Below are positions 1-64,000 of a stretch of 64,000 nt of DNA, one piece after another. Each line of letters begins with the position of its first letter. Position 1 is the first letter of the stretch. Made by a program: the position numbers and the translations under genes. This DNA comes from Tatumella citrea (GTDB lineage Bacteria; Pseudomonadota; Gammaproteobacteria; Enterobacterales; Enterobacteriaceae): NCBI RefSeq assembly GCF_002163585.1, contig NZ_CP015579.1:2604001-2668000 (forward strand). The letters are read 5' to 3'. The notes beneath the pieces are model-generated. The model worked only from the letters and a program-made list of their open reading frames with translations, did not search any database and was not told where the DNA came from.

Positions 1-194
1 TCTCCACGCTCCGCCAGATGACGATCAAGGGCATTATGGCAAAGACTGGTTTTACCGCCACTGAACCAGCGGTAACGCGGCCCGCCGTCAACGCTTTCCA
101 CCACGCGGTGAAAAGGCTGATGCCAGTCCAGATTCTGAGCCTGCTGAGCCCAGAAGCGCTGACCAAAATCATCTTCAGGCGCGTTGTCTGGCAT
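1..194 (-). CDS. Acyl-CoA synthetase (AMP-binding), N-terminal part only
   Basis: Partial gene: only the first 64 codons lie in the window and the rest is beyond the left edge. The ATG at 194 follows a GGGGG-type ribosome binding site. The translated start contains the ACAS_N-type pattern FWAQQAQNLDWHQPF, then RWFSGGKTSLCHNALDRHL. This is the usual opening of acetyl/propionyl-CoA synthetase-like AMP-forming ligases, which activate a carboxylate with ATP and CoA. The start overlaps the 3' end of the flavoprotein gene by 20 bases, so it is very probably the last visible gene of the nit1C-type operon. Family assignment is from the N-terminal domain only; the acid used cannot be told. Confidence 0.75.
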   Translation of the reverse strand, partial: MPDNAPEDDFGQRFWAQQAQNLDWHQPFHRVVESVDGGPRYRWFSGGKTSLCHNALDRHLAERG

Positions 195-1440
195 AATCTG
201 CCCCCGATGATTGTAACGGCTGCGAATAGTTTTCTATGGCCTGCATCAGCCAGCCAGCATCTTCCCCGACACCTTCAAATCGTCCTGATCCCCAGGTCCA
301 GAGCCAGGGAAGGCCCAGAAAATAGAGACCGGGCTCTGCAGACACGCCGCGGGAGTGTTGCGGATAGCCTTTATTGTCGAAGGCGGGCAGGTCAATCCAG
401 CTGAAATCGGTATGGAAGCCGACAGCCCAGACAATGGCACTGAGGTTCTCAGTATCAATAGCATCCGGGGTGTTTTCTGGCTGCCAGACCGGCTGGTAGG
501 CCGCTTCCTGCGGGGCGGTTATCTGCTGGCGGGTAATCCACTCATCAATACTATGTTTAATTTTCTCTGAGGTGGCATCAGCATTATCCAGACTGGCGCG
601 AAGATCATCTGCCGTACTGAGCCTGCCATCCTGATAGCCCAGCAACCGGCCATACAACTGCATCCCCTGCAGAGCAAACGCCCGCAGATCGATATCACGC
701 CCGCCATCGCGTCCGGTGACATAATGGTTAGTTTTCCTGCGGGCATCTTCACCCAACGGATGATCATCCACCGTAAGCCGGTAGTGCCCCATATCGTCGA
801 GCCAGTCCACCACATCCCGTCCGCGATAAAACCGGGCAACCCGTGGCGCACTGCCAACGCACAAATGGACTTTTCGGCCTTCCAGATGCAGGTCCTCTGC
901 GATTTGTGCGCCAGATTGTGCCGAGCCGACGACCAGCACCTCTCCTTCCGGCAACTGGCGGGACGATTTATATTCAGCCGAATGCACCTGCACAATATGC
1001 TGCGGCAGGCTGGCCGAAATCTCCGGGAAACGTGGCCGGTGGTAATTTCCCACAGCTACCACCACCTGACCCGCGGTAAACTCACCGGCAGAAGTCTGTA
1101 ATTTAAATTCCTCGCCACAACGGGTTACCCGCTCTACATTGACCCCCTCTCTGAGCGGAGCGCCAAAGCTCTGTGCATAGCGGGCAATATAATCAACGAT
1201 TTCATCACGCAGCATAAATCCGTGCGGCTGTGTTCCGTCATACGGAAATCCCGGTAGTTTGCATTGCCAGTTAGGGGTCACCAGGCAAAAATTTTCCCAG
1301 CGCTGATGACGCCACGCCCATGCCAGTTGATAGCGTTCCAGCACGATATGATGAATCTTTTTCTGAGTCAGATGCCAGCTCATGGCAAGACCGGCCTGAC
1401 CGCCGCCAATAATGACGACAGGATAATAGTTTTTATTCAT
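175..1440 (-). CDS. Flavin-dependent monooxygenase-like protein of the nit1C cluster (MSMEG_0569 family)
   Basis: 421 residues, full length for the MSMEG_0569 family (NitH position of pseudomonad nit1C clusters). An FAD-binding GGGQAG motif is at residues 12-17 and a second Rossmann motif GSAQSG, expected for NADPH, is at 172-177. This is the layout of class B flavin monooxygenases. It probably oxidises a cluster intermediate in the cytoplasm; the substrate is not established. The ATG at 1440 follows AGGTAACC. It lies 17 bases downstream of the MSMEG_0570-like gene and its end overlaps the acyl-CoA synthetase start. Family assignment is from overall sequence pattern and the strict gene neighbourhood. 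Confidence 0.88.
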   Translation of the reverse strand: MNKNYYPVVIIGGGQAGLAMSWHLTQKKIHHIVLERYQLAWAWRHQRWENFCLVTPNWQCKLPGFPYDGTQPHGFMLRDEIVDYIARYAQSFGAPLREGVNVERVTRCGEEFKLQTSAGEFTAGQVVVAVGNYHRPRFPEISASLPQHIVQVHSAEYKSSRQLPEGEVLVVGSAQSGAQIAEDLHLEGRKVHLCVGSAPRVARFYRGRDVVDWLDDMGHYRLTVDDHPLGEDARRKTNHYVTGRDGGRDIDLRAFALQGMQLYGRLLGYQDGRLSTADDLRASLDNADATSEKIKHSIDEWITRQQITAPQEAAYQPVWQPENTPDAIDTENLSAIVWAVGFHTDFSWIDLPAFDNKGYPQHSRGVSAEPGLYFLGLPWLWTWGSGRFEGVGEDAGWLMQAIENYSQPLQSSGADYARQRA

Positions 1441-1457
1441 GATGTGGTTACCTGGTT

Positions 1458-1748
1458 TCAGGCCTCTGCGGCGTGAATGCTCTCAACGGTGACGGTTTGT
1501 TGTGCCGAAAACTGTCGCGCTTTTTGTGTGATGGCTGCGGACTGGTCCATTGCCGACGAACAGTAATAACCAAATTTTGCTTTTACCCGCTCACTGGCTT
1601 CATCCAGCGCCCGGGTAGCCAGCAGAACAAACTCTTCTACGCGATAGTCGTGTCCGGTCTGTAGGTGATTGCTGATTGCAGTGGACGGTGAATAGCAGGT
1701 GTCTTTGCTGCCGTCAGGCCAGCAAACAATAAAATTCATTGCAGGCAT
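1458..1748 (-). CDS. MSMEG_0570-family nitrogen starvation response protein
   Basis: Small protein of 96 residues with the family signature: an N-terminal MxFxVCWPDGS segment, a CYSPS motif near residue 18, and a conserved middle RVEEFVLLATRALDEAS followed by RVKAKFGYYCSSA. No membrane segment or signal peptide is seen. Members are found almost only inside nit1C-type clusters and some respond to nitrogen starvation; the biochemical role is unknown. The start at 1748 has GGAGCG seven bases upstream; the Met at codon 4 is an alternative. It sits between the AIR-synthase-like and flavoprotein genes with short gaps, so it is co-transcribed. Confidence 0.85.
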   Translation of the reverse strand: MPAMNFIVCWPDGSKDTCYSPSTAISNHLQTGHDYRVEEFVLLATRALDEASERVKAKFGYYCSSAMDQSAAITQKARQFSAQQTVTVESIHAAEA

Positions 1749-1760
1749 AATTCGCTCCTG

Positions 1761-2723
1761 TTAGTGATTCGACATGCCGGTTAATGGCTGTTTACTGATA
1801 TCCCAGTAGCAGGCACTCTGCTGCTGATAATGCATAATGAGCTGCGGTTCAGCAGTAAAATGCCCTGCCACAGCACAGCTGATTCCGTTGTCAGTAAAAT
1901 TCTGCTGAACCTCTGCGCAGTCTGACGAGTCAACTGCCATTAAAAAACCAAAGCTGGGAAACGCACACAGCCATTGCTCCGTGGTTACCTGTTCTGGTCG
2001 TGGAATATCGTCCAGATTCAACTCTGCACCCACTCCGCCGCTTTCCAGCATCATCACCAGCGTGCCCGCCAGCCCCGCCTGGCTGATATCTTTTGCCGCC
2101 TGAATCAGCCCTCGTTCTGCCAGCGAAGGGAGTAAAGCAAGAGCCTTACGTAATGCGGCCGGGTCAGCCTCTGATGCAGCGTCCCAGTTCAGCCCGGGGG
2201 GATGCCAGCGCCCCTGCAGATTGACAGCCACCAGTAATGACTGCCCGGGGCGGACACTAAAACTGCTGAGCGGATGTTGGGTTTCCCCCAGAATCGCTAC
2301 TGCCAGTTGCGGCTGTTCACTGCGCAGGTTGGTATGCCCCCCCACCACCGGCACCTGATACGCGCGGGAAGCGGCGGCCATTCCCTGCAGAATCTGTTCA
2401 GCATGCGGTAAACTGTCGTCCCATAATGCATTAACCACGGCCAGCGGCCTTCCGCCCATGGCAGCGATATCACTCAGATTCACCATAATTCCGCACCAGC
2501 CGGCAAACCACGGATCCTCAGCGACAAAGCGGTTAATAAAACCTTCCATCGCCAGCAATTTAAAACCCTGACCGTCCGGAATCAGTGCACAGTCATCTCC
2601 GTTGGGATAGGCGTTGGGCCAGGCCGCACGCAGTTGCTGCGCAACCTGCTGGATATCACGTTTATGGGCAATGCCGCTGAACGAATGCAGTCGGCTGATC
2701 AGTGTGGTTAACTCATCGCTCAT
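1761..2723 (-). CDS. AIR-synthase-related protein of the nit1C cluster (sll0787 family)
   Basis: 320 residues, related to aminoimidazole ribonucleotide synthase/SelD/ThiL (PurM-type) ATP-binding proteins. Visible family landmarks are NGDDCALIP near residue 41, an MVNLSDIAAMGG stretch typical of PurM metal/ATP sites, VVGGHT, and ISQAGLAGTLVMMLE in the C-terminal domain. It probably uses ATP to activate or phosphorylate a small intermediate of the cluster's pathway; no substrate is known. Its ATG overlaps the stop of the GNAT gene (ATGA at 2720-2723), which indicates translational coupling. Corresponds to the NitF position in pseudomonad clusters. Confidence 0.88.
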   Translation of the reverse strand: MSDELTTLISRLHSFSGIAHKRDIQQVAQQLRAAWPNAYPNGDDCALIPDGQGFKLLAMEGFINRFVAEDPWFAGWCGIMVNLSDIAAMGGRPLAVVNALWDDSLPHAEQILQGMAAASRAYQVPVVGGHTNLRSEQPQLAVAILGETQHPLSSFSVRPGQSLLVAVNLQGRWHPPGLNWDAASEADPAALRKALALLPSLAERGLIQAAKDISQAGLAGTLVMMLESGGVGAELNLDDIPRPEQVTTEQWLCAFPSFGFLMAVDSSDCAEVQQNFTDNGISCAVAGHFTAEPQLIMHYQQQSACYWDISKQPLTGMSNH

Positions 2724-3283
2724 AGACGCTCTCCTGCAATAAAATCGTTCTGCGGTACCTGACGTCGGGTGCCACGGCTGCTGATCACCATGCCACTGAA
2801 CGGATCATCGCAGGGCGGATAGAACTCCAGATCAGCCTGCATACTGGCATGCCGCACACCACGCAGATCCAGCCAGTCCAGCGTTTGCCAGTGCATCCGC
2901 CGAAACAACGGCTCATTCTGATGTTGGACCCTGGCATAAAACGCCTGGCAACCCAGCGCATGGGCGCTACACACTGCCAGCCGAATCAATGTCGGCCCCA
3001 GTTGTCCCTGGCGACGGTAGCGATGATCTACCGCCAGCCGGGAGCCCATCCAGACACCAGGAGAAAGCTGATGAATCCGGACAGTACCGACCACCTCCTC
3101 ATGCCATCCACCGGTACTGCCAAGCGCAACCAGTAAATGTGCGTGCTCATCGATATCGTCGAGATCATTACCGCTGAACAACCCTTGTTCCTGGCAAAAA
3201 ACCCGCTGGCGAAGCTCATACGCCTGGCGGCGTTCCCAGGGCAATGTGACCCATTTAATCGTGTACCCGGAGTAAGCGTTCAT
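2720..3283 (-). CDS. GNAT-family N-acetyltransferase of the nit1C cluster (sll0786/MSMEG_0567 family)
   Basis: 187 residues with a GNAT fold pattern: a strand-helix start (RRQAYELRQRVFCQEQGLF), a central VGTVRIHQL strand, and an acetyl-CoA pyrophosphate loop RYRRQGQLG near residues 88-96. It likely acylates a cluster intermediate using an acyl-CoA; a link to the downstream acyl-CoA synthetase is possible but unproven. It follows the radical SAM gene by 9 bases and overlaps the AIR-synthase-like start by 4. The family occurs nearly always with Nit1 nitrilase. The start at 3283 is the only upstream ATG in a sensible place. Confidence 0.87.
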   Translation of the reverse strand: MNAYSGYTIKWVTLPWERRQAYELRQRVFCQEQGLFSGNDLDDIDEHAHLLVALGSTGGWHEEVVGTVRIHQLSPGVWMGSRLAVDHRYRRQGQLGPTLIRLAVCSAHALGCQAFYARVQHQNEPLFRRMHWQTLDWLDLRGVRHASMQADLEFYPPCDDPFSGMVISSRGTRRQVPQNDFIAGERL

Positions 3284-3292
3284 GTCAGCTCC

Positions 3293-4402
3293 TCAGACCA
3301 TTGTCTGTTCAAAGGAGGAGAGCGAGGAGCAGGCGCCGCAACGACCACATCCGGCCTTAATATCGGCTGACCGTAAACCAGCCGAACTCAGCATCCGTCC
3401 CAATGGTTGCAGCACTGATGTCATAAACGCGCTGTCCGGGGCAGGATGATGCTCCAGTGGGGTACCACTGATCGGTACGAACGGCACCACAAACGGATAA
3501 ACTCCCAGCTCAATCAGTTGTTCAGAAATCGAGATAATCGAGTCGGCGCTATCTCCCAGACCCGCCAGAATATAAGTACTCACCTGACCACGGCCAAACA
3601 CCTCAACAGCGCCGGCGAAGGCATCCATATACTGCCCGATACTGACCTGTGCTTTACCCGGCATAATTCTGGCTCTGACTTCGGGAGTCACCGCCTCCAG
3701 ATGCATTCCTAAGGCATCGATACCGGCATCCTTTAGCCGCTGAAACCAGCGGTGATCTCCCGGGGGTTCGCACTGCCCCTGCAAAGGCAGATCGACCGCC
3801 GCTTTGATGGCAATAGCACTTTCTTCCAGAATGCGCGCACCACGGTCGCTGCCCGACGGTGTGCCGGTGGTCATCACCATATGTTTTACCCCGTCGAGCT
3901 CTACCGCCGCTTTTGCCACCTCAGCCAGTTGCTGTGGCGTTTTTCTGGCAATGGTAGTTCCGGCTGCCAGCGACTGCCCGATGGCACAGAACTGACAGGC
4001 TTTCGCGCGATTCTCATAACGAATACAGGTTTGCAAAACCGTCGTCGCCAGCACATCGGTACCGTGCAGAGTGGCTATCTGCGAATACGGGATACCCTCT
4101 GCGGTCTGTCGCTCGTAGAAGCGTGGCTTGGATGCGATGTTAATCTCTCTGACCGGAATACTCAGGTTGTAGAGCCGGGTAGCACCGGAATCTTCATGCC
4201 TGACCTGCCACGGAGAACGATGAGCCGAATGGGTATAAACCGGTACCATAACGGTCACACCATCAATATCCATCGCCTGGTGATCTGACGGGCCCGCCCC
4301 TCCGTGCCGGCTGACATGTTCCTCGCGCGGATTGATGACCTGAACTCCCCGGGTGAGCAGTTCAGTAATCAGTTGCTGACGATTGAGCGGAAGATTCTGC
4401 AT
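3293..4402 (-). CDS. Radical SAM protein of the nit1C cluster (MSMEG_0568 family)
   Basis: 369 residues from the ATG at 4402, chosen because AAGGAGAG lies just upstream; a longer frame starts within the nitrilase gene without a good ribosome site. The probable SAM-cluster cysteines are C126, C136 and C139. Their CX9CX2C spacing differs from the usual CX3CX2C but is followed by the usual aromatic/AI segment. A second cysteine group near the C-terminus (C352, C355, C358) could hold an auxiliary iron-sulfur cluster. The reaction is unknown. The gene start overlaps the end of the nitrilase gene by about 41 bases. It is the NitD position of nit1C. Confidence 0.88.
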
Positions 4403-5363
4403 CTCTCTCTCCTTCAGTATGAGTGTCGGGATAACGGGTAACCATGTAACGGGCCGGTGTATCATCCAGTTGCAGGCTGAGCAGCTCGGGGCGAGCGTAG
4501 TGACCGACAGAATCCATCATTCGTTTGCGTTTGGTAATCAACGCCATGTCCATATCAGCAATCAGAATGCCTTCGCCTTCGGTCAGCGGCGGAACCAGAT
4601 GTCGCCCTTCCGGAGAAATGATTGCAGTATGACAACCGCCGCGCAGGCCCTTCTGCAATACGGGATCAGAAGTCAGCTCATTAATATGCTGCTCGGTCAG
4701 CCAGCCGGTGGCATTAATGACAAAACAGCCTGACTCCAGTGCGTGATGCCTGATGGTCACTTCCATTTGTTCCGCAAAAATGGGCCCCACCAGCGATCCC
4801 GGAAACTGACTGCAATGGATTTCCTCGTGTTGGGCCATCAGGCTGTAACGTGCCAGCGGGTTGTAATGCTCCCAACAGGCCAGTGCGCCTACCTGTCCGA
4901 CACGGGTAGCGACAGTTTTCAGGCCAGCGCCATCACCCTGTCCCCAGATCATTCGTTCGTGATAAGTCGGTGTGATTTTGCGGCGCTTCAGTACCAGCTC
5001 ACCACTGGCATCAAACACCAGTTGTGTGTTGTAGAGTGTGCCGTGATCCCGTTCATTAACCCCGAGCACTACCACCATATTGCGTAACCGTGCCCGTTCA
5101 CTGACGGCATGGGTCACCACTCCCGGAACCACCACCGCCTGATCATAGAGTTTCAGGTGCGCTGCCCCTGCGGTCATTGCCGGGGTAATAAAAGAGAAAT
5201 AGGGGTAATAAGGCACAAAGGTTTCGGGAAAGACGATTATTTCCGCGCCTTTGTCTGCGGCCTCATCGATTGCGTCCAGCACTTTGGCCAGCGTTTTGCT
5301 GGCCTCGTGAAGGTCAGGCGCAATCTGGGCTGCGGCAGCACGAATAATGCGGGATTCAGCCAT
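4362..5363 (-). CDS. Nit1-type nitrilase
   Basis: 333 residues from the ATG at 5363, preceded by GGAGG. The carbon-nitrogen hydrolase triad is complete: E47 (FPETF), K129 ([11 protein letters not shown]) and C163 (ACWEHYNP). Nitrilases add water to a nitrile to give a carboxylate and ammonia. This gene-cluster class (Nit1) is required in cyanide-using pseudomonads, where the nitrile formed from cyanide is thought to be the substrate. The C-terminal tail is polar ([16 protein letters not shown]) and runs into the next gene, which starts inside it. Cytoplasmic; encoded second in the operon after the sll0783-like gene. Confidence 0.92.
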
Positions 5364-5376
5364 GATGCGCCTCCGC

Positions 5377-5859
5377 TTACATTGTCCAGGTATCGATAAT
5401 GACCGCATTGTCGCGGATGTGCAGAAGCTTAAGATCCATCACATCCAGTGGATTGATTGGTCTTACGCCTTCCAGTAATGAAGGTTCGCCGTGGCCGTAC
5501 AGTGCCTGCAGAGCAAAACGGCAGGCATACACTTTGCCTCCTTCCGACATAAATTTTGTCAACTGATTGGCATAGTTCTGATTTCCGGGAAAAGCCTCAG
5601 CTCCCAGAGTAGGGAAACCACGTTGTACGCCCAGCAGCACCCCCGGCCCGTACAGCAGAATTGAGGTTTCAAACCCTTTTCGTTGCAGCCGGGTCGCCTG
5701 CAACATATTGACCAGCCCGATAGAGCCTTCAAAAGCGACGGTATGGAAAGTCACCAGGGCTTTCTGGCCAGGTTCCGCTTTTACGTCTTCAAACACCTTT
5801 TCTTCGTAATCAACAAAAAAATCGCCAGTCTGATGAGCAGGTAAAGTTATTTTCGGCAT
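5377..5859 (-). CDS. MSMEG_0572/Sll0783-family nitrogen starvation response protein
   Basis: 160 residues, first gene of the nit1C-type operon. It has the family pattern: [18 protein letters not shown], then [38 protein letters not shown], and a C-terminal [14 protein letters not shown]. The fold resembles DsrE-like small proteins, which is inference. In cyanobacteria the homologue responds to nitrogen starvation. The stop lies 13 bases before the nitrilase start. A sigma-54 type promoter sits about 80-94 bases upstream of the ATG, which fits nitrogen control. Confidence 0.88.
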
Positions 5860-5938
5860 AGCACATTTCTCCGGTTATCGAACGTTAAAGACTGATTCCC
5901 TGCAATGGGTCAGTCCGCGTTAACACCCAATGAAATGA

Positions 5939-5953
5939 GCAAGCACCGTGCCA
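5939..5953 (-). promoter_or_regulatory. Sigma-54 (RpoN) promoter of the nit1C-type operon
   Basis: Reading on the minus strand: TGGCAC, five bases (GGTGC), then TTGC followed by T. This matches the -24/-12 consensus of RpoN promoters. The predicted start of transcription would be about 70 bases before the first ATG of the operon. In pseudomonad nit1C clusters a sigma-54-dependent activator gene (nitA) is present; none is visible here, so NtrC or a distant activator would be needed. Confidence 0.72.
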
Positions 5954-6128
5954 TCAGTGAATCACCCCCATGCAATCAAACGCCAATCAACCGCTCACTT
6001 TCTGCTCAATATTTTTTTTAATCGCAGGAATTTACTGCCCTCAACCCCTGTTCTGCCGTGACAGATCAATGGCCAATGCACTTTATTGATGCTGTTTTGC
6101 ACCAAAAATACACACAATAAAAATCAAT

Positions 6129-6167
6129 ATGCAATCAAATATGCAATCATTGATAAGATGATTGCAT
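6129..6167. promoter_or_regulatory. Probable MocR operator: two direct and one inverted ATGCAATCA sites
   Basis: ATGCAATCA occurs at 6129-6137 and, 12 bases later, as ATGCAATCAT at 6141-6150; the inverted form ATGATTGCAT is at 6158-6167. A further direct copy is at 5970-5978 beside the sigma-54 promoter. Two direct repeats with one inverted copy is the arrangement known for MocR/GabR/PdxR-type regulators. The cluster ends 55 bases before the MocR start codon, so autoregulation is likely. Confidence 0.65.
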
Positions 6168-6222
6168 TCCGGAAAAATTGGAGGAATAGTGTCCGGTAAC
6201 GAAGCCACGACGGAACACGGTT

Positions 6223-7623
6223 ATGCTGACAAAACTCTGCGGACGCTGGCAGTCTCACTCCCAGATGAATACGCCACGTCCGGCCTATTTACTGATTGCC
6301 GACATTATTTCGGATGGCATCAATAGTGGAGAATTCCAGCCACGGGACCGGTTACCACCGCTGCGTGAACTGGCCACCGCGTTATCCATTAACTACACCA
6401 CTGCAACACGCGGTTATGCAGAAGCTAAACGGCGTGGGTTGATCGATTCGCGGCCCGGTATGGGTAGTTACATCCGCGGAAAAGTCCCTGCTTATCCACT
6501 GAGCAGTGGCAGCAGTTACGAAATGACCATGAACTCCCCCATCGAACCCGGGGCAGAACTGGCCCGCGCTATCAGTGATGGAGCCATCAACCTGTTTAAT
6601 CAGCGTAATATCGTTGAGTTGTTGCGTTATCAGGACTTTGGCGGGCAGGCCGATGAAAAAACCATGGCCGGCGTCTGGCTGGAAAAGCAACTGCCGAAGG
6701 TGAATATTGATGAAGTGCTGGTCACTCCGGGGATTCACAGTGCATTAGTCGGACTGCTGACGCTGTTATGCCGTAAAGGTGGCAGCGTATGTGTCAGTAA
6801 CCTTATCTATCCCGGGATGAAGGCAATTGCCAGTCAGTTAAATATCACGCTGCAATCGGTCCCCTGCGACGATGATGGACCGCTGCCACGGGCGTTCGAA
6901 CATCAGTGTCAGGCAGGAAATATCAGCGCATTGTATATCAATCCGACCATTCAAAACCCGACCACCCTGACCTTACCGCTGCGGCGCAGAGAGGCGCTGG
7001 CTGATGTAGCCGCCCGTTACAGCATTCCGGTGATCGAAGATGAGGCTTATGCAGCACTCTCCACCGTGCGAATTGCATCATTCAGCGAACTGTTACCGGA
7101 GCTGACCTGGTATATCACCGGCATGTCGAAATGTTTTGGTCCCGGCTTACGTACCGGATTCGTCAAATGCCCCGGCCGGAGAAATGCACAACTGCTGGCC
7201 GGAGCTTTACGCGCACTGAATGTGATGTCCAGCCCAATCACCTCGGCGCTGGCAGCACACTGGATTAAAGACGGAACTGCTGACAGAGTGCTGGAATCCG
7301 TTCGGGCAGAATCCGCAATTCGCCAGAAAATGGCCGCCGAAATACTCACCGATTTTTCATTTTCGGCCTCAGTACAGGGATTTCACTTGTGGTTACAGCT
7401 TCCCCGTCACTTCCAGTGGAATCCGGGAGAGATTGCGGTGAAATTGCGTGAGCAGGGGGTAAGTGCTGTCTCCAGTGCTGCATTCTGCACCGATAATAAT
7501 CCACCGGATGCATTAAGGATCTGCCTGGGGGGATCATGGTCAAGGGAGATGTGCGCCGAGAACCTGCAGACCATTGCTCATGTGCTGGACAACCCGCTGC
7601 ATTATGGCAATACCGTTCTGTAA
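6223..7623 (+). CDS. MocR-type regulator (GntR helix-turn-helix fused to aminotransferase domain)
   Basis: 466 residues. The N-terminal GntR winged helix spans about residues 17-88 (RPAYLLIADIISDG, DRLPPLRELA). The rest is a fold-type I aminotransferase domain with PTIQNPT (241-247), Asp273 in IEDEAY and the PLP lysine K303 in GMSKCFGPGLRTGF. Such proteins sense an amino compound through PLP and act as repressor or activator. It is divergent from the nit1C-type operon and beside ATGCAATCA repeats, so it is the likely local regulator. Start choice is uncertain: the ATG at 6223 lacks a strong ribosome site, and Met15 is an alternative. Confidence 0.85.
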   Translation: MLTKLCGRWQSHSQMNTPRPAYLLIADIISDGINSGEFQPRDRLPPLRELATALSINYTTATRGYAEAKRRGLIDSRPGMGSYIRGKVPAYPLSSGSSYEMTMNSPIEPGAELARAISDGAINLFNQRNIVELLRYQDFGGQADEKTMAGVWLEKQLPKVNIDEVLVTPGIHSALVGLLTLLCRKGGSVCVSNLIYPGMKAIASQLNITLQSVPCDDDGPLPRAFEHQCQAGNISALYINPTIQNPTTLTLPLRRREALADVAARYSIPVIEDEAYAALSTVRIASFSELLPELTWYITGMSKCFGPGLRTGFVKCPGRRNAQLLAGALRALNVMSSPITSALAAHWIKDGTADRVLESVRAESAIRQKMAAEILTDFSFSASVQGFHLWLQLPRHFQWNPGEIAVKLREQGVSAVSSAAFCTDNNPPDALRICLGGSWSREMCAENLQTIAHVLDNPLHYGNTVL

Positions 7624-7654
7624 CACCTGGCGACTCTGTTCAGGTTGACCCGGA

Positions 7655-7681
7655 AGCGGATTAACAGGTCGTCAATCCGCT
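7655..7681 (+). terminator. Hairpin between convergent MocR and encapsulin-cargo genes
   Basis: AGCGGATT and AATCCGCT form an 8-base-pair stem with a 11-base loop, extended by CCCG/CGGG. There is no immediate T run; a short one (CTTTTT) lies about 25 bases further. It may help end the mocR transcript. Confidence 0.35.
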
Positions 7682-7721
7682 CCGTCGGGCATCAGGTCAC
7701 CACCATTCTTTTTACCGGAGA

Positions 7722-9221
7722 TTATCTCCGCCCTGCAAAACGGGCGATTTGGTCTGCCAGAAAATCCACTTCCTGCGGGGTGTTATAGAAGGCCAGAGAA
7801 GGCCGTACCGTACCTTCGTAACCGAAATGACGCAGGATTGGCTGTGCACAGTGGTGACCAGCGCGCACGGCTATCCCTGACTGGCTGAGGAAGCGCCCAA
7901 CAGCCTCATTTTCATGCCCTTCGAGAACAAATGAGAGTACGCTGGTTTTCTGAGCCGCCGTCCCGACCAGGGTCAGACCCGGAATCCGCGACAGCTTTTC
8001 GATACCATATTCCAGCAGTGCATGCTCATATTGGGCAATATTTTCGATACCCAGTGAAGTGACATAATCAATCGCAGCCCCTAACCCGACGGCATCGGCA
8101 ATATTGCCGGTACCCGCTTCGAACTTGTTCGGGGCTGGCTGATAGCGCGTCAGTTCAAAAGTCACATCGGCAATCATATTGCCGCCGCCCTGATAAGGCC
8201 GCGCTTCTTCCAGCACCTCCTGCTTACCATAAACTACCCCGATGCCAGTGGGGCCAAAGATTTTGTGCCCCGAGAACACAAAGAAATCGGCATCCAGCGT
8301 ACTGACATTCAGTGGGATATGAGAGATTGACTGAGCACCATCAATTGCAATGCGCACCCCAAAACGATGGGCGATCGCGACCAGTTCCTGCACCGGAGTG
8401 ACCGTTCCCAGCGCATTTGACACATGGGTTGCCGACACAAACCGCGTCTTCTCATTAAACAGCGCAATATACTGTTCAATAATGATTTGCCCGTGCTCAT
8501 CGACCGGGGCCACCCGCAGCACCGCACCAGTCTCCTGGGCAATAAGTTGCCAGGGAACAATATTGGCATGATGTTCCAGCAGGGTCAGGATGATTTCATC
8601 CCCCGGACGCAGCAACGGCTTGACGTAGCTGTGGGCGATCAGGTTAAAACCTTCGGTGGTTCCGCGCACAAAAATGATATTTTCCGGGCCGGGAGCCCCA
8701 ATAAAGCGGGCGATTTTATCCCGGGCCGCTTCATAGGCATCGGTTGAACGGGCCGCCAGGGCATGCGCTGCACGGTGAATATTCGAATTCTCATGCAGAT
8801 AAAAATGGCTGATCCGGTCAATGACCTGGCGTGGTCGTTGGGTAGTCGCCGCATTATCCAGCCAGACCAGCGGCTTTCCGTCTACCTGTTCAGAGAGAAT
8901 CGGAAAATCTGCACGAATCCTTTCGACCGGCACCTGTCCGACCCGGGCCGATAATCCCGGAGTATGCGACGACGCTGTATATCCGACGGAAGGCTGCCCG
9001 ATACCCGCAGAACGCTCCTGCCCCAGCGCTACCACTTGTGGTGAAAAGGAGGAATCTGCTGCCGGACGGCTCACTGACCGTGATCCGGAAAAGCCTCGTA
9101 AATCCTCAGCATCCGGCAAACCGTAATCCCGCGCCGAGGGTGCCAGTGCCGGAGAATCCGGCCAGCCCGCGCCGATGCCGGGAGCAGCACGCGGTGAAGA
9201 AAAAGGATTATTGGTAGTCAT
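7722..9221 (-). CDS. Family 2A encapsulin cargo: cysteine desulfurase with N-terminal loading domain
   Basis: 499 residues from the ATG at 9221, chosen for AGGTGA upstream and preferred over a GTG nine bases earlier. Residues 1 to about 98 are Pro/Gly/Ser/Ala-rich and look disordered, with recurring short motifs such as PGIGAGWP and GLPDAEDL; this is the cargo-loading region typical of encapsulin-linked desulfurases. The rest is a SufS-like PLP enzyme with H218 in LEHHAN, PLP lysine K320 (SGHK) and catalytic C458 (RAGHHCAQP). It strips sulfur from L-cysteine to give alanine and a persulfide; in the cyanobacterial homologue elemental sulfur collects inside the shell. Its start overlaps the shell gene by 14 bases. 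Confidence 0.93.
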   Translation of the reverse strand: MTTNNPFSSPRAAPGIGAGWPDSPALAPSARDYGLPDAEDLRGFSGSRSVSRPAADSSFSPQVVALGQERSAGIGQPSVGYTASSHTPGLSARVGQVPVERIRADFPILSEQVDGKPLVWLDNAATTQRPRQVIDRISHFYLHENSNIHRAAHALAARSTDAYEAARDKIARFIGAPGPENIIFVRGTTEGFNLIAHSYVKPLLRPGDEIILTLLEHHANIVPWQLIAQETGAVLRVAPVDEHGQIIIEQYIALFNEKTRFVSATHVSNALGTVTPVQELVAIAHRFGVRIAIDGAQSISHIPLNVSTLDADFFVFSGHKIFGPTGIGVVYGKQEVLEEARPYQGGGNMIADVTFELTRYQPAPNKFEAGTGNIADAVGLGAAIDYVTSLGIENIAQYEHALLEYGIEKLSRIPGLTLVGTAAQKTSVLSFVLEGHENEAVGRFLSQSGIAVRAGHHCAQPILRHFGYEGTVRPSLAFYNTPQEVDFLADQIARFAGRR

Positions 9222-10152
9222 AATATTCACCTACTTCCACATCTTCCAGCACAGCAATCGCGTCATCCGCCAGGATCGCTGCTGAGCAATAGAGTGAGAG
9301 CAGATAAGAAGCCACGCCGTTATCATCAATTCCGCGAAAACGAACCGACAATCCACGGGATTGCTCGTTAGGCAGCCCGGTCTGATACAGGCTGACGACT
9401 CCGCGTTTATGCTCGCCGGAACGAACCAGCAGAATATTGGTTTTCCCGCCCTGACCTTTTGGATTTTTCAGTCCGTCAACAAACAGCTTATCGGAAGGGA
9501 TCAACGGGATACCACGCCACAGAATAAAGGTACCACCGTTAAGATTGACGGTGACTGGCGGCACACCACGTCGGGTCGCTTCACGCTGGAACGCGGCAAT
9601 CGCACGTGGATGAGCAAGGAAAAAGGAGGGTTCTTTCCACACTTTGGATAACAGCTCATCCAGATCATCCGGGGTCGGGCGTCCGTTGCGGGTCTGAATA
9701 CGCTGTGAGTCAGCAATATTTTTTAACAGACCATACTCGTCATTATTAATCAGCTGGCTTTCCTGGCGTTCACGCAGGCTTTCAATCGCCAGATTAATTT
9801 GCTCTGAGGCCTGATCATAAGGCGAGCTGTAAAGATCGGAGACTTTGGTATCCACATTGATAATTGTGGCAATAGAGTCCAGCTGGTATTCACGCGGCTC
9901 TGTCTGATAGTCCAGATAACCCTGCGGGATTGTCACTTTAGACGGGTCCTGGCTGCATAACACATCCAGCGGAGTCTCCCCTTCCACCACTTTATTCACC
10001 CGGTAAATGCCGGTTTCCAGTCCTTTAAAATCCAGGAAATGAGTGATCCAGCGCGGAGTAATCGAAGCAAACTGCGGTGCAGTTTTGGTGACATTGGCCA
10101 ACTGATACGCTGCGTCACGTCCAAGTGCGTTGATACCTTTTTTTTCTGCCAT
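9208..10152 (-). CDS. Family 2A encapsulin shell protein (SrpI-like)
   Basis: 314 residues, usual length for family 2A shells, with no added cyclic-nucleotide-binding domain (which marks family 2B). Landmarks are LGRDAAYQLANVTKT at the N-terminus, the E-loop/central region YQLDSIATIINVDTKVSDLYSSPYDQ, and the C-terminal VEVGEYYDYQ. The fold is the HK97 phage-capsid type; many copies assemble a hollow protein cage in the cytoplasm. The start codon has AAGAAGG upstream. It is followed directly by its cargo desulfurase and preceded by the E1-rhodanese gene, so shell, cargo and sulfur-handling enzymes are made from one transcript. Confidence 0.95.
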   Translation of the reverse strand: MAEKKGINALGRDAAYQLANVTKTAPQFASITPRWITHFLDFKGLETGIYRVNKVVEGETPLDVLCSQDPSKVTIPQGYLDYQTEPREYQLDSIATIINVDTKVSDLYSSPYDQASEQINLAIESLRERQESQLINNDEYGLLKNIADSQRIQTRNGRPTPDDLDELLSKVWKEPSFFLAHPRAIAAFQREATRRGVPPVTVNLNGGTFILWRGIPLIPSDKLFVDGLKNPKGQGGKTNILLVRSGEHKRGVVSLYQTGLPNEQSRGLSVRFRGIDDNGVASYLLSLYCSAAILADDAIAVLEDVEVGEYYDYQ

Positions 10153-10187
10153 GTTATACCTTCTTGTTTATCAGTAGTGGGGTTTTG

Positions 10188-11363
10188 TCAGTACCGTGGC
10201 AGGCGGGAATCGATGTCCCTTGCCCAGGCATTAATTCCGTCTTTTAAATTCAGCATCCGGCCCTGATAACCGGCATTTTCCAGCGCACGAATGGCGAAAA
10301 TGCTGCGCTGACCTATCTTGCACAGGAAAACCGTATCAACATCAGGGTCAAATTCATTGATTCTGCGGACAATCTGCCCCAGCGGTATCACTCTGGCTCC
10401 GGGGAATTTAGCGATAGCCCGTTCATGTGGTTCACGAATATCAATCAGCTGTAGCGGTTTATCCTCATCCAGCCATTGCTTAAGTTCGCTGGCGGTGACA
10501 GTTTCCACCGGCTTTTCCTGCTCCGTCGGTTTCAGCCCACAAAACTCTTCATAATCAATCAGTTCGTGGATTGACGGATGTTCGCCACATACCGGACAGT
10601 TGGGATCTTTTTCCAGGCGCAACTGACGTTGTTTCATGGTCCAGACATCCAGCAGTAATAAGCGTCCTGTCAGGGTATCCTCACTGCCTACAATCAGCTT
10701 GATGGTCTCCGCGGCCTGAATGGTGCCGATTATTCCGGGCAGCACTCCGAGCACCCCGCCTTCCGCACAGGAAGGTACCAGCCCCGGCGGAGGCGGCTCA
10801 GGATAGAGGCAGCGATAGCAAGGACCAACCGGTGCATGAAACACACTCGCCTGTCCCTCAAACTGGAAAATAGAGCCGTAGACCACCGGTTTACCGGCCA
10901 GTACACAGGCATCATTAATCAGATACCGGGTCGGGTAGTTATCGGTGCCGTCCACCACAATGTCGTAGTTAGCAATAATGTCAGCGGCATTCTGACTGCT
11001 GAGTTGCAGGTTGTAGGTCTCGACCTGAACATCCGGATTAATCGCTTTAATCTTGTCTTTGGCCGAGGCCACTTTAGGGCGGTCAATATCTTTAGTGGTA
11101 TGGATAATCTGACGTTGCAGATTGGAGACCTCGACAAAATCAAAATCGACAATCCCCAGAGTTCCCACCCCGGCGGCAGCAAGATACAACGCGACCGGAG
11201 CGCCCAGCCCGCCGGTGCCCACCAGCAATACCCGCGCAGCTTTTAGCCGTTGTTGCCCAATGAGTCCAATCTCAGGCAGTAGCAGATGGCGGCTGTAGCG
11301 GGCTATTTCTGCATGAGAAAGCTCTGTCAGACGCGAGTCGGGAATCAGTGCGGAGCGGCTCAT
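10188..11363 (-). CDS. E1-like adenylyltransferase fused to rhodanese (MoeZ/MoeB-R type)
   Basis: 391 residues. The N-terminal ThiF/MoeB domain has the ATP-binding GTGGLG at residues 49-54 and paired cysteines for zinc (CYRCLYPEP and CPVCG). The C-terminal rhodanese domain carries the active cysteine C348 in the loop CKIGQRS. Proteins of this type adenylate the C-terminal glycine of a ThiS/MoaD/CysO-like carrier and then hand over sulfur as a thiocarboxylate; mycobacterial MoeZ does so for CysO. The start overlaps the carrier gene's stop by 4 bases (11360-11363). In this operon the carrier gene directly upstream is the obvious partner. Confidence 0.92.
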   Translation of the reverse strand: MSRSALIPDSRLTELSHAEIARYSRHLLLPEIGLIGQQRLKAARVLLVGTGGLGAPVALYLAAAGVGTLGIVDFDFVEVSNLQRQIIHTTKDIDRPKVASAKDKIKAINPDVQVETYNLQLSSQNAADIIANYDIVVDGTDNYPTRYLINDACVLAGKPVVYGSIFQFEGQASVFHAPVGPCYRCLYPEPPPPGLVPSCAEGGVLGVLPGIIGTIQAAETIKLIVGSEDTLTGRLLLLDVWTMKQRQLRLEKDPNCPVCGEHPSIHELIDYEEFCGLKPTEQEKPVETVTASELKQWLDEDKPLQLIDIREPHERAIAKFPGARVIPLGQIVRRINEFDPDVDTVFLCKIGQRSIFAIRALENAGYQGRMLNLKDGINAWARDIDSRLPRY

Positions 11364-11650
11364 GAGTTGACCCCGCTTCCTCCGGCGATAGCAGGCACCA
11401 GTAATACTTCAGCGCCGTCACCAACCGGAGTGCTCAGGCCACCGGAACTACGAATATTGGTTTCACCGACATACAGATTGATAAATGAGCGTAATTCACC
11501 GGTATCGTCATACAGATGCTGTGAAATATCCGGATAACGCCCGGCCAGCGCGGCAATCAACTCACCCACGGTATTGCCTTGCAGGCTGATTTTGCCCTGA
11601 CCATCGGTAAAGACACGTAATGCGGTAGGAATAAACAGGGTTGCAGCCAT
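11360..11650 (-). CDS. CysO/ThiS-like ubiquitin-fold sulfur carrier with a C-terminal extension
   Basis: 96 residues with strong similarity in pattern to mycobacterial CysO: IPTALR near the start, SSGGLSTPVGDGAEV, and VPAIAGG near the end. The Gly-Gly that should be terminal is at residues 90-91 and is followed by five more residues (SGVNS). Such a tail must be removed before the glycine can be activated, and the neighbouring JAMM peptidase is the likely processing enzyme. The carrier would bring sulfide to O-acetylserine or O-phosphoserine on the CysM-like synthase. Its stop overlaps the E1 start. Confidence 0.9.
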   Translation of the reverse strand: MAATLFIPTALRVFTDGQGKISLQGNTVGELIAALAGRYPDISQHLYDDTGELRSFINLYVGETNIRSSGGLSTPVGDGAEVLLVPAIAGGSGVNS

Positions 11651-11690
11651 AGTGTTAGTCTCTCGTTAATTCGTTGTCAGATGCGGTCAG

Positions 11691-12116
11691 TTACACGACC
11701 CGCACCTCTTCCTGAGTAAATTGCAGGCGGTCATTACTGAGTCGCCAGCTGGTCAGTTCTCTGGCCTGGCCATTGGCTACTGCCACAATGATGTAGGCAT
11801 AAAATGGCAGCGCGTGTTGCCGGTCATATTCCGACGGAATAGCCGGATGGTCCGGGTGCGAGTGATAAAAGCCCAGCACGTCAACACCCAGCTTCTGCGC
11901 CGCGCGCTCAGCACGCAGCGAATCATCGGCGGTGATAACAAAGCGGTTATATTGCGCTTCGGCTTCGCGGGCATTTTCAATCGGCAGAATGGCGGTCACT
12001 TTGGCATCGCCACTGGCAGTGAAGTGACCAAATAACACACCACAGCATTCATTCGGATAAGTTGCTTCCCCTTCCTCCCGAATCTGCAGTTCTGTTTCGT
12101 GGCTGAGTTCAATCAT
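11691..12116 (-). CDS. JAMM/MPN+ metallopeptidase (Mec-like, M67 family)
   Basis: 141 residues from the ATG at 12116, which overlaps the CysM-like stop as ATGA; an upstream longer frame lies inside that gene. The zinc-peptidase signature is complete: E23 (PNECCGVLFG), H85-S-H87, S95 and D98 (HxHx7SxxD). The mycobacterial homologue Mec releases cysteine from the CysO-cysteine adduct; related JAMM enzymes trim tails after Gly-Gly from sulfur carriers. Both jobs fit here, since the adjacent carrier has five residues beyond Gly-Gly. Cytoplasmic, monomeric size. Confidence 0.9.
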   Translation of the reverse strand: MIELSHETELQIREEGEATYPNECCGVLFGHFTASGDAKVTAILPIENAREAEAQYNRFVITADDSLRAERAAQKLGVDVLGFYHSHPDHPAIPSEYDRQHALPFYAYIIVAVANGQARELTSWRLSNDRLQFTQEEVRVV

Positions 12117-13015
12117 GATTGCTGGCTCCAGAAAGCATCGGACAAATAACGTGAACCGGTGTCGCACAGCAACGTCACCACCACTGAACCACGGGGTAAG
12201 GTGGCTGCCAGCCTGGCTGCAGCCGCCACATTGGCTCCCGAGGAAATACCTGTCAGAATGCCGTTGCGTTTGACCAGTTGCCTGGCGGTGGCATAGGCTT
12301 CCTCGGTGGTAACGGTCACTACGTCGTCGATCAGTCCGTCATCAAGAATTCCCGGGCGGAGGCTGGTCGCCATATGTTTGGTGCCCTCGATACCATGAAA
12401 CGGGGACGCCGGCTGAACCGCCAGGGTACGAATTTGTGGGTTTTCATATTTGAGTCGCCGGGCCGTGCCGACAAAACTGCCGGAAGTCCCCATACTGGTG
12501 ATGAAGTGAGTCACACGCTGGCGTGTCTGCTGCCAGATTTCCAGCCCGGTGCTGGCATAGTGCGCCGCCGGATTCACGGGGTTGTTATACTGATCCGGAT
12601 AAAAATAGCGCTGCGGGTCGGCCGCCACTCTGGCCTGAACTTCCAGGTAAGCTCCGTCAGAACCCTCTAACGGATCGGTTTCAATAATAGTGGCGCCGTA
12701 GAGTTTAATCAGTTGCTTACGCTCAATACTGGTGTTCTGAGGCATATACAACTCCACCGGATATCCCAGAGCCGCGCCGATCATTGCATAGGCGATGCCG
12801 GTATTACCGCTGGTTGCATCAATAATAGTTTTACCGGGAGTTAAGGTGCCGCGGGAAATACCGTCCAGTAACATGGCTTTAGCTGCCCTGTCTTTAACCG
12901 AACCTCCCGGATTCAAAAATTCAGCCTTGCCGTATAACGTAATATCGTCCAGCCCTTCGGTAAAATCAGGCAATGAAATTAACGGGGTATTTCCCACCAG
13001 CGCCAGCAGATCCAT
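12113..13015 (-). CDS. cysM: CysM-like cysteine synthase
   Basis: 300 residues, fold-type II PLP enzyme. K41 in GGSVKDR binds PLP and the TSGNTG phosphate/substrate loop is at residues 68-73. The segment NTSIERKQLIKLYGA matches the CysM branch (CysM of Mycobacterium uses CysO thiocarboxylate as sulfur donor) more than enterobacterial CysK. It makes cysteine, or a carrier-cysteine adduct, from an activated serine. It follows the serine acetyltransferase gene by 40 bases and overlaps the JAMM gene by 4. Whether it prefers O-acetylserine or O-phosphoserine is not visible, though the upstream acetyltransferase argues for O-acetylserine. Confidence 0.88.
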   Translation of the reverse strand: MDLLALVGNTPLISLPDFTEGLDDITLYGKAEFLNPGGSVKDRAAKAMLLDGISRGTLTPGKTIIDATSGNTGIAYAMIGAALGYPVELYMPQNTSIERKQLIKLYGATIIETDPLEGSDGAYLEVQARVAADPQRYFYPDQYNNPVNPAAHYASTGLEIWQQTRQRVTHFITSMGTSGSFVGTARRLKYENPQIRTLAVQPASPFHGIEGTKHMATSLRPGILDDGLIDDVVTVTTEEAYATARQLVKRNGILTGISSGANVAAAARLAATLPRGSVVVTLLCDTGSRYLSDAFWSQQS

Positions 13016-13055
13016 ACTGATTTCCTTATTCGCCCTGTGTTTATCCGGCTACTGT

Positions 13056-14015
13056 TTAAATACCGTCACCATCATTAAATTTATTTTGTCTGGCTTGCGC
13101 CTGACGAACATTACTGTCAGGGGGAACATCATGAGTTAACCAGATATTTCCGCCAATACTGGACCGGGCACCAATAGTAATTCGTCCCAGCAGAGTGGCT
13201 CCGGCATAAATCACCACATCATCTTCAATTATTGGGTGCCGCGGATAATTCTTTTTCAGTTGCCCGTCATCCTCAGTTAAAAAGCGTTTAGCTCCCAGAG
13301 TCACCGCCTGATATAAACGAACCCGTTTACCAATAATCGCGGTTTCGCCAATCACGACTCCGGTCCCGTGGTCGATAAAGAATCCGCTGTCAATCTGTGC
13401 GCCAGGATGAATATCAATACCGGTTTCACTGTGTGCTTTTTCCGTGATAATCCGCGCCAGCAATGTCAGACCCAGATCATAGAGTTCATGGGCTAACCGG
13501 TAATGAATCACTGCATGAATCCCCGGATAGCAGAGCAGTATTTCGTCCAGGCTGCGGGCGGAAGGGTCACCCTGCCAGGCCGCAAAAATATCTTTATCAA
13601 TACGCTGACGGATAGCCGGTAAGCGGCTGGCGAATTGCCGGATACGTTGTTGCGCAACCTCTGCAATATCAGCAACACCAATATCTTTTCCGGCGGACTG
13701 ATAATGCAATTCCAGTTGTGCTTCTTCGGTCAGTTTATCGAGAGACACTGCCAGTAAATGACCGACATAAAAACCCTCACCCTCTTTTTTTATTTCAGAG
13801 GTCCCGAGTCGCATCGGATATAATACTTTAAACAGGGTTTCGGTAATTTCACTGATATTAGTGCGGGAAGGTAATAAGCGTTTATCCAGATAACGTCCCT
13901 GAAAATATTCCTCACGCCATGTTTCGCGAACCTGGCGTAATTCACTGACAACATCAGACAGTTGCCAGTCATTAATTCCCTGTTCACTAAAATACTGTTC
14001 CTTTGGTTCCGGCAT
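13056..14015 (-). CDS. cysE: Serine O-acetyltransferase, long form (EpsC-like)
   Basis: 319 residues from the ATG at 14015, which has GGGAGAAG upstream; a GTG 15 bases earlier is less likely. The N-terminal helical half (to about 180) is longer than in E. coli CysE, as in EpsC-type enzymes of encapsulin operons. The C-terminal left-handed beta helix shows hexapeptide-like repeats: IDIHPGAQIDSGFFIDHGTGVVIGETAIIGKRV and IIEDDVVIYAGATLLGRITIGARSSIGGN. It converts serine and acetyl-CoA to O-acetylserine for the CysM-like enzyme. First gene of the encapsulin-cysteine operon. Confidence 0.9.
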   Translation of the reverse strand: MPEPKEQYFSEQGINDWQLSDVVSELRQVRETWREEYFQGRYLDKRLLPSRTNISEITETLFKVLYPMRLGTSEIKKEGEGFYVGHLLAVSLDKLTEEAQLELHYQSAGKDIGVADIAEVAQQRIRQFASRLPAIRQRIDKDIFAAWQGDPSARSLDEILLCYPGIHAVIHYRLAHELYDLGLTLLARIITEKAHSETGIDIHPGAQIDSGFFIDHGTGVVIGETAIIGKRVRLYQAVTLGAKRFLTEDDGQLKKNYPRHPIIEDDVVIYAGATLLGRITIGARSSIGGNIWLTHDVPPDSNVRQAQARQNKFNDGDGI

Positions 14016-14321
14016 AATAACTTCTCCCACGTTCCTGCACTAAATACGGCTTCTGAATTATTTGTATTCACTCCTCCTCGCTAAAACAAATACTCTTTTT
14101 GGATTTACTAAAGTTAAAAAAATGAAATATCCGTGGCGCACAGATAGTGGAAACATGAGTTATCCCAACCCCATGATTCATGGCTATTATTTATCTGTTT
14201 TTTTTGGACGGACCTTATGTCAGTTGTTTTTTAATATCTTTTAAGTCTAGACAAGCTTTTTTAATTCTATGCGGCACACAGCAGATAGTTGAGCCAGTCA
14301 GAACCGCCCTGAGGTAGGACG
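14016..14321. other. Intergenic region upstream of the encapsulin-cysteine operon
   Basis: About 306 bases, AT-rich in its middle, between the end of the ATPase gene and the start of cysE, both on the minus strand. It must hold the promoter of the encapsulin-cysteine operon, but no clear -35/-10 pair or known operator could be assigned by eye. A short plus-strand frame at 14062-14244 has no gene features. Confidence 0.5.
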
Positions 14322-15056
14322 TTATAATAATTCATGGAGCTGGCGACGTTGCCTTTGTAATTCGCGGTCGGTGCGTCTGCGAGGCTGTGGCAAGGTCACC
14401 GGGAAAGTGGCGCGGATGCGGCCAGGCCCCGGGGCCATCACAACCACCCGGTCAGCCAGATAGAGTGCCTCTTCGACATCATGAGTAACCATCAAAATAC
14501 TCAGGACACTCTGCTGGCGTACTTCAACCAGCACATCCTGAAGCTGTTCCCGTTTCAAAGCATCCAGTGCTGCAAAAGGTTCATCGAGCAGTAATATTTC
14601 CGGTCGGGCCACTAGTCCCCGGGCAATTGCTACCCGCTGAGCCATCCCACCAGATAGCTGATGCGGATAGGCCTCAGAAAATTTCTCCAGTCCCATTGTT
14701 GCCAGAACTTCGGCAATCTGCTCGCGCTTTTGAGGTTCCGCGAGCTGCATCTGTTCCATCCCCAGCCGGATATTTTGTGATGTTGTCAGCCACGGAAATA
14801 AGCGAGCTTCCTGAAACACCATACTGACCCGGGGCGGAATCCCTCTGATTGGCTGACCATTAAGGGTAATCCGGCCCTGTTCTGCCGCTTCAAGTCCGGC
14901 TGCCAGCCGAAGTAATGTTGATTTACCGCACCCACTGGCACCAATCAATGCCACCAGTTCTCCGGGATCCAGCGTCAGGTTAATATTATCCAGAACTTTT
15001 AACGGTTGCTGATTTACGCTGAATATTTTACTGACGTTCTGAAACTGCAAAGTCAT
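14322..15056 (-). CDS. ABC transporter ATPase, nitrate/sulfonate/taurine (SsuB) type
   Basis: 244 residues with all ABC ATPase motifs: Walker A GASGCGKST (about residues 39-47), signature LSGGMAQRVAIARGL, Walker B ILLLDEPFAALD, and the H-loop histidine in VTHDVEEAL. The FPWLTTSQNIRLG segment after the Q-loop is typical of the SsuB/TauB/NrtD group. It powers the fused permease encoded 18 bases upstream. Last gene of the minus-strand tonB-exbBD-permease-ATPase operon. Confidence 0.92.
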   Translation of the reverse strand: MTLQFQNVSKIFSVNQQPLKVLDNINLTLDPGELVALIGASGCGKSTLLRLAAGLEAAEQGRITLNGQPIRGIPPRVSMVFQEARLFPWLTTSQNIRLGMEQMQLAEPQKREQIAEVLATMGLEKFSEAYPHQLSGGMAQRVAIARGLVARPEILLLDEPFAALDALKREQLQDVLVEVRQQSVLSILMVTHDVEEALYLADRVVVMAPGPGRIRATFPVTLPQPRRRTDRELQRQRRQLHELL

Positions 15057-15074
15057 AGCGATCCTTTGATTAAA

Positions 15075-16619
15075 TTACTGATAGCGCCAACGCATCAGCT
15101 TCTGTTCCAGCCGGCGAATAATAATAGAAATAACCGCAGCCACTCCGGCAATCAGTACAATTCCGGCCATCACCCGGTCTGCCGCCATCAGCTGTTGTGC
15201 ACGCATCATCATGCTACCAATACCTTCCCCGGAGGATATAAAGTACTCCGCTCCGGTAGTTCCGACCCAGGCGTGCATCATCCCCAGCCGCAGGCCGGTA
15301 AACAGATCAGGGAGCATTCCTGGCAGAATCAGATAACGAAATTTTGACAGTGGCGGTAATTTCAATGCTTTGGTGGTTTCCAGAAGCACCGAAGGAAGCT
15401 GAATCACTCCCTGCCGGGTAGCCAGCAGAACCGGAAAAAAACTCGCGATGGCAATAAATGCCAGGCGAGCCGTTTCGCCCAGACCAAACCAGGCCGTAAT
15501 TAATGGCAGCCAGGCAAAGATAGCCACGCTACGTAATCCGGAAAACAGTGGGGTCACCAGACGGTCAGCCCAACGAAAACTTCCGCTCGCCAGTCCGAAC
15601 AGTACTCCTGTGACTGCACCAATTGCAAAGCCTTGCAGCATTCGCAAAATACTGGCGGTCAGATCCAGACTGAATTGCCCATGGGTAAAACCAGCTACCA
15701 GGGTTTCTGCTACCTGAACCGGAGCCGGGAAAAATGCACTGTTTAGCCAACCTTCCCCTGATGCGATCTGCCAGACCGACAATAGACCACACGGTAGTAA
15801 CCAGCCATGCAGATCAAACAACTTCGTTGGTGGTAAAGTTACCGCACCTGCCACCGGTGATGGCCAGTGTATCCAACGGTCACTTATCCATTGCAGGCCT
15901 TTTTCTGCCGCAAAGCCCAGCAGCCCAATCACAATGACGCAAATATACACCTGGTCCAGCATAAACAGTTGCCGGCTTTCCACCAGCAGATAACCCAGGC
16001 CTTCGCTGGAGGCTAACAGCTCCACGGCAATCAATGAAACCCAGCCTTGGGAAAACGCCAGCCGGATTCCGGTCATCAGATACGGCAATAATGCCGGCAG
16101 CACAACCCGGCAGAGATACACGCGGACAGGCAATCGGAGCACACTCGCCATTTCCCTGAGTTTTGGCGGTAACTCGCCAATACCGGTACCGATATACAAT
16201 GTAACTGGCACGGTTACCGCTTTTATCAGAATAGTCAGTTTAAGAGCTTCCCCAATTCCCAGCCATAGCATTAATAGAGGAATCCAGGCCAGTGTCGGGA
16301 TTTGCACTAATACCGTAAATAATGGCATCAGCAGGCGGTTTGCCCGTTGGCTCAAACCAAAAAGGCTACCGAGCAAAATACCGATAGCAATACCGCCGCT
16401 CAGACCTATCGCCAGCCGCCATAAACTGATCGGCAGTTGATCCAGTAAATCCTGCGGAACAAAGGCCTGCGCCGTGTCCAGCACGACGGTTGGCGAGGGT
16501 AATATTTGCTCCGACATCCAGCCATGCATACTGCCCTGCCACCAGAAAAGTAACAAACTTAGCGGCAGCAACCACTGGCATCCCTGTCTGAATAAAAATT
16601 GTTTCAGTCCCGGCATCAT
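15075..16619 (-). CDS. Fused double permease of an SsuC/TauC-type ABC importer
   Basis: 514 residues, about twice the length of SsuC. Two homologous permease units follow each other: the first (about 1-250) has its EAA-type loop at LPALLPYLMTGIRLAFSQGW, the second (about 265-514) at LPGMLPDLFTGLRLGMMHAW. Each carries several membrane helices. A single chain would thus form the whole membrane channel, which is normally a dimer. It lies 3 bases after exbD and 18 before the ATPase gene. The binding protein partner is probably the one encoded divergently at 18759. Confidence 0.9.
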   Translation of the reverse strand: MMPGLKQFLFRQGCQWLLPLSLLLFWWQGSMHGWMSEQILPSPTVVLDTAQAFVPQDLLDQLPISLWRLAIGLSGGIAIGILLGSLFGLSQRANRLLMPLFTVLVQIPTLAWIPLLMLWLGIGEALKLTILIKAVTVPVTLYIGTGIGELPPKLREMASVLRLPVRVYLCRVVLPALLPYLMTGIRLAFSQGWVSLIAVELLASSEGLGYLLVESRQLFMLDQVYICVIVIGLLGFAAEKGLQWISDRWIHWPSPVAGAVTLPPTKLFDLHGWLLPCGLLSVWQIASGEGWLNSAFFPAPVQVAETLVAGFTHGQFSLDLTASILRMLQGFAIGAVTGVLFGLASGSFRWADRLVTPLFSGLRSVAIFAWLPLITAWFGLGETARLAFIAIASFFPVLLATRQGVIQLPSVLLETTKALKLPPLSKFRYLILPGMLPDLFTGLRLGMMHAWVGTTGAEYFISSGEGIGSMMMRAQQLMAADRVMAGIVLIAGVAAVISIIIRRLEQKLMRWRYQ

Positions 16620-16622
16620 TAT

Positions 16623-17024
16623 TTATTTCTGTGTCAGTAGTGCCAGATGATGAATACCTGACTTTTCAATATCCGCCAGTAACCCTGCAACCACACCATA
16701 ATTAGCGTCGGTATCTGCCTGAATTTGAACTACCTGCGCTGCATTAGCGGTTTGAGCCTCCGTCAGACGGGTGAGTAACTCACTGCGTTCAATCGGCTGT
16801 TTGTTAAGAAACAGTTGATTGCTGCCATCCAGACTGACAATTAGCGGATCTGGCTGGTTGGCCGGGGCCACCGCATTGGTTTTGGGCAAATTCACAGGAA
16901 TTGCTTTGGTCAGCATTGGTGCTGTGACAATAAAGACCACCAGTAATACCAGCATTACATCGACCAGCGGAGTGATATTCATTTCACTCATGATGTCATC
17001 AGAATTTCCGGAGGAAAAAGCCAT
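16623..17024 (-). CDS. exbD: ExbD/TolR-family energising protein
   Basis: 133 residues, one N-terminal membrane helix (about 17-38) with the essential aspartate context ITPLVDVMLVLLVVFIV, followed by a periplasmic domain. With ExbB it uses the proton gradient to drive TonB. Its start overlaps the exbB stop by one base. The presence of a private exbBD-tonB set beside a receptor implies a dedicated outer-membrane import route. The motif fits ExbD rather than TolR given the tonB neighbour. Confidence 0.92.
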   Translation of the reverse strand: MAFSSGNSDDIMSEMNITPLVDVMLVLLVVFIVTAPMLTKAIPVNLPKTNAVAPANQPDPLIVSLDGSNQLFLNKQPIERSELLTRLTEAQTANAAQVVQIQADTDANYGVVAGLLADIEKSGIHHLALLTQK

Positions 17025-17704
17025 TATGCCGCTCCCCGTAATTCACTGGCAGAGAACTCCGCACCACGGAAACCCTGAGCCTGCATAAGACTGTAAACAT
17101 CGTGGGCAAAATCATCCATATCTGCGACGGCCAGTTTTAACCGACGCTGAAAATAGTTGTAAATCAATACCGCGGGTACTGCTACAGCAATGCCGATACC
17201 GGTGGCTACCAATGCACTGCCGATCGGTCCGGCGACGGTATCCAGACTGGCCGAACCGGATAAACCAATATCATGCAGTGCCGCCATAATTCCCCAAACT
17301 GTGCCAAATAAACCAATAAAAGGTGAAGTGGTTCCGATACTGGCTAGTAGTGCCAGCCCGGACTCAAGGGTACGGCGTTCACGCAGGATCTGCTGAGAAA
17401 GCGCCCGTTCTACCCGATCCGGCAACTGAGCCTCCAGAGTATGGCTGCCTTTCAGACGTTCCGGGGCCGTAATTGCCGCCTGGGCAAGATTCGCCAGCGC
17501 TCCCGGTGCCCGGGTTTGTGCCAGTGACTGGTGTAAATTTTCCTGTTGCCAGAACAGCTGACGAAACTGCCGGTTACGGCGTTGCAGACGAAGATACTGC
17601 AACAACTTGAGTATTCCGATAGTCCAGGTGAACAATGAAAATAGCACCAGAATAATTATCACTCCTCCTTCCGGGGAAGTGGCATTGAAATGTTGTGGAA
17701 TCAT
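17024..17704 (-). CDS. exbB: ExbB/TolQ-family proton channel
   Basis: 226 residues with three membrane helices: near 12-32, and a pair at about 120-140 and 165-190. The conserved pore segments LALLASIGTTSPFIGLFGTVWGIM and GPIGSALVATGIGIAVAVPAVLIYNYF are present. It forms the proton-conducting complex with ExbD. It is the second gene after tonB, separated by 12 bases. Confidence 0.92.
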   Translation of the reverse strand: MIPQHFNATSPEGGVIIILVLFSLFTWTIGILKLLQYLRLQRRNRQFRQLFWQQENLHQSLAQTRAPGALANLAQAAITAPERLKGSHTLEAQLPDRVERALSQQILRERRTLESGLALLASIGTTSPFIGLFGTVWGIMAALHDIGLSGSASLDTVAGPIGSALVATGIGIAVAVPAVLIYNYFQRRLKLAVADMDDFAHDVYSLMQAQGFRGAEFSASELRGAA

Positions 17705-17716
17705 TTAAAAAATACC

Positions 17717-18520
17717 TCATGAATTAAGCGAAAAATCGACAGGAACAATGACCTCACCACTCACGGCCTCATTGCCCCGCTTAGCAGGAACAAATGACCA
17801 GTGCCGCACCGTGCGTAACGCGGCATCGTCAAGGGCAGATGTCCCGCTGGATTGATAGATTTGTACCCCGGTGGCTTTCCCGGCAGAATTGACCGAAACC
17901 CTGAGCAATACAGTGCCTTCCAGTCCGCGTTCAATCGCACTTTCCGGATAGTCCGGGGCCGGGTTGTGCAGATAGCCGGCGTTGGCTATCGGCGGTGTAA
18001 CTGCTGTGGCGGCAGCAGAAGATTGCGCCGTACTGGCATGGGTCTCCGGTTGGGTCATATGTTGCGCAGCGGCGGCTGGTTTGATGTTCGGCTTTTGTAC
18101 CGGCCGGACATTGTGTTGCGGTTTAGCGTGTGGCCGGACCGGCGGTTTTGCTTTCGGCGGCTGCGTCAGCTTTTTCTCTAACGGTTTGGGTTCCGGGGCC
18201 GGAGTGCTGGCACTTTCGTCCACCGGCGGGGGCGGTGTCGCAGGGGTATCAGGCTGTGGCTCGCTGACCGGTGTCGGAATTTCAGGCGTCGGGGTAGCTA
18301 CTGTAAATTCTATTTGCATCGGCAGTGGCTGTGGGGCAGACACCGGAGGCACTTCCGCTGATTTGGTTAACAGCCATGGCAAAATAGCCGCATGAAGCCC
18401 TACGGCCACTGCCAGTGCCAGTCCCCGCTCAGAAAAGACGCTGAGTTTTGTCGGTTTTTGGGCTACAGAAGACACATCCTCTCTCAGCTCATGGTCTCCG
18501 GCATTAATTATCTGCGCCAT
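17717..18520 (-). CDS. tonB: TonB-family energy transducer
   Basis: 267 residues: a cytoplasmic tail, one membrane helix (about 33-52, with an SxxxH-like GLHAAILPWLL), a long Pro/Ala/Lys-rich periplasmic stretch (about 60-170), and a C-terminal TonB domain with NPAPDYPESAIERGLEGTVLLRVSVN and HWSFVPAKRG. It couples the inner-membrane proton motive force to outer-membrane receptors. First gene of the minus-strand operon, divergent from the binding protein and receptor genes. It is probably an extra TonB besides the cell's housekeeping copy. Confidence 0.92.
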   Translation of the reverse strand: MAQIINAGDHELREDVSSVAQKPTKLSVFSERGLALAVAVGLHAAILPWLLTKSAEVPPVSAPQPLPMQIEFTVATPTPEIPTPVSEPQPDTPATPPPPVDESASTPAPEPKPLEKKLTQPPKAKPPVRPHAKPQHNVRPVQKPNIKPAAAAQHMTQPETHASTAQSSAAATAVTPPIANAGYLHNPAPDYPESAIERGLEGTVLLRVSVNSAGKATGVQIYQSSGTSALDDAALRTVRHWSFVPAKRGNEAVSGEVIVPVDFSLNS

Positions 18521-18758
18521 TCCCAGATACTCCGCTAATTATGAATTTAATTTCCCTGTTATTAATAAGAATAAATTCCCTGATGGCTAATGCGTATTTG
18601 ACATAGTTCATTTCCATTCGGCGCATGGGCTTATATTCTCTTACGGAGACTGACTTAGATAATATTAAGATATATAAATTCATTTTTTATATTAGCCAAC
18701 ACCAATGCCATCCTTTAGAAATCATCGCCTGGAAAACTTATAAATAACGGATGGTCGT

Positions 18759-19769
18759 ATGAAATATATTCGATCGGTAAAATCAATGATTAATTCCCTG
18801 GCGATTTCCACTCTGTTTTATACGGCAATTGCCAGCGCTGCTGCCACAGATATACGTATTGCAGTTTCAGATATTGGTGCGGGAGATAAACCTGCCGGAG
18901 GAGGACTGGTAGATGTTATTTATCAGAAAAAATTGCTGGAGCAAGCGTTAGGCCACCAGGGAGTCTCGGTACACTGGCTGTTTATTAAAGGGGCCGGCCC
19001 GGCGATTAATGAAGGTTTCGCCAGTCACCAGATAGATATGGCCTATCTTGGTGATTTCGCGGCAATTATTGGTCGTTCTCACGGACTGGATACCCGGGTT
19101 ATCGGGGTTGCATCACGTGGAATTGACCATTATCTGGCGGTAGCGAAAGGTGAAAATATTCATAGTCTGGCCGATTTAAAAGGCAAACGGGTCGGATTAT
19201 TTCGTGGTACTGCTGCCGAATTATCTTTTGTCACCGCGCTTCATTCTCAGGGGTTGACGCCCCGCGATGTTAAAATCATTAATCTCGATTTTGCAGCTGC
19301 CAGTGCTGCGCTGGCGGCAAAACAGATTGATGCCACCTGGGGAGGAGACAACACCCTGCAGCTACAGGCGAAAGGTATTGCTGATATTGCGCTTTCTACC
19401 CGTGATCTACACGGCGCTGGCCAGCTCAGCGGGCTGATTGTGGTTGATAACCATTTTGCGGAACAAAATAAAGCCATTCTGCAACAAGTCGTCGATGTAC
19501 AACAGCAAGTGGCTGGCTGGGCCAGCCAGCCAAAAAATAATGACGCCTTTATACAGATATTGGCCCAACAGTCTGGTTATCCGGAATCTATATTACGTCA
19601 TGACTGGGGAAATAGTCAGGAATTAACCGCCAGATTATCCCCTCAACCCGATCCACAATTTATTTCCCAAATAACTAATTCAGTTAACGTTGCCAGAGAA
19701 GCGAAATTAATTCGCCAGCCATTTGATGTTAACCAATGGTTCGATACTTCGTACTTAAAAACAAAATAA
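18759..19769 (+). CDS. Periplasmic substrate-binding protein, SsuA/NMT1-like
   Basis: 336 residues with a Sec signal peptide (basic start MKYIRSVKSM, hydrophobic stretch, cleavage near ASAAA before TDIRIAVSD). The mature part has the type II binding-protein pattern of the sulfonate/nitrate/taurine group: AYLGDFAAIIGRSHG, LADLKGKRVGLFRGTAAE and QIDATWGGDN. It probably delivers the substrate to the fused permease encoded divergently. Start codon follows GGATGG. It heads the plus-strand unit with the TonB-dependent receptor 14 bases downstream. The ligand is not deducible. Confidence 0.87.
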   Translation: MKYIRSVKSMINSLAISTLFYTAIASAAATDIRIAVSDIGAGDKPAGGGLVDVIYQKKLLEQALGHQGVSVHWLFIKGAGPAINEGFASHQIDMAYLGDFAAIIGRSHGLDTRVIGVASRGIDHYLAVAKGENIHSLADLKGKRVGLFRGTAAELSFVTALHSQGLTPRDVKIINLDFAAASAALAAKQIDATWGGDNTLQLQAKGIADIALSTRDLHGAGQLSGLIVVDNHFAEQNKAILQQVVDVQQQVAGWASQPKNNDAFIQILAQQSGYPESILRHDWGNSQELTARLSPQPDPQFISQITNSVNVAREAKLIRQPFDVNQWFDTSYLKTK

Positions 19770-19783
19770 TTTAGGGGAAAATA

Positions 19784-22048
19784 ATGATGACAAGCAAATG
19801 GCGTTATTCGTTAATCGCCGCAGGAATTCTCACCAGCCTGACATCAGTCCGGGCAGAGGAAACCAACAATACCGCAGATAAAGCAGCGACCCAGAGCACC
19901 CCGGTCAGGCTAAAGAAAATCCGCGTGAAAGCCTCACGGCCACAGTTACGCCAGCAGACAACCCTCTCTACACGGATCAGTGGTAAAACCCTGGAACAGG
20001 ACCATATTTACCGGTTTGAGGACATTGCCCAGGAAGTCAGTGGTGTGGATATTGCAGCCACCGATGCGCTCGATACCCGTGTGACCATTCGTGGTGTCGG
20101 AGATGGAGGCGGCAGTGAAATCAATATAGGTATGGCCAGTAGCGTGGGTCAATTCCTGGATGGTGTTCGCCTGTCCAGACCCGGTATGTTATCCAATGAC
20201 CTTCTGGATATTGATAGTGTGAATGTGCTGAAAGGCCCGCAGGGGACCTTATATGGTTTTAATACCAGTGCCGGTGCCATAGATATTCGCAGTCGTAAAC
20301 CGACATTTACTCCGGAAGCATCTGCGGAACAATCAGTCGGGCAACGGGGTTATGTTCAGACAAAACTGATGGCCTCAGGGGCCCTCACCGACACTCTCGC
20401 CGGACGAATCAATGTCACTCATACTGAGCGGGGCGGCTACATTGATAATGTAATCACCGGGAATAAGTTGGGCGGCAGCCGCGGTGATGGCCTGCGTGGT
20501 CAGTTATTGTGGCAACCTTCTGATAATTTCGATATTCGGTTTATTGGTGATTACAGCGAGAGCACCAACTTTCCGGTGATGTCACTGGTGGGTACCCACG
20601 CGGTCAACGGTACAGATACCTTCCTGCAACGCGCCAGTGAACTGGGAGCGACCATAGTCAATGGCCGTAAAGTAGCACTGGATGATGAATCTAAAACCCG
20701 CGTACGCCAGGGAGGTGCCTCCGTCACGGCTGACTTGCGGCTGGACAATGGTTTTGCCCTACATTCGCTCTCTGCCTGGCGCTATTTTTTATTTTTACCC
20801 AACACTGCTGACGGCATGAGCATCCCTTTGTATGCCAACAGCGGCGGTGATGCCCATGACCGGACCTGGGAACAGCGTTTTTGGGTTGACTCTCCGAAAG
20901 GTGGTATCGCGGATTATACCGTCGGTATTGATTACTGGGGCGAGAATCTGGATACCTTCGCCCATGACCATTACTACGACAACAGTGATGTCACCACCTG
21001 GTATGGAAGCACCAGCAATACCGGTAAATATGTACAACGTTTTGGCAAGCTTAACGACAATGTAGTGTCACTTTATGCCAACAGTACCTGGCACTTGAAT
21101 GATCAGTTAGATCTGATCACCGGACTTCGTGGCAGTTACGAGAAAAAAACCGGTTCCTTCAAGCGAATCAATAAGAACGATTTTGATTCCGGCATTCTGT
21201 CTCAGACTGAGTTCCTGCCTGCGGCCACCGCCAGCCTGAACTGGTACGCGACACCAAATATCACTCCGTATCTGACACTGGCTTATGCTGAAAAATCCGG
21301 CGGCCTGAATGTATCATCCGGTGCCGCCACTAAAGCAGGCACTGATTCGCTATATATCGATCCGGAAAAAACCAGCTCTGCAGAACTGGGAATTAAAACA
21401 CACTGGTTACAGCATAAAGTTGAATGGAATACCGCGCTGTTCTGGAGTGAAGTTCGTGATTTCCAGACCACCGCCTATGATGAGGAATCTCAGTCCAGTT
21501 ATCTGATCAATGCCGGAAAATATCGCAGTCGTGGCGTAGAAACACAACTTTCAGTCTATCCGACCGAAGGCCTGAGTCTGGCGCTTAATGGCACCCTGCT
21601 GGATACCCGATATCTCGACTTCACTAATGCTAAATGCCCGGCAGAAGTTTCACTGCAATCCAATGCCCCGGCGACCTGTGATCTCACCGGCAAACGTGTA
21701 TTCAGTTCACCACGCTTAAGCTGGAATGCCCGGGCCCGTTATGAATGGAATGCCTTCGGTAACGTGCAGGCGTTTGTTTCCGGCCAGTACTCCTGGCGTA
21801 GCTGGTCATACGGTACCGTGGATGATTCCGCCTTTACCCATATTCCGTCTTACGGCGTGCTGAATGTCTCTACCGGGCTGAACGGTAAGCAAGGCAGTAA
21901 TGGCTGGCATGTTTCACTGTGGATGCAAAATGCGCTGAATAAATCGTATTACCGCGTGATTAAAGCCGGTGATTACGGTTCCGCGTTTGGTCAGTTAGCC
22001 GACGGGCGGCTGATTGGCCTGACTGTTGGTTGGGACTTCAAAGGATGA
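19784..22048 (+). CDS. TonB-dependent outer-membrane receptor
   Basis: 754 residues. A signal peptide ends near VRAEE; a TonB-box-like segment KKIRVKAS is near residue 45. The plug (about 60-190) contains DIAQEVSGVDI, VTIRGVG and the VLKGPQGTLYGFNTSAGAIDIRSRKP motif. The remainder is a 22-strand barrel with alternating aromatic patterns. It is of the OMR/CirA-like broad class, not a recognised siderophore receptor. The barrel end WDFKG has two residues beyond the usual terminal aromatic. It is translated from AGGGGAAAATA, between the binding protein and the Tat-exported enzyme, and is presumably energised by the tonB-exbBD set. Confidence 0.9.
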   Translation: MMTSKWRYSLIAAGILTSLTSVRAEETNNTADKAATQSTPVRLKKIRVKASRPQLRQQTTLSTRISGKTLEQDHIYRFEDIAQEVSGVDIAATDALDTRVTIRGVGDGGGSEINIGMASSVGQFLDGVRLSRPGMLSNDLLDIDSVNVLKGPQGTLYGFNTSAGAIDIRSRKPTFTPEASAEQSVGQRGYVQTKLMASGALTDTLAGRINVTHTERGGYIDNVITGNKLGGSRGDGLRGQLLWQPSDNFDIRFIGDYSESTNFPVMSLVGTHAVNGTDTFLQRASELGATIVNGRKVALDDESKTRVRQGGASVTADLRLDNGFALHSLSAWRYFLFLPNTADGMSIPLYANSGGDAHDRTWEQRFWVDSPKGGIADYTVGIDYWGENLDTFAHDHYYDNSDVTTWYGSTSNTGKYVQRFGKLNDNVVSLYANSTWHLNDQLDLITGLRGSYEKKTGSFKRINKNDFDSGILSQTEFLPAATASLNWYATPNITPYLTLAYAEKSGGLNVSSGAATKAGTDSLYIDPEKTSSAELGIKTHWLQHKVEWNTALFWSEVRDFQTTAYDEESQSSYLINAGKYRSRGVETQLSVYPTEGLSLALNGTLLDTRYLDFTNAKCPAEVSLQSNAPATCDLTGKRVFSSPRLSWNARARYEWNAFGNVQAFVSGQYSWRSWSYGTVDDSAFTHIPSYGVLNVSTGLNGKQGSNGWHVSLWMQNALNKSYYRVIKAGDYGSAFGQLADGRLIGLTVGWDFKG

Positions 22049-22052
22049 TGAT

Positions 22053-24809
22053 ATGAGTGATACTCCTTATTCAAGACGTCGTTTTCTGCGTGACAGTGCG
22101 TTGGTTAGTCTGGCGATGCCACTGCTGCCAGGGACCAGCCGTGCCGCGACCGACAATCATAACCAAGGCCAGGCCGGAGCGACCACAGAGGCAGCAGTAC
22201 ACTGGCTTGAATCGCCAACACCTGCCTCGTTCGCCGGTGTCACCTGGGGAACAGCCTGGCCGCGGGGAGCGGTCAGTGCTGACAAAGCTTTTGAACTCCG
22301 GGAAGCTGGTGGCAGCCGGCCGTTGCAAAGCTGGCCGCTGGCCTGGTGGCCAGATGGATCGGTGAAATGGTCAGCTCATGCCCTCGGCGGAGATGCACCA
22401 TATGGTGACTCACTGAGTGTTATTCCAGTGGCGGCTGCTCTGCCGTCACCGGGGATCGCCAGTGAAACGCCGGATGGCTGGAGGATTAACACCGGGTCGA
22501 TCCAGGCCCTGATCTCGCGTAACGGCGAGCAGTTGATTAAAGAAATTCGTCGTGGTGATCAGACCTTGCTGACCAATGGCCGGCTGGTATTACGCACCCG
22601 CAGCGGTGATGAAGAGCAGTTAACTGCCAATACCGCACAGCTTGCCGGTAAAGCCGACTCGGTAGTACTTGAGCAGAATGGCCCGCAACGGGCGGTGATC
22701 ACCCTACGTGGAACCCACCGCAACGCTGAAGATGCAGTGATCCGGTTTGTGGTCAGGTTGTACTGGTATGCCGGAACTGCCAGCGTCCGGGTCATGCATA
22801 CCCTGATCTATGATAATGAACAGCCACAGCGGGCGGTCAGCGGTATCGGCTTAGCCTTTGATGCCCCCCAGACTGCAGAACTGTATGACCGCCATGTTCG
22901 TTTTGTCTCCGATCAGGGAGGGATTTTTCATGAATCAGTACGCGGGCTCAGCGGATTACGCCGCTCCCCGGGAGAAGCGGTGATTGATGCCCAACTCAGG
23001 GGAACTGCCGCACCTCCGTTAAGTGAATTTACCCCGATAGTGGCTGAACGGCTGGCGCTGATTCCTGCCTTTGGCAGCTACCGTCTGATGCAGCATCATC
23101 CGGATGGCTATCTGATTCGCAAACGTACCGCACCTCATCAGAGCTGGCTCTCGTCTGCCACCGGCAGTCGTGCTGCCGGGGTCGGGTATCTGGGGTCACC
23201 GCAAGGTGGAATTGCTTTCGGTATCCGTAATTTCTGGCAAAGCTATCCGGCCTGTCTGGATATTGCCGGAGCGGACAGTGATCTGGCCACAGTAACACTT
23301 TGGCTGTGGTCGCCGTGGGCAGAAGCCATGGATATGGGCAGCTGGCATGACGAGATGGGCATGACCACCTATCAGGCGCAACGTGATGCGTTAGACATTA
23401 CTTACGAAGATTATGAACCGGGTTATGACACCCCGGTTGGCGTCGCCCGGACCAGCGAACTGTTTATCGACCTGTTGGTACATACCCCGGACGATCAGCA
23501 GTTACTGGCAATTACCCGGCGTATGCAACATCCGCCTCAACTAGTAACACGCAGTGAAACACTGTCCCATGCCGGGGTGTTTGGCCCGGTCTGGGCGCCT
23601 GCCAGCCGGTTTGGAAAACGGCACCAACCACTGCGTGAACAACTGGCGTGGTATTTTGATTTCTACCGGCGTGAGGTTGAACAACGCAAGTGGTATGGTT
23701 TTTGGGACTACGGCGATGTGATGCATACCTACGACAGTGATCGTCATGTCTGGCGTTACGATATCGGTGGCTTCGCATGGGATAACTCCGAGCTAAGTAC
23801 CGATTTATGGCTGTGGTATTACTATCTGCACAGCGGTCGGGCGGATGTATTTCGTATGGCCGAAGCCATGACCCGTCATACCGGTGAAGTCGATGTTTAC
23901 CACCTGGGACGCTTTGCCCCGCTGGGATCACGCCATAATGTGCTGCACTGGGGAGACAGCGCCAAGCAGCTACGTATTTCGACGGTAGCAAATAGGCGAT
24001 TCCTCTATTATCTGACTGCCGATGAACGGATTGGCGATCTGATGGACGAACAGGTGGAAGGCGTCCGGACGCTGCAAAAAGTGCCACCGGGACGAAAGAT
24101 TGGTCAGAAACCCGCCAGTGATCCGCATTATGTCAGTCTCTATTTTGGTACTGACTGGAGTGCTGTCGCGGCCGCCTGGCTGACCGCCTGGGAGCGACGC
24201 AACGATAATGCTATGCGCCAGCGACTACTGAACAGCATGCAGTCTATTGCGGCTCAGCCCCATGGCTTTTTTACCGGTTTATCTGAAATGAATGCCGACA
24301 CGGGGAAATTCCGTCAGGCCCCGGCGGATCAGTTGTTTATTTCCCATCTTAGTGCGGTTTTCGGGCTGGCTGAAATTTGCAGTGAATTACTGCAGTTACT
24401 GCCGGATGAAAGCTTTAGCCAGGCCTGGCTCGAATACTGCCGCTTATACAACGATCTGCCGGCGCTGAGTAAATTCGTAGGCAAACCGGTGAAAAAACTC
24501 AATCTGGTTCAGGGGCATGCCCGTCTGACCGCCTTTGCCGCCTGGCATCAGCATGATAAAAGGCTCGCCAAACGGGCATGGCAGGAATTCAACAGTGGCC
24601 AGGGTGGAATTGTTCATCCGAATCAGCAGCAACGGCTGATTCGACCGCCAGAGGTATTGTATCCGGTTCGCGAGGCGGAAATTAACTCCAATATCGATAA
24701 ACGTTCCGGCAGTACCGGAACTACCGATCTGGCGACCAATGCAGTTTCCCAATGGGGGCTAACCGCCCTCTCGCTCCTGGCACTGCTGGACAGTGCTTCT
24801 GATAAATAA
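22053..24809 (+). CDS. Tat-exported exo-rhamnogalacturonan-lyase-like protein (PcRGLX/YetA type)
   Basis: 918 residues from the ATG at 22053 (AAAGGATGATG upstream; overlaps nothing after the receptor stop at 22048). A twin-arginine signal is clear: SRRRFLRDSALVSLAMPLL, then an SRA cleavage region. The N-terminal domain has the pattern VHWLESPTPASFAGVTWGTAWPRG and QSWPLAWWPDGSVKWSAHA, typical of the PcRGLX/YetA family (polysaccharide lyase 26 and relatives). The middle and C-terminal parts are Trp/Tyr-rich and helical, like (alpha/alpha) toroid domains. It probably acts in the periplasm on a pectin-derived or other glycan. Enzyme activity is inference from family. Confidence 0.78.
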   Translation: MSDTPYSRRRFLRDSALVSLAMPLLPGTSRAATDNHNQGQAGATTEAAVHWLESPTPASFAGVTWGTAWPRGAVSADKAFELREAGGSRPLQSWPLAWWPDGSVKWSAHALGGDAPYGDSLSVIPVAAALPSPGIASETPDGWRINTGSIQALISRNGEQLIKEIRRGDQTLLTNGRLVLRTRSGDEEQLTANTAQLAGKADSVVLEQNGPQRAVITLRGTHRNAEDAVIRFVVRLYWYAGTASVRVMHTLIYDNEQPQRAVSGIGLAFDAPQTAELYDRHVRFVSDQGGIFHESVRGLSGLRRSPGEAVIDAQLRGTAAPPLSEFTPIVAERLALIPAFGSYRLMQHHPDGYLIRKRTAPHQSWLSSATGSRAAGVGYLGSPQGGIAFGIRNFWQSYPACLDIAGADSDLATVTLWLWSPWAEAMDMGSWHDEMGMTTYQAQRDALDITYEDYEPGYDTPVGVARTSELFIDLLVHTPDDQQLLAITRRMQHPPQLVTRSETLSHAGVFGPVWAPASRFGKRHQPLREQLAWYFDFYRREVEQRKWYGFWDYGDVMHTYDSDRHVWRYDIGGFAWDNSELSTDLWLWYYYLHSGRADVFRMAEAMTRHTGEVDVYHLGRFAPLGSRHNVLHWGDSAKQLRISTVANRRFLYYLTADERIGDLMDEQVEGVRTLQKVPPGRKIGQKPASDPHYVSLYFGTDWSAVAAAWLTAWERRNDNAMRQRLLNSMQSIAAQPHGFFTGLSEMNADTGKFRQAPADQLFISHLSAVFGLAEICSELLQLLPDESFSQAWLEYCRLYNDLPALSKFVGKPVKKLNLVQGHARLTAFAAWHQHDKRLAKRAWQEFNSGQGGIVHPNQQQRLIRPPEVLYPVREAEINSNIDKRSGSTGTTDLATNAVSQWGLTALSLLALLDSASDK

Positions 24810-24822
24810 CGCAGGATGACTA

Positions 24823-25485
24823 ATGACTGATGTAAGCCAAACCGAAGGCGTCGGACACGCCTCTTTATCACGGCACCAGTATCTGCTGAACTGGGGTAAA
24901 GACTCTCAGGGCAATGGATTGCGATGGCGGGTGGAACAGGAAAAACCGGAGCAAACCCGGCTGGTGACCGATGATCACTCATTACAGATTGACAGTGCGG
25001 CCGGGCTGACACTATGGCTGGATAAGCCATTATCTGGCAGCTACCGGATAAGCTTTAGTCGCGAAGTGCTGACGGAAGGAAGCCCTAATGATCGCCTGTC
25101 TGACGTCAATATGTTCTGGGCAGCGCGTGATCCGTTGAATCCTGACCTTTTTACCCGCCAGGGTGAACTCAGTAGTTACGATTCACTGGAACTATTTTAT
25201 GCCGGGATTGGCGGGAACTGGAACACCACCAGCCGCTTCCGTTATTATGATGGCCTGGGAGAACGACACCTGCTGACGGAATATACCTCTGCCGACCGGT
25301 TATTACGTGCCGGGCATCCTTATCAGATGGTGATTGAAGTCGCCGACCGGCAAACGCGCCTGCTGGTCGATAATGAAGAGTGGTTCACGGCGGCTTATGA
25401 AACTCCGCCGGACAGCGGCTATTTTGGCTTCCGTACCGTCTGGTCACGACAGATGATTCGCGATTTCACACTGTCTCCGCTGTAA
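24823..25485 (+). CDS. DUF6250 protein, lectin-like fold
   Basis: 220 residues. Family features are VNMFWAARDP, LELFYAGIGGNWNTTSRFRYYDG, and the C-terminal DSGYFGFRTVWSRQMIRDF. DUF6250 proteins often accompany rhamnogalacturonan-lyase-like proteins and are expected to adopt a concanavalin-like jelly roll. No signal peptide is seen, unlike its Tat-exported neighbour, so it is either cytoplasmic or carried out with it. The gene begins 13 bases after the lyase-like gene and its last 20 bases overlap the end of the convergent LysR gene. Confidence 0.75.
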   Translation: MTDVSQTEGVGHASLSRHQYLLNWGKDSQGNGLRWRVEQEKPEQTRLVTDDHSLQIDSAAGLTLWLDKPLSGSYRISFSREVLTEGSPNDRLSDVNMFWAARDPLNPDLFTRQGELSSYDSLELFYAGIGGNWNTTSRFRYYDGLGERHLLTEYTSADRLLRAGHPYQMVIEVADRQTRLLVDNEEWFTAAYETPPDSGYFGFRTVWSRQMIRDFTLSPL

Positions 25486-26407
25486 GTTCATCCAGCGGAG
25501 CAGCGCCGTATAACTGTTTATCGGTTTGCATAAAAGTCTCCATCAGGGTGCGCGTCAGCCGCGGCAGACGTGCACCCGCCAGCGAAATAATGCCGTAGTG
25601 AGTGTAAAACTCATCAGTATTATCATCCAGTCCGGCAATCTTTAACATCTTCAGCCCCTGGCGCGCCAGATCGGTAGAATAATTTGTAGTGCCAATAGCA
25701 TCAGAATGACGCACCACCTCCAGCAGGCTATATCCGTTTTCACATTCAATACTGGTTCGGATATCCTGCCTGCCACTTAGTTGTACCAGTGCCCGATGCA
25801 GATTAGGCGGCCTGAGCGTAGCCGCAACCGGAAAACTGAATAACTGGCTGACCGTAATTTCTTCCTGACTGGCTAACGGATGCTGAGCACGGCAGCAGAA
25901 TCCCCAACGATGACGAATCAACGGTAGCACCTGAAACCGGGTATCGAATTCAAAATTACGCGAATCGGCAACAATAAAGCTGAACTCCCCGGACTGCAAT
26001 TTCTCACCTAAAGCCTGCCAGTTATCCACGCGGAACAACTGACGCACCCTCGGATACGTTTGGGTAAACTCCCCCATGACCTGCGGAAGCAACCAGGCTG
26101 CGGGAGCCGGTCCCAGTCCAAACCGAATTTCACCAATCTCCTTTTCATCAAAGGCGGCAATATCATTTAGCAAATCCTGGCTTTGATTAATCAGTTGTCT
26201 GGCATGCTCTAAAACCAGTAGTCCTCTCTTAGTGGGTTCCAGTGGATTCTGACGATTGATCAATCTCGCACCCACCGTTTGTTCCAACGACTGAATGCTT
26301 CGGCTGAAGGCAGGCTGAGATATTTTCATCGCCAGCGCAGCCGCCGTAAAATTTCTAAATTCAATGAGTGCCACAAAATGGCGCAGCTGACGTAATTCAA
26401 TATTCAT
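25466..26407 (-). CDS. LysR-family regulator next to the TonB/ABC locus
   Basis: 313 residues with a classic LysR N-terminus: MNIELRQLRHFVALIEFRNFTAAALAMKISQPAFSRSIQSLEQTVGARL (helix-turn-helix about residues 18-45), then an effector domain beginning near residue 90 (IRFGLGPAPAAWLLP). It converges on the DUF6250 gene and overlaps it by 20 bases. It is a candidate regulator of the import locus, though its own gene is not divergent from those promoters. Effector unknown. Confidence 0.9.
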   Translation of the reverse strand: MNIELRQLRHFVALIEFRNFTAAALAMKISQPAFSRSIQSLEQTVGARLINRQNPLEPTKRGLLVLEHARQLINQSQDLLNDIAAFDEKEIGEIRFGLGPAPAAWLLPQVMGEFTQTYPRVRQLFRVDNWQALGEKLQSGEFSFIVADSRNFEFDTRFQVLPLIRHRWGFCCRAQHPLASQEEITVSQLFSFPVAATLRPPNLHRALVQLSGRQDIRTSIECENGYSLLEVVRHSDAIGTTNYSTDLARQGLKMLKIAGLDDNTDEFYTHYGIISLAGARLPRLTRTLMETFMQTDKQLYGAAPLDELTAETV

Positions 26408-26666
26408 CGCGACAAAAAGTTATAAATTGAGGTTATTTTCCCACTTTAAGTTATCTTTCATCACGACGGAAAGCATATAAAAATATAAATATATGTTTAA
26501 TTCTTCGCAGTGAAATCAGTGTATCCCGACAATTGTTCCCCAGAATTTTCCGGCATCAGAGTTTTGCCCTTCAGTTGATCCGGACTATATTGCCATCCCC
26601 GTTATAACCCGGTAATTTGGTGCACTTGCATCCTGCCCTGTGGGCGATACCGACCAACGAGGATAT

Positions 26667-26999
26667 ATGTCACCATTATTTGTTTACGGCACCTTACGTC
26701 CTGGCCAGAGCAATGCTCATCTGCTGGAAAATATTGGCGGAGAGTGGCTGGCCGGTTATGTCACCGGTAAGTTCTTTGAGAGTGGTTGGGGAGCGGCGAC
26801 CGGGTTTCCCGGGGTCATTCTTGATGCTGCCGGCGCCCGGATCGATGGCTGGTTGTTTATCTCTGACCGCCTGACAGATCACTGGCCAATGCTGGATGAA
26901 TTTGAAGACGGTTATGACCGGATTCTGACAGAAGTGACTACTGCAGATAACCGCAAACTGGATGCCTGGATTTATCAGTTGCAACCCCCTCAGAAATAA
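26667..26999 (+). CDS. Gamma-glutamylcyclotransferase-like protein (AIG2/YtfP type)
   Basis: 110 residues from the ATG at 26667 with GAGGATAT upstream. It begins MSPLFVYGTLRPGQSN, the substrate-binding YGTLR motif of the GGCT-like fold, and has the conserved acidic ending MLDEFEDGYDRILTEV that carries the catalytic-type glutamate. It may act on gamma-glutamyl amines or be a non-catalytic member. Stands alone between LysR and the dehydrogenase pseudogene. Confidence 0.8.
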   Translation: MSPLFVYGTLRPGQSNAHLLENIGGEWLAGYVTGKFFESGWGAATGFPGVILDAAGARIDGWLFISDRLTDHWPMLDEFEDGYDRILTEVTTADNRKLDAWIYQLQPPQK

Positions 27000-27269
27000 C
27001 AGTGCCCGAACGATGCATCGCACGCCCCCCGGCGACCTGTCCCCGGCATTGATAATTTGTTACAGAGTGGCAGGACAAAGCGGCAGGGAAACAGGTTGCC
27101 GGTCACAGTCTGTCACTGATATTTGCAGATAAAGTGACTGTCGTGCCCCTGGAGAACTGAGTTGTTTTGCAAACCGGAAAACTACTCCCGACCACCGGCA
27201 AACTGTAAATTCACAGGCTGAGTCAGGGCAGTAATGTCCTGTTCGCGATAGCGGGTCAAAGGAGCAACG

Positions 27270-28212
27270 ATGCCAATTCCTCTGCTGGTAACTATTGAAC
27301 TTGCAAAGCCACAGCGAGCGTTATTCGAACAACAGAGTTTTGAACTGTTCATTATTTCTAACGCCCAAAAACGCCAACAGTTTATCCGCGAAACAGGCCA
27401 TATAATACGCGCAGTGCTGACTAACGGATCTACTGGCCTTAACGGCACCGATATCTCTGCCATGCCTGCACTGGAAATCATCTGTGCGATGGGGGCTGGC
27501 TACGAAAATATAGATATCCCCCTGGCACGGGCGCGAGGAATTATTGTCACCCACGGTCCGGGCACTAACGATACTTCGGTCGCCGACCATGCGATGGCCC
27601 TGTTGATGGCGATTGCCCGTGGCATTGTCGTCGCTGATAATGCTGTCAGGCAGGGAGAATGGGCCAATATCCGTCAGCCACGTCCTGCGATTTCTGAAAA
27701 AAAACTTGGGATATTAGGACTGGGGAATATTGGCGAGAAGATTGCCCGGCGTGGTGCCGGCGGATTTGGGATGTCGGTCGCTTATCATAATCGCCAGCCC
27801 CGGGCAGCGGTCCCCTGGCACTATCTGCCATCCCCGGAGGCTCTTGCGGAATGGTCGGACTTTCTGGTGATTGCCACCCCCGGCGGGCCTGAGACCCGGC
27901 ATCTGGTTAACCAATCCGTACTTAATGCGCTTGGACCACAAGGATTTATAATTAATATTTCGCGGGGCAGTGTGGTGGATACGGCCGCTTTAATCCGGGC
28001 GCTGCAACAGGGGGGTGATTGCGGGTGCAGCCCTGGATGTTGTGGAAGGTGAACCGGATATCCCTCCGGCATTAAAACAACTGAGTAATGTTATTCTCAC
28101 TCCACATATCGCCAGCCGTTCGCCCGAAGCTATCGCAGCTACAGCACAACTGGTATTAGCCAATTTACAGGCCTGTTTCAGTGGTCAGCCGGTTATCACT
28201 CCGGTTCCCTGA
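27270..28212 (+). pseudogene. 2-hydroxyacid dehydrogenase split by a +1 frameshift in a G6 run
   Basis: The first frame (27270-28052) gives a D-2-hydroxyacid dehydrogenase up to NISRGSVVDTAALIRALQQG: NAD site GLGNIG (about residues 151-156) and the catalytic arginine region NISRGS. Then six Gs at 28010-28015 shift the frame to a false tail. The true continuation (GAALDVVEGEPDIPPALKQL then LTPHIAS, with the catalytic Glu and His) is in another frame to the stop at 28212. With five Gs the reading frame would be continuous. Either a true inactivating or phase-variable insertion, or a sequencing error. The intact protein would be a GhrB/hydroxypyruvate-reductase-like enzyme of about 313 residues. 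Confidence 0.9.
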
Positions 28213-28690
28213 AAAAGGGAAAGCAACGCGCAAAAATATCAGGTTATCACCCCGCAATTCCTGTCTGCTGATCCGCTTCACTTCAGTCTGTTTCAGGAGT
28301 CAGCAATCAACAGAGAAAATCCTGACACTGGTCTCATATCGGCAGGATGCTGTTGCAGCAGACAAAGGTTTTCTGAAACAATCCTGACCGGGTAAACCAT
28401 CAGTCTTACCTTCACTCCGGTGACCCGGGCGAGATTCACTGCCCGGACTGACCATCGCGCGGCCTTGTTTTTGGCGAAAGCCTGTACTCCGTTCACAAGG
28501 AGAGACCAGCCGGTGCCACAAACACCGTTTAGCAACAAGCCACAGCATCAGGTTACCAGCGCAATCAGCCAGCAATCTGGTAAACCACATACTGCGGTTA
28601 ACCATTAACACATTCAGGCCCTGTCTGGCAGAACCTGCCCGGCAGAGCAACAATTGTTCAGCGTAAGGGTTATCAACACAAGGAATCCGC
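28213..28690. other. Gene-free stretch upstream of xylB
   Basis: About 478 bases between the dehydrogenase remnant and xylB. Frames here are short and lack family features or ribosome sites. It should include the xylB promoter, but no known operator was recognised. Confidence 0.4.
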
Positions 28691-30166
28691 ATGTATCTTG
28701 GTATTGATCTAGGCACTTCCGGTATCAAAATTCTGTTGCTTGACGAACAAGGACAGGTGGTTGCCAGCCACAGTGAATCGTTAACCCTTTCGCGCCCTCA
28801 CCCACTGTGGTCAGAACAGAACCCGGCAGACTGGTGGCAGGCCGCAGACAATGCGGTAACAGTCTTAGCCCAACAACACTCACTGAAAGTGGTAAAAGCC
28901 ATCGGGCTTTCAGGTCAGATGCATGGAGCAACGCTGCTGGATGCACAGCAACAGGTACTGCGCCCTGCCATTTTGTGGAATGATGGCCGCAGTTATGCCG
29001 AATGTGGATTGCTTGAACAGCGGGTTGCTGAGTCACGGCATATTACCGGTAATCTGATGATGCCGGGCTTCACAGCCCCCAAACTGTTGTGGTTACAGCA
29101 ACATGAGCCCGATATTTTTGCCCGTATCGATAAAGTACTGTTACCCAAAGATTACCTGCGTTTGCTGATGACCGGGCAGTTTGCTACAGACATGTCTGAT
29201 GCCTCCGGCACCTCATGGCTGGATGTAGCAAAACGTGACTGGAATGATCAACTGCTGGCAGCCACCGGACTGACACGTCAGCATATGCCGACATTATATG
29301 AAGGTAACCAGATTACCGGTCATCTGTTGGCGGAACATGCCGAACGTTGGGGTATGGATTGCGTTCCGGTGGTCGCCGGTGGGGGTGATAATGCTGCAGG
29401 TGCCGTGGGTGTCGGCTTGTATAACCCCGGTCAAGCCATGTTGTCCCTGGGAACATCAGGAGTCTACTTTGTGGTCAGTGACGGGTTTATGGCTAACCCT
29501 GAAAGTGCAGTTCATAGTTTCTGTCACAGCCTGCCACAGCGCTGGCACCTGATGTCTGTGATGCTCTCTGCCGCTTCCTGTCTGGACTGGGCGGCCAGGT
29601 TACTGGGTATTGCCAGCGTACCTGAACTGATCCAGCTTGCCGAAACTGCGACGCCAGGCGAGCAACCGGTGACTTTCCTGCCTTATCTTTCCGGTGAACG
29701 GACACCTCATAATAATCCTAATGCTAAAGGAGTTTTCTTTGGAATGACTCACCAGCATGGTCCGGAATCTCTGGCTTATTCGGTGATGGAAGGAGTGGGG
29801 TTTGCTCTGGCAGAAGGTATTGATGCAGTGCATGCCTGTGGCGTGATCCCTGAAAGTATCACGCTGATTGGTGGGGGTGCCCGTAGTGCCTGGTGGCGAC
29901 AGATGCTGGCAGATATCAGCGGTCAGGTGATGGAGTATCGCAGTGGCGGAGAGGTCGGCCCGGCTTTAGGCGCTGCCCGGCTGGCACAGATTGCCGGTCT
30001 GGAAATTACTCAGGTTGAAAACTACCTGTCTGCGCCGGCACTGCAACAGCGCTATACCCCTGATGCTGAAAAACATCAGGCCTGGCAGCCACGACGTGAA
30101 CTGTTCCGTCAGTTATATACAGCACTGGCGCCGTTAATGTCACCGGAAACGCCAGTGGTAAAATAG
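28691..30166 (+). CDS. xylB: Xylulokinase
   Basis: 491 residues, very close to E. coli XylB along its whole length: MYLGIDLGTSGIK at the start, GQMHGATLLDAQQQVLRPAILWNDGR, NLMMPGFTAPKLLWLQ, LLPKDYLRL, and VVAGGGDNAAGAVGVG with the catalytic Asp. It phosphorylates D-xylulose to D-xylulose 5-phosphate, feeding the pentose phosphate pathway. No xylA, xylF or xylR is nearby, so here it may serve D-xylulose or arabitol-type inputs. It ends 24 bases from the convergent LysR gene. Confidence 0.95.
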   Translation: MYLGIDLGTSGIKILLLDEQGQVVASHSESLTLSRPHPLWSEQNPADWWQAADNAVTVLAQQHSLKVVKAIGLSGQMHGATLLDAQQQVLRPAILWNDGRSYAECGLLEQRVAESRHITGNLMMPGFTAPKLLWLQQHEPDIFARIDKVLLPKDYLRLLMTGQFATDMSDASGTSWLDVAKRDWNDQLLAATGLTRQHMPTLYEGNQITGHLLAEHAERWGMDCVPVVAGGGDNAAGAVGVGLYNPGQAMLSLGTSGVYFVVSDGFMANPESAVHSFCHSLPQRWHLMSVMLSAASCLDWAARLLGIASVPELIQLAETATPGEQPVTFLPYLSGERTPHNNPNAKGVFFGMTHQHGPESLAYSVMEGVGFALAEGIDAVHACGVIPESITLIGGGARSAWWRQMLADISGQVMEYRSGGEVGPALGAARLAQIAGLEITQVENYLSAPALQQRYTPDAEKHQAWQPRRELFRQLYTALAPLMSPETPVVK

Positions 30167-30190
30167 CATTCTGATAACCCAGCTTCCCGG

Positions 30191-31075
30191 CTATTCATCA
30201 GGCAACCGGGAGGAGAATTGATCATCAATAAACTGTCTGGCAGCCCGCGACAGACTATGAGTGTCGCGATAAGCCAGACCGATATCCCGGCTAACTGACG
30301 GCGTAGTTTCCCGGGTGATCAGACGGTAAGGAATATTCTGCAGAATCAGTCGCGGCAACAGGCTAATGCCCAGATTTTTTCCTACCATCGCCATAACCGC
30401 ATAATCGTCCCATAAGGTGTATCGCACCTGTGGCCTCAGATGGTGCTGGCGAAAGATTTCCGAAATTTCGTTATTACTGCCTTTTTCCAGCAATAAAAAC
30501 GGATAGTCACATAGCGCCTGCAATGGCACCCGGTCCTGTTCAGCCAGTGGATGATCTTCCGGCATCACCACCAGATAATCGTCACGCTTCAAAAACAGAG
30601 TTTTCAGGGACTGTCGTGCTGGCAGGCGGGTAAATCCGCAATCCACGCTACCTTCAGCAATCCACTGCTCAATTTCGTGATAATCGCCAGGCACCAGTTC
30701 AAAATGAATATCCGGATAACGGGTCCGGAAACGACTCAGCATATCCGGCAACCAGTGAACCGCAACACTGGAGAAAGTACCGATCCTCACGGTCCCCGAA
30801 TGCAGACCATTTACTGCATCAACCTCTGCCAGTAACTTCTGATATTCCTCATAAACGCTTCTGGCAAACGGTAACAGATGACTGCCCTCTGCCGTCAACC
30901 GGACACCGCTACGGCTTCGTTCAAACAGTGAAATCCCCCACTCACTTTCCAGATCATTAATCATCCGGCTGATACCTGACTGGGAATAGAAAATTTTCTC
31001 TGCCGCACGGGTAAAACTGCCATGCTCCACCACACTGAGAAAGGCTTTGTACTTTTGAATATTGGTATCCATCAT
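30191..31075 (-). CDS. LysR-family regulator, divergent to the DMT exporter
   Basis: 294 residues. The helix-turn-helix is in YKAFLSVVEHGSFTRAAEKIFYSQSGISRMINDLESEWGISLFERS (about 8-52); the effector domain starts with VRIGTFSSVAVHWLP near 95. The start is at 31075 or one codon later. Divergent from the EamA-type transporter gene at 31303, a common pairing in which LysR controls the exporter. Confidence 0.9.
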   Translation of the reverse strand: MMDTNIQKYKAFLSVVEHGSFTRAAEKIFYSQSGISRMINDLESEWGISLFERSRSGVRLTAEGSHLLPFARSVYEEYQKLLAEVDAVNGLHSGTVRIGTFSSVAVHWLPDMLSRFRTRYPDIHFELVPGDYHEIEQWIAEGSVDCGFTRLPARQSLKTLFLKRDDYLVVMPEDHPLAEQDRVPLQALCDYPFLLLEKGSNNEISEIFRQHHLRPQVRYTLWDDYAVMAMVGKNLGISLLPRLILQNIPYRLITRETTPSVSRDIGLAYRDTHSLSRAARQFIDDQFSSRLPDE

Positions 31076-31302
31076 CCCTTTCCATCCGGTTTACTCATGT
31101 TAACCATGCTAAACTCTCGCTTTTGTAATCACAAGCCAGGTGACAGAATGCCTGTTATCAGCCCGGCAGTGATTCTGTTTTCCCCTGCGATGATTGATGC
31201 ATGTGAAGCCTTTCGCTCCCCGCCAGCTGTGCCTGTACAAATATCCGATCAACTTTATCACCGGCCTGAAAGACGCTGATGCGTCGCAACGGGAGAACAA
31301 CC

Positions 31303-32211
31303 ATGCCAGAGAAACAACATCCCCTGACAGCCCAGGCGGGCACAGCACTGTTTGTGTTGCTGTGGGGGAGTGCCGCTATTTTTACCCGACTGGGTCTGAA
31401 CTACGCCAGTCCGCTGGCGCTGCTGAGTTGCCGCTTTAGTGTTGCGTTAATGGTGCTGCTATTGATAGGCTCTCTGCGCCGCCGCTGGCTGCCGGTCAAA
31501 GGAAGCCGGCTCCGTGTTGCTCTGACAGGGCTGATTTTTATTGGGGGCTACTCGGTCTGTTATTTCCGCGCAATGGCTCTGGGTATTACCCCCGGGCTGA
31601 TGGCCACTTTACTGGGCATTCAGCCAATCCTGACACTTTGCATCACCGAACGCGGTTTTACCGGAACCCGGCTCACTGGCCTGGTGATCGCTCTGGGTGG
31701 GCTGGTTCTTCTGGTCTGGCGCAGTCTCTCTTCATCGCACTTTGCCGCTGCCGGAATGGGTTATGCGCTGGCAGCACTGTTGTTTATCACGGCCGGAACA
31801 CTGATGCAGAAGAAAATTGCCCAGCCGCCGGCAGATGTTATGCCGTTACAGTACGCTGTCAGCCTGTTGTTATGTCTTTTACTGACGCCACTCTCCGGAT
31901 TTCAGCTACATCTGAGTCTTTCGCTGATGATTTCAGTGTTATTCCTGGGTGTGTTGATATCGGTAGTTGCACAGTTGCTATTTTACCGGATGCTGAATAC
32001 CGGCAGTCTGGTCAATGTGACCAGTCTGTTTTACCTGGTCCCGGTGATTACCGCACTGCTTGACTATCTGATGTTGGGTAACCGCCTGTCTGCGGCGGCC
32101 TGTGGTGGAATGGTAGCAATTTTTGCCGGAATCTGGCTGGTTTACCGCAGCGCAAACACAACCATCAAAGAGAACAGTAAAACGACTGCCCGGATACGCT
32201 CTGCGGATTAA
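31303..32211 (+). CDS. EamA/DMT-family transporter
   Basis: 302 residues from the ATG at 31303 (GGGAGAA seven bases upstream). About ten membrane helices in two EamA repeats are visible, the first beginning ALFVLLWGSAAIFTRLGLNYASPLALLSCRF and the second near MGYALAALLFITAGTLMQKK. Such inner-membrane proteins export amino acids, metabolites or drugs; substrate unknown. Divergent from the LysR gene. Confidence 0.88.
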   Translation: MPEKQHPLTAQAGTALFVLLWGSAAIFTRLGLNYASPLALLSCRFSVALMVLLLIGSLRRRWLPVKGSRLRVALTGLIFIGGYSVCYFRAMALGITPGLMATLLGIQPILTLCITERGFTGTRLTGLVIALGGLVLLVWRSLSSSHFAAAGMGYALAALLFITAGTLMQKKIAQPPADVMPLQYAVSLLLCLLLTPLSGFQLHLSLSLMISVLFLGVLISVVAQLLFYRMLNTGSLVNVTSLFYLVPVITALLDYLMLGNRLSAAACGGMVAIFAGIWLVYRSANTTIKENSKTTARIRSAD

Positions 32212-32348
32212 CCGGTTTCTGAATTTTACTGATAAATGATTCCCGGGATAACCCGAAGGTCTTAAGCAGTTGGCTGTAGCTGTGAGGTTTAAATAGCCAC
32301 AGAATAAGCAGGCTGGTTGCACAACAAAACGGTGTGCAACCATGAAGA

Positions 32349-32380
32349 TTCACTGCCGACGATATCGGCAGTGAATTTTA
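32349..32380 (+). terminator. Hairpin terminator after the DMT transporter gene
   Basis: TTCACTGCCGA and TCGGCAGTGAA form an 11-base-pair stem around CGATA, followed by TTTTATC. It lies just beyond the stop of the convergent fhuE-like gene, so it may serve both directions. A second hairpin (GGTTGCACA/TGTGCAACC, 32315-32341) precedes it. Confidence 0.6.
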
Positions 32381-34681
32381 TCAGAACTGATAAGACAGGC
32401 TGACGGAGAAGTTACGCGGTGCCCCATACACATAGTTATTCAGGTAGGTATAGTAGCTACGGTCAAACAGGTTATTCACGTTAGCCTGTACCGATACCTG
32501 GCGGGTAACCTGATAACGGGCAAACAGGCTGGCCAGCGGGTAACTACTCTGGTATACACGAGTCGTATTGCCATCAGCCCCGGTCACATCATCAAAGATC
32601 CGGTTCTGCCAGTTAATACCGCCGCCGACTGTCAGGTCTGGCAACTGCGGTACATTGTAACGGGCAAACAGTTTGAACGAAGTTTGTGGCTCTTCCGGGT
32701 TAAAGCGACCGGTAGAATCAGTAGCGACATAGCGCGTTGCACCAAAAGTCATCTCCAGATTATCGGTAACCGCACCATTCAGCTCAAATTCGACACCCTT
32801 ACTGACCGCACCTTTGGTCGCGACATAAGCTTGTTCACTGCTGTTGTTAACATAAACCCCGTTAACTTCCTGACCGGCATTTTCCTGCTCGATGCGGAAC
32901 ACCGCCATGGTGGCAGTCAGACGACCGTTCAGCCAGTCCGATTTCAGCCCGGTCTCGTAGCTTCTGCCAGTGACCGGTTTTAACAACTGACCAGTACTGG
33001 TCCGGTAATCCTGAGGCAGGAAGATCGAGGTATAGCTGGCATAAGCAGACAGCGTATCGTTAATGTCGTACACCAGGCCGGCGTACGGAGTGATATTATT
33101 CTTACTCATATCACCACTAGTCCCAACGGTACTCCACTGGGTATAGCGGGCACCGACGATCAGGCTTAATGGATCTGCCAGCGAGAAACGGGCAGCAGTA
33201 TAGGCTGATTTCTGACGCACTACGTCATCAGCATTCACATACCACCCTTGCCACTCTGGTTCAGGGATATTGCCGTTCCAGTTATTATTAAAAGCACCAA
33301 TAACATCAGAGGTGATATCGTAATCATCCAGATCGGTCACCCCGTCCTGGCTGTAGGTGGCATTATGCTGGCGGCTGTAACTGACACCGGCCATTAACTG
33401 ATGTTCGCGGCCAAACAGACTGAAAGGCCCACTGGCATAAGTATCTATTGAATTCAGCTCGCGGCGACCACGGTCCATACTGCCGAATCCTGTCACACCT
33501 TCGCCGGTATCTTCATCGGCAAAGTCTTCCAGATAGAGCAGTTTATCGTTAAAAGTACTAATGGCATGGGTTCCATTAATTTTAAATACCCAGCCATTAT
33601 CAAAATTATGATCCAGGGTGGCCAGGATCTTATGTGAATTGGTGTTGTAACGGGTCCAGTCAGCACCGGAGTTCAGACTGCGTTTGTAGTGGGTCAGATC
33701 GCCGTTACTATAAAACTGTGGTAATCCACCCCAGGTTGGATTGCCGGTTTGGCTGTCATGATAGTCATAAGCCAGTGATGCTGTAGTGTTATCCCCCAGA
33801 TCGGCATCCAGTACCCCGTAGAAGAATTTACTGGTTTTATGGTAACGATCCAGCCAGCTGTCCTGATCCTGGTAACCGGTTACAATCCGGCCACGGATAG
33901 TTCCTGATTCATTGAGCGGGCTCTGGACATCTGCAACATAGCGCTGATTATTCCAGCTGCCATAGCTGGCGGTAATTGAGCCTTGCGGAGTTTTACTGTC
34001 GGCTTGTTTTCTGACCATGTTCACCGAGGCAGCCGGGTTACCAGCGCCGGTCATCAATCCGGTTGCACCACGCACCACTTCAATACGGTCGTAGATCGCA
34101 GTGTCTGATGCTGCATCCCCGAAGTTCCAGGAATCGTTAACGGAAGTTGGGATACCGTCGAAAGTAAAACTGCTGATTTTAAATCCACGCGAGTAATACT
34201 CTGAGCGCTCACTGTCGTCCATATTCTGGGTAATACCGGTAGTATTGGCCAGAACATCCCCAACGGATTGTAAATCCTGATCTTTCATCCTCGCCTGCGT
34301 GATCACGCTAAAAGATTGCGGAATATCACGTGGAGCCATCAACAGTTTAGTGCCGGCACGAGTGGTCTGAACCGTATAGTCAGTCTTTTTCTCTGTATCG
34401 GGAGAATTATCCGGTGCCGCAGTAACCACTAATTCGGACGGAGAATTACCGCTGTTATCGGTTGCTTTGCTGGCAGAAACTGGTTTGAGTTTCGCTTTAG
34501 TAGCATTACTGGCAGATGCGTTGCTGCTGGTGGTCGGTGTATTTGCCGTATTATCAGCAGCATAACCGGCTAATGGCATAATAGCGGCCTGAACGACCAG
34601 AGCCAGCAATGATATACGGAAGTTTTTGCTGCGCGCAGAAATAGCGGAAGCTCTCACAGCTCCGCGTTCACTGAAAGACAT
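32381..34681 (-). CDS. fhuE: TonB-dependent siderophore receptor, FhuE-like
   Basis: 766 residues with a long signal region (to about GYAADN) and a TonB box SELVVTAAP. It parallels E. coli FhuE throughout: RDIPQSFSVITQARMKDQDLQ, YYSRGFKISSFTFDGIPT, IEVVRGATGLMTGAGNPAASVNMVRK, TPYAGLVYDINDTLSAYASYTSIF, and a terminal aromatic in SLSYQF. FhuE takes up ferric coprogen and rhodotorulic acid; the same hydroxamate class is likely but not certain. Expression is probably iron-repressed, since a Fur-box-like sequence lies about 120 bases upstream. Divergent from the YncE-like gene. Confidence 0.85.
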   Translation of the reverse strand: MSFSERGAVRASAISARSKNFRISLLALVVQAAIMPLAGYAADNTANTPTTSSNASASNATKAKLKPVSASKATDNSGNSPSELVVTAAPDNSPDTEKKTDYTVQTTRAGTKLLMAPRDIPQSFSVITQARMKDQDLQSVGDVLANTTGITQNMDDSERSEYYSRGFKISSFTFDGIPTSVNDSWNFGDAASDTAIYDRIEVVRGATGLMTGAGNPAASVNMVRKQADSKTPQGSITASYGSWNNQRYVADVQSPLNESGTIRGRIVTGYQDQDSWLDRYHKTSKFFYGVLDADLGDNTTASLAYDYHDSQTGNPTWGGLPQFYSNGDLTHYKRSLNSGADWTRYNTNSHKILATLDHNFDNGWVFKINGTHAISTFNDKLLYLEDFADEDTGEGVTGFGSMDRGRRELNSIDTYASGPFSLFGREHQLMAGVSYSRQHNATYSQDGVTDLDDYDITSDVIGAFNNNWNGNIPEPEWQGWYVNADDVVRQKSAYTAARFSLADPLSLIVGARYTQWSTVGTSGDMSKNNITPYAGLVYDINDTLSAYASYTSIFLPQDYRTSTGQLLKPVTGRSYETGLKSDWLNGRLTATMAVFRIEQENAGQEVNGVYVNNSSEQAYVATKGAVSKGVEFELNGAVTDNLEMTFGATRYVATDSTGRFNPEEPQTSFKLFARYNVPQLPDLTVGGGINWQNRIFDDVTGADGNTTRVYQSSYPLASLFARYQVTRQVSVQANVNNLFDRSYYTYLNNYVYGAPRNFSVSLSYQF

Positions 34682-35060
34682 TGATAATCCCCTGAAAATG
34701 TTGATTTAGCGGCTTATTGTTTTATTTCGCAGAAACAGAGTTATCCGGCTCTGATGAATATTCTGCCCGCAGACAAAATAACCCTACACGATGTAACGAT
34801 AAGCTTAATGATAATTATTGGCTTTTAGATTTACCAAAAAGTTTCATTTCAAAATATAACTATTTGTATATTTTTGCGGAAAAAATCAGAACCTGAGGTT
34901 ATCTTAATGATTTTTGGTGATTTAATTTTCGGGAGTTGCTTTTACCGCTGCACACTAAGATTTACAATCAGATAGTTAATGCGTATGCTTCTCATTCTTT
35001 TTACAAATACCATCCGCAATGGCCTGCCCTGCCATGCCTTTTATTCCCATGGAGCTAAGA
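34682..35060. promoter_or_regulatory. Divergent fhuE/yncE control region
   Basis: 379 bases, AT-rich. It holds the Fur-box-like site at 34804-34822 and a much weaker resemblance at 34981-34999 (11 of 19 positions), close to the yncE-like start. No gene is seen. Confidence 0.5.
34804..34822. promoter_or_regulatory. Fur-box-like site
   Basis: The 19-base sequence has the core AATGATAAT followed by TATT and matches 14 of 19 positions of GATAATGATAATCATTATC. It is placed between a siderophore receptor gene and a YncE-like gene, both types being Fur-regulated in E. coli. Confidence 0.65.
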
Positions 35061-36158
35061 ATGAGATCGTTTTTCAGCCCGCGTAAAGCTGCACTTGGTG
35101 TTGCTATTGTCGCTGCCTTTAGCCTGACTGCCTGCCAGGCCCCGGCCAAAAAAGCCACTACTCCGGTAGTGACTGCACCAGTCAAAGCACCAGTGGATAC
35201 AGCACTGACTCAACAGGTATTAGGCGATGGTTTATATGAAATGGCCTGGTCAACCTCTGCCGGTGTGGTTTATGTGGCGAGCGCCCAGAGCTTTAAGAAC
35301 GTCAATGGCGGTATGCTGTATCGTCTTGACCCGCGTACCCTGAAAACGGTGGGCGAAACTCATACTGACCTGAAAAACTTTGGTATGACCACAGATGACA
35401 GTGGCGATATTATTTATGCCACTAACAGTCTGGATGGCGGCGTGTCTAAAATTGACGCAAAAACCGGTAAGGTAGTGCAACGCCTGATGTTCCCGGGCAA
35501 AAAAGATAAAGATGGCGATGCGGTTGGCGCACGTGAGATTTTTGAACACGGCAATGAACTGTATGTTGGCCGTGTAGCTGACCCTGGCTTTATTTCTGTG
35601 GTTGATACTAAAACCTTCCGTCTGAAAGACACCATCAAAAATGCCGGAAAATGGGTCACCGGAATTATTTATTCCCCGGCCATTGATCGTATTTACGCGT
35701 CTAACGGTGGCGGTGAAATCCTGGTCATTAATCCACACACCCATAAAATTGAAAAACGCTGGACTCCGGCAGACGGGAAACAATATCTGTTCCTGAATAT
35801 GGCTGAAGATCCGTCAACCGGCCGCCTGTTTGTGACCGATGATTCAAAAGCCAAAACTACCCTGGTATTTGATGAACACACCGGCAAAGTGATTAAACGT
35901 ATCGAAGGCGATGCGCTGGGTATTAAATTTAATCCGAAACGCAACGAGATCTATATCAGCCAGCGAGAGTCGCAGAAAGTGCTGGTACTGGACGCTACTA
36001 CGTACGCAGTGAAACACAGCTGGTCGTTTGCAACTCATCCGAACAGCCTGTTAGTTTCTCCGGATGGTCAGACGTTGTACGTCACACTGAAGCAGGACTT
36101 TAATAAAGATATGTCCACCAAAGGACCTGACAGTGTGGTACGTATCAGTCTGAAATAA
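35061..36158 (+). CDS. yncE: YncE-like beta-propeller lipoprotein
   Basis: 365 residues from the ATG at 35061 (GGAGCTAAG upstream). The N-terminus ends in a lipobox LTAC with C25, so it is probably a lipoprotein; E. coli YncE has an ordinary signal peptide instead. The mature part follows YncE: GLYEMAWSTSAGVVYVASAQS, GGMLYRLDPRTLK, LKNFGMTTDDSG, KWVTGIIYSPAIDRIYASNGGGEILVI and THPNSLLVSPDGQTLYVTLKQ, giving a seven-bladed propeller. YncE is a Fur-controlled periplasmic protein of unclear function. Divergent from the siderophore receptor gene, mirroring the yncD-yncE pair of E. coli. Confidence 0.87.
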   Translation: MRSFFSPRKAALGVAIVAAFSLTACQAPAKKATTPVVTAPVKAPVDTALTQQVLGDGLYEMAWSTSAGVVYVASAQSFKNVNGGMLYRLDPRTLKTVGETHTDLKNFGMTTDDSGDIIYATNSLDGGVSKIDAKTGKVVQRLMFPGKKDKDGDAVGAREIFEHGNELYVGRVADPGFISVVDTKTFRLKDTIKNAGKWVTGIIYSPAIDRIYASNGGGEILVINPHTHKIEKRWTPADGKQYLFLNMAEDPSTGRLFVTDDSKAKTTLVFDEHTGKVIKRIEGDALGIKFNPKRNEIYISQRESQKVLVLDATTYAVKHSWSFATHPNSLLVSPDGQTLYVTLKQDFNKDMSTKGPDSVVRISLK

Positions 36159-36492
36159 ACAATAACCAGACAGGAGACTCTCTCCGGAATTTAGGTTAAC
36201 GTTTTTCATGATTTATCACGGGACTGAGATAACTCAGTCCTTTTTTTATCTTTTGTATCCTGCCGGGTTCCCGGTAAAAAATACCCACACTCTTTATGGT
36301 TTAAGCATATTTACAAAACAGACAGTAAATTTAATATCAGACTGCAAAAATGTGACATGCCGCACTGCCTTCCATCCACGGTCAGAATGATAATATTTTT
36401 TTATATTTACACCTGCACCCGGTCAGTATTTTCATCTCCTGCGGATACTGACAATTGTTGTTTTCGAGTGGATAAAAGGAAGGACTTTAATT
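36159..36492. other. Intergenic region between yncE-like and aldehyde dehydrogenase genes
   Basis: 334 bases. It contains the yncE terminator at 36221-36247 and presumably the promoter of the dehydrogenase gene in the AT-rich second half. No gene is seen. Confidence 0.5.
36221..36247 (+). terminator. Intrinsic terminator of the yncE-like gene
   Basis: GGACTGAG and CTCAGTCC form an 8-base-pair stem with loop ATAA, followed by seven Ts. Confidence 0.9.
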
Positions 36493-37884
36493 ATGGCATT
36501 TTCAACTATTAATCCCTACACCGGTGAAACCGTAAAACAATTTAAAGATGCAACTGACAGTGAAATTGCAGCAGCTATCAGTCGTGCAGACCAGGCTTTT
36601 TCCTCCTGGCGACAGCTCCCCATCGCACAACGCACTGCCGTTTTGTCAAAGGCCGCCACTATATTGCGGGACAAAACCCAACATTTTGCAGAAATCATCA
36701 CCCTGGAAATGGGGAAAATTATCGGAGAGGCCCGTGCAGAAGTAGAGCTATCTGCCAGCATTCTCGAATACTACGTTAACAATGCCGAAAAGTTACTGGC
36801 AGATGAACCCCTGCCTGTGAACGATCCGCAGGAAGGTAAAGCGGTACTGGTTCATGAACCGCTGGGTGTCATTCTGGCGATTGAACCATGGAATTTCCCG
36901 TTCTATCAGATTGCCCGTATTCTGGCTCCGCAACTGGCCGCCGGAAATACCCTGTTATTAAAACATGCCTCGAATGTTCCTCAATGCGCTGAGGCTTTTG
37001 AACAACTGATGCTGGAAGCGGGACTCCCTGAAGGTGGCTTTACCAACCTGTTCCTGCCGCATGACAAAATAGAGTTAGTGCTTAAAGATCCGCGGGTTCA
37101 TGGTGTGGCACTGACCGGCTCAGAGGCCGCCGGGGCCAGTGTGGCAGCCACTGCCGGTAAATACCTGAAAAAATCGACTCTTGAACTGGGTGGTGCCGAT
37201 GCATTTGTCGTGCTGGCAGATGCTGAATTAGACAAAACCGTTAGCTGGGCAGTTTTTGGGCGCCACTGGAACGCAGGCCAGGTGTGTGTTTCTTCAAAAC
37301 GCATGATCATTCATGAAAAAATCTATGATGCGTTTCTGGAAAAATACACTGCGGCCGTAGCTAAACTCAAAGCCGGTGACCCAATGGACAGCCAGACCCA
37401 ACTGGCTCCTCTCTCTTCTCAGCGTGCTGCCGATAACCTGAAAACCCAGCTTGCCAAAGCGATTGAACATGGCGCTACCGCCGTTGAAGTGGGGGAAAAA
37501 GTTCCGACACGGGGAGCGTTTGTACAGCCAACTATCCTGACCAATGTCACCCCGGATAATCCGGCCTGGTACGAAGAGTTTTTCGGCCCGGTATCGATGA
37601 TTATCAAAGCCAAAGATGATGAAGATGCCATTCGTATTGCCAACGACAGCCACTTTGGACTGGGAGGCTCCGTATTTACCTCTAATCCTGACTACGGTTA
37701 TCAGTTAGCGAAGAAAATCACCACCGGAATGGTGTTTGTTAATCACCCGACCATGGTAAAAGCTGATCTGCCGTTTGGCGGGGTAAAACGCTCGGGTTAT
37801 GGCCGGGAATTGCTGGGCCTGGGGCTGAAAGAGTTTGTTAACCATAAACTGATTGATATCGTCGATATCGATGCCCCGTTCTGA
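36493..37884 (+). CDS. NAD(P)-dependent succinate-semialdehyde-type dehydrogenase
   Basis: 463 residues, the length of E. coli Sad. The ALDH features are PWNFPFYQI (132-140), the general base E231 in LELGGAD, and the nucleophile C265 in NAGQVCVSSKR; the C-terminal FGGVKRSGYGRELLGLGLKEF is typical of the SSADH/Sad group. It oxidises an aldehyde, probably succinate semialdehyde, to the acid in the cytoplasm. Ribosome site AAGGAAGG precedes the start. Monocistronic, with no GABA genes nearby. Substrate is inferred from family. Confidence 0.87.
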   Translation: MAFSTINPYTGETVKQFKDATDSEIAAAISRADQAFSSWRQLPIAQRTAVLSKAATILRDKTQHFAEIITLEMGKIIGEARAEVELSASILEYYVNNAEKLLADEPLPVNDPQEGKAVLVHEPLGVILAIEPWNFPFYQIARILAPQLAAGNTLLLKHASNVPQCAEAFEQLMLEAGLPEGGFTNLFLPHDKIELVLKDPRVHGVALTGSEAAGASVAATAGKYLKKSTLELGGADAFVVLADAELDKTVSWAVFGRHWNAGQVCVSSKRMIIHEKIYDAFLEKYTAAVAKLKAGDPMDSQTQLAPLSSQRAADNLKTQLAKAIEHGATAVEVGEKVPTRGAFVQPTILTNVTPDNPAWYEEFFGPVSMIIKAKDDEDAIRIANDSHFGLGGSVFTSNPDYGYQLAKKITTGMVFVNHPTMVKADLPFGGVKRSGYGRELLGLGLKEFVNHKLIDIVDIDAPF

Positions 37885-37903
37885 CAAAATTTGCTGTCCG
37901 CCC

Positions 37904-37925
37904 TCCCCTGGCAAAAGCCAGGGGA
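37904..37925 (+). terminator. Strong hairpin after the aldehyde dehydrogenase gene
   Basis: TCCCCTGGC and GCCAGGGGA form a 9-base-pair stem with loop AAAA, 20 bases after the stop codon. It has no T run behind it, so termination is likely but not of the standard type. Confidence 0.5.
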
Positions 37926-38031
37926 CTGGCATCAGTGATCACCAACATCGTGAATTAGTGGCAGTTATCTGCTTTTATCACAGCAACTGTATCTTTTATC
38001 AGCAGTCAGTTCGTCTGACGGCAAAACTGTT

Positions 38032-38060
38032 TTGACAAGCCTGCGTCAGCCCGTTACTAT
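38032..38060 (+). promoter_or_regulatory. tRNA-Asn promoter
   Basis: TTGACA at 38032-38037 and TACTAT at 38055-38060 with a 17-base spacer, followed by a GC-rich discriminator (GCGCCCC). This is typical of stringently controlled stable RNA genes. Confidence 0.85.
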
Positions 38061-38081
38061 GCGCCCCGTCTTCAAGACAAT

Positions 38082-38157
38082 TCCTCTGTAGTTCAGTCGG
38101 TAGAACGGCGGACTGTTAATCCGTATGTCACTGGTTCGAGTCCAGTCAGAGGAGCCA
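38082..38157 (+). tRNA. tRNA-Asn (anticodon GTT)
   Basis: 76 bases including an encoded CCA. The acceptor stem pairs TCCTCTG with CAGAGGA, the T-arm has GGTTCGAGTCC, and the anticodon GTT at 38115-38117 sits in the loop CTGTTAA. It lies just left of a variable patch; Asn-tRNA genes often serve as integration sites, but no integrase or repeated tRNA end was seen. Confidence 0.97.
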
Positions 38158-38165
38158 TATTAAAG

Positions 38166-38198
38166 AAGCCCGCTTAAGGAAACTTAAGCGGGCTTTTT
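38166..38198 (+). terminator. Intrinsic terminator after tRNA-Asn
   Basis: AAGCCCGCTTAAG pairs with CTTAAGCGGGCTT (13 base pairs) around GAAA, ending in a T run. Confidence 0.93.
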
Positions 38199-38378
38199 GT
38201 TTATCGCAACAGGTTGAATTCCTAACCGGATAGTATTGCATCAGTTTAACCCTATAAATGATAAGAAAGGGGATGGGACGTCAATATACCCAGTTATTCC
38301 TGCATCCTATGGTAGTAAAAAGAGAGAACGATAGTCTCTCTTTAGTTTTCCCTGTATCGGGGTTGTTGTCCGATGTCA

Positions 38379-39149
38379 TTAACAGCAAAAAGGGGAACGT
38401 TGCTGCGCCTCAGCAAGCCAATAGCTGGCATCTTCTCCCGCTGCGGTGTAGAACGGAGCGTGTTGATTGTCAGCAACTGCTAAAATGGCATTTGCTACAT
38501 CATCAGCGTAAGTCACCGGCGAATCGGTATCCTGAATCATTTGGATAAAATCCCTCACCATTTTCCCGTAATCAGGATCGTCCATCCCCAGGAAATGGGC
38601 ACGTGCATTCTCTCCAAACTTCGTTTCAGGTGAGCGCCCCGGTAATATGACATGGACGCGAATACCAAAAGTCCTGGCTTCGATGGATAATGATTCGCTC
38701 CATGCATTCAGCGCAGCTTTACTTGCACGATAAAGCCCAATAAGTGGCAGCGCTTTGGTTGTCACTGATGAAGAGACATTGATGATTACCCCTGATTTTT
38801 TCTCTCTCATCGATGGCATAAATGACTGAGTTAATGACAAAGTACCTAAGACATTCGTATTCATTAATTGCTGTGCAGTTGCTAAAGGCGTGAGCTCGAC
38901 CGGTACAGGGGCACCAAAACCAGCATTGTTCACCAGTACATCAATGGCCCCCGCTTGCTTCACAACATTCCCGATACTCTCAGCAGAAGTAATATCCAGC
39001 GACAGGATGGTCAATTTACTGCTTTCAGGCAAAAGTGTCGGATCGGGTGTTCTCATTGTGGCAATCACATCCCATCCCTTTTGCAAAAAAAGTTTTGCTG
39101 CTGCAAGCCCAAAACCTGAAGAGCATCCGGTAATAAGTACAGTTGACAT
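38379..39149 (-). CDS. Short-chain dehydrogenase/reductase
   Basis: 256 residues of the classical SDR type. The cofactor motif is TGCSSGFG (about 8-15), followed by NNAGFG (about 74-79), the catalytic Ser region VSSSV, and YRASK carrying Tyr and Lys. Near the cofactor site IATMRTPD suggests NADP(H). It reduces or oxidises an unknown carbonyl/alcohol. Divergent from the AraC gene 94 bases away, so probably controlled by it. It lies in the patch just after tRNA-Asn. Confidence 0.88.
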   Translation of the reverse strand: MSTVLITGCSSGFGLAAAKLFLQKGWDVIATMRTPDPTLLPESSKLTILSLDITSAESIGNVVKQAGAIDVLVNNAGFGAPVPVELTPLATAQQLMNTNVLGTLSLTQSFMPSMREKKSGVIINVSSSVTTKALPLIGLYRASKAALNAWSESLSIEARTFGIRVHVILPGRSPETKFGENARAHFLGMDDPDYGKMVRDFIQMIQDTDSPVTYADDVANAILAVADNQHAPFYTAAGEDASYWLAEAQQRSPFCC

Positions 39150-39243
39150 GTTTCATCCTCTTTTTGGTGAAGAGCCGTGATGATAGTCGCCACTACCAGG
39201 ACAATATATAATAAGAAATCCAGATAAATTTAGAGATAGTCCA

Positions 39244-40188
39244 ATGTCAGACCCGTTGACCGATATTGTTGCCTTACTCAACCCCAAACCCTCACATTCA
39301 AAACTGGTGGAAGGTGCCGGGCAGTGGCGTATTGTCAGGAAATCCGGAGGAGAGGCTTTTTACTGCGCGGTTTTAGACGGTGAATGCCTGATTAATATTA
39401 ACGGACAAGGTCCGCAACTACTCGTTGCTGGTGACTTTCTGTTGATACCTGCCGCACATTCTTTCGAAAATACCAATACGGGTGCGTCTCACCCCACCGA
39501 AATCACTGTGCCGACAGTGATCAGTGAAGGCCACGTGAGAATTGGCTCACCCATTGGGCCGGCTGACTTGCTTATGAATATTGGTCACTGTGAATTCGAT
39601 ACGCCGGAAAAACAACTGATTGTCTCTTTACTGCCAAACGAGATACTGATTAAAGGGCAGCGTCGTTTCGTCATGCTGCTTGAACTCCTGTTAGATGAAA
39701 ATCGAAGCAAGCGACCAGGGCGGGAAGTGGTATTGATGCACCTTCTGCAACTACTGTTGGTCGAATCGTTACGGAGTAAGGATGACTTGTCAAAAAAGGC
39801 TGGTATTTTGCAGGGGCTACAGCACGAAAAGATCGGATTAGCGCTGCATCTTATACATGAAAAACCAGATTCTGACTGGAAAATCGCACAGCTCGCCAGC
39901 CACTGTGCAATGTCTCGCTCATCTTTTTTTGCCGTATTCAATGAGACTGTCGGTATGCCGCCATTGAAATACCTGCTCTTCTGGCGAATGTCGTTAGCGA
40001 AAAAAGCACTGATGAGTAGCAATGATAGAATCGAACAGATTGCATTCCGGATAGGTTACCAATCAGCAAGTGCATTCAACGTGGCATTCAATAAGTACGT
40101 GGGACTTCCACCGGGAGTGTTCAGACGGCAGAATACAACGTTTCAAAGCTACCCTTCTTCGACTGCTACCAGTACGCCAGATCCTTAA
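39244..40188 (+). CDS. AraC-family regulator with N-terminal cupin-type domain
   Basis: 314 residues. The N-terminal sensor has a cupin pattern (AFYCAVLDGECLININGQGPQLLVAGDFLLIPAAHSFENTN). The C-terminal two helix-turn-helix units are at about 205-300, with WKIAQLASHCAMSRSSFFAVFNETVGMPPLKYLLFWRM and IEQIAFRIGYQSASAFNVAFNKYVGLPPGVFRR. It probably controls the divergent SDR gene. The ribosome site is weak. Codon use looks less GC-rich than that of the flanking core genes, which fits acquired DNA. Confidence 0.88.
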   Translation: MSDPLTDIVALLNPKPSHSKLVEGAGQWRIVRKSGGEAFYCAVLDGECLININGQGPQLLVAGDFLLIPAAHSFENTNTGASHPTEITVPTVISEGHVRIGSPIGPADLLMNIGHCEFDTPEKQLIVSLLPNEILIKGQRRFVMLLELLLDENRSKRPGREVVLMHLLQLLLVESLRSKDDLSKKAGILQGLQHEKIGLALHLIHEKPDSDWKIAQLASHCAMSRSSFFAVFNETVGMPPLKYLLFWRMSLAKKALMSSNDRIEQIAFRIGYQSASAFNVAFNKYVGLPPGVFRRQNTTFQSYPSSTATSTPDP

Positions 40189-40199
40189 GCTTAAATATT

Positions 40200-40472
40200 A
40201 AGAGAATATCTCCCACACGACCAGCAGATATTTTTAACGGCTCTACAGACACGATTTCCTCTAACAGCTCTAATTCAACAGGAATACAGGTTAACCTAAG
40301 GGGATTACAGGGTAATGGCCGTGTTAATACCATGATCGATGGTTCCCGGCAGAGCTCTAATACCTATAGGGGTTATGCAGGCACGCGAGATAACACCTAC
40401 TTAGACCCTGATTTAATTGGTGGTATCGACATTAAAAAAGGCGTAGATGCCGGTCCTTATTCAGGGAATTGA
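40200..40472 (+). pseudogene. Remnant of a TonB-dependent heme/hemophore-type receptor (plug segment)
   Basis: An open stretch without a start codon encodes part of a receptor plug: RPADIFNG, then GIQVNLRGLQGNGRVNTMIDGSRQSSNTYRGYAG, then TYLDPDLIGGIDIKKGVDAG, ending at a stop where transposase-type DNA begins. The order and spacing fit HasR/hemoglobin-receptor plugs. Signal peptide, TonB box and the whole barrel are missing. It is a truncated fossil, probably cut by the adjoining insertion sequence. Confidence 0.75.
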
Positions 40473-40830
40473 CCCGTCCTGAATAGCGTTGACACGTTTC
40501 TGATCTAATTCCGGAGAACGTGATGATGACAGAGTTCAAACGCACACAACGAGATTATCCTCTATCCTCTAAAAAAACAGTGACACGTGCGTGTCAGTTT
40601 CTGAGACACAGCAGACAGTCATGGTACCAGGACAATGCCAGGAGCAATAAGAAGCAGAGCAGGAATCTTCACATTCTTGATTCTATCGCCAGAGTCCGAT
40701 GTCGCGAGCCCCGAATCGGTACGCGTAAACTGCACTTTCTGCTGAACAGTCTGACGGATAAAACACTGAGCATCGGGCGGGATCGCCTGTTTGCCCTGCT
40801 GGATGAGCACAGGCTTCTGGTCCCTGTGAA
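40470..40830 (+). mobile_element. IS3-type insertion sequence fragment
   Basis: From about 40470 (TGACCCGTCCTGAATAG looks like an IS end) the DNA encodes the N-terminal part of an IS3-family OrfB-like transposase: SSKKTVTRACQFLRHSRQSWYQ, PRIGTRKLHFLLN and IGRDRLFALLDEHRLLV. The DDE integrase core is absent, so the element is dead. The right boundary is where hydrolase sequence starts and is approximate. Confidence 0.65.
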
Positions 40831-41053
40831 CGGTACGGCACTCGGAGGTGTTCTGGCTGAAGCCGCGTGGCGTAGTCGGCCCGTGTTCTATCTGATTGGC
40901 GAAAACGATCTGGCCATCCTGCCTGTGGAACAGGAACGGATGGCAACACGAATGAATGCGACGATACAACGGGTGGCCTCCAGCCATGTGCCGATGTTGT
41001 CACACCCTCAAGTGGTCGCCGATTTTATCCTACGGGCGGCTTCCTGGTTCTGA
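40520..41053 (+). pseudogene. Chimeric frame: transposase N-terminus joined to an alpha/beta-hydrolase tail
   Basis: One continuous frame of 177 codons. The first about 104 residues are IS3-type transposase; the remainder (RPVFYLIGENDLAILPVEQERMATRM, then ASSHVPMLSHPQVVADFI) is the C-terminal end of an alpha/beta hydrolase, including the acidic residue in GENDLAI and the histidine in SSHVPML that would complete a catalytic triad. The nucleophile half is missing. Not expected to be functional; the in-frame join seems accidental. Confidence 0.7.
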
Positions 41054-41236
41054 TACGATGATCACCGATGCCGCAGCCCTGTTTCTGGCTGGTCGCAGGG
41101 ACGCGGTTCCGGTGTGCCCGCCAAAGCAGATCACAGGAGTAACAGATTGACTTTTTTTAGGAAAACTTCACTCAAAGCGAATTTTTTAATGGATAAACCC
41201 GTATAAATCTGATGAGCTGCACTTCCACCCAATGGC

Positions 41237-41283
41237 TTGACATCTTTCTCCAGAGATCTAAGGTAACAAGGTAGCTGTACCTT
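41237..41283 (+). promoter_or_regulatory. Putative promoter and operator of the aldo/keto reductase gene
   Basis: TTGACA at 41237-41242 is followed after 16 bases by TAAGGT, a weak -10. Downstream AAGGTA (41268-41273) and TACCTT (41278-41283) form an inverted repeat, and an extra AAGGTA lies at 41260-41265. No regulator gene for this site was identified. Confidence 0.4.
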
Positions 41284-41344
41284 AATACCCCGTCTCCCGC
41301 CAGTCACATAGCTGTTTCACGACTGGCAGCTCAGAGGAAACCCC

Positions 41345-42340
41345 ATGCAATACAAGAAGCTAGGCTCTACCGGGCTGGATATTTCTGCGTTATGTCTCGG
41401 TTGTATGACATATGGTGAGCCGGATGCCGGCGCGCATAGCTGGACACTGAATGAAGAGAAGTCTCGCCCGATCATTGCTCATGCCATCGATAACGGAATA
41501 AATTTCTTCGATACGGCCAACAGTTATTCTGCCGGAACGTCCGAAGTTATCGTGGGAAAAGTGTTAAAACAACTGACCAGACGGGAAGAGATTGTTATTG
41601 CGACCAAGGTTTTTTTCCCGCCGGGTGCCAGTGATGGCGAAAAAAGACCGAACGGTCAGGGGCTGTCACGTAAAGCCATCATGTCCGAAATCGATAAGAG
41701 CCTGCAGCGACTGCAAACGGACTATGTCGATCTGTATCAAATCCATCGTTGGGATTATTCCACCCCCATAGAAGAAACGATGGAAGCGCTGCATGACGTA
41801 GTCAAAGCAGGTAAAGCCCGCTACATTGGCGCTTCATCCATGTATGCCTGGCAGTTTGCCAAAGCGCAGGAAATTGCCCGCCGTGAGGGTTGGACGCCGT
41901 TTGTATCAATGCAGAACTACGTTAACCTGCTATATCGTGAAGAAGAACGGGAGATGATTCCGTTATGTGCTGACCAGTCCGTGGGATTAATGCCCTGGAG
42001 CCCGATGGCACGAGGACGACTGACCCGTCCGGTCGGTGTGACCTCGGCCCGTTCTGAAAGTGATAAGTTCGGTAAAACGTTGTACAGCAAGACGGAAGAA
42101 GCAGATAACAAAGTGATTGCTGCGGTCGAAAAAATCGCACAGGAACGTGGCTTACCTATGGCGCAGATTGCACTGGCCTGGGTGCTGGCAAAACCGGAAG
42201 TTTCGGCTCCGATTGTCGGCGCGTCCAAAACCGGGCAGATCGATGATGCGATTGCGGCTCTTAGCGTGAAGCTGACGGATGAAGAAATCGGCTTGCTTGA
42301 GGAGCATTATATCGCTCATCCGGTAACTGGTTTCAGTTAA
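41345..42340 (+). CDS. Aldo/keto reductase
   Basis: 331 residues of the AKR barrel type, similar to Tas/YajO-like members. The catalytic set is visible: Asp and Tyr in FFDTANSYSAG, Lys in IATKV, His in DLYQIHRWD; the cofactor-binding end is PIVGASKTGQIDDAIAAL. NADPH-dependent reduction of an aldehyde or ketone is likely. Good ribosome site AGAGGAAA. It sits at the right end of the variable patch and has no operon partner. Confidence 0.92.
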   Translation: MQYKKLGSTGLDISALCLGCMTYGEPDAGAHSWTLNEEKSRPIIAHAIDNGINFFDTANSYSAGTSEVIVGKVLKQLTRREEIVIATKVFFPPGASDGEKRPNGQGLSRKAIMSEIDKSLQRLQTDYVDLYQIHRWDYSTPIEETMEALHDVVKAGKARYIGASSMYAWQFAKAQEIARREGWTPFVSMQNYVNLLYREEEREMIPLCADQSVGLMPWSPMARGRLTRPVGVTSARSESDKFGKTLYSKTEEADNKVIAAVEKIAQERGLPMAQIALAWVLAKPEVSAPIVGASKTGQIDDAIAALSVKLTDEEIGLLEEHYIAHPVTGFS

Positions 42341-42699
42341 GCATTCACCTGCTGCGGTTAACCGGTCTGAGTGCCGGTTACCGCACAGACTTCCGCCCCT
42401 GTCCCTGAGTTCCTGCAAACCGGATTAAGCGACTCTTTAATGACCTCACTCACGGCCTGAGCTGAGTGGCTATCAGGGGGTTAGTTTTGCGGTTTTTCCG
42501 GGGCAAGCTCCGATGGTGTTGTCAGCTGTTCCCTGTATTCGCGGGTGGCCTTAAGACCGGCGACTGAGAAACGGCTAAAATTTGAAAAACGGGCCTGTGA
42601 AATTGCAGATAATAACCATTACCGCGGGCTGGCAATAGCCCGTATAATTGTCGCCAGCGCTTTTGCGCACTATCTGTCCGCACATTCAGGGAAACGGTT
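42341..42699. other. Intergenic region between aldo/keto reductase gene and ymjA
   Basis: 359 bases. A hairpin (TGCGGTTAACCGG with CCGGTTACCGCA, 42353-42385) may end the reductase transcript, though no T run follows. A minus-strand open stretch of about 45 codons (42481-42620) lacks a start codon and was not accepted. Confidence 0.45.
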
Positions 42700-42942
42700 A
42701 TGAAACAAATACACTTTAAATATTATGACATGGTGGAAGAGTATGCGGAGGAGTGCCAGAAACCGGTTGAAGAATCTGAAGCCGATGCTCTGGCTCACTA
42801 CTTTCAGTTGCTGCTGACTCGCTTGTCAGAAAACCCTGAAATCAGTGAGGAGGACCAGCAGCAGATGGCCACTGAAGCTGGTATCGAACCGCACCGGATT
42901 GATGATATTGCTGAATTTCTGAATCAGTGGGGCAATGAGTAA
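42700..42942 (+). CDS. ymjA: YmjA-like DUF2543 protein
   Basis: 80 residues, acidic, closely matching E. coli YmjA: a [13 protein letters not shown] start, [29 protein letters not shown], and the ending [15 protein letters not shown], which is nearly identical. It is a small cytoplasmic helical protein of unknown function restricted to enterobacteria. Monocistronic. Confidence 0.93.
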
Positions 42943-43080
42943 CCTGATGCCGGCAGCCACTGTCGACACAGGCGATGGTGGCTAAAATATCCGGTGTTCA
43001 GACTTCTCCCTTATTGATAACACCGGGATGCAAATCAGCGCAGGCCAGTGACATAGCAGTCACCAGCCAGCTTCAGAAGA

Positions 43081-44001
43081 TTACAGATCTTTGATCATCC
43101 AGATGCCGCAACTGTTATGGCCGGTGTTGCCCATCGGCCCGGACAGATGGGTAAAGCCAAAGGCCTTATATAATCCTACTGCATCTTTCAGCTCATCCAG
43201 AGTTTCCAGGTAGCATGCCTGGTATCCCTGTTGCCTGGCGTGCTCAAGCACGAAAGCAATCATGCGCCTGCCCAGCCCCATTCCTTTCACATCCCGGACA
43301 AAATAAAGTTTTTGTAATTCGCAGACCCCGTGTTCACCTGGTAAAGGCGCCAGCCCGCCGCCGCCAACAATTTTGCCATTGGCCTCTGCCACCCAGTAAC
43401 CGCTGCCAGGGCGCTCATAGACGTCGCTTAAACAGTCGAGTTCAGGATCGTGCATACTGACCCCTTCCAGATGATCAATTTTGTTCTCGCGGAAACTGTT
43501 ACGCACCAGTTCAGCAATGGTGGCGTTATCCCTGGCCTCTATCGGCCGGAAAATCACTCCTGCTTCCCGTTGCCGACGGGCATTACGCAGGCAGCCCGAG
43601 AAGCGGCTGATAGTTGAAAAAAAATCTTCAATTTCCTGTGAAGATGAAGAAGCCAGCGCTTCCTCTGTAAAACGATCCGCATTCGCTTCCAGCGTCATTA
43701 ACCGCTCTCGCCCTGCTTCTGTCAGGCTGAAAGTCGAAGCTCTGCCATCCTGATCGCTGGACTCTTTCAGCAGATATCCCGATTCGCTCAGCGTGCGCAG
43801 CGTCCGGCTCATGCTCGCCTTATCAACACATAACCGTGCCGCCAGCTCAGTCCCGCCAGCGGGATGTCGGTTCAGTTCAATCAGGATATGACTTTGCAAC
43901 GGGGATAATTCTGTTCCGCTGGTTTTACGGCTCAGCATGCCTAATTCTCTGACCATGTCGCGCAATAGGGCGCGGTACTGACGAACCTGTTGATTGTCCA
44001 T
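43081..44001 (-). CDS. MarR regulator fused to a GNAT acetyltransferase
   Basis: 306 residues from the ATG at 44001; a longer start would lie within the 44042-44068 palindrome region and is rejected. Residues to about 145 form a MarR winged helix (LSPLQSHILIELNRHPAGGTELAARLCVDKASMSRTLRTLSESGYLL). From about 155 a GNAT domain follows, with the acetyl-CoA loop RDVKGMGLGRRM. Such fusions occur widely in bacteria; the acetylated target is unknown. The operator-like palindrome directly upstream indicates autoregulation. Confidence 0.9.
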   Translation of the reverse strand: MDNQQVRQYRALLRDMVRELGMLSRKTSGTELSPLQSHILIELNRHPAGGTELAARLCVDKASMSRTLRTLSESGYLLKESSDQDGRASTFSLTEAGRERLMTLEANADRFTEEALASSSSQEIEDFFSTISRFSGCLRNARRQREAGVIFRPIEARDNATIAELVRNSFRENKIDHLEGVSMHDPELDCLSDVYERPGSGYWVAEANGKIVGGGGLAPLPGEHGVCELQKLYFVRDVKGMGLGRRMIAFVLEHARQQGYQACYLETLDELKDAVGLYKAFGFTHLSGPMGNTGHNSCGIWMIKDL

Positions 44002-44041
44002 AGAAATGATCCGCGTGGAATAATTGCGACACAGCATAGCC

Positions 44042-44068
44042 AATTTAGTTAACAGTGTTAACTAAATT
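44042..44068. promoter_or_regulatory. 27-base palindrome, probable MarR operator
   Basis: Two perfect 12-base arms, AATTTAGTTAAC and GTTAACTAAATT, around AGT. Length, AT-richness and position 41 bases before the MarR-GNAT start codon fit a MarR dimer site. Confidence 0.8.
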
Positions 44069-44134
44069 TAAAGGCTGATATGTAACTATTTATCTGCCTC
44101 TGCGGATGATGTCTGAAATTCCGGCGTACTGAGA

Positions 44135-45031
44135 TCAGAGCCCCTTCTCCGGTAACAGATGCTGTGCCATATAATCGATGAAAACCCGTAATTTGGTCGC
44201 AGGATAACGGTGAGAAGGCCAGAGAATACGAAAAACGCCCTGATGACGGGTAGCCTCTGGTAAAACCTGTAGCAACTCTCCCTGAGCAATGTCCTGTTTC
44301 ACCATAAAGTCCGGCAGACACGCAATCCCGATCCCCTCGCGGACCACACTCAGTAAAACTTCCGTAGTATTACAAATCATCGTGGCCGGAAGAGTCGGCA
44401 ATGGGTTACCTTCCGGCACTATCAGCGGCCAGGATTCAAACTTTCCGGTTTCCGGAAACTTATGCTGCAAACAGGCGTGAGCTGTCAGCTGTTCGGGGCG
44501 TTCCGGTAATCCATTCCGCTCTGCATAGCCCGGTGAAGCCACCAGTTGCAGGGAAAAATGTCCGAGAGTCCGTGATCTCAGACGCGAATCGGCATTCTCA
44601 CCACTGCGAATTACCGCATCAAAACCCTCTTCAATCACATCCACCAGCCGGTCAGTAAAATCGAGATCCAGTTCAATCTGCGGATACTGGTGCATAAAAC
44701 CATTGATCACTGGCATCACCAGTCCACTGACCAGTGGCAGACTGACGCGAAGCTTCCCCTTTGCCTCACTGCGGGCCTCAGTCAGTTCTGTCTCTGCTGC
44801 TTCCAGTTCACTTAAAATCCTCCGACATCGCTCAAGAAAAAGTGCGCCTTCAGAAGTCAGAGTGATACTACGGGTACTACGGTTAAATAAGCTGACACCC
44901 AGTTTTTCTTCAAGTCTGGCAATACTTTTGCCCACTGCTGAAGCAGAGACACCCAGTACCCGCCCCGCTTCAGAGAAGCTGCGCCATTCTGCCGCCTGAA
45001 CAAAAAAAGTGATGCCGGTAAAGGCTTCCAT
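44135..45031 (-). CDS. LysR-family regulator, divergent to a 14-helix MFS exporter
   Basis: 298 residues from the ATG at 45031 with AGGTGAA upstream; a GTG nine bases earlier is less likely. It starts MEAFTGITFFVQAAEWRSFSEAGRVLGVSASAVGKSIARLEEKLGVSLFNRS, typical of the YafC/DmlR/PA0477-like group, with the effector domain from about 90 (LRVSLPLVSGLVMP). Divergent to the drug-exporter-like gene at 45179 with a palindrome between them. Confidence 0.92.
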   Translation of the reverse strand: MEAFTGITFFVQAAEWRSFSEAGRVLGVSASAVGKSIARLEEKLGVSLFNRSTRSITLTSEGALFLERCRRILSELEAAETELTEARSEAKGKLRVSLPLVSGLVMPVINGFMHQYPQIELDLDFTDRLVDVIEEGFDAVIRSGENADSRLRSRTLGHFSLQLVASPGYAERNGLPERPEQLTAHACLQHKFPETGKFESWPLIVPEGNPLPTLPATMICNTTEVLLSVVREGIGIACLPDFMVKQDIAQGELLQVLPEATRHQGVFRILWPSHRYPATKLRVFIDYMAQHLLPEKGL

Positions 45032-45115
45032 CGCGTTCACCTGTGAATTTTAGTCCGGTATGTCTGGAACAATAGACTATTTTTCTCTGGTCTGTCGCCT
45101 TGTATTGTGCCCTGG

Positions 45116-45132
45116 TCTGCCCGCCGGGCAGA
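45116..45132. promoter_or_regulatory. 17-base GC-rich palindrome in the LysR/MFS promoter region
   Basis: TCTGCCCG and CGGGCAGA are perfect arms around one C. It lies 47 bases before the MFS start and about 85 before the LysR start, a normal position for a LysR binding site. Confidence 0.6.
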
Positions 45133-45178
45133 TTGTCAGTTTTCAGGACATCTGTAGATTTCAGTGAGAAAAGACGCC

Positions 45179-46708
45179 ATGACCACCCTGTCTGTAAATA
45201 CCCCGGCCTCTGCAAGACAGCTGCTGCAACTGATTGCGGCCTGTCTGACAGGGATATTGATCCCTCTTAGTTTTACCGGTCCGGCAATGGTATTACCCGC
45301 CATCAGCCATACCATTGGCGGCAGCACAGTTCAGCTTAACTGGGTCGTCAATGGCTATATTCTGACCTATGGCAGTAGCATGATGGCTGCTGGTAGCCTG
45401 GCTGATATTTACGGGCGGAAGAGGTTATGGCTCTGCGGGCTGATACTGTTTACTTTGTTTACCAGCCTGATCGCGATAGCTCCTTCCGTTGGCTGGATAG
45501 ATGTTCTGCGACTGTTACAGGGAACCGGGGGTGCTGCTGCATTTGCCGGGGCAATGTCTTCACTGACACAAACCTTCAGTGGCGCACAGCGCACCCGTGT
45601 ATTCAGTTTACTCGGAACCACTTTCGGGATAGGACTGGCCTTCGGCCCGTTGGTGGCCGGCTGGTTAACCGCTCTCACCGGCTGGCGGCCGGTGTTTATT
45701 GCCACCGCGGGAATCAGCCTGGCAGGTCTGTTGTTAGTGATAATGTTTGCCGAAGAATCACGCCAACCGACAACAGTAAAACCGGACTGGCCTGGCGCGG
45801 CCAGTTTTACCGGGGCACTGGCGCTACTGACTATCGCCATTCTGCAGGCCCCTGTTTCAGCACCACATAGCCCGGTGGTAATAATCACCTCTGTGGCCGC
45901 GTTACTGTTGTTTATCCTGTTTGTGTTCAGAGAACGACGGGCTCGCCACCCGATGCTTGATTTGTCATTGTTCCGACAGGCACGGTTTTGCGGAGTCCAG
46001 TTACTGGCAGCTTCGCCGGCATTTTTCTTTGTCACTTTGATTGTATTACTACCAGGATATCTGATTGGGGTGATTCATCTGGCTCCGGATGTCGCCGGGC
46101 GCCAGATGATCGCACTGGCGGCGCCCTTGCTGGTGGTACCTTTTATTGCAGCATCACTGACCCGCTGGCTGTCACCTGCGGTTCTGTCTGCCGCAGGATT
46201 GCTAATCACTGCCGGTGGCCTGAGTTATGCCGGCAGCATCCTGGCATCGGGTACTGACAGTGGTCTGGCGTTAGCAATGCTGACCATCGGGACAGGAATT
46301 GGCCTGCCCTGGGGACTGATGGACGCTCTGGCAGTCAGTGTCGTTTCTCCGGAGAGAGCAGGTATGGCCACCGGTATTTTTAACTGCGTCAGAGTCTCCG
46401 CAGATGGTATAGCGATCGCCATCGTCGGCGTTCTTTTGGCCTCATTACTAAACCATTCACTGGATGCTTCCCTGCCCACTGTCGACCCACAAATCGTACA
46501 AACAGCAGCTAACCATCTGGCTCTGGGAGAACTGACATCTGCCACCAGTCTGTTGCCTGCTAACAGCACTCTGCTGGCTTCCCTGTACCTGACCAGACTC
46601 AGCACGGTGATGTACGTTTTATCTGCCGGATCAGTGCTGACAGCGGTCATCATTTTCCTGCTGCTTGGTCAGCGCAATAACCGGCCTCCTGCTTCACCAG
46701 GCCACTAA
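45179..46708 (+). CDS. MFS drug exporter, 14-helix EmrB/QacA type
   Basis: 509 residues from the ATG at 45179 (GAGAAAAG upstream). MFS features: VLPAISHTIGGSTVQLNWVVNGYILTYGSSMMAAGSLADIYGRKRLWLCG (motif A and helices 1-2), GTGGAAAFAGAMSSL, and motif C-like GIGLAFGPLVAGWLT. About 14 hydrophobic segments are present. Proton-driven export of toxic compounds is likely; probably controlled by the divergent LysR protein. Confidence 0.9.
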   Translation: MTTLSVNTPASARQLLQLIAACLTGILIPLSFTGPAMVLPAISHTIGGSTVQLNWVVNGYILTYGSSMMAAGSLADIYGRKRLWLCGLILFTLFTSLIAIAPSVGWIDVLRLLQGTGGAAAFAGAMSSLTQTFSGAQRTRVFSLLGTTFGIGLAFGPLVAGWLTALTGWRPVFIATAGISLAGLLLVIMFAEESRQPTTVKPDWPGAASFTGALALLTIAILQAPVSAPHSPVVIITSVAALLLFILFVFRERRARHPMLDLSLFRQARFCGVQLLAASPAFFFVTLIVLLPGYLIGVIHLAPDVAGRQMIALAAPLLVVPFIAASLTRWLSPAVLSAAGLLITAGGLSYAGSILASGTDSGLALAMLTIGTGIGLPWGLMDALAVSVVSPERAGMATGIFNCVRVSADGIAIAIVGVLLASLLNHSLDASLPTVDPQIVQTAANHLALGELTSATSLLPANSTLLASLYLTRLSTVMYVLSAGSVLTAVIIFLLLGQRNNRPPASPGH

Positions 46709-46790
46709 TCCGCGTCATTCCCTGACTCTCTTTTCTTAGCGGCGCAGAGCATTCTGTGCCGCAGCATCATTCCGGCACAGGAGCCAGAGC

Positions 46791-47990
46791 ATGCAATCTT
46801 CTTCTAAAACGGCGGCCACCGGGGCTTCATGGCTGATCACTGCGGTATTTATGCTGTCGAACTCCCCCACACCTTTATACAGCTACTGGCAACATCAGTT
46901 CGGATATACCTCCGGAACGCTGACGGTGATTTTCGCACTGTATATCGCGGGTCTGCTGGGTACATTGCTGTTCGCCGGACAGCTATCCGATCACTACGGC
47001 CGTAAACCGTTATTATTGCCTGGTCTGGCTGCTGCGATGATTGCCAGTCTGCTATTTGCAACTGCTGAATCTGTGACAGCACTGGCCGTAGCCCGGTTGC
47101 TGACCGGCATTGCTGTCGGGGTTATGGTGTCCGCCGGAATGGCGGGAGTGGCTGATCTTTCCGGTCCGCAATCCCGACGGCAGGCGGCATTACTGGCTTC
47201 AGCGGCAATGGTTACTGGTGCAGGACTGGGGCCTTTAATTTCCGGTACCCTGATACAAACGCTGAACCATCCGGTAGCTCCGTTGTTTTTACTGCTGTTC
47301 AGCGCCCTGCTTGTCGCTACAGTCATAGCGTCCCGCCTGCCTTTTCCACCACCTGTAGCCTCCGCTCAGAACAGCTTTCGTCTGACGTTGCCTTCACTTC
47401 CGGCTAAAAATCTCAGTGCACTGTTTTGCGGAATAGGTGCTTTTGCGCCAGGGATTACCGCAACGTCATTTGTACTGGCTCTCGGTCCGTCGCTGCTGAC
47501 CTTACTCACCCACAACTACAATCCGCTATTGGCGGGGATGATGACCTGTGGCATGTTTATCAGCGCAACTATGTCTCAGGTCCTGGCACGCCGCTGGCAA
47601 TTACCCAGGGTATTCTCAGTGAGTACCCTGGCTACGGTTCTGTCAATGGTGATGGTGATCGTCGCCATCACCTGCCATGAATATCAGTGGCTGGTTTTTG
47701 CCGTGCTTCTGGCAGGAGCCGGCCAGGGGTTAGGCCAGTTTGGCGGGCTGACATTGTTGGCTTTACAGGTGGAAGATCAACGGCGGGCACAGGCTAATGC
47801 CTTGCTGAATATCGGGGGTTATCTGCCTGCGGGTATTCTGCCGGTGGTTGCTGGTTACCTGACCGATAAACAGGGCTTGCCTGTCAGTGCAGTGCTGTTT
47901 GCCCTGCTACTGACATTATTTGCACTGAGCGGTGGCGTTTATGCACAACGCTTTCTGCGGTCAGCACCAAAAAGCCAGGCGTTGGCCTGA
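46791..47990 (+). CDS. MFS transporter, 12-helix
   Basis: 399 residues with about 12 membrane helices. Motif A is GQLSDHYGRKPLLLPG and a motif C-like segment is VTGAGLGPLISGTL. Ribosome site AGGAG precedes the ATG. It follows the 14-helix exporter by 82 bases, which include a hairpin (46739-46762), so it may be separately or partly co-transcribed. Substrate unknown; arabinose/drug-exporter-like. Confidence 0.88.
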   Translation: MQSSSKTAATGASWLITAVFMLSNSPTPLYSYWQHQFGYTSGTLTVIFALYIAGLLGTLLFAGQLSDHYGRKPLLLPGLAAAMIASLLFATAESVTALAVARLLTGIAVGVMVSAGMAGVADLSGPQSRRQAALLASAAMVTGAGLGPLISGTLIQTLNHPVAPLFLLLFSALLVATVIASRLPFPPPVASAQNSFRLTLPSLPAKNLSALFCGIGAFAPGITATSFVLALGPSLLTLLTHNYNPLLAGMMTCGMFISATMSQVLARRWQLPRVFSVSTLATVLSMVMVIVAITCHEYQWLVFAVLLAGAGQGLGQFGGLTLLALQVEDQRRAQANALLNIGGYLPAGILPVVAGYLTDKQGLPVSAVLFALLLTLFALSGGVYAQRFLRSAPKSQALA

Positions 47991-48139
47991 AGTCAAATTT
48001 TGCGCAAACGATCCGAAAACTCAGGCAGATATCCGGTTCTGTCTTGGGTTTTCTGTTCAACAGAGTACACTCTGATAACCCGTTCGGACTGGCCAATCTC
48101 TGGCCAGCCTTTGTGACAGACCACCTACAGGTGAAAATA

Positions 48140-48565
48140 ATGCGTAAACTGACCGCTGCTTTAGTATGTGCCGCTGTGTTACTGCCGGTATCGATGGCAA
48201 ATGCACAGATTATTACCCGTGCTCAACAACAAAAAATGGAAAAACAGGGTTTAGGCGGCGGTAAAGGCACCGTCGATGCAGCTTTCGCTTTTACCCGGGA
48301 TAAAGCCAGTGCAGGTCAGGCAATTAAAGAGATCAGCTGGCTGACACTGAAACCAGGCACTTCTATCGGTTACCACAAACATATTGATAACGAAGACGCT
48401 TACATTATTGTATCCGGCAGCGGGTTATTTAAAGACGCCGATGGCAAGGATTATCCGGTCAGTGCCGGAGATATCACTATCGTGCGTAAAGGCGAATCTC
48501 ACGGACTGACAAATAACGGTAAACAACCGTTAGTGCTGGTGGATGTTATTGCAGCACAGCAGTAA
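48140..48565 (+). CDS. Periplasmic cupin-domain protein
   Basis: 141 residues from the ATG at 48140, chosen because it opens a clear Sec signal peptide (MRKLTAALVCAAVLLPVSMANAQ) after AGGTGAAAA. The mature protein is a single cupin barrel with motif 1 GTSIGYHKHIDNEDAYIIVSGSG and motif 2 PVSAGDITIVRKGESHG, carrying the metal-binding His/Glu set. Role unknown; perhaps a small periplasmic sugar or metal-binding enzyme. Confidence 0.85.
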   Translation: MRKLTAALVCAAVLLPVSMANAQIITRAQQQKMEKQGLGGGKGTVDAAFAFTRDKASAGQAIKEISWLTLKPGTSIGYHKHIDNEDAYIIVSGSGLFKDADGKDYPVSAGDITIVRKGESHGLTNNGKQPLVLVDVIAAQQ

Positions 48566-48678
48566 TCTTCTGCTCGATCGACGGCTGGCGGCGAAGAATA
48601 TTTCGCTGCCACAATAGTGGCAGGACTGCCTGCTGTAAAAGTCATCTGTTAACACCGATTTTTAAAGGTAATCGTTAT

Positions 48679-49242
48679 ATGCGTGCAGCACTATTTTGCG
48701 GTTCCGCCTGCGGAAATGATCCCGTTTTTGTCAGTGAAACCCGGCGTCTGATACGGCAAATGGCCGAACAACAATTCAGCCTGGTCTACGGCGGCGGAAA
48801 AGTTGGTTTAATGGGCTGTGTGGCTGACACGGCGATTGAATGCGGGATGGATATCCTCGGGGTGATGCCTGAGGCATTGGTCAGCCATGAACTGGCCCAT
48901 CCTGGCCTGAGTGAACTCAAAGTTGTTCGCGATATGCACGAGAGAAAATCTCAGATGGCTGCCAGTGCCGATTGTTTTATTGCGCTGCCTGGCGGGGCCG
49001 GTACTCTTGAAGAGATTATTGAGGCCTGGACCTGGGCCCAGTTAGGACTGCACCATAAGCCTTGTGCTTTTTTCAATATCAATGGTTTTTTTGACCCGCT
49101 ACTGACCTTTTTTGAGCGGACGATTACTGACGGTTTTATGAAACAAACCTATGCCGATATGCTGATTGTTTCAGACGATCCTTTAGTACTGGTCGAAAAA
49201 ATTGGCAGCTACACCCCGCCTCCGGCCAAATGGTCACGTTAA
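48679..49242 (+). CDS. LOG-family (Lonely guy) nucleoside 5'-monophosphate phosphoribohydrolase
   Basis: 187 residues, full length. It starts MRAALFCGSACG, then LVYGGGKVGLMGCVAD and the signature PGGAGTLEEIIEAWTWAQLG. LOG proteins release a base from cytokinin riboside monophosphates; in bacteria many also act on AMP. This fits YvdD/YgdH-type enzymes. Start follows AAAGGTAATC. A GC-rich hairpin (CCGGCC/GGCCGG, 49253-49273) lies after the stop. Confidence 0.9.
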   Translation: MRAALFCGSACGNDPVFVSETRRLIRQMAEQQFSLVYGGGKVGLMGCVADTAIECGMDILGVMPEALVSHELAHPGLSELKVVRDMHERKSQMAASADCFIALPGGAGTLEEIIEAWTWAQLGLHHKPCAFFNINGFFDPLLTFFERTITDGFMKQTYADMLIVSDDPLVLVEKIGSYTPPPAKWSR

Positions 49243-49585
49243 CCCAATGATTCCGGCCCCCCCGGGTGGCCGGTTGGGCGTAATTTCCTCGCAAGTGGTT
49301 TTGATCACTTAGCAAACCCTCAGAGATCTCCTGACGTCGGTTTATTGCGTAAACATTCACTGTGATTTAAACCCTGAGTAAGCTCACAAATAAGTTAGCT
49401 ATAACCAGCTGAGCTGGTGAAGTTTATCCTTGCCTGCCAACATCCTCACGAACCGGTACTCAGAAAATCTGACAGTGAAAAAGTAGCGGGTAAATGACGC
49501 GGTGTTTTCAACTGGTCGTCACCGGCAGATCTTTCAGCGTCAGGCAGCATTCGCGTTACCAACAGAAAACCGGATTTCGTCAAAA

Positions 49586-49624
49586 ATGTAGTAGTAAATT
49601 TAAATACAATTATTTTTACTACAT
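49586..49624. promoter_or_regulatory. Inverted ATGTAGTA / TACTACAT half-sites
   Basis: ATGTAGTA at 49586-49593 and TACTACAT at 49617-49624 form an inverted repeat with a 23-base gap; a third copy, TACTACAT, is at 49771-49778. TGTAGTA is the half-site known for the RpiR-family regulator HexR, and an RpiR-family gene closes this operon. Confidence 0.5.
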
Positions 49625-49801
49625 CCCTCAAATCAGTACCCGTTATTGATAATCCAGAAAAAAATCCCATTATTACGGTCTGGCACTGGCTAATTTTGCT
49701 GAAAAATGCACAGAGCGTTGGCAACATTGACGATAAAAACCACAGTGAAAGTTGCCAATTTCAGCTTGACTACTACATACCTCGCCCGCAAAATCACGTC
49801 A

Positions 49802-49820
49802 GAGAATGATACTTATTATT
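49802..49820. promoter_or_regulatory. Fur-box-like site before the iron-type ABC operon
   Basis: Matches 15 of 19 positions of the Fur consensus (core AATGATA and ATTAT). It lies 54 bases before the ATPase start, so it could overlap the promoter. Confidence 0.7.
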
Positions 49821-49873
49821 GTTTAGCCACATTTATTATGCGCCAGACAACAGTGCACGGTGCGGGAAACTAA

Positions 49874-50701
49874 ATGTCACAACAGACTGATACTGAAAAG
49901 AATCATCCGGATTTAATCATCAGAAACCTGCGCGCCGGTTATCAAAAAAACATCATTATTGATGATATCAATCTGCAACTGCCAGCAGGTAAAATGACCA
50001 TTCTGGCAGGCCCGAACGGTTCAGGAAAATCTACATTACTGAATACCATTGCCCGCATGATAAACCCTATGCACGGGCAGATTATTATTAACGGTAAGGA
50101 TGTCCACCAACAGCCCACCCGACAACTTGCCCGCCAGCTCGGTATCCTGCCACAAACCCCGTTGCTTCCCGAAGGCCTGACCGTTGCTGAACTGGTGTCA
50201 CGCGGACGTTTCCCCTGGCAGGGATTCTTACGCCAATGGTCTGAATCTGATGAACTGGCGGTTCAGGAGGCACTCAGGCTGACCGGTACTGAAGCACTGG
50301 CCGGTTTGCCGGTAGACAGCCTTTCCGGTGGGCAACGACAACGCTGCTGGATTGCGATGACACTGGCACAACAGACGCCGGTGATTTTGCTCGATGAGCC
50401 AACAACCTTTCTCGATTTACGTTATCAGGTCGATATCCTTGAACTGTTGCGGAATCTGACACTGCATCACCAACGCACCGTGATTATGGTGTTACACGAT
50501 CTGAATTTTGCGGTGAACTATGCAGATTGTCTGGTATTTCTGAAGCAAGGCCGCTTGTGTTCAGTCACTGACAACCCACAGCAATGTACCCCGGAATTAA
50601 TCCGATCCGTCTTCGATCTGGATGTCCATATGTCTGTGAATCCGCTGACCGGAAAACCCTTTTTTATGCCCTTCCCGGCTGATACGGGTACAACTCTGTG
50701 A
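49874..50701 (+). CDS. Iron-siderophore-type ABC transporter ATPase (FecE/FepC-like)
   Basis: 275 residues with Walker A GPNGSGKST (about 52-60), LARQLGILPQTPLLPEGLTVAELVSRGRFPWQ typical of FepC/BtuD-like ATPases, signature LSGGQRQRCWIAMTLAQ and Walker B VILLDEPTTFLDLRYQVD. It energises the two FecCD-type permeases that follow; the first starts within its stop codon (GTGA at 50698-50701). A Fur-like site upstream supports an iron role. Confidence 0.93.
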   Translation: MSQQTDTEKNHPDLIIRNLRAGYQKNIIIDDINLQLPAGKMTILAGPNGSGKSTLLNTIARMINPMHGQIIINGKDVHQQPTRQLARQLGILPQTPLLPEGLTVAELVSRGRFPWQGFLRQWSESDELAVQEALRLTGTEALAGLPVDSLSGGQRQRCWIAMTLAQQTPVILLDEPTTFLDLRYQVDILELLRNLTLHHQRTVIMVLHDLNFAVNYADCLVFLKQGRLCSVTDNPQQCTPELIRSVFDLDVHMSVNPLTGKPFFMPFPADTGTTL

Positions 50702-51723
50702 CAACCCTGCTCGCCCACACCGCACAGCGTCGCTCGCGCTATCTGTTATGGCTGCTGCTGTTGTTGCTATTCGTCCTCTGCGGTTCAGTTTTTGAACTGG
50801 CTATCGGAGCGCGATTTATCGCTCCTTCGACGGTAATTCAGGCGCTGGTGCATTATGACCCGACCAATTTCGACCACCATGTGGTGGTCGAACTACGGCT
50901 ACTGCGGCTGGTTGCGGCGCTTATGGTCGGTGCCGCATTGGGTGTTGCAGGGTTACTGCTGCAGGCGGTGATCCGTAACCCTCTCGGAGAACCGCATATT
51001 TTGGGACTGAATGCCGGGGCGGCATTTGCGGTTGTTGCCTGTACAGCCTTCGGTGTCAACTGGGTCACAACACCGTTACTGCGCCCGCTGGCAGCGGCCG
51101 GGGGAGCTGCTTTAGTATTTAGCCTGGTGATTGCCTTTTCCTCAGCAGGTCGTAGTGGGCTGACGGTGATTAAAGTGACACTGTGCGGCGTCGCTCTCTC
51201 TGCATTTACTGCATCTCTGACCGCCACAATACTGATTCTCGATGAGCAGACATTACTGGATATGCGCACCTGGCTGGCCGGTGATCTGGCTGGTCTTCGC
51301 TGGCCTGTGGTCAGTGCAGCGGCCCTTCCGCTGCTGCTGGCGGGAATACTGGCCCTCTGGCTGGCACCCGCGCTTAACGCCATGGCCTTAGGCGACCATC
51401 AGGCCCGTGGGCTGGGAGTTAATATTTCCCGCACCCGGGGACTGGCGGTGCTGACGATTGCCCTGCTGAGCGGAGTGGCTGTATCACTGGCCGGTCCGAT
51501 TGGTTTTGTCGGCCTGATTGTGCCAAATATTATCCGACGGCTGGTGACAAACGATTTACAGAAGTCGATCCCGTGCTGTGCAATGGCAGGGGCACTGATT
51601 GTACTGGTCGCAGATATCGCTGCCCGTACCCTGGTAGCTCCGCAGGAACTGGCGACCGGGGTAATGACTGCACTGGCCGGTGCCCCGGTATTTATCTTTA
51701 TTGCATCGAGGCTGTTTAAATGA
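50698..51723 (+). CDS. FecCD-family permease, first
   Basis: 341 residues starting at GTG, coupled to the ATPase stop. The FecCD pattern is clear: LRLLRLVAALMVGAALGVAGLLLQAVIRNPLGEPHILGLNAGAAF and, near the end, GPIGFVGLIVPNIIRRLV. About 9-10 membrane helices. It pairs with the second permease to form the inner-membrane channel for a ferric chelate or related ligand. Confidence 0.92.
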   Translation: MTTLLAHTAQRRSRYLLWLLLLLLFVLCGSVFELAIGARFIAPSTVIQALVHYDPTNFDHHVVVELRLLRLVAALMVGAALGVAGLLLQAVIRNPLGEPHILGLNAGAAFAVVACTAFGVNWVTTPLLRPLAAAGGAALVFSLVIAFSSAGRSGLTVIKVTLCGVALSAFTASLTATILILDEQTLLDMRTWLAGDLAGLRWPVVSAAALPLLLAGILALWLAPALNAMALGDHQARGLGVNISRTRGLAVLTIALLSGVAVSLAGPIGFVGLIVPNIIRRLVTNDLQKSIPCCAMAGALIVLVADIAARTLVAPQELATGVMTALAGAPVFIFIASRLFK

Positions 51724-52775
51724 GTCGTCAGTTACCACCTACTCCGGGAGTTGTCTGGCGTGCTGGTCGTTTTTCACTGCTGTTACGCCCGGAAATTCTG
51801 TGCCGTCTTGCACTGTTCCTGTTGCTGCTGCTGATATTGCTTATTTTTGGCATCAGCCATGGCAGTTTGCCGATACCGGTCTCATCGGTAGGAAAAGCAC
51901 TGTTCTATCCGGACCATTCTGCAGGCGGCAATACCACCTATATCATCCGTGATGTCCGGTTACCCAGATTGCTGATGGCAGCAGCCGTTGGCGGTATGTT
52001 GGGGATGGCTGGAGCCGCTATGCAGTCGGTTACCCGCAATGGTCTGGCTGATCCCGGTCTGTTGGGGGTAAAAGAAGGCGCCAGTATCGTGGTTCTGGCA
52101 CAGATTCTGTTTTTCCCTGCGGTCAGTATTCTCTGGCAACCGGTCACCGGAATGGCTGGCGGAATGCTGGTGGCAGCGCTGGTGGTGCTATTGGCCCGTG
52201 ATTTTTCCCGACCAGGATTTATTCTGGCAGGTATTGGTGTTTCCTGGATTTTTGCCGCCGCCATCGGTTTCTTTATGACCACTGCAGATGTACGTCAGGT
52301 ACAGACCGTGATGTTGTGGATGGCCGGCAGCCTGAATACCGTCAGTTGGCCGTTAATGTTGCTGGCTGTCTGCTGGGCAGTTCCGGCCGTGGTATTGCTG
52401 TATATCACTGCCAGGGCTGCCGATATTGCAATGCTGGGTAATACCAGCGCAACCGGATTAGGAGTGAAGTTGTCACAACTCACTCTGCTGCGGTTTATTG
52501 CCCCGGTCATCCTGACCGCGACCTGTATATCCTGTGTCGGCAGCATTGGCTTTGTCGGGCTCATGGCACCTCATCTGTCACGCATGTTGTTTCGTGGTGG
52601 ACAGACGGCACTCCTGAGTGGCAGTGCCGTCTGCGGTGCTGTGTTGGTGCTGTTGGCCGATAATATTGGTCGCCTGGCTTTTGCCCCGTTGCAGTTACCT
52701 GCCGGGATTATCATCTCGCTGTTTGGTGGTCCGTTTTTCCTGTTGTTGCTCTGGCAACGCAGGGACAAATTCTGA
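51720..52775 (+). CDS. FecCD-family permease, second
   Basis: 351 residues, overlapping the first permease by ATGA. It shows VRLPRLLMAAAVGGMLGMAGAAMQSVTRNGLADPGLLGVKEGAS and SIGFVGLMAPHLSRMLF, the same landmarks as its partner but clearly diverged. About ten membrane helices. Confidence 0.92.
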   Translation: MSRQLPPTPGVVWRAGRFSLLLRPEILCRLALFLLLLLILLIFGISHGSLPIPVSSVGKALFYPDHSAGGNTTYIIRDVRLPRLLMAAAVGGMLGMAGAAMQSVTRNGLADPGLLGVKEGASIVVLAQILFFPAVSILWQPVTGMAGGMLVAALVVLLARDFSRPGFILAGIGVSWIFAAAIGFFMTTADVRQVQTVMLWMAGSLNTVSWPLMLLAVCWAVPAVVLLYITARAADIAMLGNTSATGLGVKLSQLTLLRFIAPVILTATCISCVGSIGFVGLMAPHLSRMLFRGGQTALLSGSAVCGAVLVLLADNIGRLAFAPLQLPAGIIISLFGGPFFLLLLWQRRDKF

Positions 52776-52790
52776 GTGTTAAGGAGTGTT

Positions 52791-53738
52791 ATGCGTATTT
52801 TTTCTGTACTGCTGTTACTGTGCAGTTTCTGTAGTTTTGCCGCTCCGGAAACTCAGCAATTTACCGATGACCTGGGCCGGACGGTGACAGTTCCTTTACA
52901 TCCAAAGCGGATTGTTTCACTGCATGACCTGGACATCACCATTCCGCTGATTGAACTGGGCGTTTTCCCGGTTGGCAGTCACGGTCGGACCAATCCTGAT
53001 GGTAGTCATAATCTGCGCTCGGCAAAGCTGCTCACCGGTATTGACTTCGATAACTCAGATATCAAATTTATTGGCAGTGCTGATATTGATATCGAAGCTA
53101 TTGCTGCACTGAAACCCGACCTGATCATCACCGAACCTAACCGCAGTGCCCCGGTGGACCAGTTGCAGAAAATTGCCCCGACCGTCAGTATTGATCATCT
53201 GAAGGGCGGAGCACCGCGGATATACAGCAAACTGGCCCAACTGACAGGAACTCAGGTTCAGTTCTCCCGGCTGGAAGCCCGTTATCAGGAGCAGATAGGG
53301 CAACTGAAACAAACCATCGGTCAACGTAAAATCACCGTATCGGTGATTCAGGCGAATAACGGAAAAATTACTGTCATGCACAGTTACCACTCACTGGGTA
53401 AAGTGCTGCGCGATGCAGGGCTGACTTTTCCTCCGTTGATTAACAATATTCCGGAAGACGGGCGGGTTACCGTCAGCGCAGAACAGCTTCCGGATCTGGA
53501 TGCTGATCTGGTGTTTGATACCTGGCGTGGTGATAATGGTGGCACACCACAGGACGAACTTACCGCAATGAACGGGGTGATGCCTGGGTGGTGCAATTTC
53601 CTGTCGGCCTGTCGCAAAGGACATTATGTGATGGTCTCTCGTGAAGAGTCTATTTCGAATTCATTTGCGGCGATGGGTCTGATGACGGCGATGGTGCAGT
53701 CACAGGTTGCTGGGCTGCTGGTGCCGGTAGCCAGATAA
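52791..53738 (+). CDS. Periplasmic binding protein of the iron-type ABC importer
   Basis: 315 residues from the ATG at 52791 (GGAGTGTT upstream). Signal peptide MRIFSVLLLLCSFCSFA is followed by ETQQFTDDLGRTVTVPLHPKRIVSLHDLD, the usual opening of FepB/FecB-like class III binding proteins, and IEAIAALKPDLIITEPNRS. Ligand probably a ferric siderophore or similar; not resolvable from sequence. There is no outer-membrane receptor in this operon. Confidence 0.9.
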   Translation: MRIFSVLLLLCSFCSFAAPETQQFTDDLGRTVTVPLHPKRIVSLHDLDITIPLIELGVFPVGSHGRTNPDGSHNLRSAKLLTGIDFDNSDIKFIGSADIDIEAIAALKPDLIITEPNRSAPVDQLQKIAPTVSIDHLKGGAPRIYSKLAQLTGTQVQFSRLEARYQEQIGQLKQTIGQRKITVSVIQANNGKITVMHSYHSLGKVLRDAGLTFPPLINNIPEDGRVTVSAEQLPDLDADLVFDTWRGDNGGTPQDELTAMNGVMPGWCNFLSACRKGHYVMVSREESISNSFAAMGLMTAMVQSQVAGLLVPVAR

Positions 53739-53751
53739 GCGAAAAGAAAAA

Positions 53752-54645
53752 ATGACTGAAACAAAAAAAAGTAAAACCCGGGTCGATGTGTTTGGTGAAC
53801 GTCTGCGTAACCGTGCCCCGCAGCTGTCTGCCGGGTTGCAGTCGGTGTTGTATTACATTAATGAGAACCGGGCGACGGTACTGGAATCCACCGCCCTGGA
53901 AATTGCTGCTGCTAATGACACCTCAGATGCTACGGTCGTCCGCGCGGTACAGGCTCTTGGATTTGCCGGACTTCGTGATCTGAAAAAGACCCTGCAACTG
54001 TGGTTTGAGCCGGTCCTTAACTCTTCCGATAAAATGAGCAGTACGGTGAATGAATTCACCAGCGATATTAATTCGAGTATCGATTTTGTGCTTGAAGGTC
54101 ACCGCCGCACCTGTGATGTATTGTCAGGTCAGGAAAATCGTGCCGCATTGTCTCAGGCCGTCACCCTGCTGCTCAACGCCCGACAACTGGCTATTTTCGG
54201 TATCAATGCCTCCGGTATTCTTGCGGAGTATGCGGCACGACTGTTTAACCGGATTGGTCTGCCCTGCTCTCCACTGAACCGGGCCGGTATCGGGCTGGCA
54301 GAACAGCTGCTGACACTGCAGCGTGGTGATGTGCTGTTGATGATGGCTCAGAAATCAGCGCACCGCGAAGGGATGACCACGCTTCGCGAAGCCCGCCGAC
54401 TGGGTATTCCTGTGATTCTGCTGACTAATGCGATGGATTCACGCTTTGCGGAACAAGCGGATGTGGTCATCCAGGTGCCCCGGGGCGGGGAAAACGGCAA
54501 AGTCCCTCTGCACGGTACGGTGCTGGTCTGTCTTGAGATGCTGGTACTTGCGGTAGCTTCCTCAGCATCTCAACGGACGATTAAATCAATGAAGCGGATG
54601 GATGAGCTACACCGGGGAATAAAACCAGGCAGCCACAAGCGTTGA
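53752..54645 (+). CDS. RpiR/MurR-family regulator with SIS domain
   Basis: 297 residues. The N-terminal helix-turn-helix of the RpiR type spans about 1-85 (VLYYINENRATVLESTALEIAAANDTSDATVVRAVQALGFAGLRDLKKTL). The SIS sugar-phosphate-binding domain follows at about 125-260 (LAIFGINASGILAEYAARLFNRIGLPCSPL). It ends the iron-type ABC operon, 13 bases after the binding-protein gene. RpiR proteins usually sense phosphosugars, so its link to an iron-type importer is unusual. TGTAGTA half-sites upstream of the operon may be its targets. Confidence 0.9.
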   Translation: MTETKKSKTRVDVFGERLRNRAPQLSAGLQSVLYYINENRATVLESTALEIAAANDTSDATVVRAVQALGFAGLRDLKKTLQLWFEPVLNSSDKMSSTVNEFTSDINSSIDFVLEGHRRTCDVLSGQENRAALSQAVTLLLNARQLAIFGINASGILAEYAARLFNRIGLPCSPLNRAGIGLAEQLLTLQRGDVLLMMAQKSAHREGMTTLREARRLGIPVILLTNAMDSRFAEQADVVIQVPRGGENGKVPLHGTVLVCLEMLVLAVASSASQRTIKSMKRMDELHRGIKPGSHKR

Positions 54646-54654
54646 GCCAACGCA

Positions 54655-55794
54655 TTACGCCAGCGTTTTTCTCATCAGTATCAGCACGACCATCACCAGA
54701 ATACTGAAACCACTGGTCACCGCGAAGGTAATGCTGCTGTCTCCCGGCAGCATAGCCATAAATGAAGCCAGAAACTGGCCGCTGAAGAGTGCCATTGACA
54801 GGCTGGCCAGTCTCCGGCCACGGTTGCTCTGGTTACTGCGGCTGACGGTCATGTGATTAACCAGCGGTACCGAGAGACCAAATCCGCCACCCAGCAGCAC
54901 CCCGGCCAAAATTACCCCGCTCAGACTCACTGTCAGCGCAAACAGTGCAAATGCGGCTGCATAACAGAGAAATGCCAGCCAGAGTGTCGCTGGCTCAGTT
55001 ATTTTTTTAACCACAGCGGGCATCAGGGCCGCCGCCCCGACTGCCACCAGAGAGACCATCGACAGAAAATATCCGGTGTCGCTGGCACTAATTCCTGCCT
55101 GATAAAACTGCTTTGGAATCATAATTACTGCTGTAAAAAAGCAAATCATCGACATCAGCGCAGCAAACAGAACCCCACGAAGCGACGGCGCTCTGGTTCC
55201 GTGGGTAGTCTCTTCCGGGGACTCAGCGGAAACCTGCTCCACAGGGACCGGGACCAGATATCTGACCATCACCAACATGATCCAACTCAGCAGATATAAA
55301 ATAAACGGCCAACGCCAGTCCTGAACAGCCAGCAATCCGCTGATAAACAGGAAAATGACCCCGCCAAATTCAATTGCCATTCCCTGACGGGCAATCATGG
55401 TTAGCCGGGTCTGGCCGTGATAGAACGCCGCCAACAATGCAGTACCGGATGACATCACAACCGCCGTGGCTCCCCCCAGGATCAGTCTGTCGATAACCAC
55501 TAATGGCAGACCGTGGCAGAACATTCCGGCAATCCCGAACAATCCGTAAATAAACAATCCAGACTGCAACGCAGTACGTGCACCACAGCGGTCGATAATT
55601 TTCCCGGCCAGCGGCCCGGCCAGCACTACCCCCAGTGAAGGCAGGGTTATCAGCCAGCCAGCCGCATGGGATACACCCATTGCGGCAGCAATTTCAGGCA
55701 GCCCCGGCACCAGAATACAACCAACCATAATGGTTAGCCCGGCAACCGCCATCAGGGTAAACCCGCCAGCTGCAGAGATCGTAGAAGTTTTCAT
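54655..55794 (-). CDS. MFS transporter, divergent to an IclR gene
   Basis: 379 residues from the ATG at 55794 (MKTSTISAAGGFTLMAVAGLTIMVGCILVPGLPEIAAAMG); upstream in-frame starts lack ribosome sites. About 12 helices, with MFS motif A LAGKIIDRCGARTAL. Its relatives include multidrug and sugar-export MFS proteins. Converges with the RpiR gene at 9 bases and is divergent from the IclR gene at 55936, so IclR control is likely. Confidence 0.87.
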   Translation of the reverse strand: MKTSTISAAGGFTLMAVAGLTIMVGCILVPGLPEIAAAMGVSHAAGWLITLPSLGVVLAGPLAGKIIDRCGARTALQSGLFIYGLFGIAGMFCHGLPLVVIDRLILGGATAVVMSSGTALLAAFYHGQTRLTMIARQGMAIEFGGVIFLFISGLLAVQDWRWPFILYLLSWIMLVMVRYLVPVPVEQVSAESPEETTHGTRAPSLRGVLFAALMSMICFFTAVIMIPKQFYQAGISASDTGYFLSMVSLVAVGAAALMPAVVKKITEPATLWLAFLCYAAAFALFALTVSLSGVILAGVLLGGGFGLSVPLVNHMTVSRSNQSNRGRRLASLSMALFSGQFLASFMAMLPGDSSITFAVTSGFSILVMVVLILMRKTLA

Positions 55795-55797
55795 AAT

Positions 55798-55835
55798 TGT
55801 CCACATAGTGAAATTAAATGACCAATATATGGACA
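55798..55835. promoter_or_regulatory. TGTCCA...TGGACA inverted repeat between MFS and IclR genes
   Basis: TGTCCA at 55798-55803 and TGGACA at 55830-55835, 32 bases apart start to start, which is close to three helical turns. Possible IclR site; short arms make chance occurrence plausible. Confidence 0.35.
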
Positions 55836-55935
55836 TCATCATGTTCTGCAGGCGTGAAGTCAAGAGATACCGTCGACCCGGAGGGCGGGCAAACTATGCT
55901 ATAGTCAGAAAAATTTCAGCGAGGAATTCCCGTCT

Positions 55936-56685
55936 ATGCCAGACATCCCTGACAATAACGGTTCACAGGTCATCGCCCGGGCGGCCACTATTTTTAATGT
56001 GCTGGAAACAGAACCGGGTGGTATGACGATTGCGCTGCTGGCAAAACAGACCGGACTTCCGCGTACTACCGTGCACAGGCTGGTCAGTTCTCTGGAATCA
56101 CAGCAATTACTGACTTTTCGCCAGGGAGAGGTCCGACTGGGCCCGGCGCTGGCCCGGCTGGCTGCTGCCGCTCATACCGATATTGTTCCTCTGGCCCGTC
56201 CTGCGATGGAGACACTTAACCGGCGGACCAGGGAAACCGTCGACCTGAGCATTTTTCGCGGGACCCATGCAATATCGGTAAGCCAGATAGTCTCAGATCG
56301 CGAGTTGCGGGTAGTTTCTCCTGTCGGCACCGCTTTCCCGTCTCACTGTACAGCCCACGGCAAAGCCCTGTTATCTTCGCTGTCTGATGAAAGGATACTG
56401 ATGCTGACCGGCAATCCGCCGGAACGGAGAACCGGGCAGACCCTGAAAACGTCAGAAGCCGTACTGCAGGACATTCGCCTGTGTCGCGACAGACAATATG
56501 CGCTGGATAATGAAGAACATGCAGAAGGAGTATGTGGTCTGGGCATGGTGCTGAACACTGGGCTGAACGAACAATATGCGCTTTCCCTGGCTGTGCCGGT
56601 CGGCCGGTTTATGCCGAATCTTCCGGAACTGTTGTCGGCCATGAAGCAATGTAAAGCAGAAATAGAATCAGTGCTGATATCCTGA
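55936..56685 (+). CDS. IclR-family regulator
   Basis: 249 residues. Winged helix at about 10-70 (QVIARAATIFNVLETEPGGMTIALLAKQTGLPRTTVHRLVSSLESQQLL). The effector domain includes VGTAFPSHCTAHGKALLSSL and EEHAEGVCGLGMVLN, normal for IclR. Start follows GAGGAAT. Divergent from the MFS gene, the probable target. Confidence 0.92.
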   Translation: MPDIPDNNGSQVIARAATIFNVLETEPGGMTIALLAKQTGLPRTTVHRLVSSLESQQLLTFRQGEVRLGPALARLAAAAHTDIVPLARPAMETLNRRTRETVDLSIFRGTHAISVSQIVSDRELRVVSPVGTAFPSHCTAHGKALLSSLSDERILMLTGNPPERRTGQTLKTSEAVLQDIRLCRDRQYALDNEEHAEGVCGLGMVLNTGLNEQYALSLAVPVGRFMPNLPELLSAMKQCKAEIESVLIS

Positions 56686-56725
56686 GCCATAAACCATTCG
56701 CGGCAATAGCTCAGGACTTAGGTAT

Positions 56726-57799
56726 TCAGGTGGCTGAAAAACCTGCCTGCTCTGCTTCGCTGATAAGCGTAGTCACCAGCTCTGCGGCAGGCATTTCTCT
56801 GGCCTGCCATGCTCCTTCCCCTGCCCATTGAGCTGCAAATCCGGATTTACCCTGACTGGCAGCTGCCGCAGCCAGCGCTTTGTTCAGCGAATAGGTCAGC
56901 GGATAGTCCGGGATTTGATGCGGTTCAATATCCGCTGTAAACAGGCAAAACAACGTATTGACCGAGCGAGCCGGCCGGCCGGATACCGTTCGTGTCAGCA
57001 CCGTGTTGCCTGCAGTTTCCTGTTTCAGAGCCTGACGATAGGCGATATCTGCGGATGATTCCGGACAAAGTACAAACGCAGTTCCCATCTGCACCGCATC
57101 GGCACCCGAACTCAGCATCTCCTGAATTTCGGCACCGTGCATAATTCCGCCGGCAGCAATCACCGGCAGCCGGACAGCCTGTAGCAGTTGCTGCGTTAAC
57201 TGGCGGGTAGTAAGCATCTGGTCGCTGGCATTCATATCAAATATTCCCCGGTGACCGCCCGCCTCAATTCCCTGAGCAATCAGGAACTCAATACCTGCAT
57301 TCTGAGCGGCCAGAGCCTCTTCAACACTGGTCACCGTTGCCAGCGTTGCAATACCTTGCTGTTTAAACTGTGCAATCACAGCGCCTTCCGGCAACCCGAA
57401 GTGGAAACTTACGGCCGCCGGGTTCTGAGCCAGCAAAATATCCACCATCTGTTCCTGTTGCAGAAAACTGGTATAAATTTCGGTTAATTCCGCAGGCAGT
57501 GAAACACCATACTCACTGAACAACGGCTGAAAACGCTGCAGCCACTCTGCTTCAAGGGACTGATTACGAACTGCTGGTGCATGGCAAAACAAATTGACGT
57601 TTATGGCATGGCGGGTTTGCGCCAGAGTTGCGCTGATCATCTTCTCCGCCTGCTCAGGTCCGGCAGCCCCGATACTGATCGAGCCCAGAGCTCCGGCATT
57701 ACTGACTGCCGCGGCCAGGTTTGGTGTGGAAACGCCTGCCATCGGCGCCTGAATCAAAGGGAAGCGCAGTCCCAGTCTGTCAGCTAATAAACTTTTCAT
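56726..57799 (-). CDS. Nitronate monooxygenase (2-nitropropane dioxygenase-like)
   Basis: About 357 residues; ATG at 57799 or one codon earlier. FMN-binding TIM-barrel features: LRFPLIQAPMAGVSTPNLAAAVSNAGALGSI, GIEAGGHRGIF, and PVIAAGGIMHGAEIQEMLSSGADAVQMGTAFVLCPES. It oxidises alkyl nitronates such as propionate 3-nitronate, a plant and fungal toxin, to aldehyde and nitrite. Divergent from the LysR gene at 57890, likely its regulator. Confidence 0.9.
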   Translation of the reverse strand: MKSLLADRLGLRFPLIQAPMAGVSTPNLAAAVSNAGALGSISIGAAGPEQAEKMISATLAQTRHAINVNLFCHAPAVRNQSLEAEWLQRFQPLFSEYGVSLPAELTEIYTSFLQQEQMVDILLAQNPAAVSFHFGLPEGAVIAQFKQQGIATLATVTSVEEALAAQNAGIEFLIAQGIEAGGHRGIFDMNASDQMLTTRQLTQQLLQAVRLPVIAAGGIMHGAEIQEMLSSGADAVQMGTAFVLCPESSADIAYRQALKQETAGNTVLTRTVSGRPARSVNTLFCLFTADIEPHQIPDYPLTYSLNKALAAAAASQGKSGFAAQWAGEGAWQAREMPAAELVTTLISEAEQAGFSAT

Positions 57800-57889
57800 C
57801 ATCACCCGCTTGTCTTTCGATTACACCTGACCATAAAATCTCTTTATGAGCTGTAAAAAGCAATTCTGTTTCTGTTTCGGGAATCAAAA

Positions 57890-58771
57890 ATGAATCATAC
57901 GTCACTAAAAATCTTTATGGTGGTGGCCGAAGAGTTAAGCATCATTAAAGCCGCGAAACGTCTCGGCAGGGTTCAGTCCAATATCACCACCCGTATCCAG
58001 CAACTTGAGCAGGAGCTGGATGTACAGTTGTTTCTTCGTGATAACAAAAAGCTGCAACTTTCCCCCGCAGGTGAGACATTTCTCAGTTACTGCCGACAGT
58101 TGCTTACCCTGGCAGATGAAGCCCGACAAGCTCTGCACCCGCAGCAACCGTCAGGAATTTTACGCCTTGGCAGCATGGAATCGACAGTGGCCAGCCGTCT
58201 TAATCAGCCATTATCAGACTTTAGCCACGCCTTTCCCGATGTGCATCTGCAACTGGTGACACAACCCAGCCGCCAGCTTACCGAGGCAGTGTTAACCAGA
58301 GAACTGGACTGTGCCCTGGTGTCATTGCCGGTAAACGCTCAGCAGCACACTGAATGCCCCGCTGGTCTGAGTTTCCGTTCACTGTACAGTGAGGAGTTGT
58401 TACTGATTAACCCGGCAGGCTATCAGCCGGATTCTCAGGGCCCGCTGCCACTGGCGGCATTTGCCGACGGTTGTAGTTATCGCCGGATTGCGGTTCAGAC
58501 TTTGCAGTCTTCGGTTACCGGTGAGCAGCTGTCAGATATCAGTGAAGTCAGCTCTTATCACAGTATGCTTTCCAGTGTAGCCGGTGGTGGCTATTGCTGC
58601 CTGCTGCCGAAAAGCGTCTTCGGATTACTGCAGTCACCCCACCAACTCACCATTGTTCCTGCCGGTACTGCAGTCACTCAGTTTATCTGGCGGGAGGAAT
58701 CCGCCTCTCTGGCTGTACAGAATCTTGGAGATCTGCTGGCCGCAGAGGCGCAAGGACATAACATCGTTTAA
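57890..58771 (+). CDS. LysR-family regulator, divergent to nitronate monooxygenase
   Basis: 293 residues. N-terminus MNHTSLKIFMVVAEELSIIKAAKRLGRVQSNITTRIQQLEQELDVQLFLRDNKK contains the helix-turn-helix; effector domain from about 90 (LRLGSMESTVASRL). The end lies 17 bases from the convergent YbfB-type MFS gene. Confidence 0.9.
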   Translation: MNHTSLKIFMVVAEELSIIKAAKRLGRVQSNITTRIQQLEQELDVQLFLRDNKKLQLSPAGETFLSYCRQLLTLADEARQALHPQQPSGILRLGSMESTVASRLNQPLSDFSHAFPDVHLQLVTQPSRQLTEAVLTRELDCALVSLPVNAQQHTECPAGLSFRSLYSEELLLINPAGYQPDSQGPLPLAAFADGCSYRRIAVQTLQSSVTGEQLSDISEVSSYHSMLSSVAGGGYCCLLPKSVFGLLQSPHQLTIVPAGTAVTQFIWREESASLAVQNLGDLLAAEAQGHNIV

Positions 58772-58788
58772 CTTCCCTACCCCGGGAA

Positions 58789-59946
58789 CTATCTGATGAC
58801 CGCCAGCAGCGCAGCAACCAGCAACGCGGCGGCCGCACTAAACAGCGACGGGCTAAATGATCCGGTTATCTGGTACAGGTGACCGGCCACCAGCGGGCCG
58901 GCAATCTGTCCCACTCCATAAAGGGCAGTCATTGCCGCAATCATATTAAAACTCACCAGGTGTGCCAGCCGCCTTGCCTCAGGCAGAGCAATAGTCACCG
59001 TTCCCATAAAGGTAAATCCGGTCAGTAATGCACTGATCAGGCACACCAGCAGCGAGTGACTAAACGCCGGCAACACCACACCTGCCGCCTGCACCAGCAG
59101 ATTAGCAATCAGTGCATGGCGACTCCCTTTTACTGCCAGCCATTTATGCCAGATAAAGCAGGAAGGTATCGCCGCCAGTCCAAATAATGCCCAGACCTGT
59201 ATCGGGTCGACCGTCGAACCGGAAAGAAACAACGGCAGGTAGGTGGCAGTGATGATGTAACCAAACCCGGACAAACCATAAATCAGTAATAACCGGTATG
59301 CTGCACTCCGGGTTTGCGGGCGTGAATCTGCTTGGCTGGTCGAAGGTCCCGCGGCAAACCGCAGGGTATCTGCCGGAAGATTCAGCCAGCGTAATACCAG
59401 TAAAAACAGAATAGCCGCGCTGAAACCACAGATTATCCAGATAGTAGGTGATGCCAGTTGCAGATATTTAGCCACCGCAATCACTTCCGCCGACAGAAAA
59501 ATCCCGACACCGACGCCGGCATACAACAATGGTGCCCCGCCGCTGTGTTTATGATGCTGCAACAGCCATAATGAGGCCGCAATCAGGCTGACTGCGCTGA
59601 CCAGTCCGGCGATTCCCCTCACTATAATCACCTGCATTCCACTGTGGCTGATCGCAAGGGCAAACACACATAACAATGTAGTGATCACCGCGAAATAACA
59701 CAGCAGTCGTGCATCTCCAGGCCGGGCTTTCGCCAGTAACAATGCCCCGGCCAGATACCCGGCATAATTCGCTGCTGCCGCCAGATTTCCCTGACTCAGC
59801 GTCAGCAAATGCTCCTGAATCATTAGTGGCAATATTCCCGTAAAGGCGAAACGCCCGTACCCCATACCAATGACCAGTACCACCGCGCCTGCCAGCGACA
59901 TCATTCTGGCTTTTGCATCTGAGTGATAAGCGTTTACCGGACCCAC
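58789..59946 (-). CDS. YbfB/YjiJ-family MFS transporter
   Basis: 385 residues, starting at a GTG with GGAGG four bases upstream. About 12 helices; AGAVVLVIGMGYGRFAFTGILPLMIQEH at the start is the hallmark of the YbfB/YjiJ group. Substrate unknown. Its promoter region contains two palindromes (59983-59999 and 60012-60032). Confidence 0.88.
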   Translation of the reverse strand: MGPVNAYHSDAKARMMSLAGAVVLVIGMGYGRFAFTGILPLMIQEHLLTLSQGNLAAAANYAGYLAGALLLAKARPGDARLLCYFAVITTLLCVFALAISHSGMQVIIVRGIAGLVSAVSLIAASLWLLQHHKHSGGAPLLYAGVGVGIFLSAEVIAVAKYLQLASPTIWIICGFSAAILFLLVLRWLNLPADTLRFAAGPSTSQADSRPQTRSAAYRLLLIYGLSGFGYIITATYLPLFLSGSTVDPIQVWALFGLAAIPSCFIWHKWLAVKGSRHALIANLLVQAAGVVLPAFSHSLLVCLISALLTGFTFMGTVTIALPEARRLAHLVSFNMIAAMTALYGVGQIAGPLVAGHLYQITGSFSPSLFSAAAALLVAALLAVIR

Positions 59947-59982
59947 ACGGCCTCCACAGATTGTATAAATGATTTAAATTTT

Positions 59983-59999
59983 GTTCTCACAAAGAGAAC
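59983..59999. promoter_or_regulatory. GTTCTC-N5-GAGAAC palindrome before the YbfB-type gene
   Basis: Perfect 6-base arms around ACAAA, 37 bases upstream of the start codon. A dimer-binding operator is likely, perhaps for the IclR protein encoded upstream. Confidence 0.55.
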
Positions 60000-60011
60000 G
60001 TAAAATAAATA

Positions 60012-60032
60012 TATATCTCAATATGAGATATA
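60012..60032. promoter_or_regulatory. 21-base palindrome TATATCTCA-ATA-TGAGATATA
   Basis: Perfect 9-base arms. The inner part is ATC-N9-GAT, a form used by some LysR proteins. It lies 66 bases upstream of the YbfB-type start, just beyond the other palindrome. Confidence 0.65.
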
Positions 60033-60163
60033 ACAAGCGAAATAACGACACTACCAGGTCAGGCCAGGATGTTATTCAGGAGCAGCAGGGCTGAAAATGC
60101 GGGATAAAACCGGAAGGTATCAGAGAAGTATGGCCTGCAGGAGGATCTCCTGCAGGTGGCAGA

Positions 60164-60847
60164 TTAGCGGGAGCCGCCCAGTTGCCGGGTCAGCTCAGCA
60201 GCAACCCTCTGTAACACTGGCCCGACGACATCATGTACCTGTTGTTCAGTTAACCGTGAAGCAGGCCCGGTGACGGTCAGTGCTGCCAGAAACTGATGAT
60301 CTGCACCAAAAATCGGCACACAGCAGGCGGCAGTATGAGGATCGCGCATCCCGGAGCTAAACAGCGGCAGTTCGGGTGGCTGCTCGAACAGGGGTTCATT
60401 CAGACCCCAGTAACGTAGCGTTTTACCGATAGAAGTATCATCCAGTGGCAGGTAACTGCCTGGCAAACGCGTTTCTCTCAGACCCACGGTCGGTTCTGCA
60501 CGGAACAGACAAAGCCTTTGCTGGTTATCCAGAACATACCAGGAAGCACTTTCGCCGGCCTCTGTAGCCAGTTGCTGCAATGCCGGCTGAACCAGCGCCC
60601 GTAACTGGAAGGAGTTTTCGTATAAACGGCCAAGATAAAGCAATCTTGGACCCAGTGAATAAAGCCCGTCATCCCTGCGGATAACGTAGTTCATTCTCTC
60701 CAGAGAATTCATTAAACGGTAGACCGTGGTTTTATGGTAACCGCTCAGTCTGGCTAATACGCTCAGTGACAGCAGTTCTTCGCCCGGTCTGAAGCAATCC
60801 AGTAATGCCAGCGCTTTTTCTACCGCGATAACACCTTCGTTTCCCAT
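60164..60847 (-). CDS. IclR-family regulator
   Basis: 227 residues, slightly short for the family. Winged helix at about 6-68 (GVIAVEKALALLDCFRPGEELLSLSVLARLSGYHKTTVYRLMNSLERMNYV); effector domain with SLGPRLLYLGRLYENSF and DTSIGKTLRYWG. It lies downstream of the dehydrogenase operon and upstream of the YbfB-type gene, all on the minus strand; either could be its target. Confidence 0.9.
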   Translation of the reverse strand: MGNEGVIAVEKALALLDCFRPGEELLSLSVLARLSGYHKTTVYRLMNSLERMNYVIRRDDGLYSLGPRLLYLGRLYENSFQLRALVQPALQQLATEAGESASWYVLDNQQRLCLFRAEPTVGLRETRLPGSYLPLDDTSIGKTLRYWGLNEPLFEQPPELPLFSSGMRDPHTAACCVPIFGADHQFLAALTVTGPASRLTEQQVHDVVGPVLQRVAAELTRQLGGSR

Positions 60848-60999
60848 ATGTTACGATCTCAAATTATTTAACTGCACAAGTTTACCGTGTAAAACAATGA
60901 GCAGCATCTAATTTAAGTAACACTTTCTGAATCAGCAAGACTGGACAGTGATGTGTTGTGGCTTGCCGGGCGGAGGCTGAAATCGTGTTGCAAAACAGG

Positions 61000-61024
61000 A
61001 AAAAAGGGCTGCAGACCGCAGCCC
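61000..61024 (-). terminator. Intrinsic terminator of the dehydrogenase operon
   Basis: On the minus strand GGGCTGC pairs with GCAGCCC around five bases, followed by six Ts. It starts 9 bases after the cytochrome gene's stop. Confidence 0.92.
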
Positions 61025-61032
61025 GGGAAGGT

Positions 61033-62355
61033 CTATTTCTTAGCGGGATCCGGCTTTTCGGCCTTTACCTGCGGATTATCTGCCTGATTCGGTACCGGCA
61101 TTAGCTTGCGAATGTCTGCTACCTGCTTAGCCTCTACTTTACCGGCATTATTACCCCAACTGCTGCGGATAAAGCTGACCACATCAGCGACCTGCTGGTC
61201 ACTGAGCCGCCAGCCGAAATCAGGCATGGTCAGTCCGGTCACCGATTGCTGAGTCACCGGCATCTTTCCGCCTGTCAGGACAATGCTAATCAGTGAGGAA
61301 GGATCATCACTCAGTAATACCGGGTTACCGGCCAGTGTCGGGAAGGTTTTGGCATACCCTTTGCCATCCAGACGGTGGCAGGCTGCACAGTTATCCATAT
61401 ATTCTTCCGCACCGGTCTGGCTCAGATCTCCTCTGATTAACGCCGCCGTAGTGCTGTCGGTGGTCGCCGGAGGCTGTGCCTCTGGATCAGAAGATTTTAG
61501 CGATTTAATATAGACCGCCATAGCATGTAAATCCGCATCGGTCAGGTGCTGGGTACTGTGCCCGATGGCTTCACTCATCGAACCAAATGCCGCGCTCTGG
61601 TCATTGCGCCCGGTTTTCAGGAACGTCTGCAAATCCCCGGTGCTCCAGCGCCCTAATCCGGATTTTACATTTCCGGTCAGATCCGGCGCATGCCAGCCTT
61701 CCAGTGTTCCACCGGTTAAGAAGTCAGCTCCCTTCTCATCTGAAGCCTTTTCCTGAAATGCAATACCACGCGGTGTATGACAGGCACCACAGTGCTCAAG
61801 CCCCTGGACCAGGTAAGCCCCACGGTTCCACTCAGCACTTTGTGCCGGGTCGTTTTTGAACGGAGTATTGTCGAGGAACAACTTATTCCAGACCGCCAGT
61901 GGCCAGCGCATATTTAACGGCCAGGGAATATCTGACGGTTTATTTGGCTGATGTACCGCGGTAACACCATGCATAAAGTATGCATACAGGGCATGCATAT
62001 CGTCATCATTGACCTTCGCATATTCCGTATAAGGCATTGCCGGATACAGATGACGGCCATCGCGGGCAATACCCTGGCGTAATGCGCGGGCAAAGTCATC
62101 ATAGGTGTAATCACCAATTCCGGTCTGTTTATCCGGGGTAATATTGGTCGAATAGATAGCGCCGACCGGAGTGGTCATTTTCAACCCTCCGGTAAAAGCC
62201 GGACCGCTGGCGGTATGGCAGGCCACACAATCTCCCGCAGTCGCCAGATATTCTCCCCGGGCGACCAGTTGTCCGCCACTGTCATCAGCCTGTGCCACGG
62301 TACAGCCCAGCAGACCCGCCAGCACGGCTGAGTACAATAATGTTATTTTTTTCAT
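61033..62355 (-). CDS. Triheme cytochrome c subunit of a membrane-bound gluconate/polyol dehydrogenase
   Basis: 440 residues from the ATG at 62355 (AAGGAACTG upstream), with signal peptide ending VAQA. Three heme motifs are present: C43-V-A-C46-H47, C189-G-A-C192-H193 and C323-A-A-C326-H327. A C-terminal region rich in Pro and Lys may replace the membrane anchor. The subunit passes electrons from the GMC flavoprotein to ubiquinone in the periplasmic membrane. Gene follows the flavoprotein gene by 13 bases. Confidence 0.93.
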   Translation of the reverse strand: MKKITLLYSAVLAGLLGCTVAQADDSGGQLVARGEYLATAGDCVACHTASGPAFTGGLKMTTPVGAIYSTNITPDKQTGIGDYTYDDFARALRQGIARDGRHLYPAMPYTEYAKVNDDDMHALYAYFMHGVTAVHQPNKPSDIPWPLNMRWPLAVWNKLFLDNTPFKNDPAQSAEWNRGAYLVQGLEHCGACHTPRGIAFQEKASDEKGADFLTGGTLEGWHAPDLTGNVKSGLGRWSTGDLQTFLKTGRNDQSAAFGSMSEAIGHSTQHLTDADLHAMAVYIKSLKSSDPEAQPPATTDSTTAALIRGDLSQTGAEEYMDNCAACHRLDGKGYAKTFPTLAGNPVLLSDDPSSLISIVLTGGKMPVTQQSVTGLTMPDFGWRLSDQQVADVVSFIRSSWGNNAGKVEAKQVADIRKLMPVPNQADNPQVKAEKPDPAKK

Positions 62356-62368
62356 ATTGTCAGTTCCT

Positions 62369-64000
62369 TCAGGCCTGTACCAGTGGTCCCGGGTTACGGA
62401 GATACTGAGTTTTAATCGCATGCGCGGCAAACAGTGTGGTTGCCCCTACGATGCCGGTGGGGTTGTAGGCAATATTCTGCGGGAAGCAGCAGGCACCAAG
62501 GACAAACACATTTGGCACATCCCAGCTTTGCAGATATTTATTCACTACACTGGTACGAGGGTTATCCCCCATCACCGCACCGCCGGTGGTATGCGTGGAC
62601 TGATAAGGACGGACATCATAGTGAGTATTGAGCTTCTTGAATCCCATATCATAACTGCGAGGTTTTAGCGCTTTGACCAGTTCCTCGGTTTTACCGGCAA
62701 CAAACTGTGTCACACGCAGATCATTCTCCTGCCAGTCAAACGTCATTCTCAGCAAAGGCAAACCGTAGCCGTCGGTATAGGTAGGATCCAGATCCAGATA
62801 ACACTGCTTATAAGGCATCACTGAGGAAGCTGAACCAACACTCATACTGTGCAGATAATTATCTTTCATCGCTTTTTTCCAGCCGGTACCCCATTTAGGG
62901 CTGCCGGAAGGCAGTTCTGTCTGCTGAATAGGACGGCCGCCGGTGGCATGTGCGGAAATAGTGCCTCCACCAATAAACCCGAGTGAGGAGTGGTCGAAAT
63001 TCTCACCGTTAAAGTTATCGATATAGGTTCCTGAGCACCCGGTCGCGGCAAAATTATTAAAATACTGGTCTTTGTCATAAAACAATTTCACACCACCATT
63101 GACCTGGTAGGCATAATTTCGGCCGACCACACCTTCGCCGGTACGAGGGTCATACGGCTGACCTATCCCTGACAGCAACAGCAGACGAACATTGTGCAGC
63201 TGGAACGCTCCGAGGACCACCAGGGCCGCCGGTTGCTCCACTTCCTGGCCATTGGCATCAATATAGGTAACTCCGGTCGCTTTTTTCCCTGTGCTGTCTT
63301 TGTTAACACGAATTACATGAGAATGAGTGCGCAATTCAAAATTAGTATGCTGGCGCAACGCAGGGATAACACAGGTTTGCGGAGAAGCTTTCGAGTAGTT
63401 GAAACAACCAAAACGCTCACAGAAACCGCAGTAGTTACACACCCCTAACTGGACCCCGTACGGATTCTGATACGATTCGGTACAGATTGCCGCAGGCCCC
63501 GGGAACGGACTATAACCATGCTCTTTGGCGACTTTGCCAAACAGTTCTCCGGAATACTGGCTTTTCAGGGCGCTGGTCGGATAGGCACCACTGCGCGGGG
63601 CTTCAAACGGGTTACCCCCCTGCTGAATTTCACCGTTAATATTGCCGGCCTGGCCGGAAGCACCACAGATTTTTTCAAAACGGGTAAAGAACGGCTCCAT
63701 TTCAGCATAGGTAAACGGATAATCCTGTAACGTCATGTCCTGTGGAATAAACGCGGCTCCGTACTTTTCGGTGATCGTTGATTTCAGTCGCAGATCGGTT
63801 TCCAGAGGGCGCCACAGCAGGCCATTCCAGTGAACACCTGCGCCGCCTACCCCGTCACCTGGCAGGAAAGACCCCATTTTCCGATAAGGCAGAGCCAGAT
63901 CGCCCGGTGCATGACGCACCGTCACCGTTTCGTTAGACAGGTTCTGGAATAGTTTTAACCGGACACCGTAAGTCAGCTCATCCACAATTCGTGGATAGGC
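62369..64000 (-). CDS. GMC flavoprotein subunit of a membrane-bound gluconate/2-ketogluconate-type dehydrogenase, N-terminus missing
   Basis: 543 codons are visible; the frame is open to the right edge, reading AYPRIVDELTYGVRLKLFQNLS there, so about 50-60 N-terminal residues including the FAD Rossmann motif lie outside. Landmarks: FLPGDGVGGAGVHWNGLLWRP, CNYCGFCERFGCFNYSKASP (a cysteine-rich insert, possibly an iron-sulfur site), the active-site region THTTGGAVMGDNPRTSVVNKYLQSWDVPNVFVLGACCFPQNIAYNPTG, and the terminal LRNPGPLVQA. This family oxidises gluconate, 2-ketogluconate or sorbitol in the periplasm. A small Tat-exported third subunit is expected next to it, beyond the window. Confidence 0.92.
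   Translation of the reverse strand, partial: AYPRIVDELTYGVRLKLFQNLSNETVTVRHAPGDLALPYRKMGSFLPGDGVGGAGVHWNGLLWRPLETDLRLKSTITEKYGAAFIPQDMTLQDYPFTYAEMEPFFTRFEKICGASGQAGNINGEIQQGGNPFEAPRSGAYPTSALKSQYSGELFGKVAKEHGYSPFPGPAAICTESYQNPYGVQLGVCNYCGFCERFGCFNYSKASPQTCVIPALRQHTNFELRTHSHVIRVNKDSTGKKATGVTYIDANGQEVEQPAALVVLGAFQLHNVRLLLLSGIGQPYDPRTGEGVVGRNYAYQVNGGVKLFYDKDQYFNNFAATGCSGTYIDNFNGENFDHSSLGFIGGGTISAHATGGRPIQQTELPSGSPKWGTGWKKAMKDNYLHSMSVGSASSVMPYKQCYLDLDPTYTDGYGLPLLRMTFDWQENDLRVTQFVAGKTEELVKALKPRSYDMGFKKLNTHYDVRPYQSTHTTGGAVMGDNPRTSVVNKYLQSWDVPNVFVLGACCFPQNIAYNPTGIVGATTLFAAHAIKTQYLRNPGPLVQA

Follow-up and report, generated by a model that had tools for sequence, protein, structure and literature searches.

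Gene content of the operon

The window analysed here is a 64,000-nucleotide stretch of the Tatumella citrea genome, in which ORF calls and profile searches place a complete seven-gene operon on the minus strand (14030-7722). The first gene (13056..14015) encodes an EpsC-like serine O-acetyltransferase (SAT; Pfam Hexapep; NF041874 EpsC, 168.7 bits against a cut-off of 150), for which a start at ATG 14015, the position given in a preliminary description of this DNA, is more likely than one at GTG 14030. It is followed by a CysM-like PLP cysteine synthase (12113..13015; PF00291, 250 bits) that scores 343 bits against NCBIfam TIGR01138 (cysM), under the cut-off of 394, and whose top PDB matches (2v03, 2jc3 and 2bhs) are named cysteine synthase B or O-acetylserine sulfhydrylase B. 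The third gene encodes a JAMM/MPN+ metalloprotease (11691..12116; PF14464 (Prok-JAB), 87.9 bits; 2kcq, E 1.8e-30; motif HSHPDHPAIPSEYD), most likely starting at ATG 12116, which gives a 4-nt overlap with the CysM stop. Next come a ThiS/CysO-like ubiquitin-fold sulfur carrier (11360..11650; PF02597, 41 bits; 3dwg_C, E 1.2e-19) and, overlapping it at 11360-11363, a MoeBR-type E1-like adenylyltransferase with a C-terminal rhodanese domain (10188..11363; PF00899, 286 bits; PF00581, 50.7 bits). The last two genes encode an SrpI-like family 2A encapsulin shell (9208..10152; PDB 8t6r and 6x8m SrpI) and a SufS-like cysteine desulfurase cargo (7722..9230; PF00266, 470 bits), and overlap at 9208-9230. 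This is the tightly spaced set that the preliminary description had named, and ORFs and Pfam/NCBIfam profiles recover every member of it.

The active-site motifs are present in the window: HxHx7SxxD in the JAMM protein, CKIGQRS in the rhodanese domain, and RAGHHCA and SGHK in the desulfurase. Between the operon and an ABC transporter gene lies a gap (14016..14321, minus strand) that is presumably the promoter region; a simple scan of it found no sigma-70 match on the operon strand and one terminator-like hairpin (14146-14128). The host also has other CysK/CysM-like, CysE-like and PAPS-reductase-family genes, so the carrier route is not its sole way to cysteine.

The shell is a family 2A protein by both NF041162 (492.6 bits, cut-off 380) and PF19307 (318.7 bits, cut-off 22.8). 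PF19307 is the only domain in its 314 residues; the cNMP-binding domain that marks family 2B is absent, the 2B model NF041163 scores 379 bits where 400 is required, and the shell tree groups the protein apart from 2B-like rows. The adjacent desulfurase carries, as expected of a family 2A cargo, an N-terminal extension, here of about 105 residues and containing the motif YGLPDAEDL. It scores 525 bits against TIGR01979 (SufS family), above the cut-off of 475, and 790.6 bits against the exception model NF041166, just short of 800.

Linkage of the carrier genes to the shell

We examined the best 80 of 513 relatives by shell sequence, a sample that spans 10 phyla and in which many loci are metagenome bins, with taxon names as given. 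The E1-rhodanese gene immediately precedes the shell gene in 74 of the 80 loci, and four of the remaining six end at contig edges. A carrier is present in 73 loci, a cargo in 79 and a SAT gene near the shell in 54. Because the same order recurs in 10 phyla, the gene set is not a chance assembly. The neighbouring transporter, the MocR gene and the Nit1 genes were considered as conserved partners and rejected, as they are not kept with the operon in relatives. Motifs are likewise conserved: the rhodanese cysteine motif occurs in 73/73 E1s, the JAMM motif in 58/58 proteins, and RxGHHCA and SGHK in 75/78 and 76/78 cargos.

In the shell tree, the carrier-linked shells form one clade with support of 100/100, the boundary of which may be blurrier than it appears, as shells at about 61-70% identity for which gene context exists are not in the tree. 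Two loci were omitted from it: L123, whose apparently giant shell is mostly N, and L032, whose shell ORF is masked under a longer overlapping ORF. No carrier was found near the shells examined outside the clade, some of which lie on short contigs. A GLPxExEL-like motif occurs in the extension of 62/77 carrier-clade cargos versus 7/30 others, and a YFLD-like motif in 0/77 versus 21/30, both patterns having been picked after the sequences were inspected.

Carrier linkage is a variant of family 2A and not its rule. Among 25 other shell-bearing genomes (16 from a Pseudomonadota sample, 4 from an order sample and 5 from a class sample, with several short contigs and 2B-like shells included), only 4 have a carrier nearby, all from the order sample. 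Shells (2B included) were found in 32 plasmid records, one of which also has a JAMM gene. Reversing the comparison, the carrier profile at E 1e-6 is found in 85 of 398 Pseudomonadota genomes, most of which carry the same family code (f39). The window genome is one of the 85, and the remaining 84 include none of the 16 Pseudomonadota with a shell. Inspection of 11 neighbourhoods of shell-less carriers showed that the carrier set exists without a shell, and a CysM-JAMM pair without a shell was seen at L174. Each thus occurs alone, and neither requires the other. The preliminary description had staked its reading on carrier genes not being rarely linked to the shell; such linkage holds within the shell clade but not for family 2A overall. 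A literature search, beyond the reach of which lay several key papers and supplements, found no prior description of the carrier set joined to a shell.

Within the clade the genes appear to have travelled together. Shell distances correlate with those of the E1 (Mantel Spearman 0.46, n=77), cargo (0.71, n=81) and CysM (0.51, n=45), and 0 of 500 permutations reach the observed values for any pair. These correlations, together with a clade of carrier-E1 fusions that spans several phyla and recurs in two trees, suggest that the shell and carrier genes were transferred as a block.

Carrier pro-forms and carrier-E1 fusions

Two features go beyond the preliminary description: the carrier is a pro-form, and in a sub-clade it is fused to its own E1. 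The window carrier ends in ...VPAIAGG-SGVNS, with five residues past the Gly-Gly in the alignment, and 41 of 42 standalone carriers have residues beyond the Gly-Gly, which suggests that these carriers are mostly made as pro-proteins. We ruled out the pro-form as a peculiarity of shell-linked carriers, since one residue also follows the Gly-Gly in 10 of 11 carriers from shell-less neighbourhoods.

In the fusions the Gly-Gly is retained at the junction in 31/31 cases (30 by pattern, L069 by eye). It is also there in 120/120 further fusion proteins among the matches listed, which, where the source gives a name, are called MoeB, ThiF family adenylyltransferase, or adenylyltransferase and sulfurtransferase. 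The pLDDT falls below 50 at junction residues 86-91. The fusions form a single clade both in the shell tree and in a quickly built E1 tree with three long rows, and are found in Bacillota, Fibrobacterota, Spirochaetota and Pseudomonadota. The Gly-Gly at the junction and the pro-form together imply a cut before carrier loading, for which the JAMM protein is most likely the protease.

A proposed sulfur store with a retrieval arm

What purpose might this arrangement serve? We think the chances are even that the operon encodes a sulfur store together with its own retrieval machinery, with storage and retrieval apart in time. The elements of this model that can be read from sequence are the seven genes, their conserved order, the intact motifs, the pro-form and the carrier-E1 fusions in relatives. 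Cysteine would enter the shell, where the encapsulated desulfurase would deposit sulfane or elemental sulfur and yield alanine. Sulfur would leave as a small sulfane species (persulfide or polysulfide), because the pore is probably too narrow for protein contact, and the rhodanese domain fused to the E1 would then trap it. JAMM would remove the carrier tail, or the entire E1 domain in fusions, to expose the Gly-Gly, which the E1 domain would adenylate and the rhodanese cysteine would convert to a thiocarboxylate. The CysM-like enzyme would then join the carrier thiocarboxylate to O-acetylserine supplied by the operon SAT, and JAMM would release cysteine and regenerate the carrier.

Storage would take place at cysteine surplus and retrieval at sulfur need. 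The two must be split in time or place, because running them simultaneously would do no more than convert serine to alanine while spending ATP and acetyl-CoA; for the same reason, the closed cycle of the preliminary description, being futile at steady state, is not supported as it was worded. Somewhat short of that even chance, we propose that this is a self-contained sulfur organelle operon that travelled as a unit from phylum to phylum, and that its carrier and E1 can be one precursor cut by JAMM after the Gly-Gly, such that the same JAMM both builds the carrier and frees cysteine made from shell sulfur.

Published work, as far as the available sections go, bears on the store from several sides. 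The family 2A shell encloses a desulfurase and has a 3.7 Å pore in SrpI (PMC8049743), desulfurase encapsulins are described as sulfur storage (PMC12407261), and the title of Benisch et al. 2024 points the same way. Nichols et al. leave the fate of family 2A sulfur open, proposing both carrier transfer and storage, and in the portion available of that paper S. elongatus shell and desulfurase knockouts have no growth defect, sulfur starvation included (PMC8049743). It may also be said against a store that the desulfurase could supply other acceptors.

Alternatively, the two halves of the operon could be co-regulated neighbours that share no chemistry, with the carrier set drawing on another sulfane source (thiosulfate, or a persulfide derived from sulfonate or sulfide) and held beside the shell by common starvation control and transfer history. 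We regard this as unlikely, if a serious contender. It would accommodate both the shell-less carrier cassettes (in Pseudomonadota, at L174 and in row 4c of Table 1 in PMC1779556) and the sulfonate-type ABC transporter immediately upstream in the window; that transporter, however, is not conserved with the operon, and the E1-rhodanese and shell genes, side by side in 10 phyla and jointly inherited, are more tightly linked than mere co-regulation would lead one to expect.

The fusion sub-clade raises another possibility, to which we give still less credence: a sulfur distribution line with no store, in which the shelled desulfurase feeds the carrier and then homocysteine (through a MetY-like enzyme) or other acceptors, the CysM arm being salvage. 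Near the shell, 14 of 27 fusion loci have a MetY-like gene and 5 have CysM, with both in 2, often along with TusA and a second E1/JAMM pair. The product therefore need not always be cysteine. The best-fitting model for the MetY-like copy at L071 is TIGR01326 (O-acetylhomoserine/O-acetylserine sulfhydrylase), at 412 bits and thus below the cut-off of 495, but by the model's name such enzymes can make cysteine too. CysM is moreover present in the window and in 41 of 53 loci that were not classed as fusions, a group that includes contigs ending before the E1 gene, and cysteine-to-cysteine transfer would be pointless without storage. With a pore as in SrpI, sulfur is also unlikely to be handed from protein to protein out of the shell. 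Finally, a SAMP/Urm1-like protein modifier, with JAMM as a deconjugase regulating shell or cargo, seems very improbable: the carrier matches the SAMP1 model and JAMM the desampylase model, both below cut-off, but cysteine synthase, SAT and desulfurase are frequent companions and the carrier's top PDB match is 3dwg_C (CysO).

If the operon is a store with a retrieval arm, a carrier-based cysteine route beside the shell in a large clade would offer a concrete, genetically testable exit path for shell sulfur, and its pairing across many phyla suggests how stored sulfur could return to cysteine. The fusions, in turn, predict that a bacterial ubiquitin-like protein matures by proteolysis.

Comparison with known systems

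The shell and cargo families are shared with SrpI/CyD of Synechococcus elongatus and with the A. baumannii shell. The SrpI/CyD system also resembles the window in having an adjoining serine acetyltransferase and a rhodanese function. Its operon, however, reads cysK-SAT-shell-CyD-single rhodanese, whereas in the window the rhodanese forms one protein with an E1, and the operon has a carrier and a JAMM gene as well. Defence-type E1/JAB systems were considered and set aside, as PADLOC matches were weak and partial.

The carrier half has a counterpart in the predicted operons in row 4c of Table 1 of Iyer et al. 2006 (PMC1779556), which combine ThiS/MoaD, E1-rhodanese, JAB and cysteine synthase, the same four families that share one operon in the window. 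The part of that text available to us reports no capsid or desulfurase: "desulfurase" is absent and "capsid" appears once, in a reference title.

The preliminary description had assigned the carrier half to the mycobacterial CysO/CysM/Mec/MoeZ route. The families do agree (a ubiquitin-fold carrier, a JAMM protein with the catalytic motif, a cysteine synthase and an E1-rhodanese), but the window differs in its pro-protein carrier, its MoeBR-type E1, its SAT, which suggests O-acetylserine, and its joined shell. PDB 3dwg_C (CysO), listed as culture filtrate antigen cfp10A, ends at the Gly-Gly, where the window carrier continues with SGVNS. In the accessible part of our reference for CysO chemistry, MoeZR proteins have an altered first CXXC and mostly lack the second (PMC3227635). 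The window E1 has both (CYRC and CPVC), the four cysteines are invariant in 40 aligned E1s, and narrow text patterns recover the two motifs in 56/73 and 69/73 loci; we therefore dropped the label of mycobacterial MoeZ. CysM of the mycobacterial route uses O-phosphoserine; the SAT in the operon and the O-acetylserine sulfhydrylase B entries nearest to the CysM-like enzyme favour O-acetylserine as the candidate substrate in the window.

The fusions, lastly, recall MoaD-MoaE and MoaX, in which a carrier with Gly-Gly at an internal junction also requires a cut. As described in the passages available, JAMM cuts MoaD-MoaE fusions in Deinococcus (PMC8832034), and MoaX needs cleavage after the Gly-Gly by a protease not identified there (PMC4326299). 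In those proteins, however, the other fusion partner is the acceptor subunit, whereas in the shell clade it is the carrier's own activating E1.

A seven-gene sulfur operon and its relatives

On the minus strand of the window (14015-7722), seven close-packed genes encode a serine acetyltransferase (SAT), a CysM-like synthase, a JAMM metalloprotease, a ThiS/CysO-like carrier, an E1-rhodanese, a family 2A encapsulin shell and a SufS-like desulfurase cargo with an N-terminal extension. ORFs, Pfam and NCBIfam thus bear out the full gene set named in the preliminary description, and the active-site motifs of the JAMM, rhodanese and desulfurase are all intact. Elsewhere in the enteric-like host genome, 4.49 Mb in 2 contigs, there are further CysK/CysM-like genes, two of them at 42-43%, together with a CysE-like gene (36%) and a pair of PAPS-reductase-family genes.

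We looked for the seven-gene order in other genomes by scanning GTDB species genomes for the shell, using the best 80 of 513 loci (10 phyla, judged from record titles). The closest of these shells, at 91-92% identity, are in Raoultella, Klebsiella and Enterobacter records. An E1-rhodanese gene lies directly upstream of the shell gene in 74 of the 80 loci (73 scored by script and a further one, L014, in which the shell ORF was called too long and hid the E1). In four of the other six, the contig starts <1.3 kb from the shell. CysM and JAMM lie downstream of the cargo in the rearranged locus L027, and the 2.5 kb available upstream of the L032 shell contain no E1-rhodanese. Near the shell we found cargo in 79/80, carrier in 73/80, JAMM in 58/80, SAT in 54/80 and CysM in 46/80. 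In 27/80 loci all seven families lie within 7 kb; among the 45 loci with ample flanks the figure is 19. SAT is the first gene in enteric loci with enough flank; elsewhere it usually follows the cargo.

Carrier linkage defines one shell clade

The linkage of carrier and shell is real and old, but belongs to one branch of family 2A, because a single clade in the shell tree and independently chosen samples agree; this limit is drawn from a sample in which shells of about 61-70% identity with gene context are missing. The tree held 110 shells. Carrier-linked shells formed a single clade (support 100/100) of 84 rows: 48 with a carrier, 30 with a carrier-E1 fusion, 5 on cut contigs and 1 rearranged. 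Outside it stand 26 shells, among them SrpI of S. elongatus, those of A. baumannii, Burkholderia and Azospirillum, and 2B-like forms; 24 of these had no carrier within 6 kb, and the other two lie on contigs cut short. In samples picked without regard to likeness to the window's shell, a carrier was near the shell in 0/16 other shell-bearing genomes among 398 Pseudomonadota and 0/5 new ones among 369 of the same class, and in 4/4 others among 247 of the same order, some of the contigs in these samples being short. The join drawn in the preliminary description therefore holds within this clade but is not general among the family 2A shells examined. A profile of shell-linked JAMMs, which included the host's own copy, scored 238 bits in the host genome, against 110 at most in any of the 139 further genomes that it matched among the 398.

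Shells occurred in 32 plasmid records, with a JAMM only in Aliarcobacter cibarius pACIB. This plasmid, typed mobilizable, carries a carrier-linked shell operon broken up by insertion elements (IS110 and IS5) in the region of its carrier and E1 genes; genes for cysteine and sulfate transporters lie beside it.

The cargo extension also differs between clades. In patterns picked after inspecting the sequences, a GLPxExEL-like motif is found in 62/77 carrier-clade extensions vs 7/30 others, and a YFLD-like motif in 0/77 vs 21/30. Because the extension mediates cargo loading in S. elongatus (PMC8346489, citing Nichols et al.), the loading code may be unlike between clades.

Enrichment of SAT and rhodaneses alongside desulfurase operons of family 2A has been described (Andreas and Giessen 2021); the main text of that paper makes no mention of ThiF, JAB or a sulfur carrier. 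The main text of Nichols 2021 (PMC8049743) includes neither rhodanese nor ThiF. Our literature search found no paper joining encapsulin with a sulfur carrier or with ThiF. We thus did not find the carrier-shell join in print, though an earlier report may exist.

Neither flank of the operon is shared. Downstream, a Nit1-type nitrogen-starvation cluster (175-5859; MSMEG_0567-0572 / Sll0783-0787 families, nitrilase, radical SAM) showed no counterpart when related shell loci were compared; a MocR-like regulator (6223-7623, plus strand) lies between it and the operon. Upstream, 14322-22048 looks like a sulfonate uptake island, with SsuB/SsuC-like ABC genes (a single chain combining two permease domains), an ExbB/TolQ-like gene, a TonB-like gene identified by eye, an SsuA-family binding protein and a TonB-dependent receptor. 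It is not conserved with the operon in related shell loci.

Probable carrier processing and enzyme identity

The E1 had been called MoeZ-like, a name we withdraw. MoeZR proteins have the first CXXC changed and the second mostly missing (PMC3227635, in the part consulted); the window E1 keeps both, all four cysteines are invariant across 40 aligned E1s, and NCBIfam ranks MoeB PRK07411 (509) over MoeZ (476), both below cut-off. The closest solved structures to the window's CysM are O-acetylserine sulfhydrylase B entries, and since SAT belongs to the operon, O-acetylserine is the likely acceptor.

The carrier's best PDB match is 3dwg_C (E 1.2e-19; entry name cfp10A), which we take to be M. tuberculosis CysO and which stops at Gly-Gly. 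The window carrier continues with SGVNS, and 41 of 42 standalone carriers have 1-69 residues past Gly-Gly, the longest tails perhaps partly ORF-calling effects. Such a pro-form is not a shell-specific trait: shell-less CysO-like carriers of Pseudomonadota mostly have one residue beyond Gly-Gly (10/11 examined).

In one sub-clade the carrier is joined to the N-terminus of the E1-rhodanese (~485-525 aa). The junction Gly-Gly is conserved in 31/31 fusions, 27 from the 80 loci and 4 from additional genomes; a pattern match showed it in 30 and inspection by eye in L069. It is also kept in 120/120 database proteins listed, the best 120 of 7998 above threshold among 8000 candidates scored. Where given, names of the latter (P0002-P0121) are MoeB, ThiF family adenylyltransferase, or adenylyltransferase and sulfurtransferase. 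AlphaFold2 modelled the L071 fusion with mean pLDDT 83.6 and pTM 0.63; residues 86-91, containing the Gly-Gly, had pLDDT <50. Because adenylation requires a free carboxy-terminal glycine, the conserved internal Gly-Gly implies that these fusions would be cut at the junction. JAMM is the obvious candidate protease by analogy with DRJAMM, which acts on MoaD-MoaE (PMC8832034), and with MoaX, a parallel case whose responsible protease goes unnamed in the portion of the paper considered (PMC4326299). A Treponema bin (L013:8098-8799) encodes a natural JAMM-carrier polypeptide of 233 residues, ending GGA.

Sulfur storage, proposed retrieval and product

By its title, Benisch 2024 reportedly concerns sulfur storage by a shelled desulfurase. 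Such storage is described elsewhere (Nichols 2021, PMC8049743; PMC12407261); S. elongatus knockouts with no growth defect (PMC8049743) count against a strong need for it. If the 3.7 Å pore of SrpI (PMC8049743) applies here, a rhodanese outside the shell should have no access to the cargo, and sulfur would exit as small species, for which the shell-adjoining E1-rhodanese would be a natural catcher. The preliminary description proposed a closed cycle; because a continuous loop would merely turn serine into alanine, we favour a reading in which storing sulfur and retrieving it are separated in time.

The operon product may differ between loci. Of the 80 loci, 27 have the fusion, and a MetY-like gene lies nearby in 12 of these, CysM in 3, both in 2 and neither in 10. 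The other 53 have CysM in 41 (2 with a weak MetY-like match too), a weak MetY-like match alone in 1 and neither in 11, contig ends counted in. The L071 MetY-like copy (PF01053) best fits TIGR01326, whose family name spans both homocysteine and cysteine synthesis.

A rhodanese-less second E1 is present in 16/80 loci, frequently accompanied by TusA and by a JAMM of its own; several gut-derived loci have it near the shell. In L071 (4000-15600) and other gut loci, this E1, the second JAMM, TusA and the MetY-like gene adjoin the shell. These second-E1/JAMM/TusA groups are similar to row 4e of Iyer et al. (PMC1779556), as far as the part of that work compared here extends.
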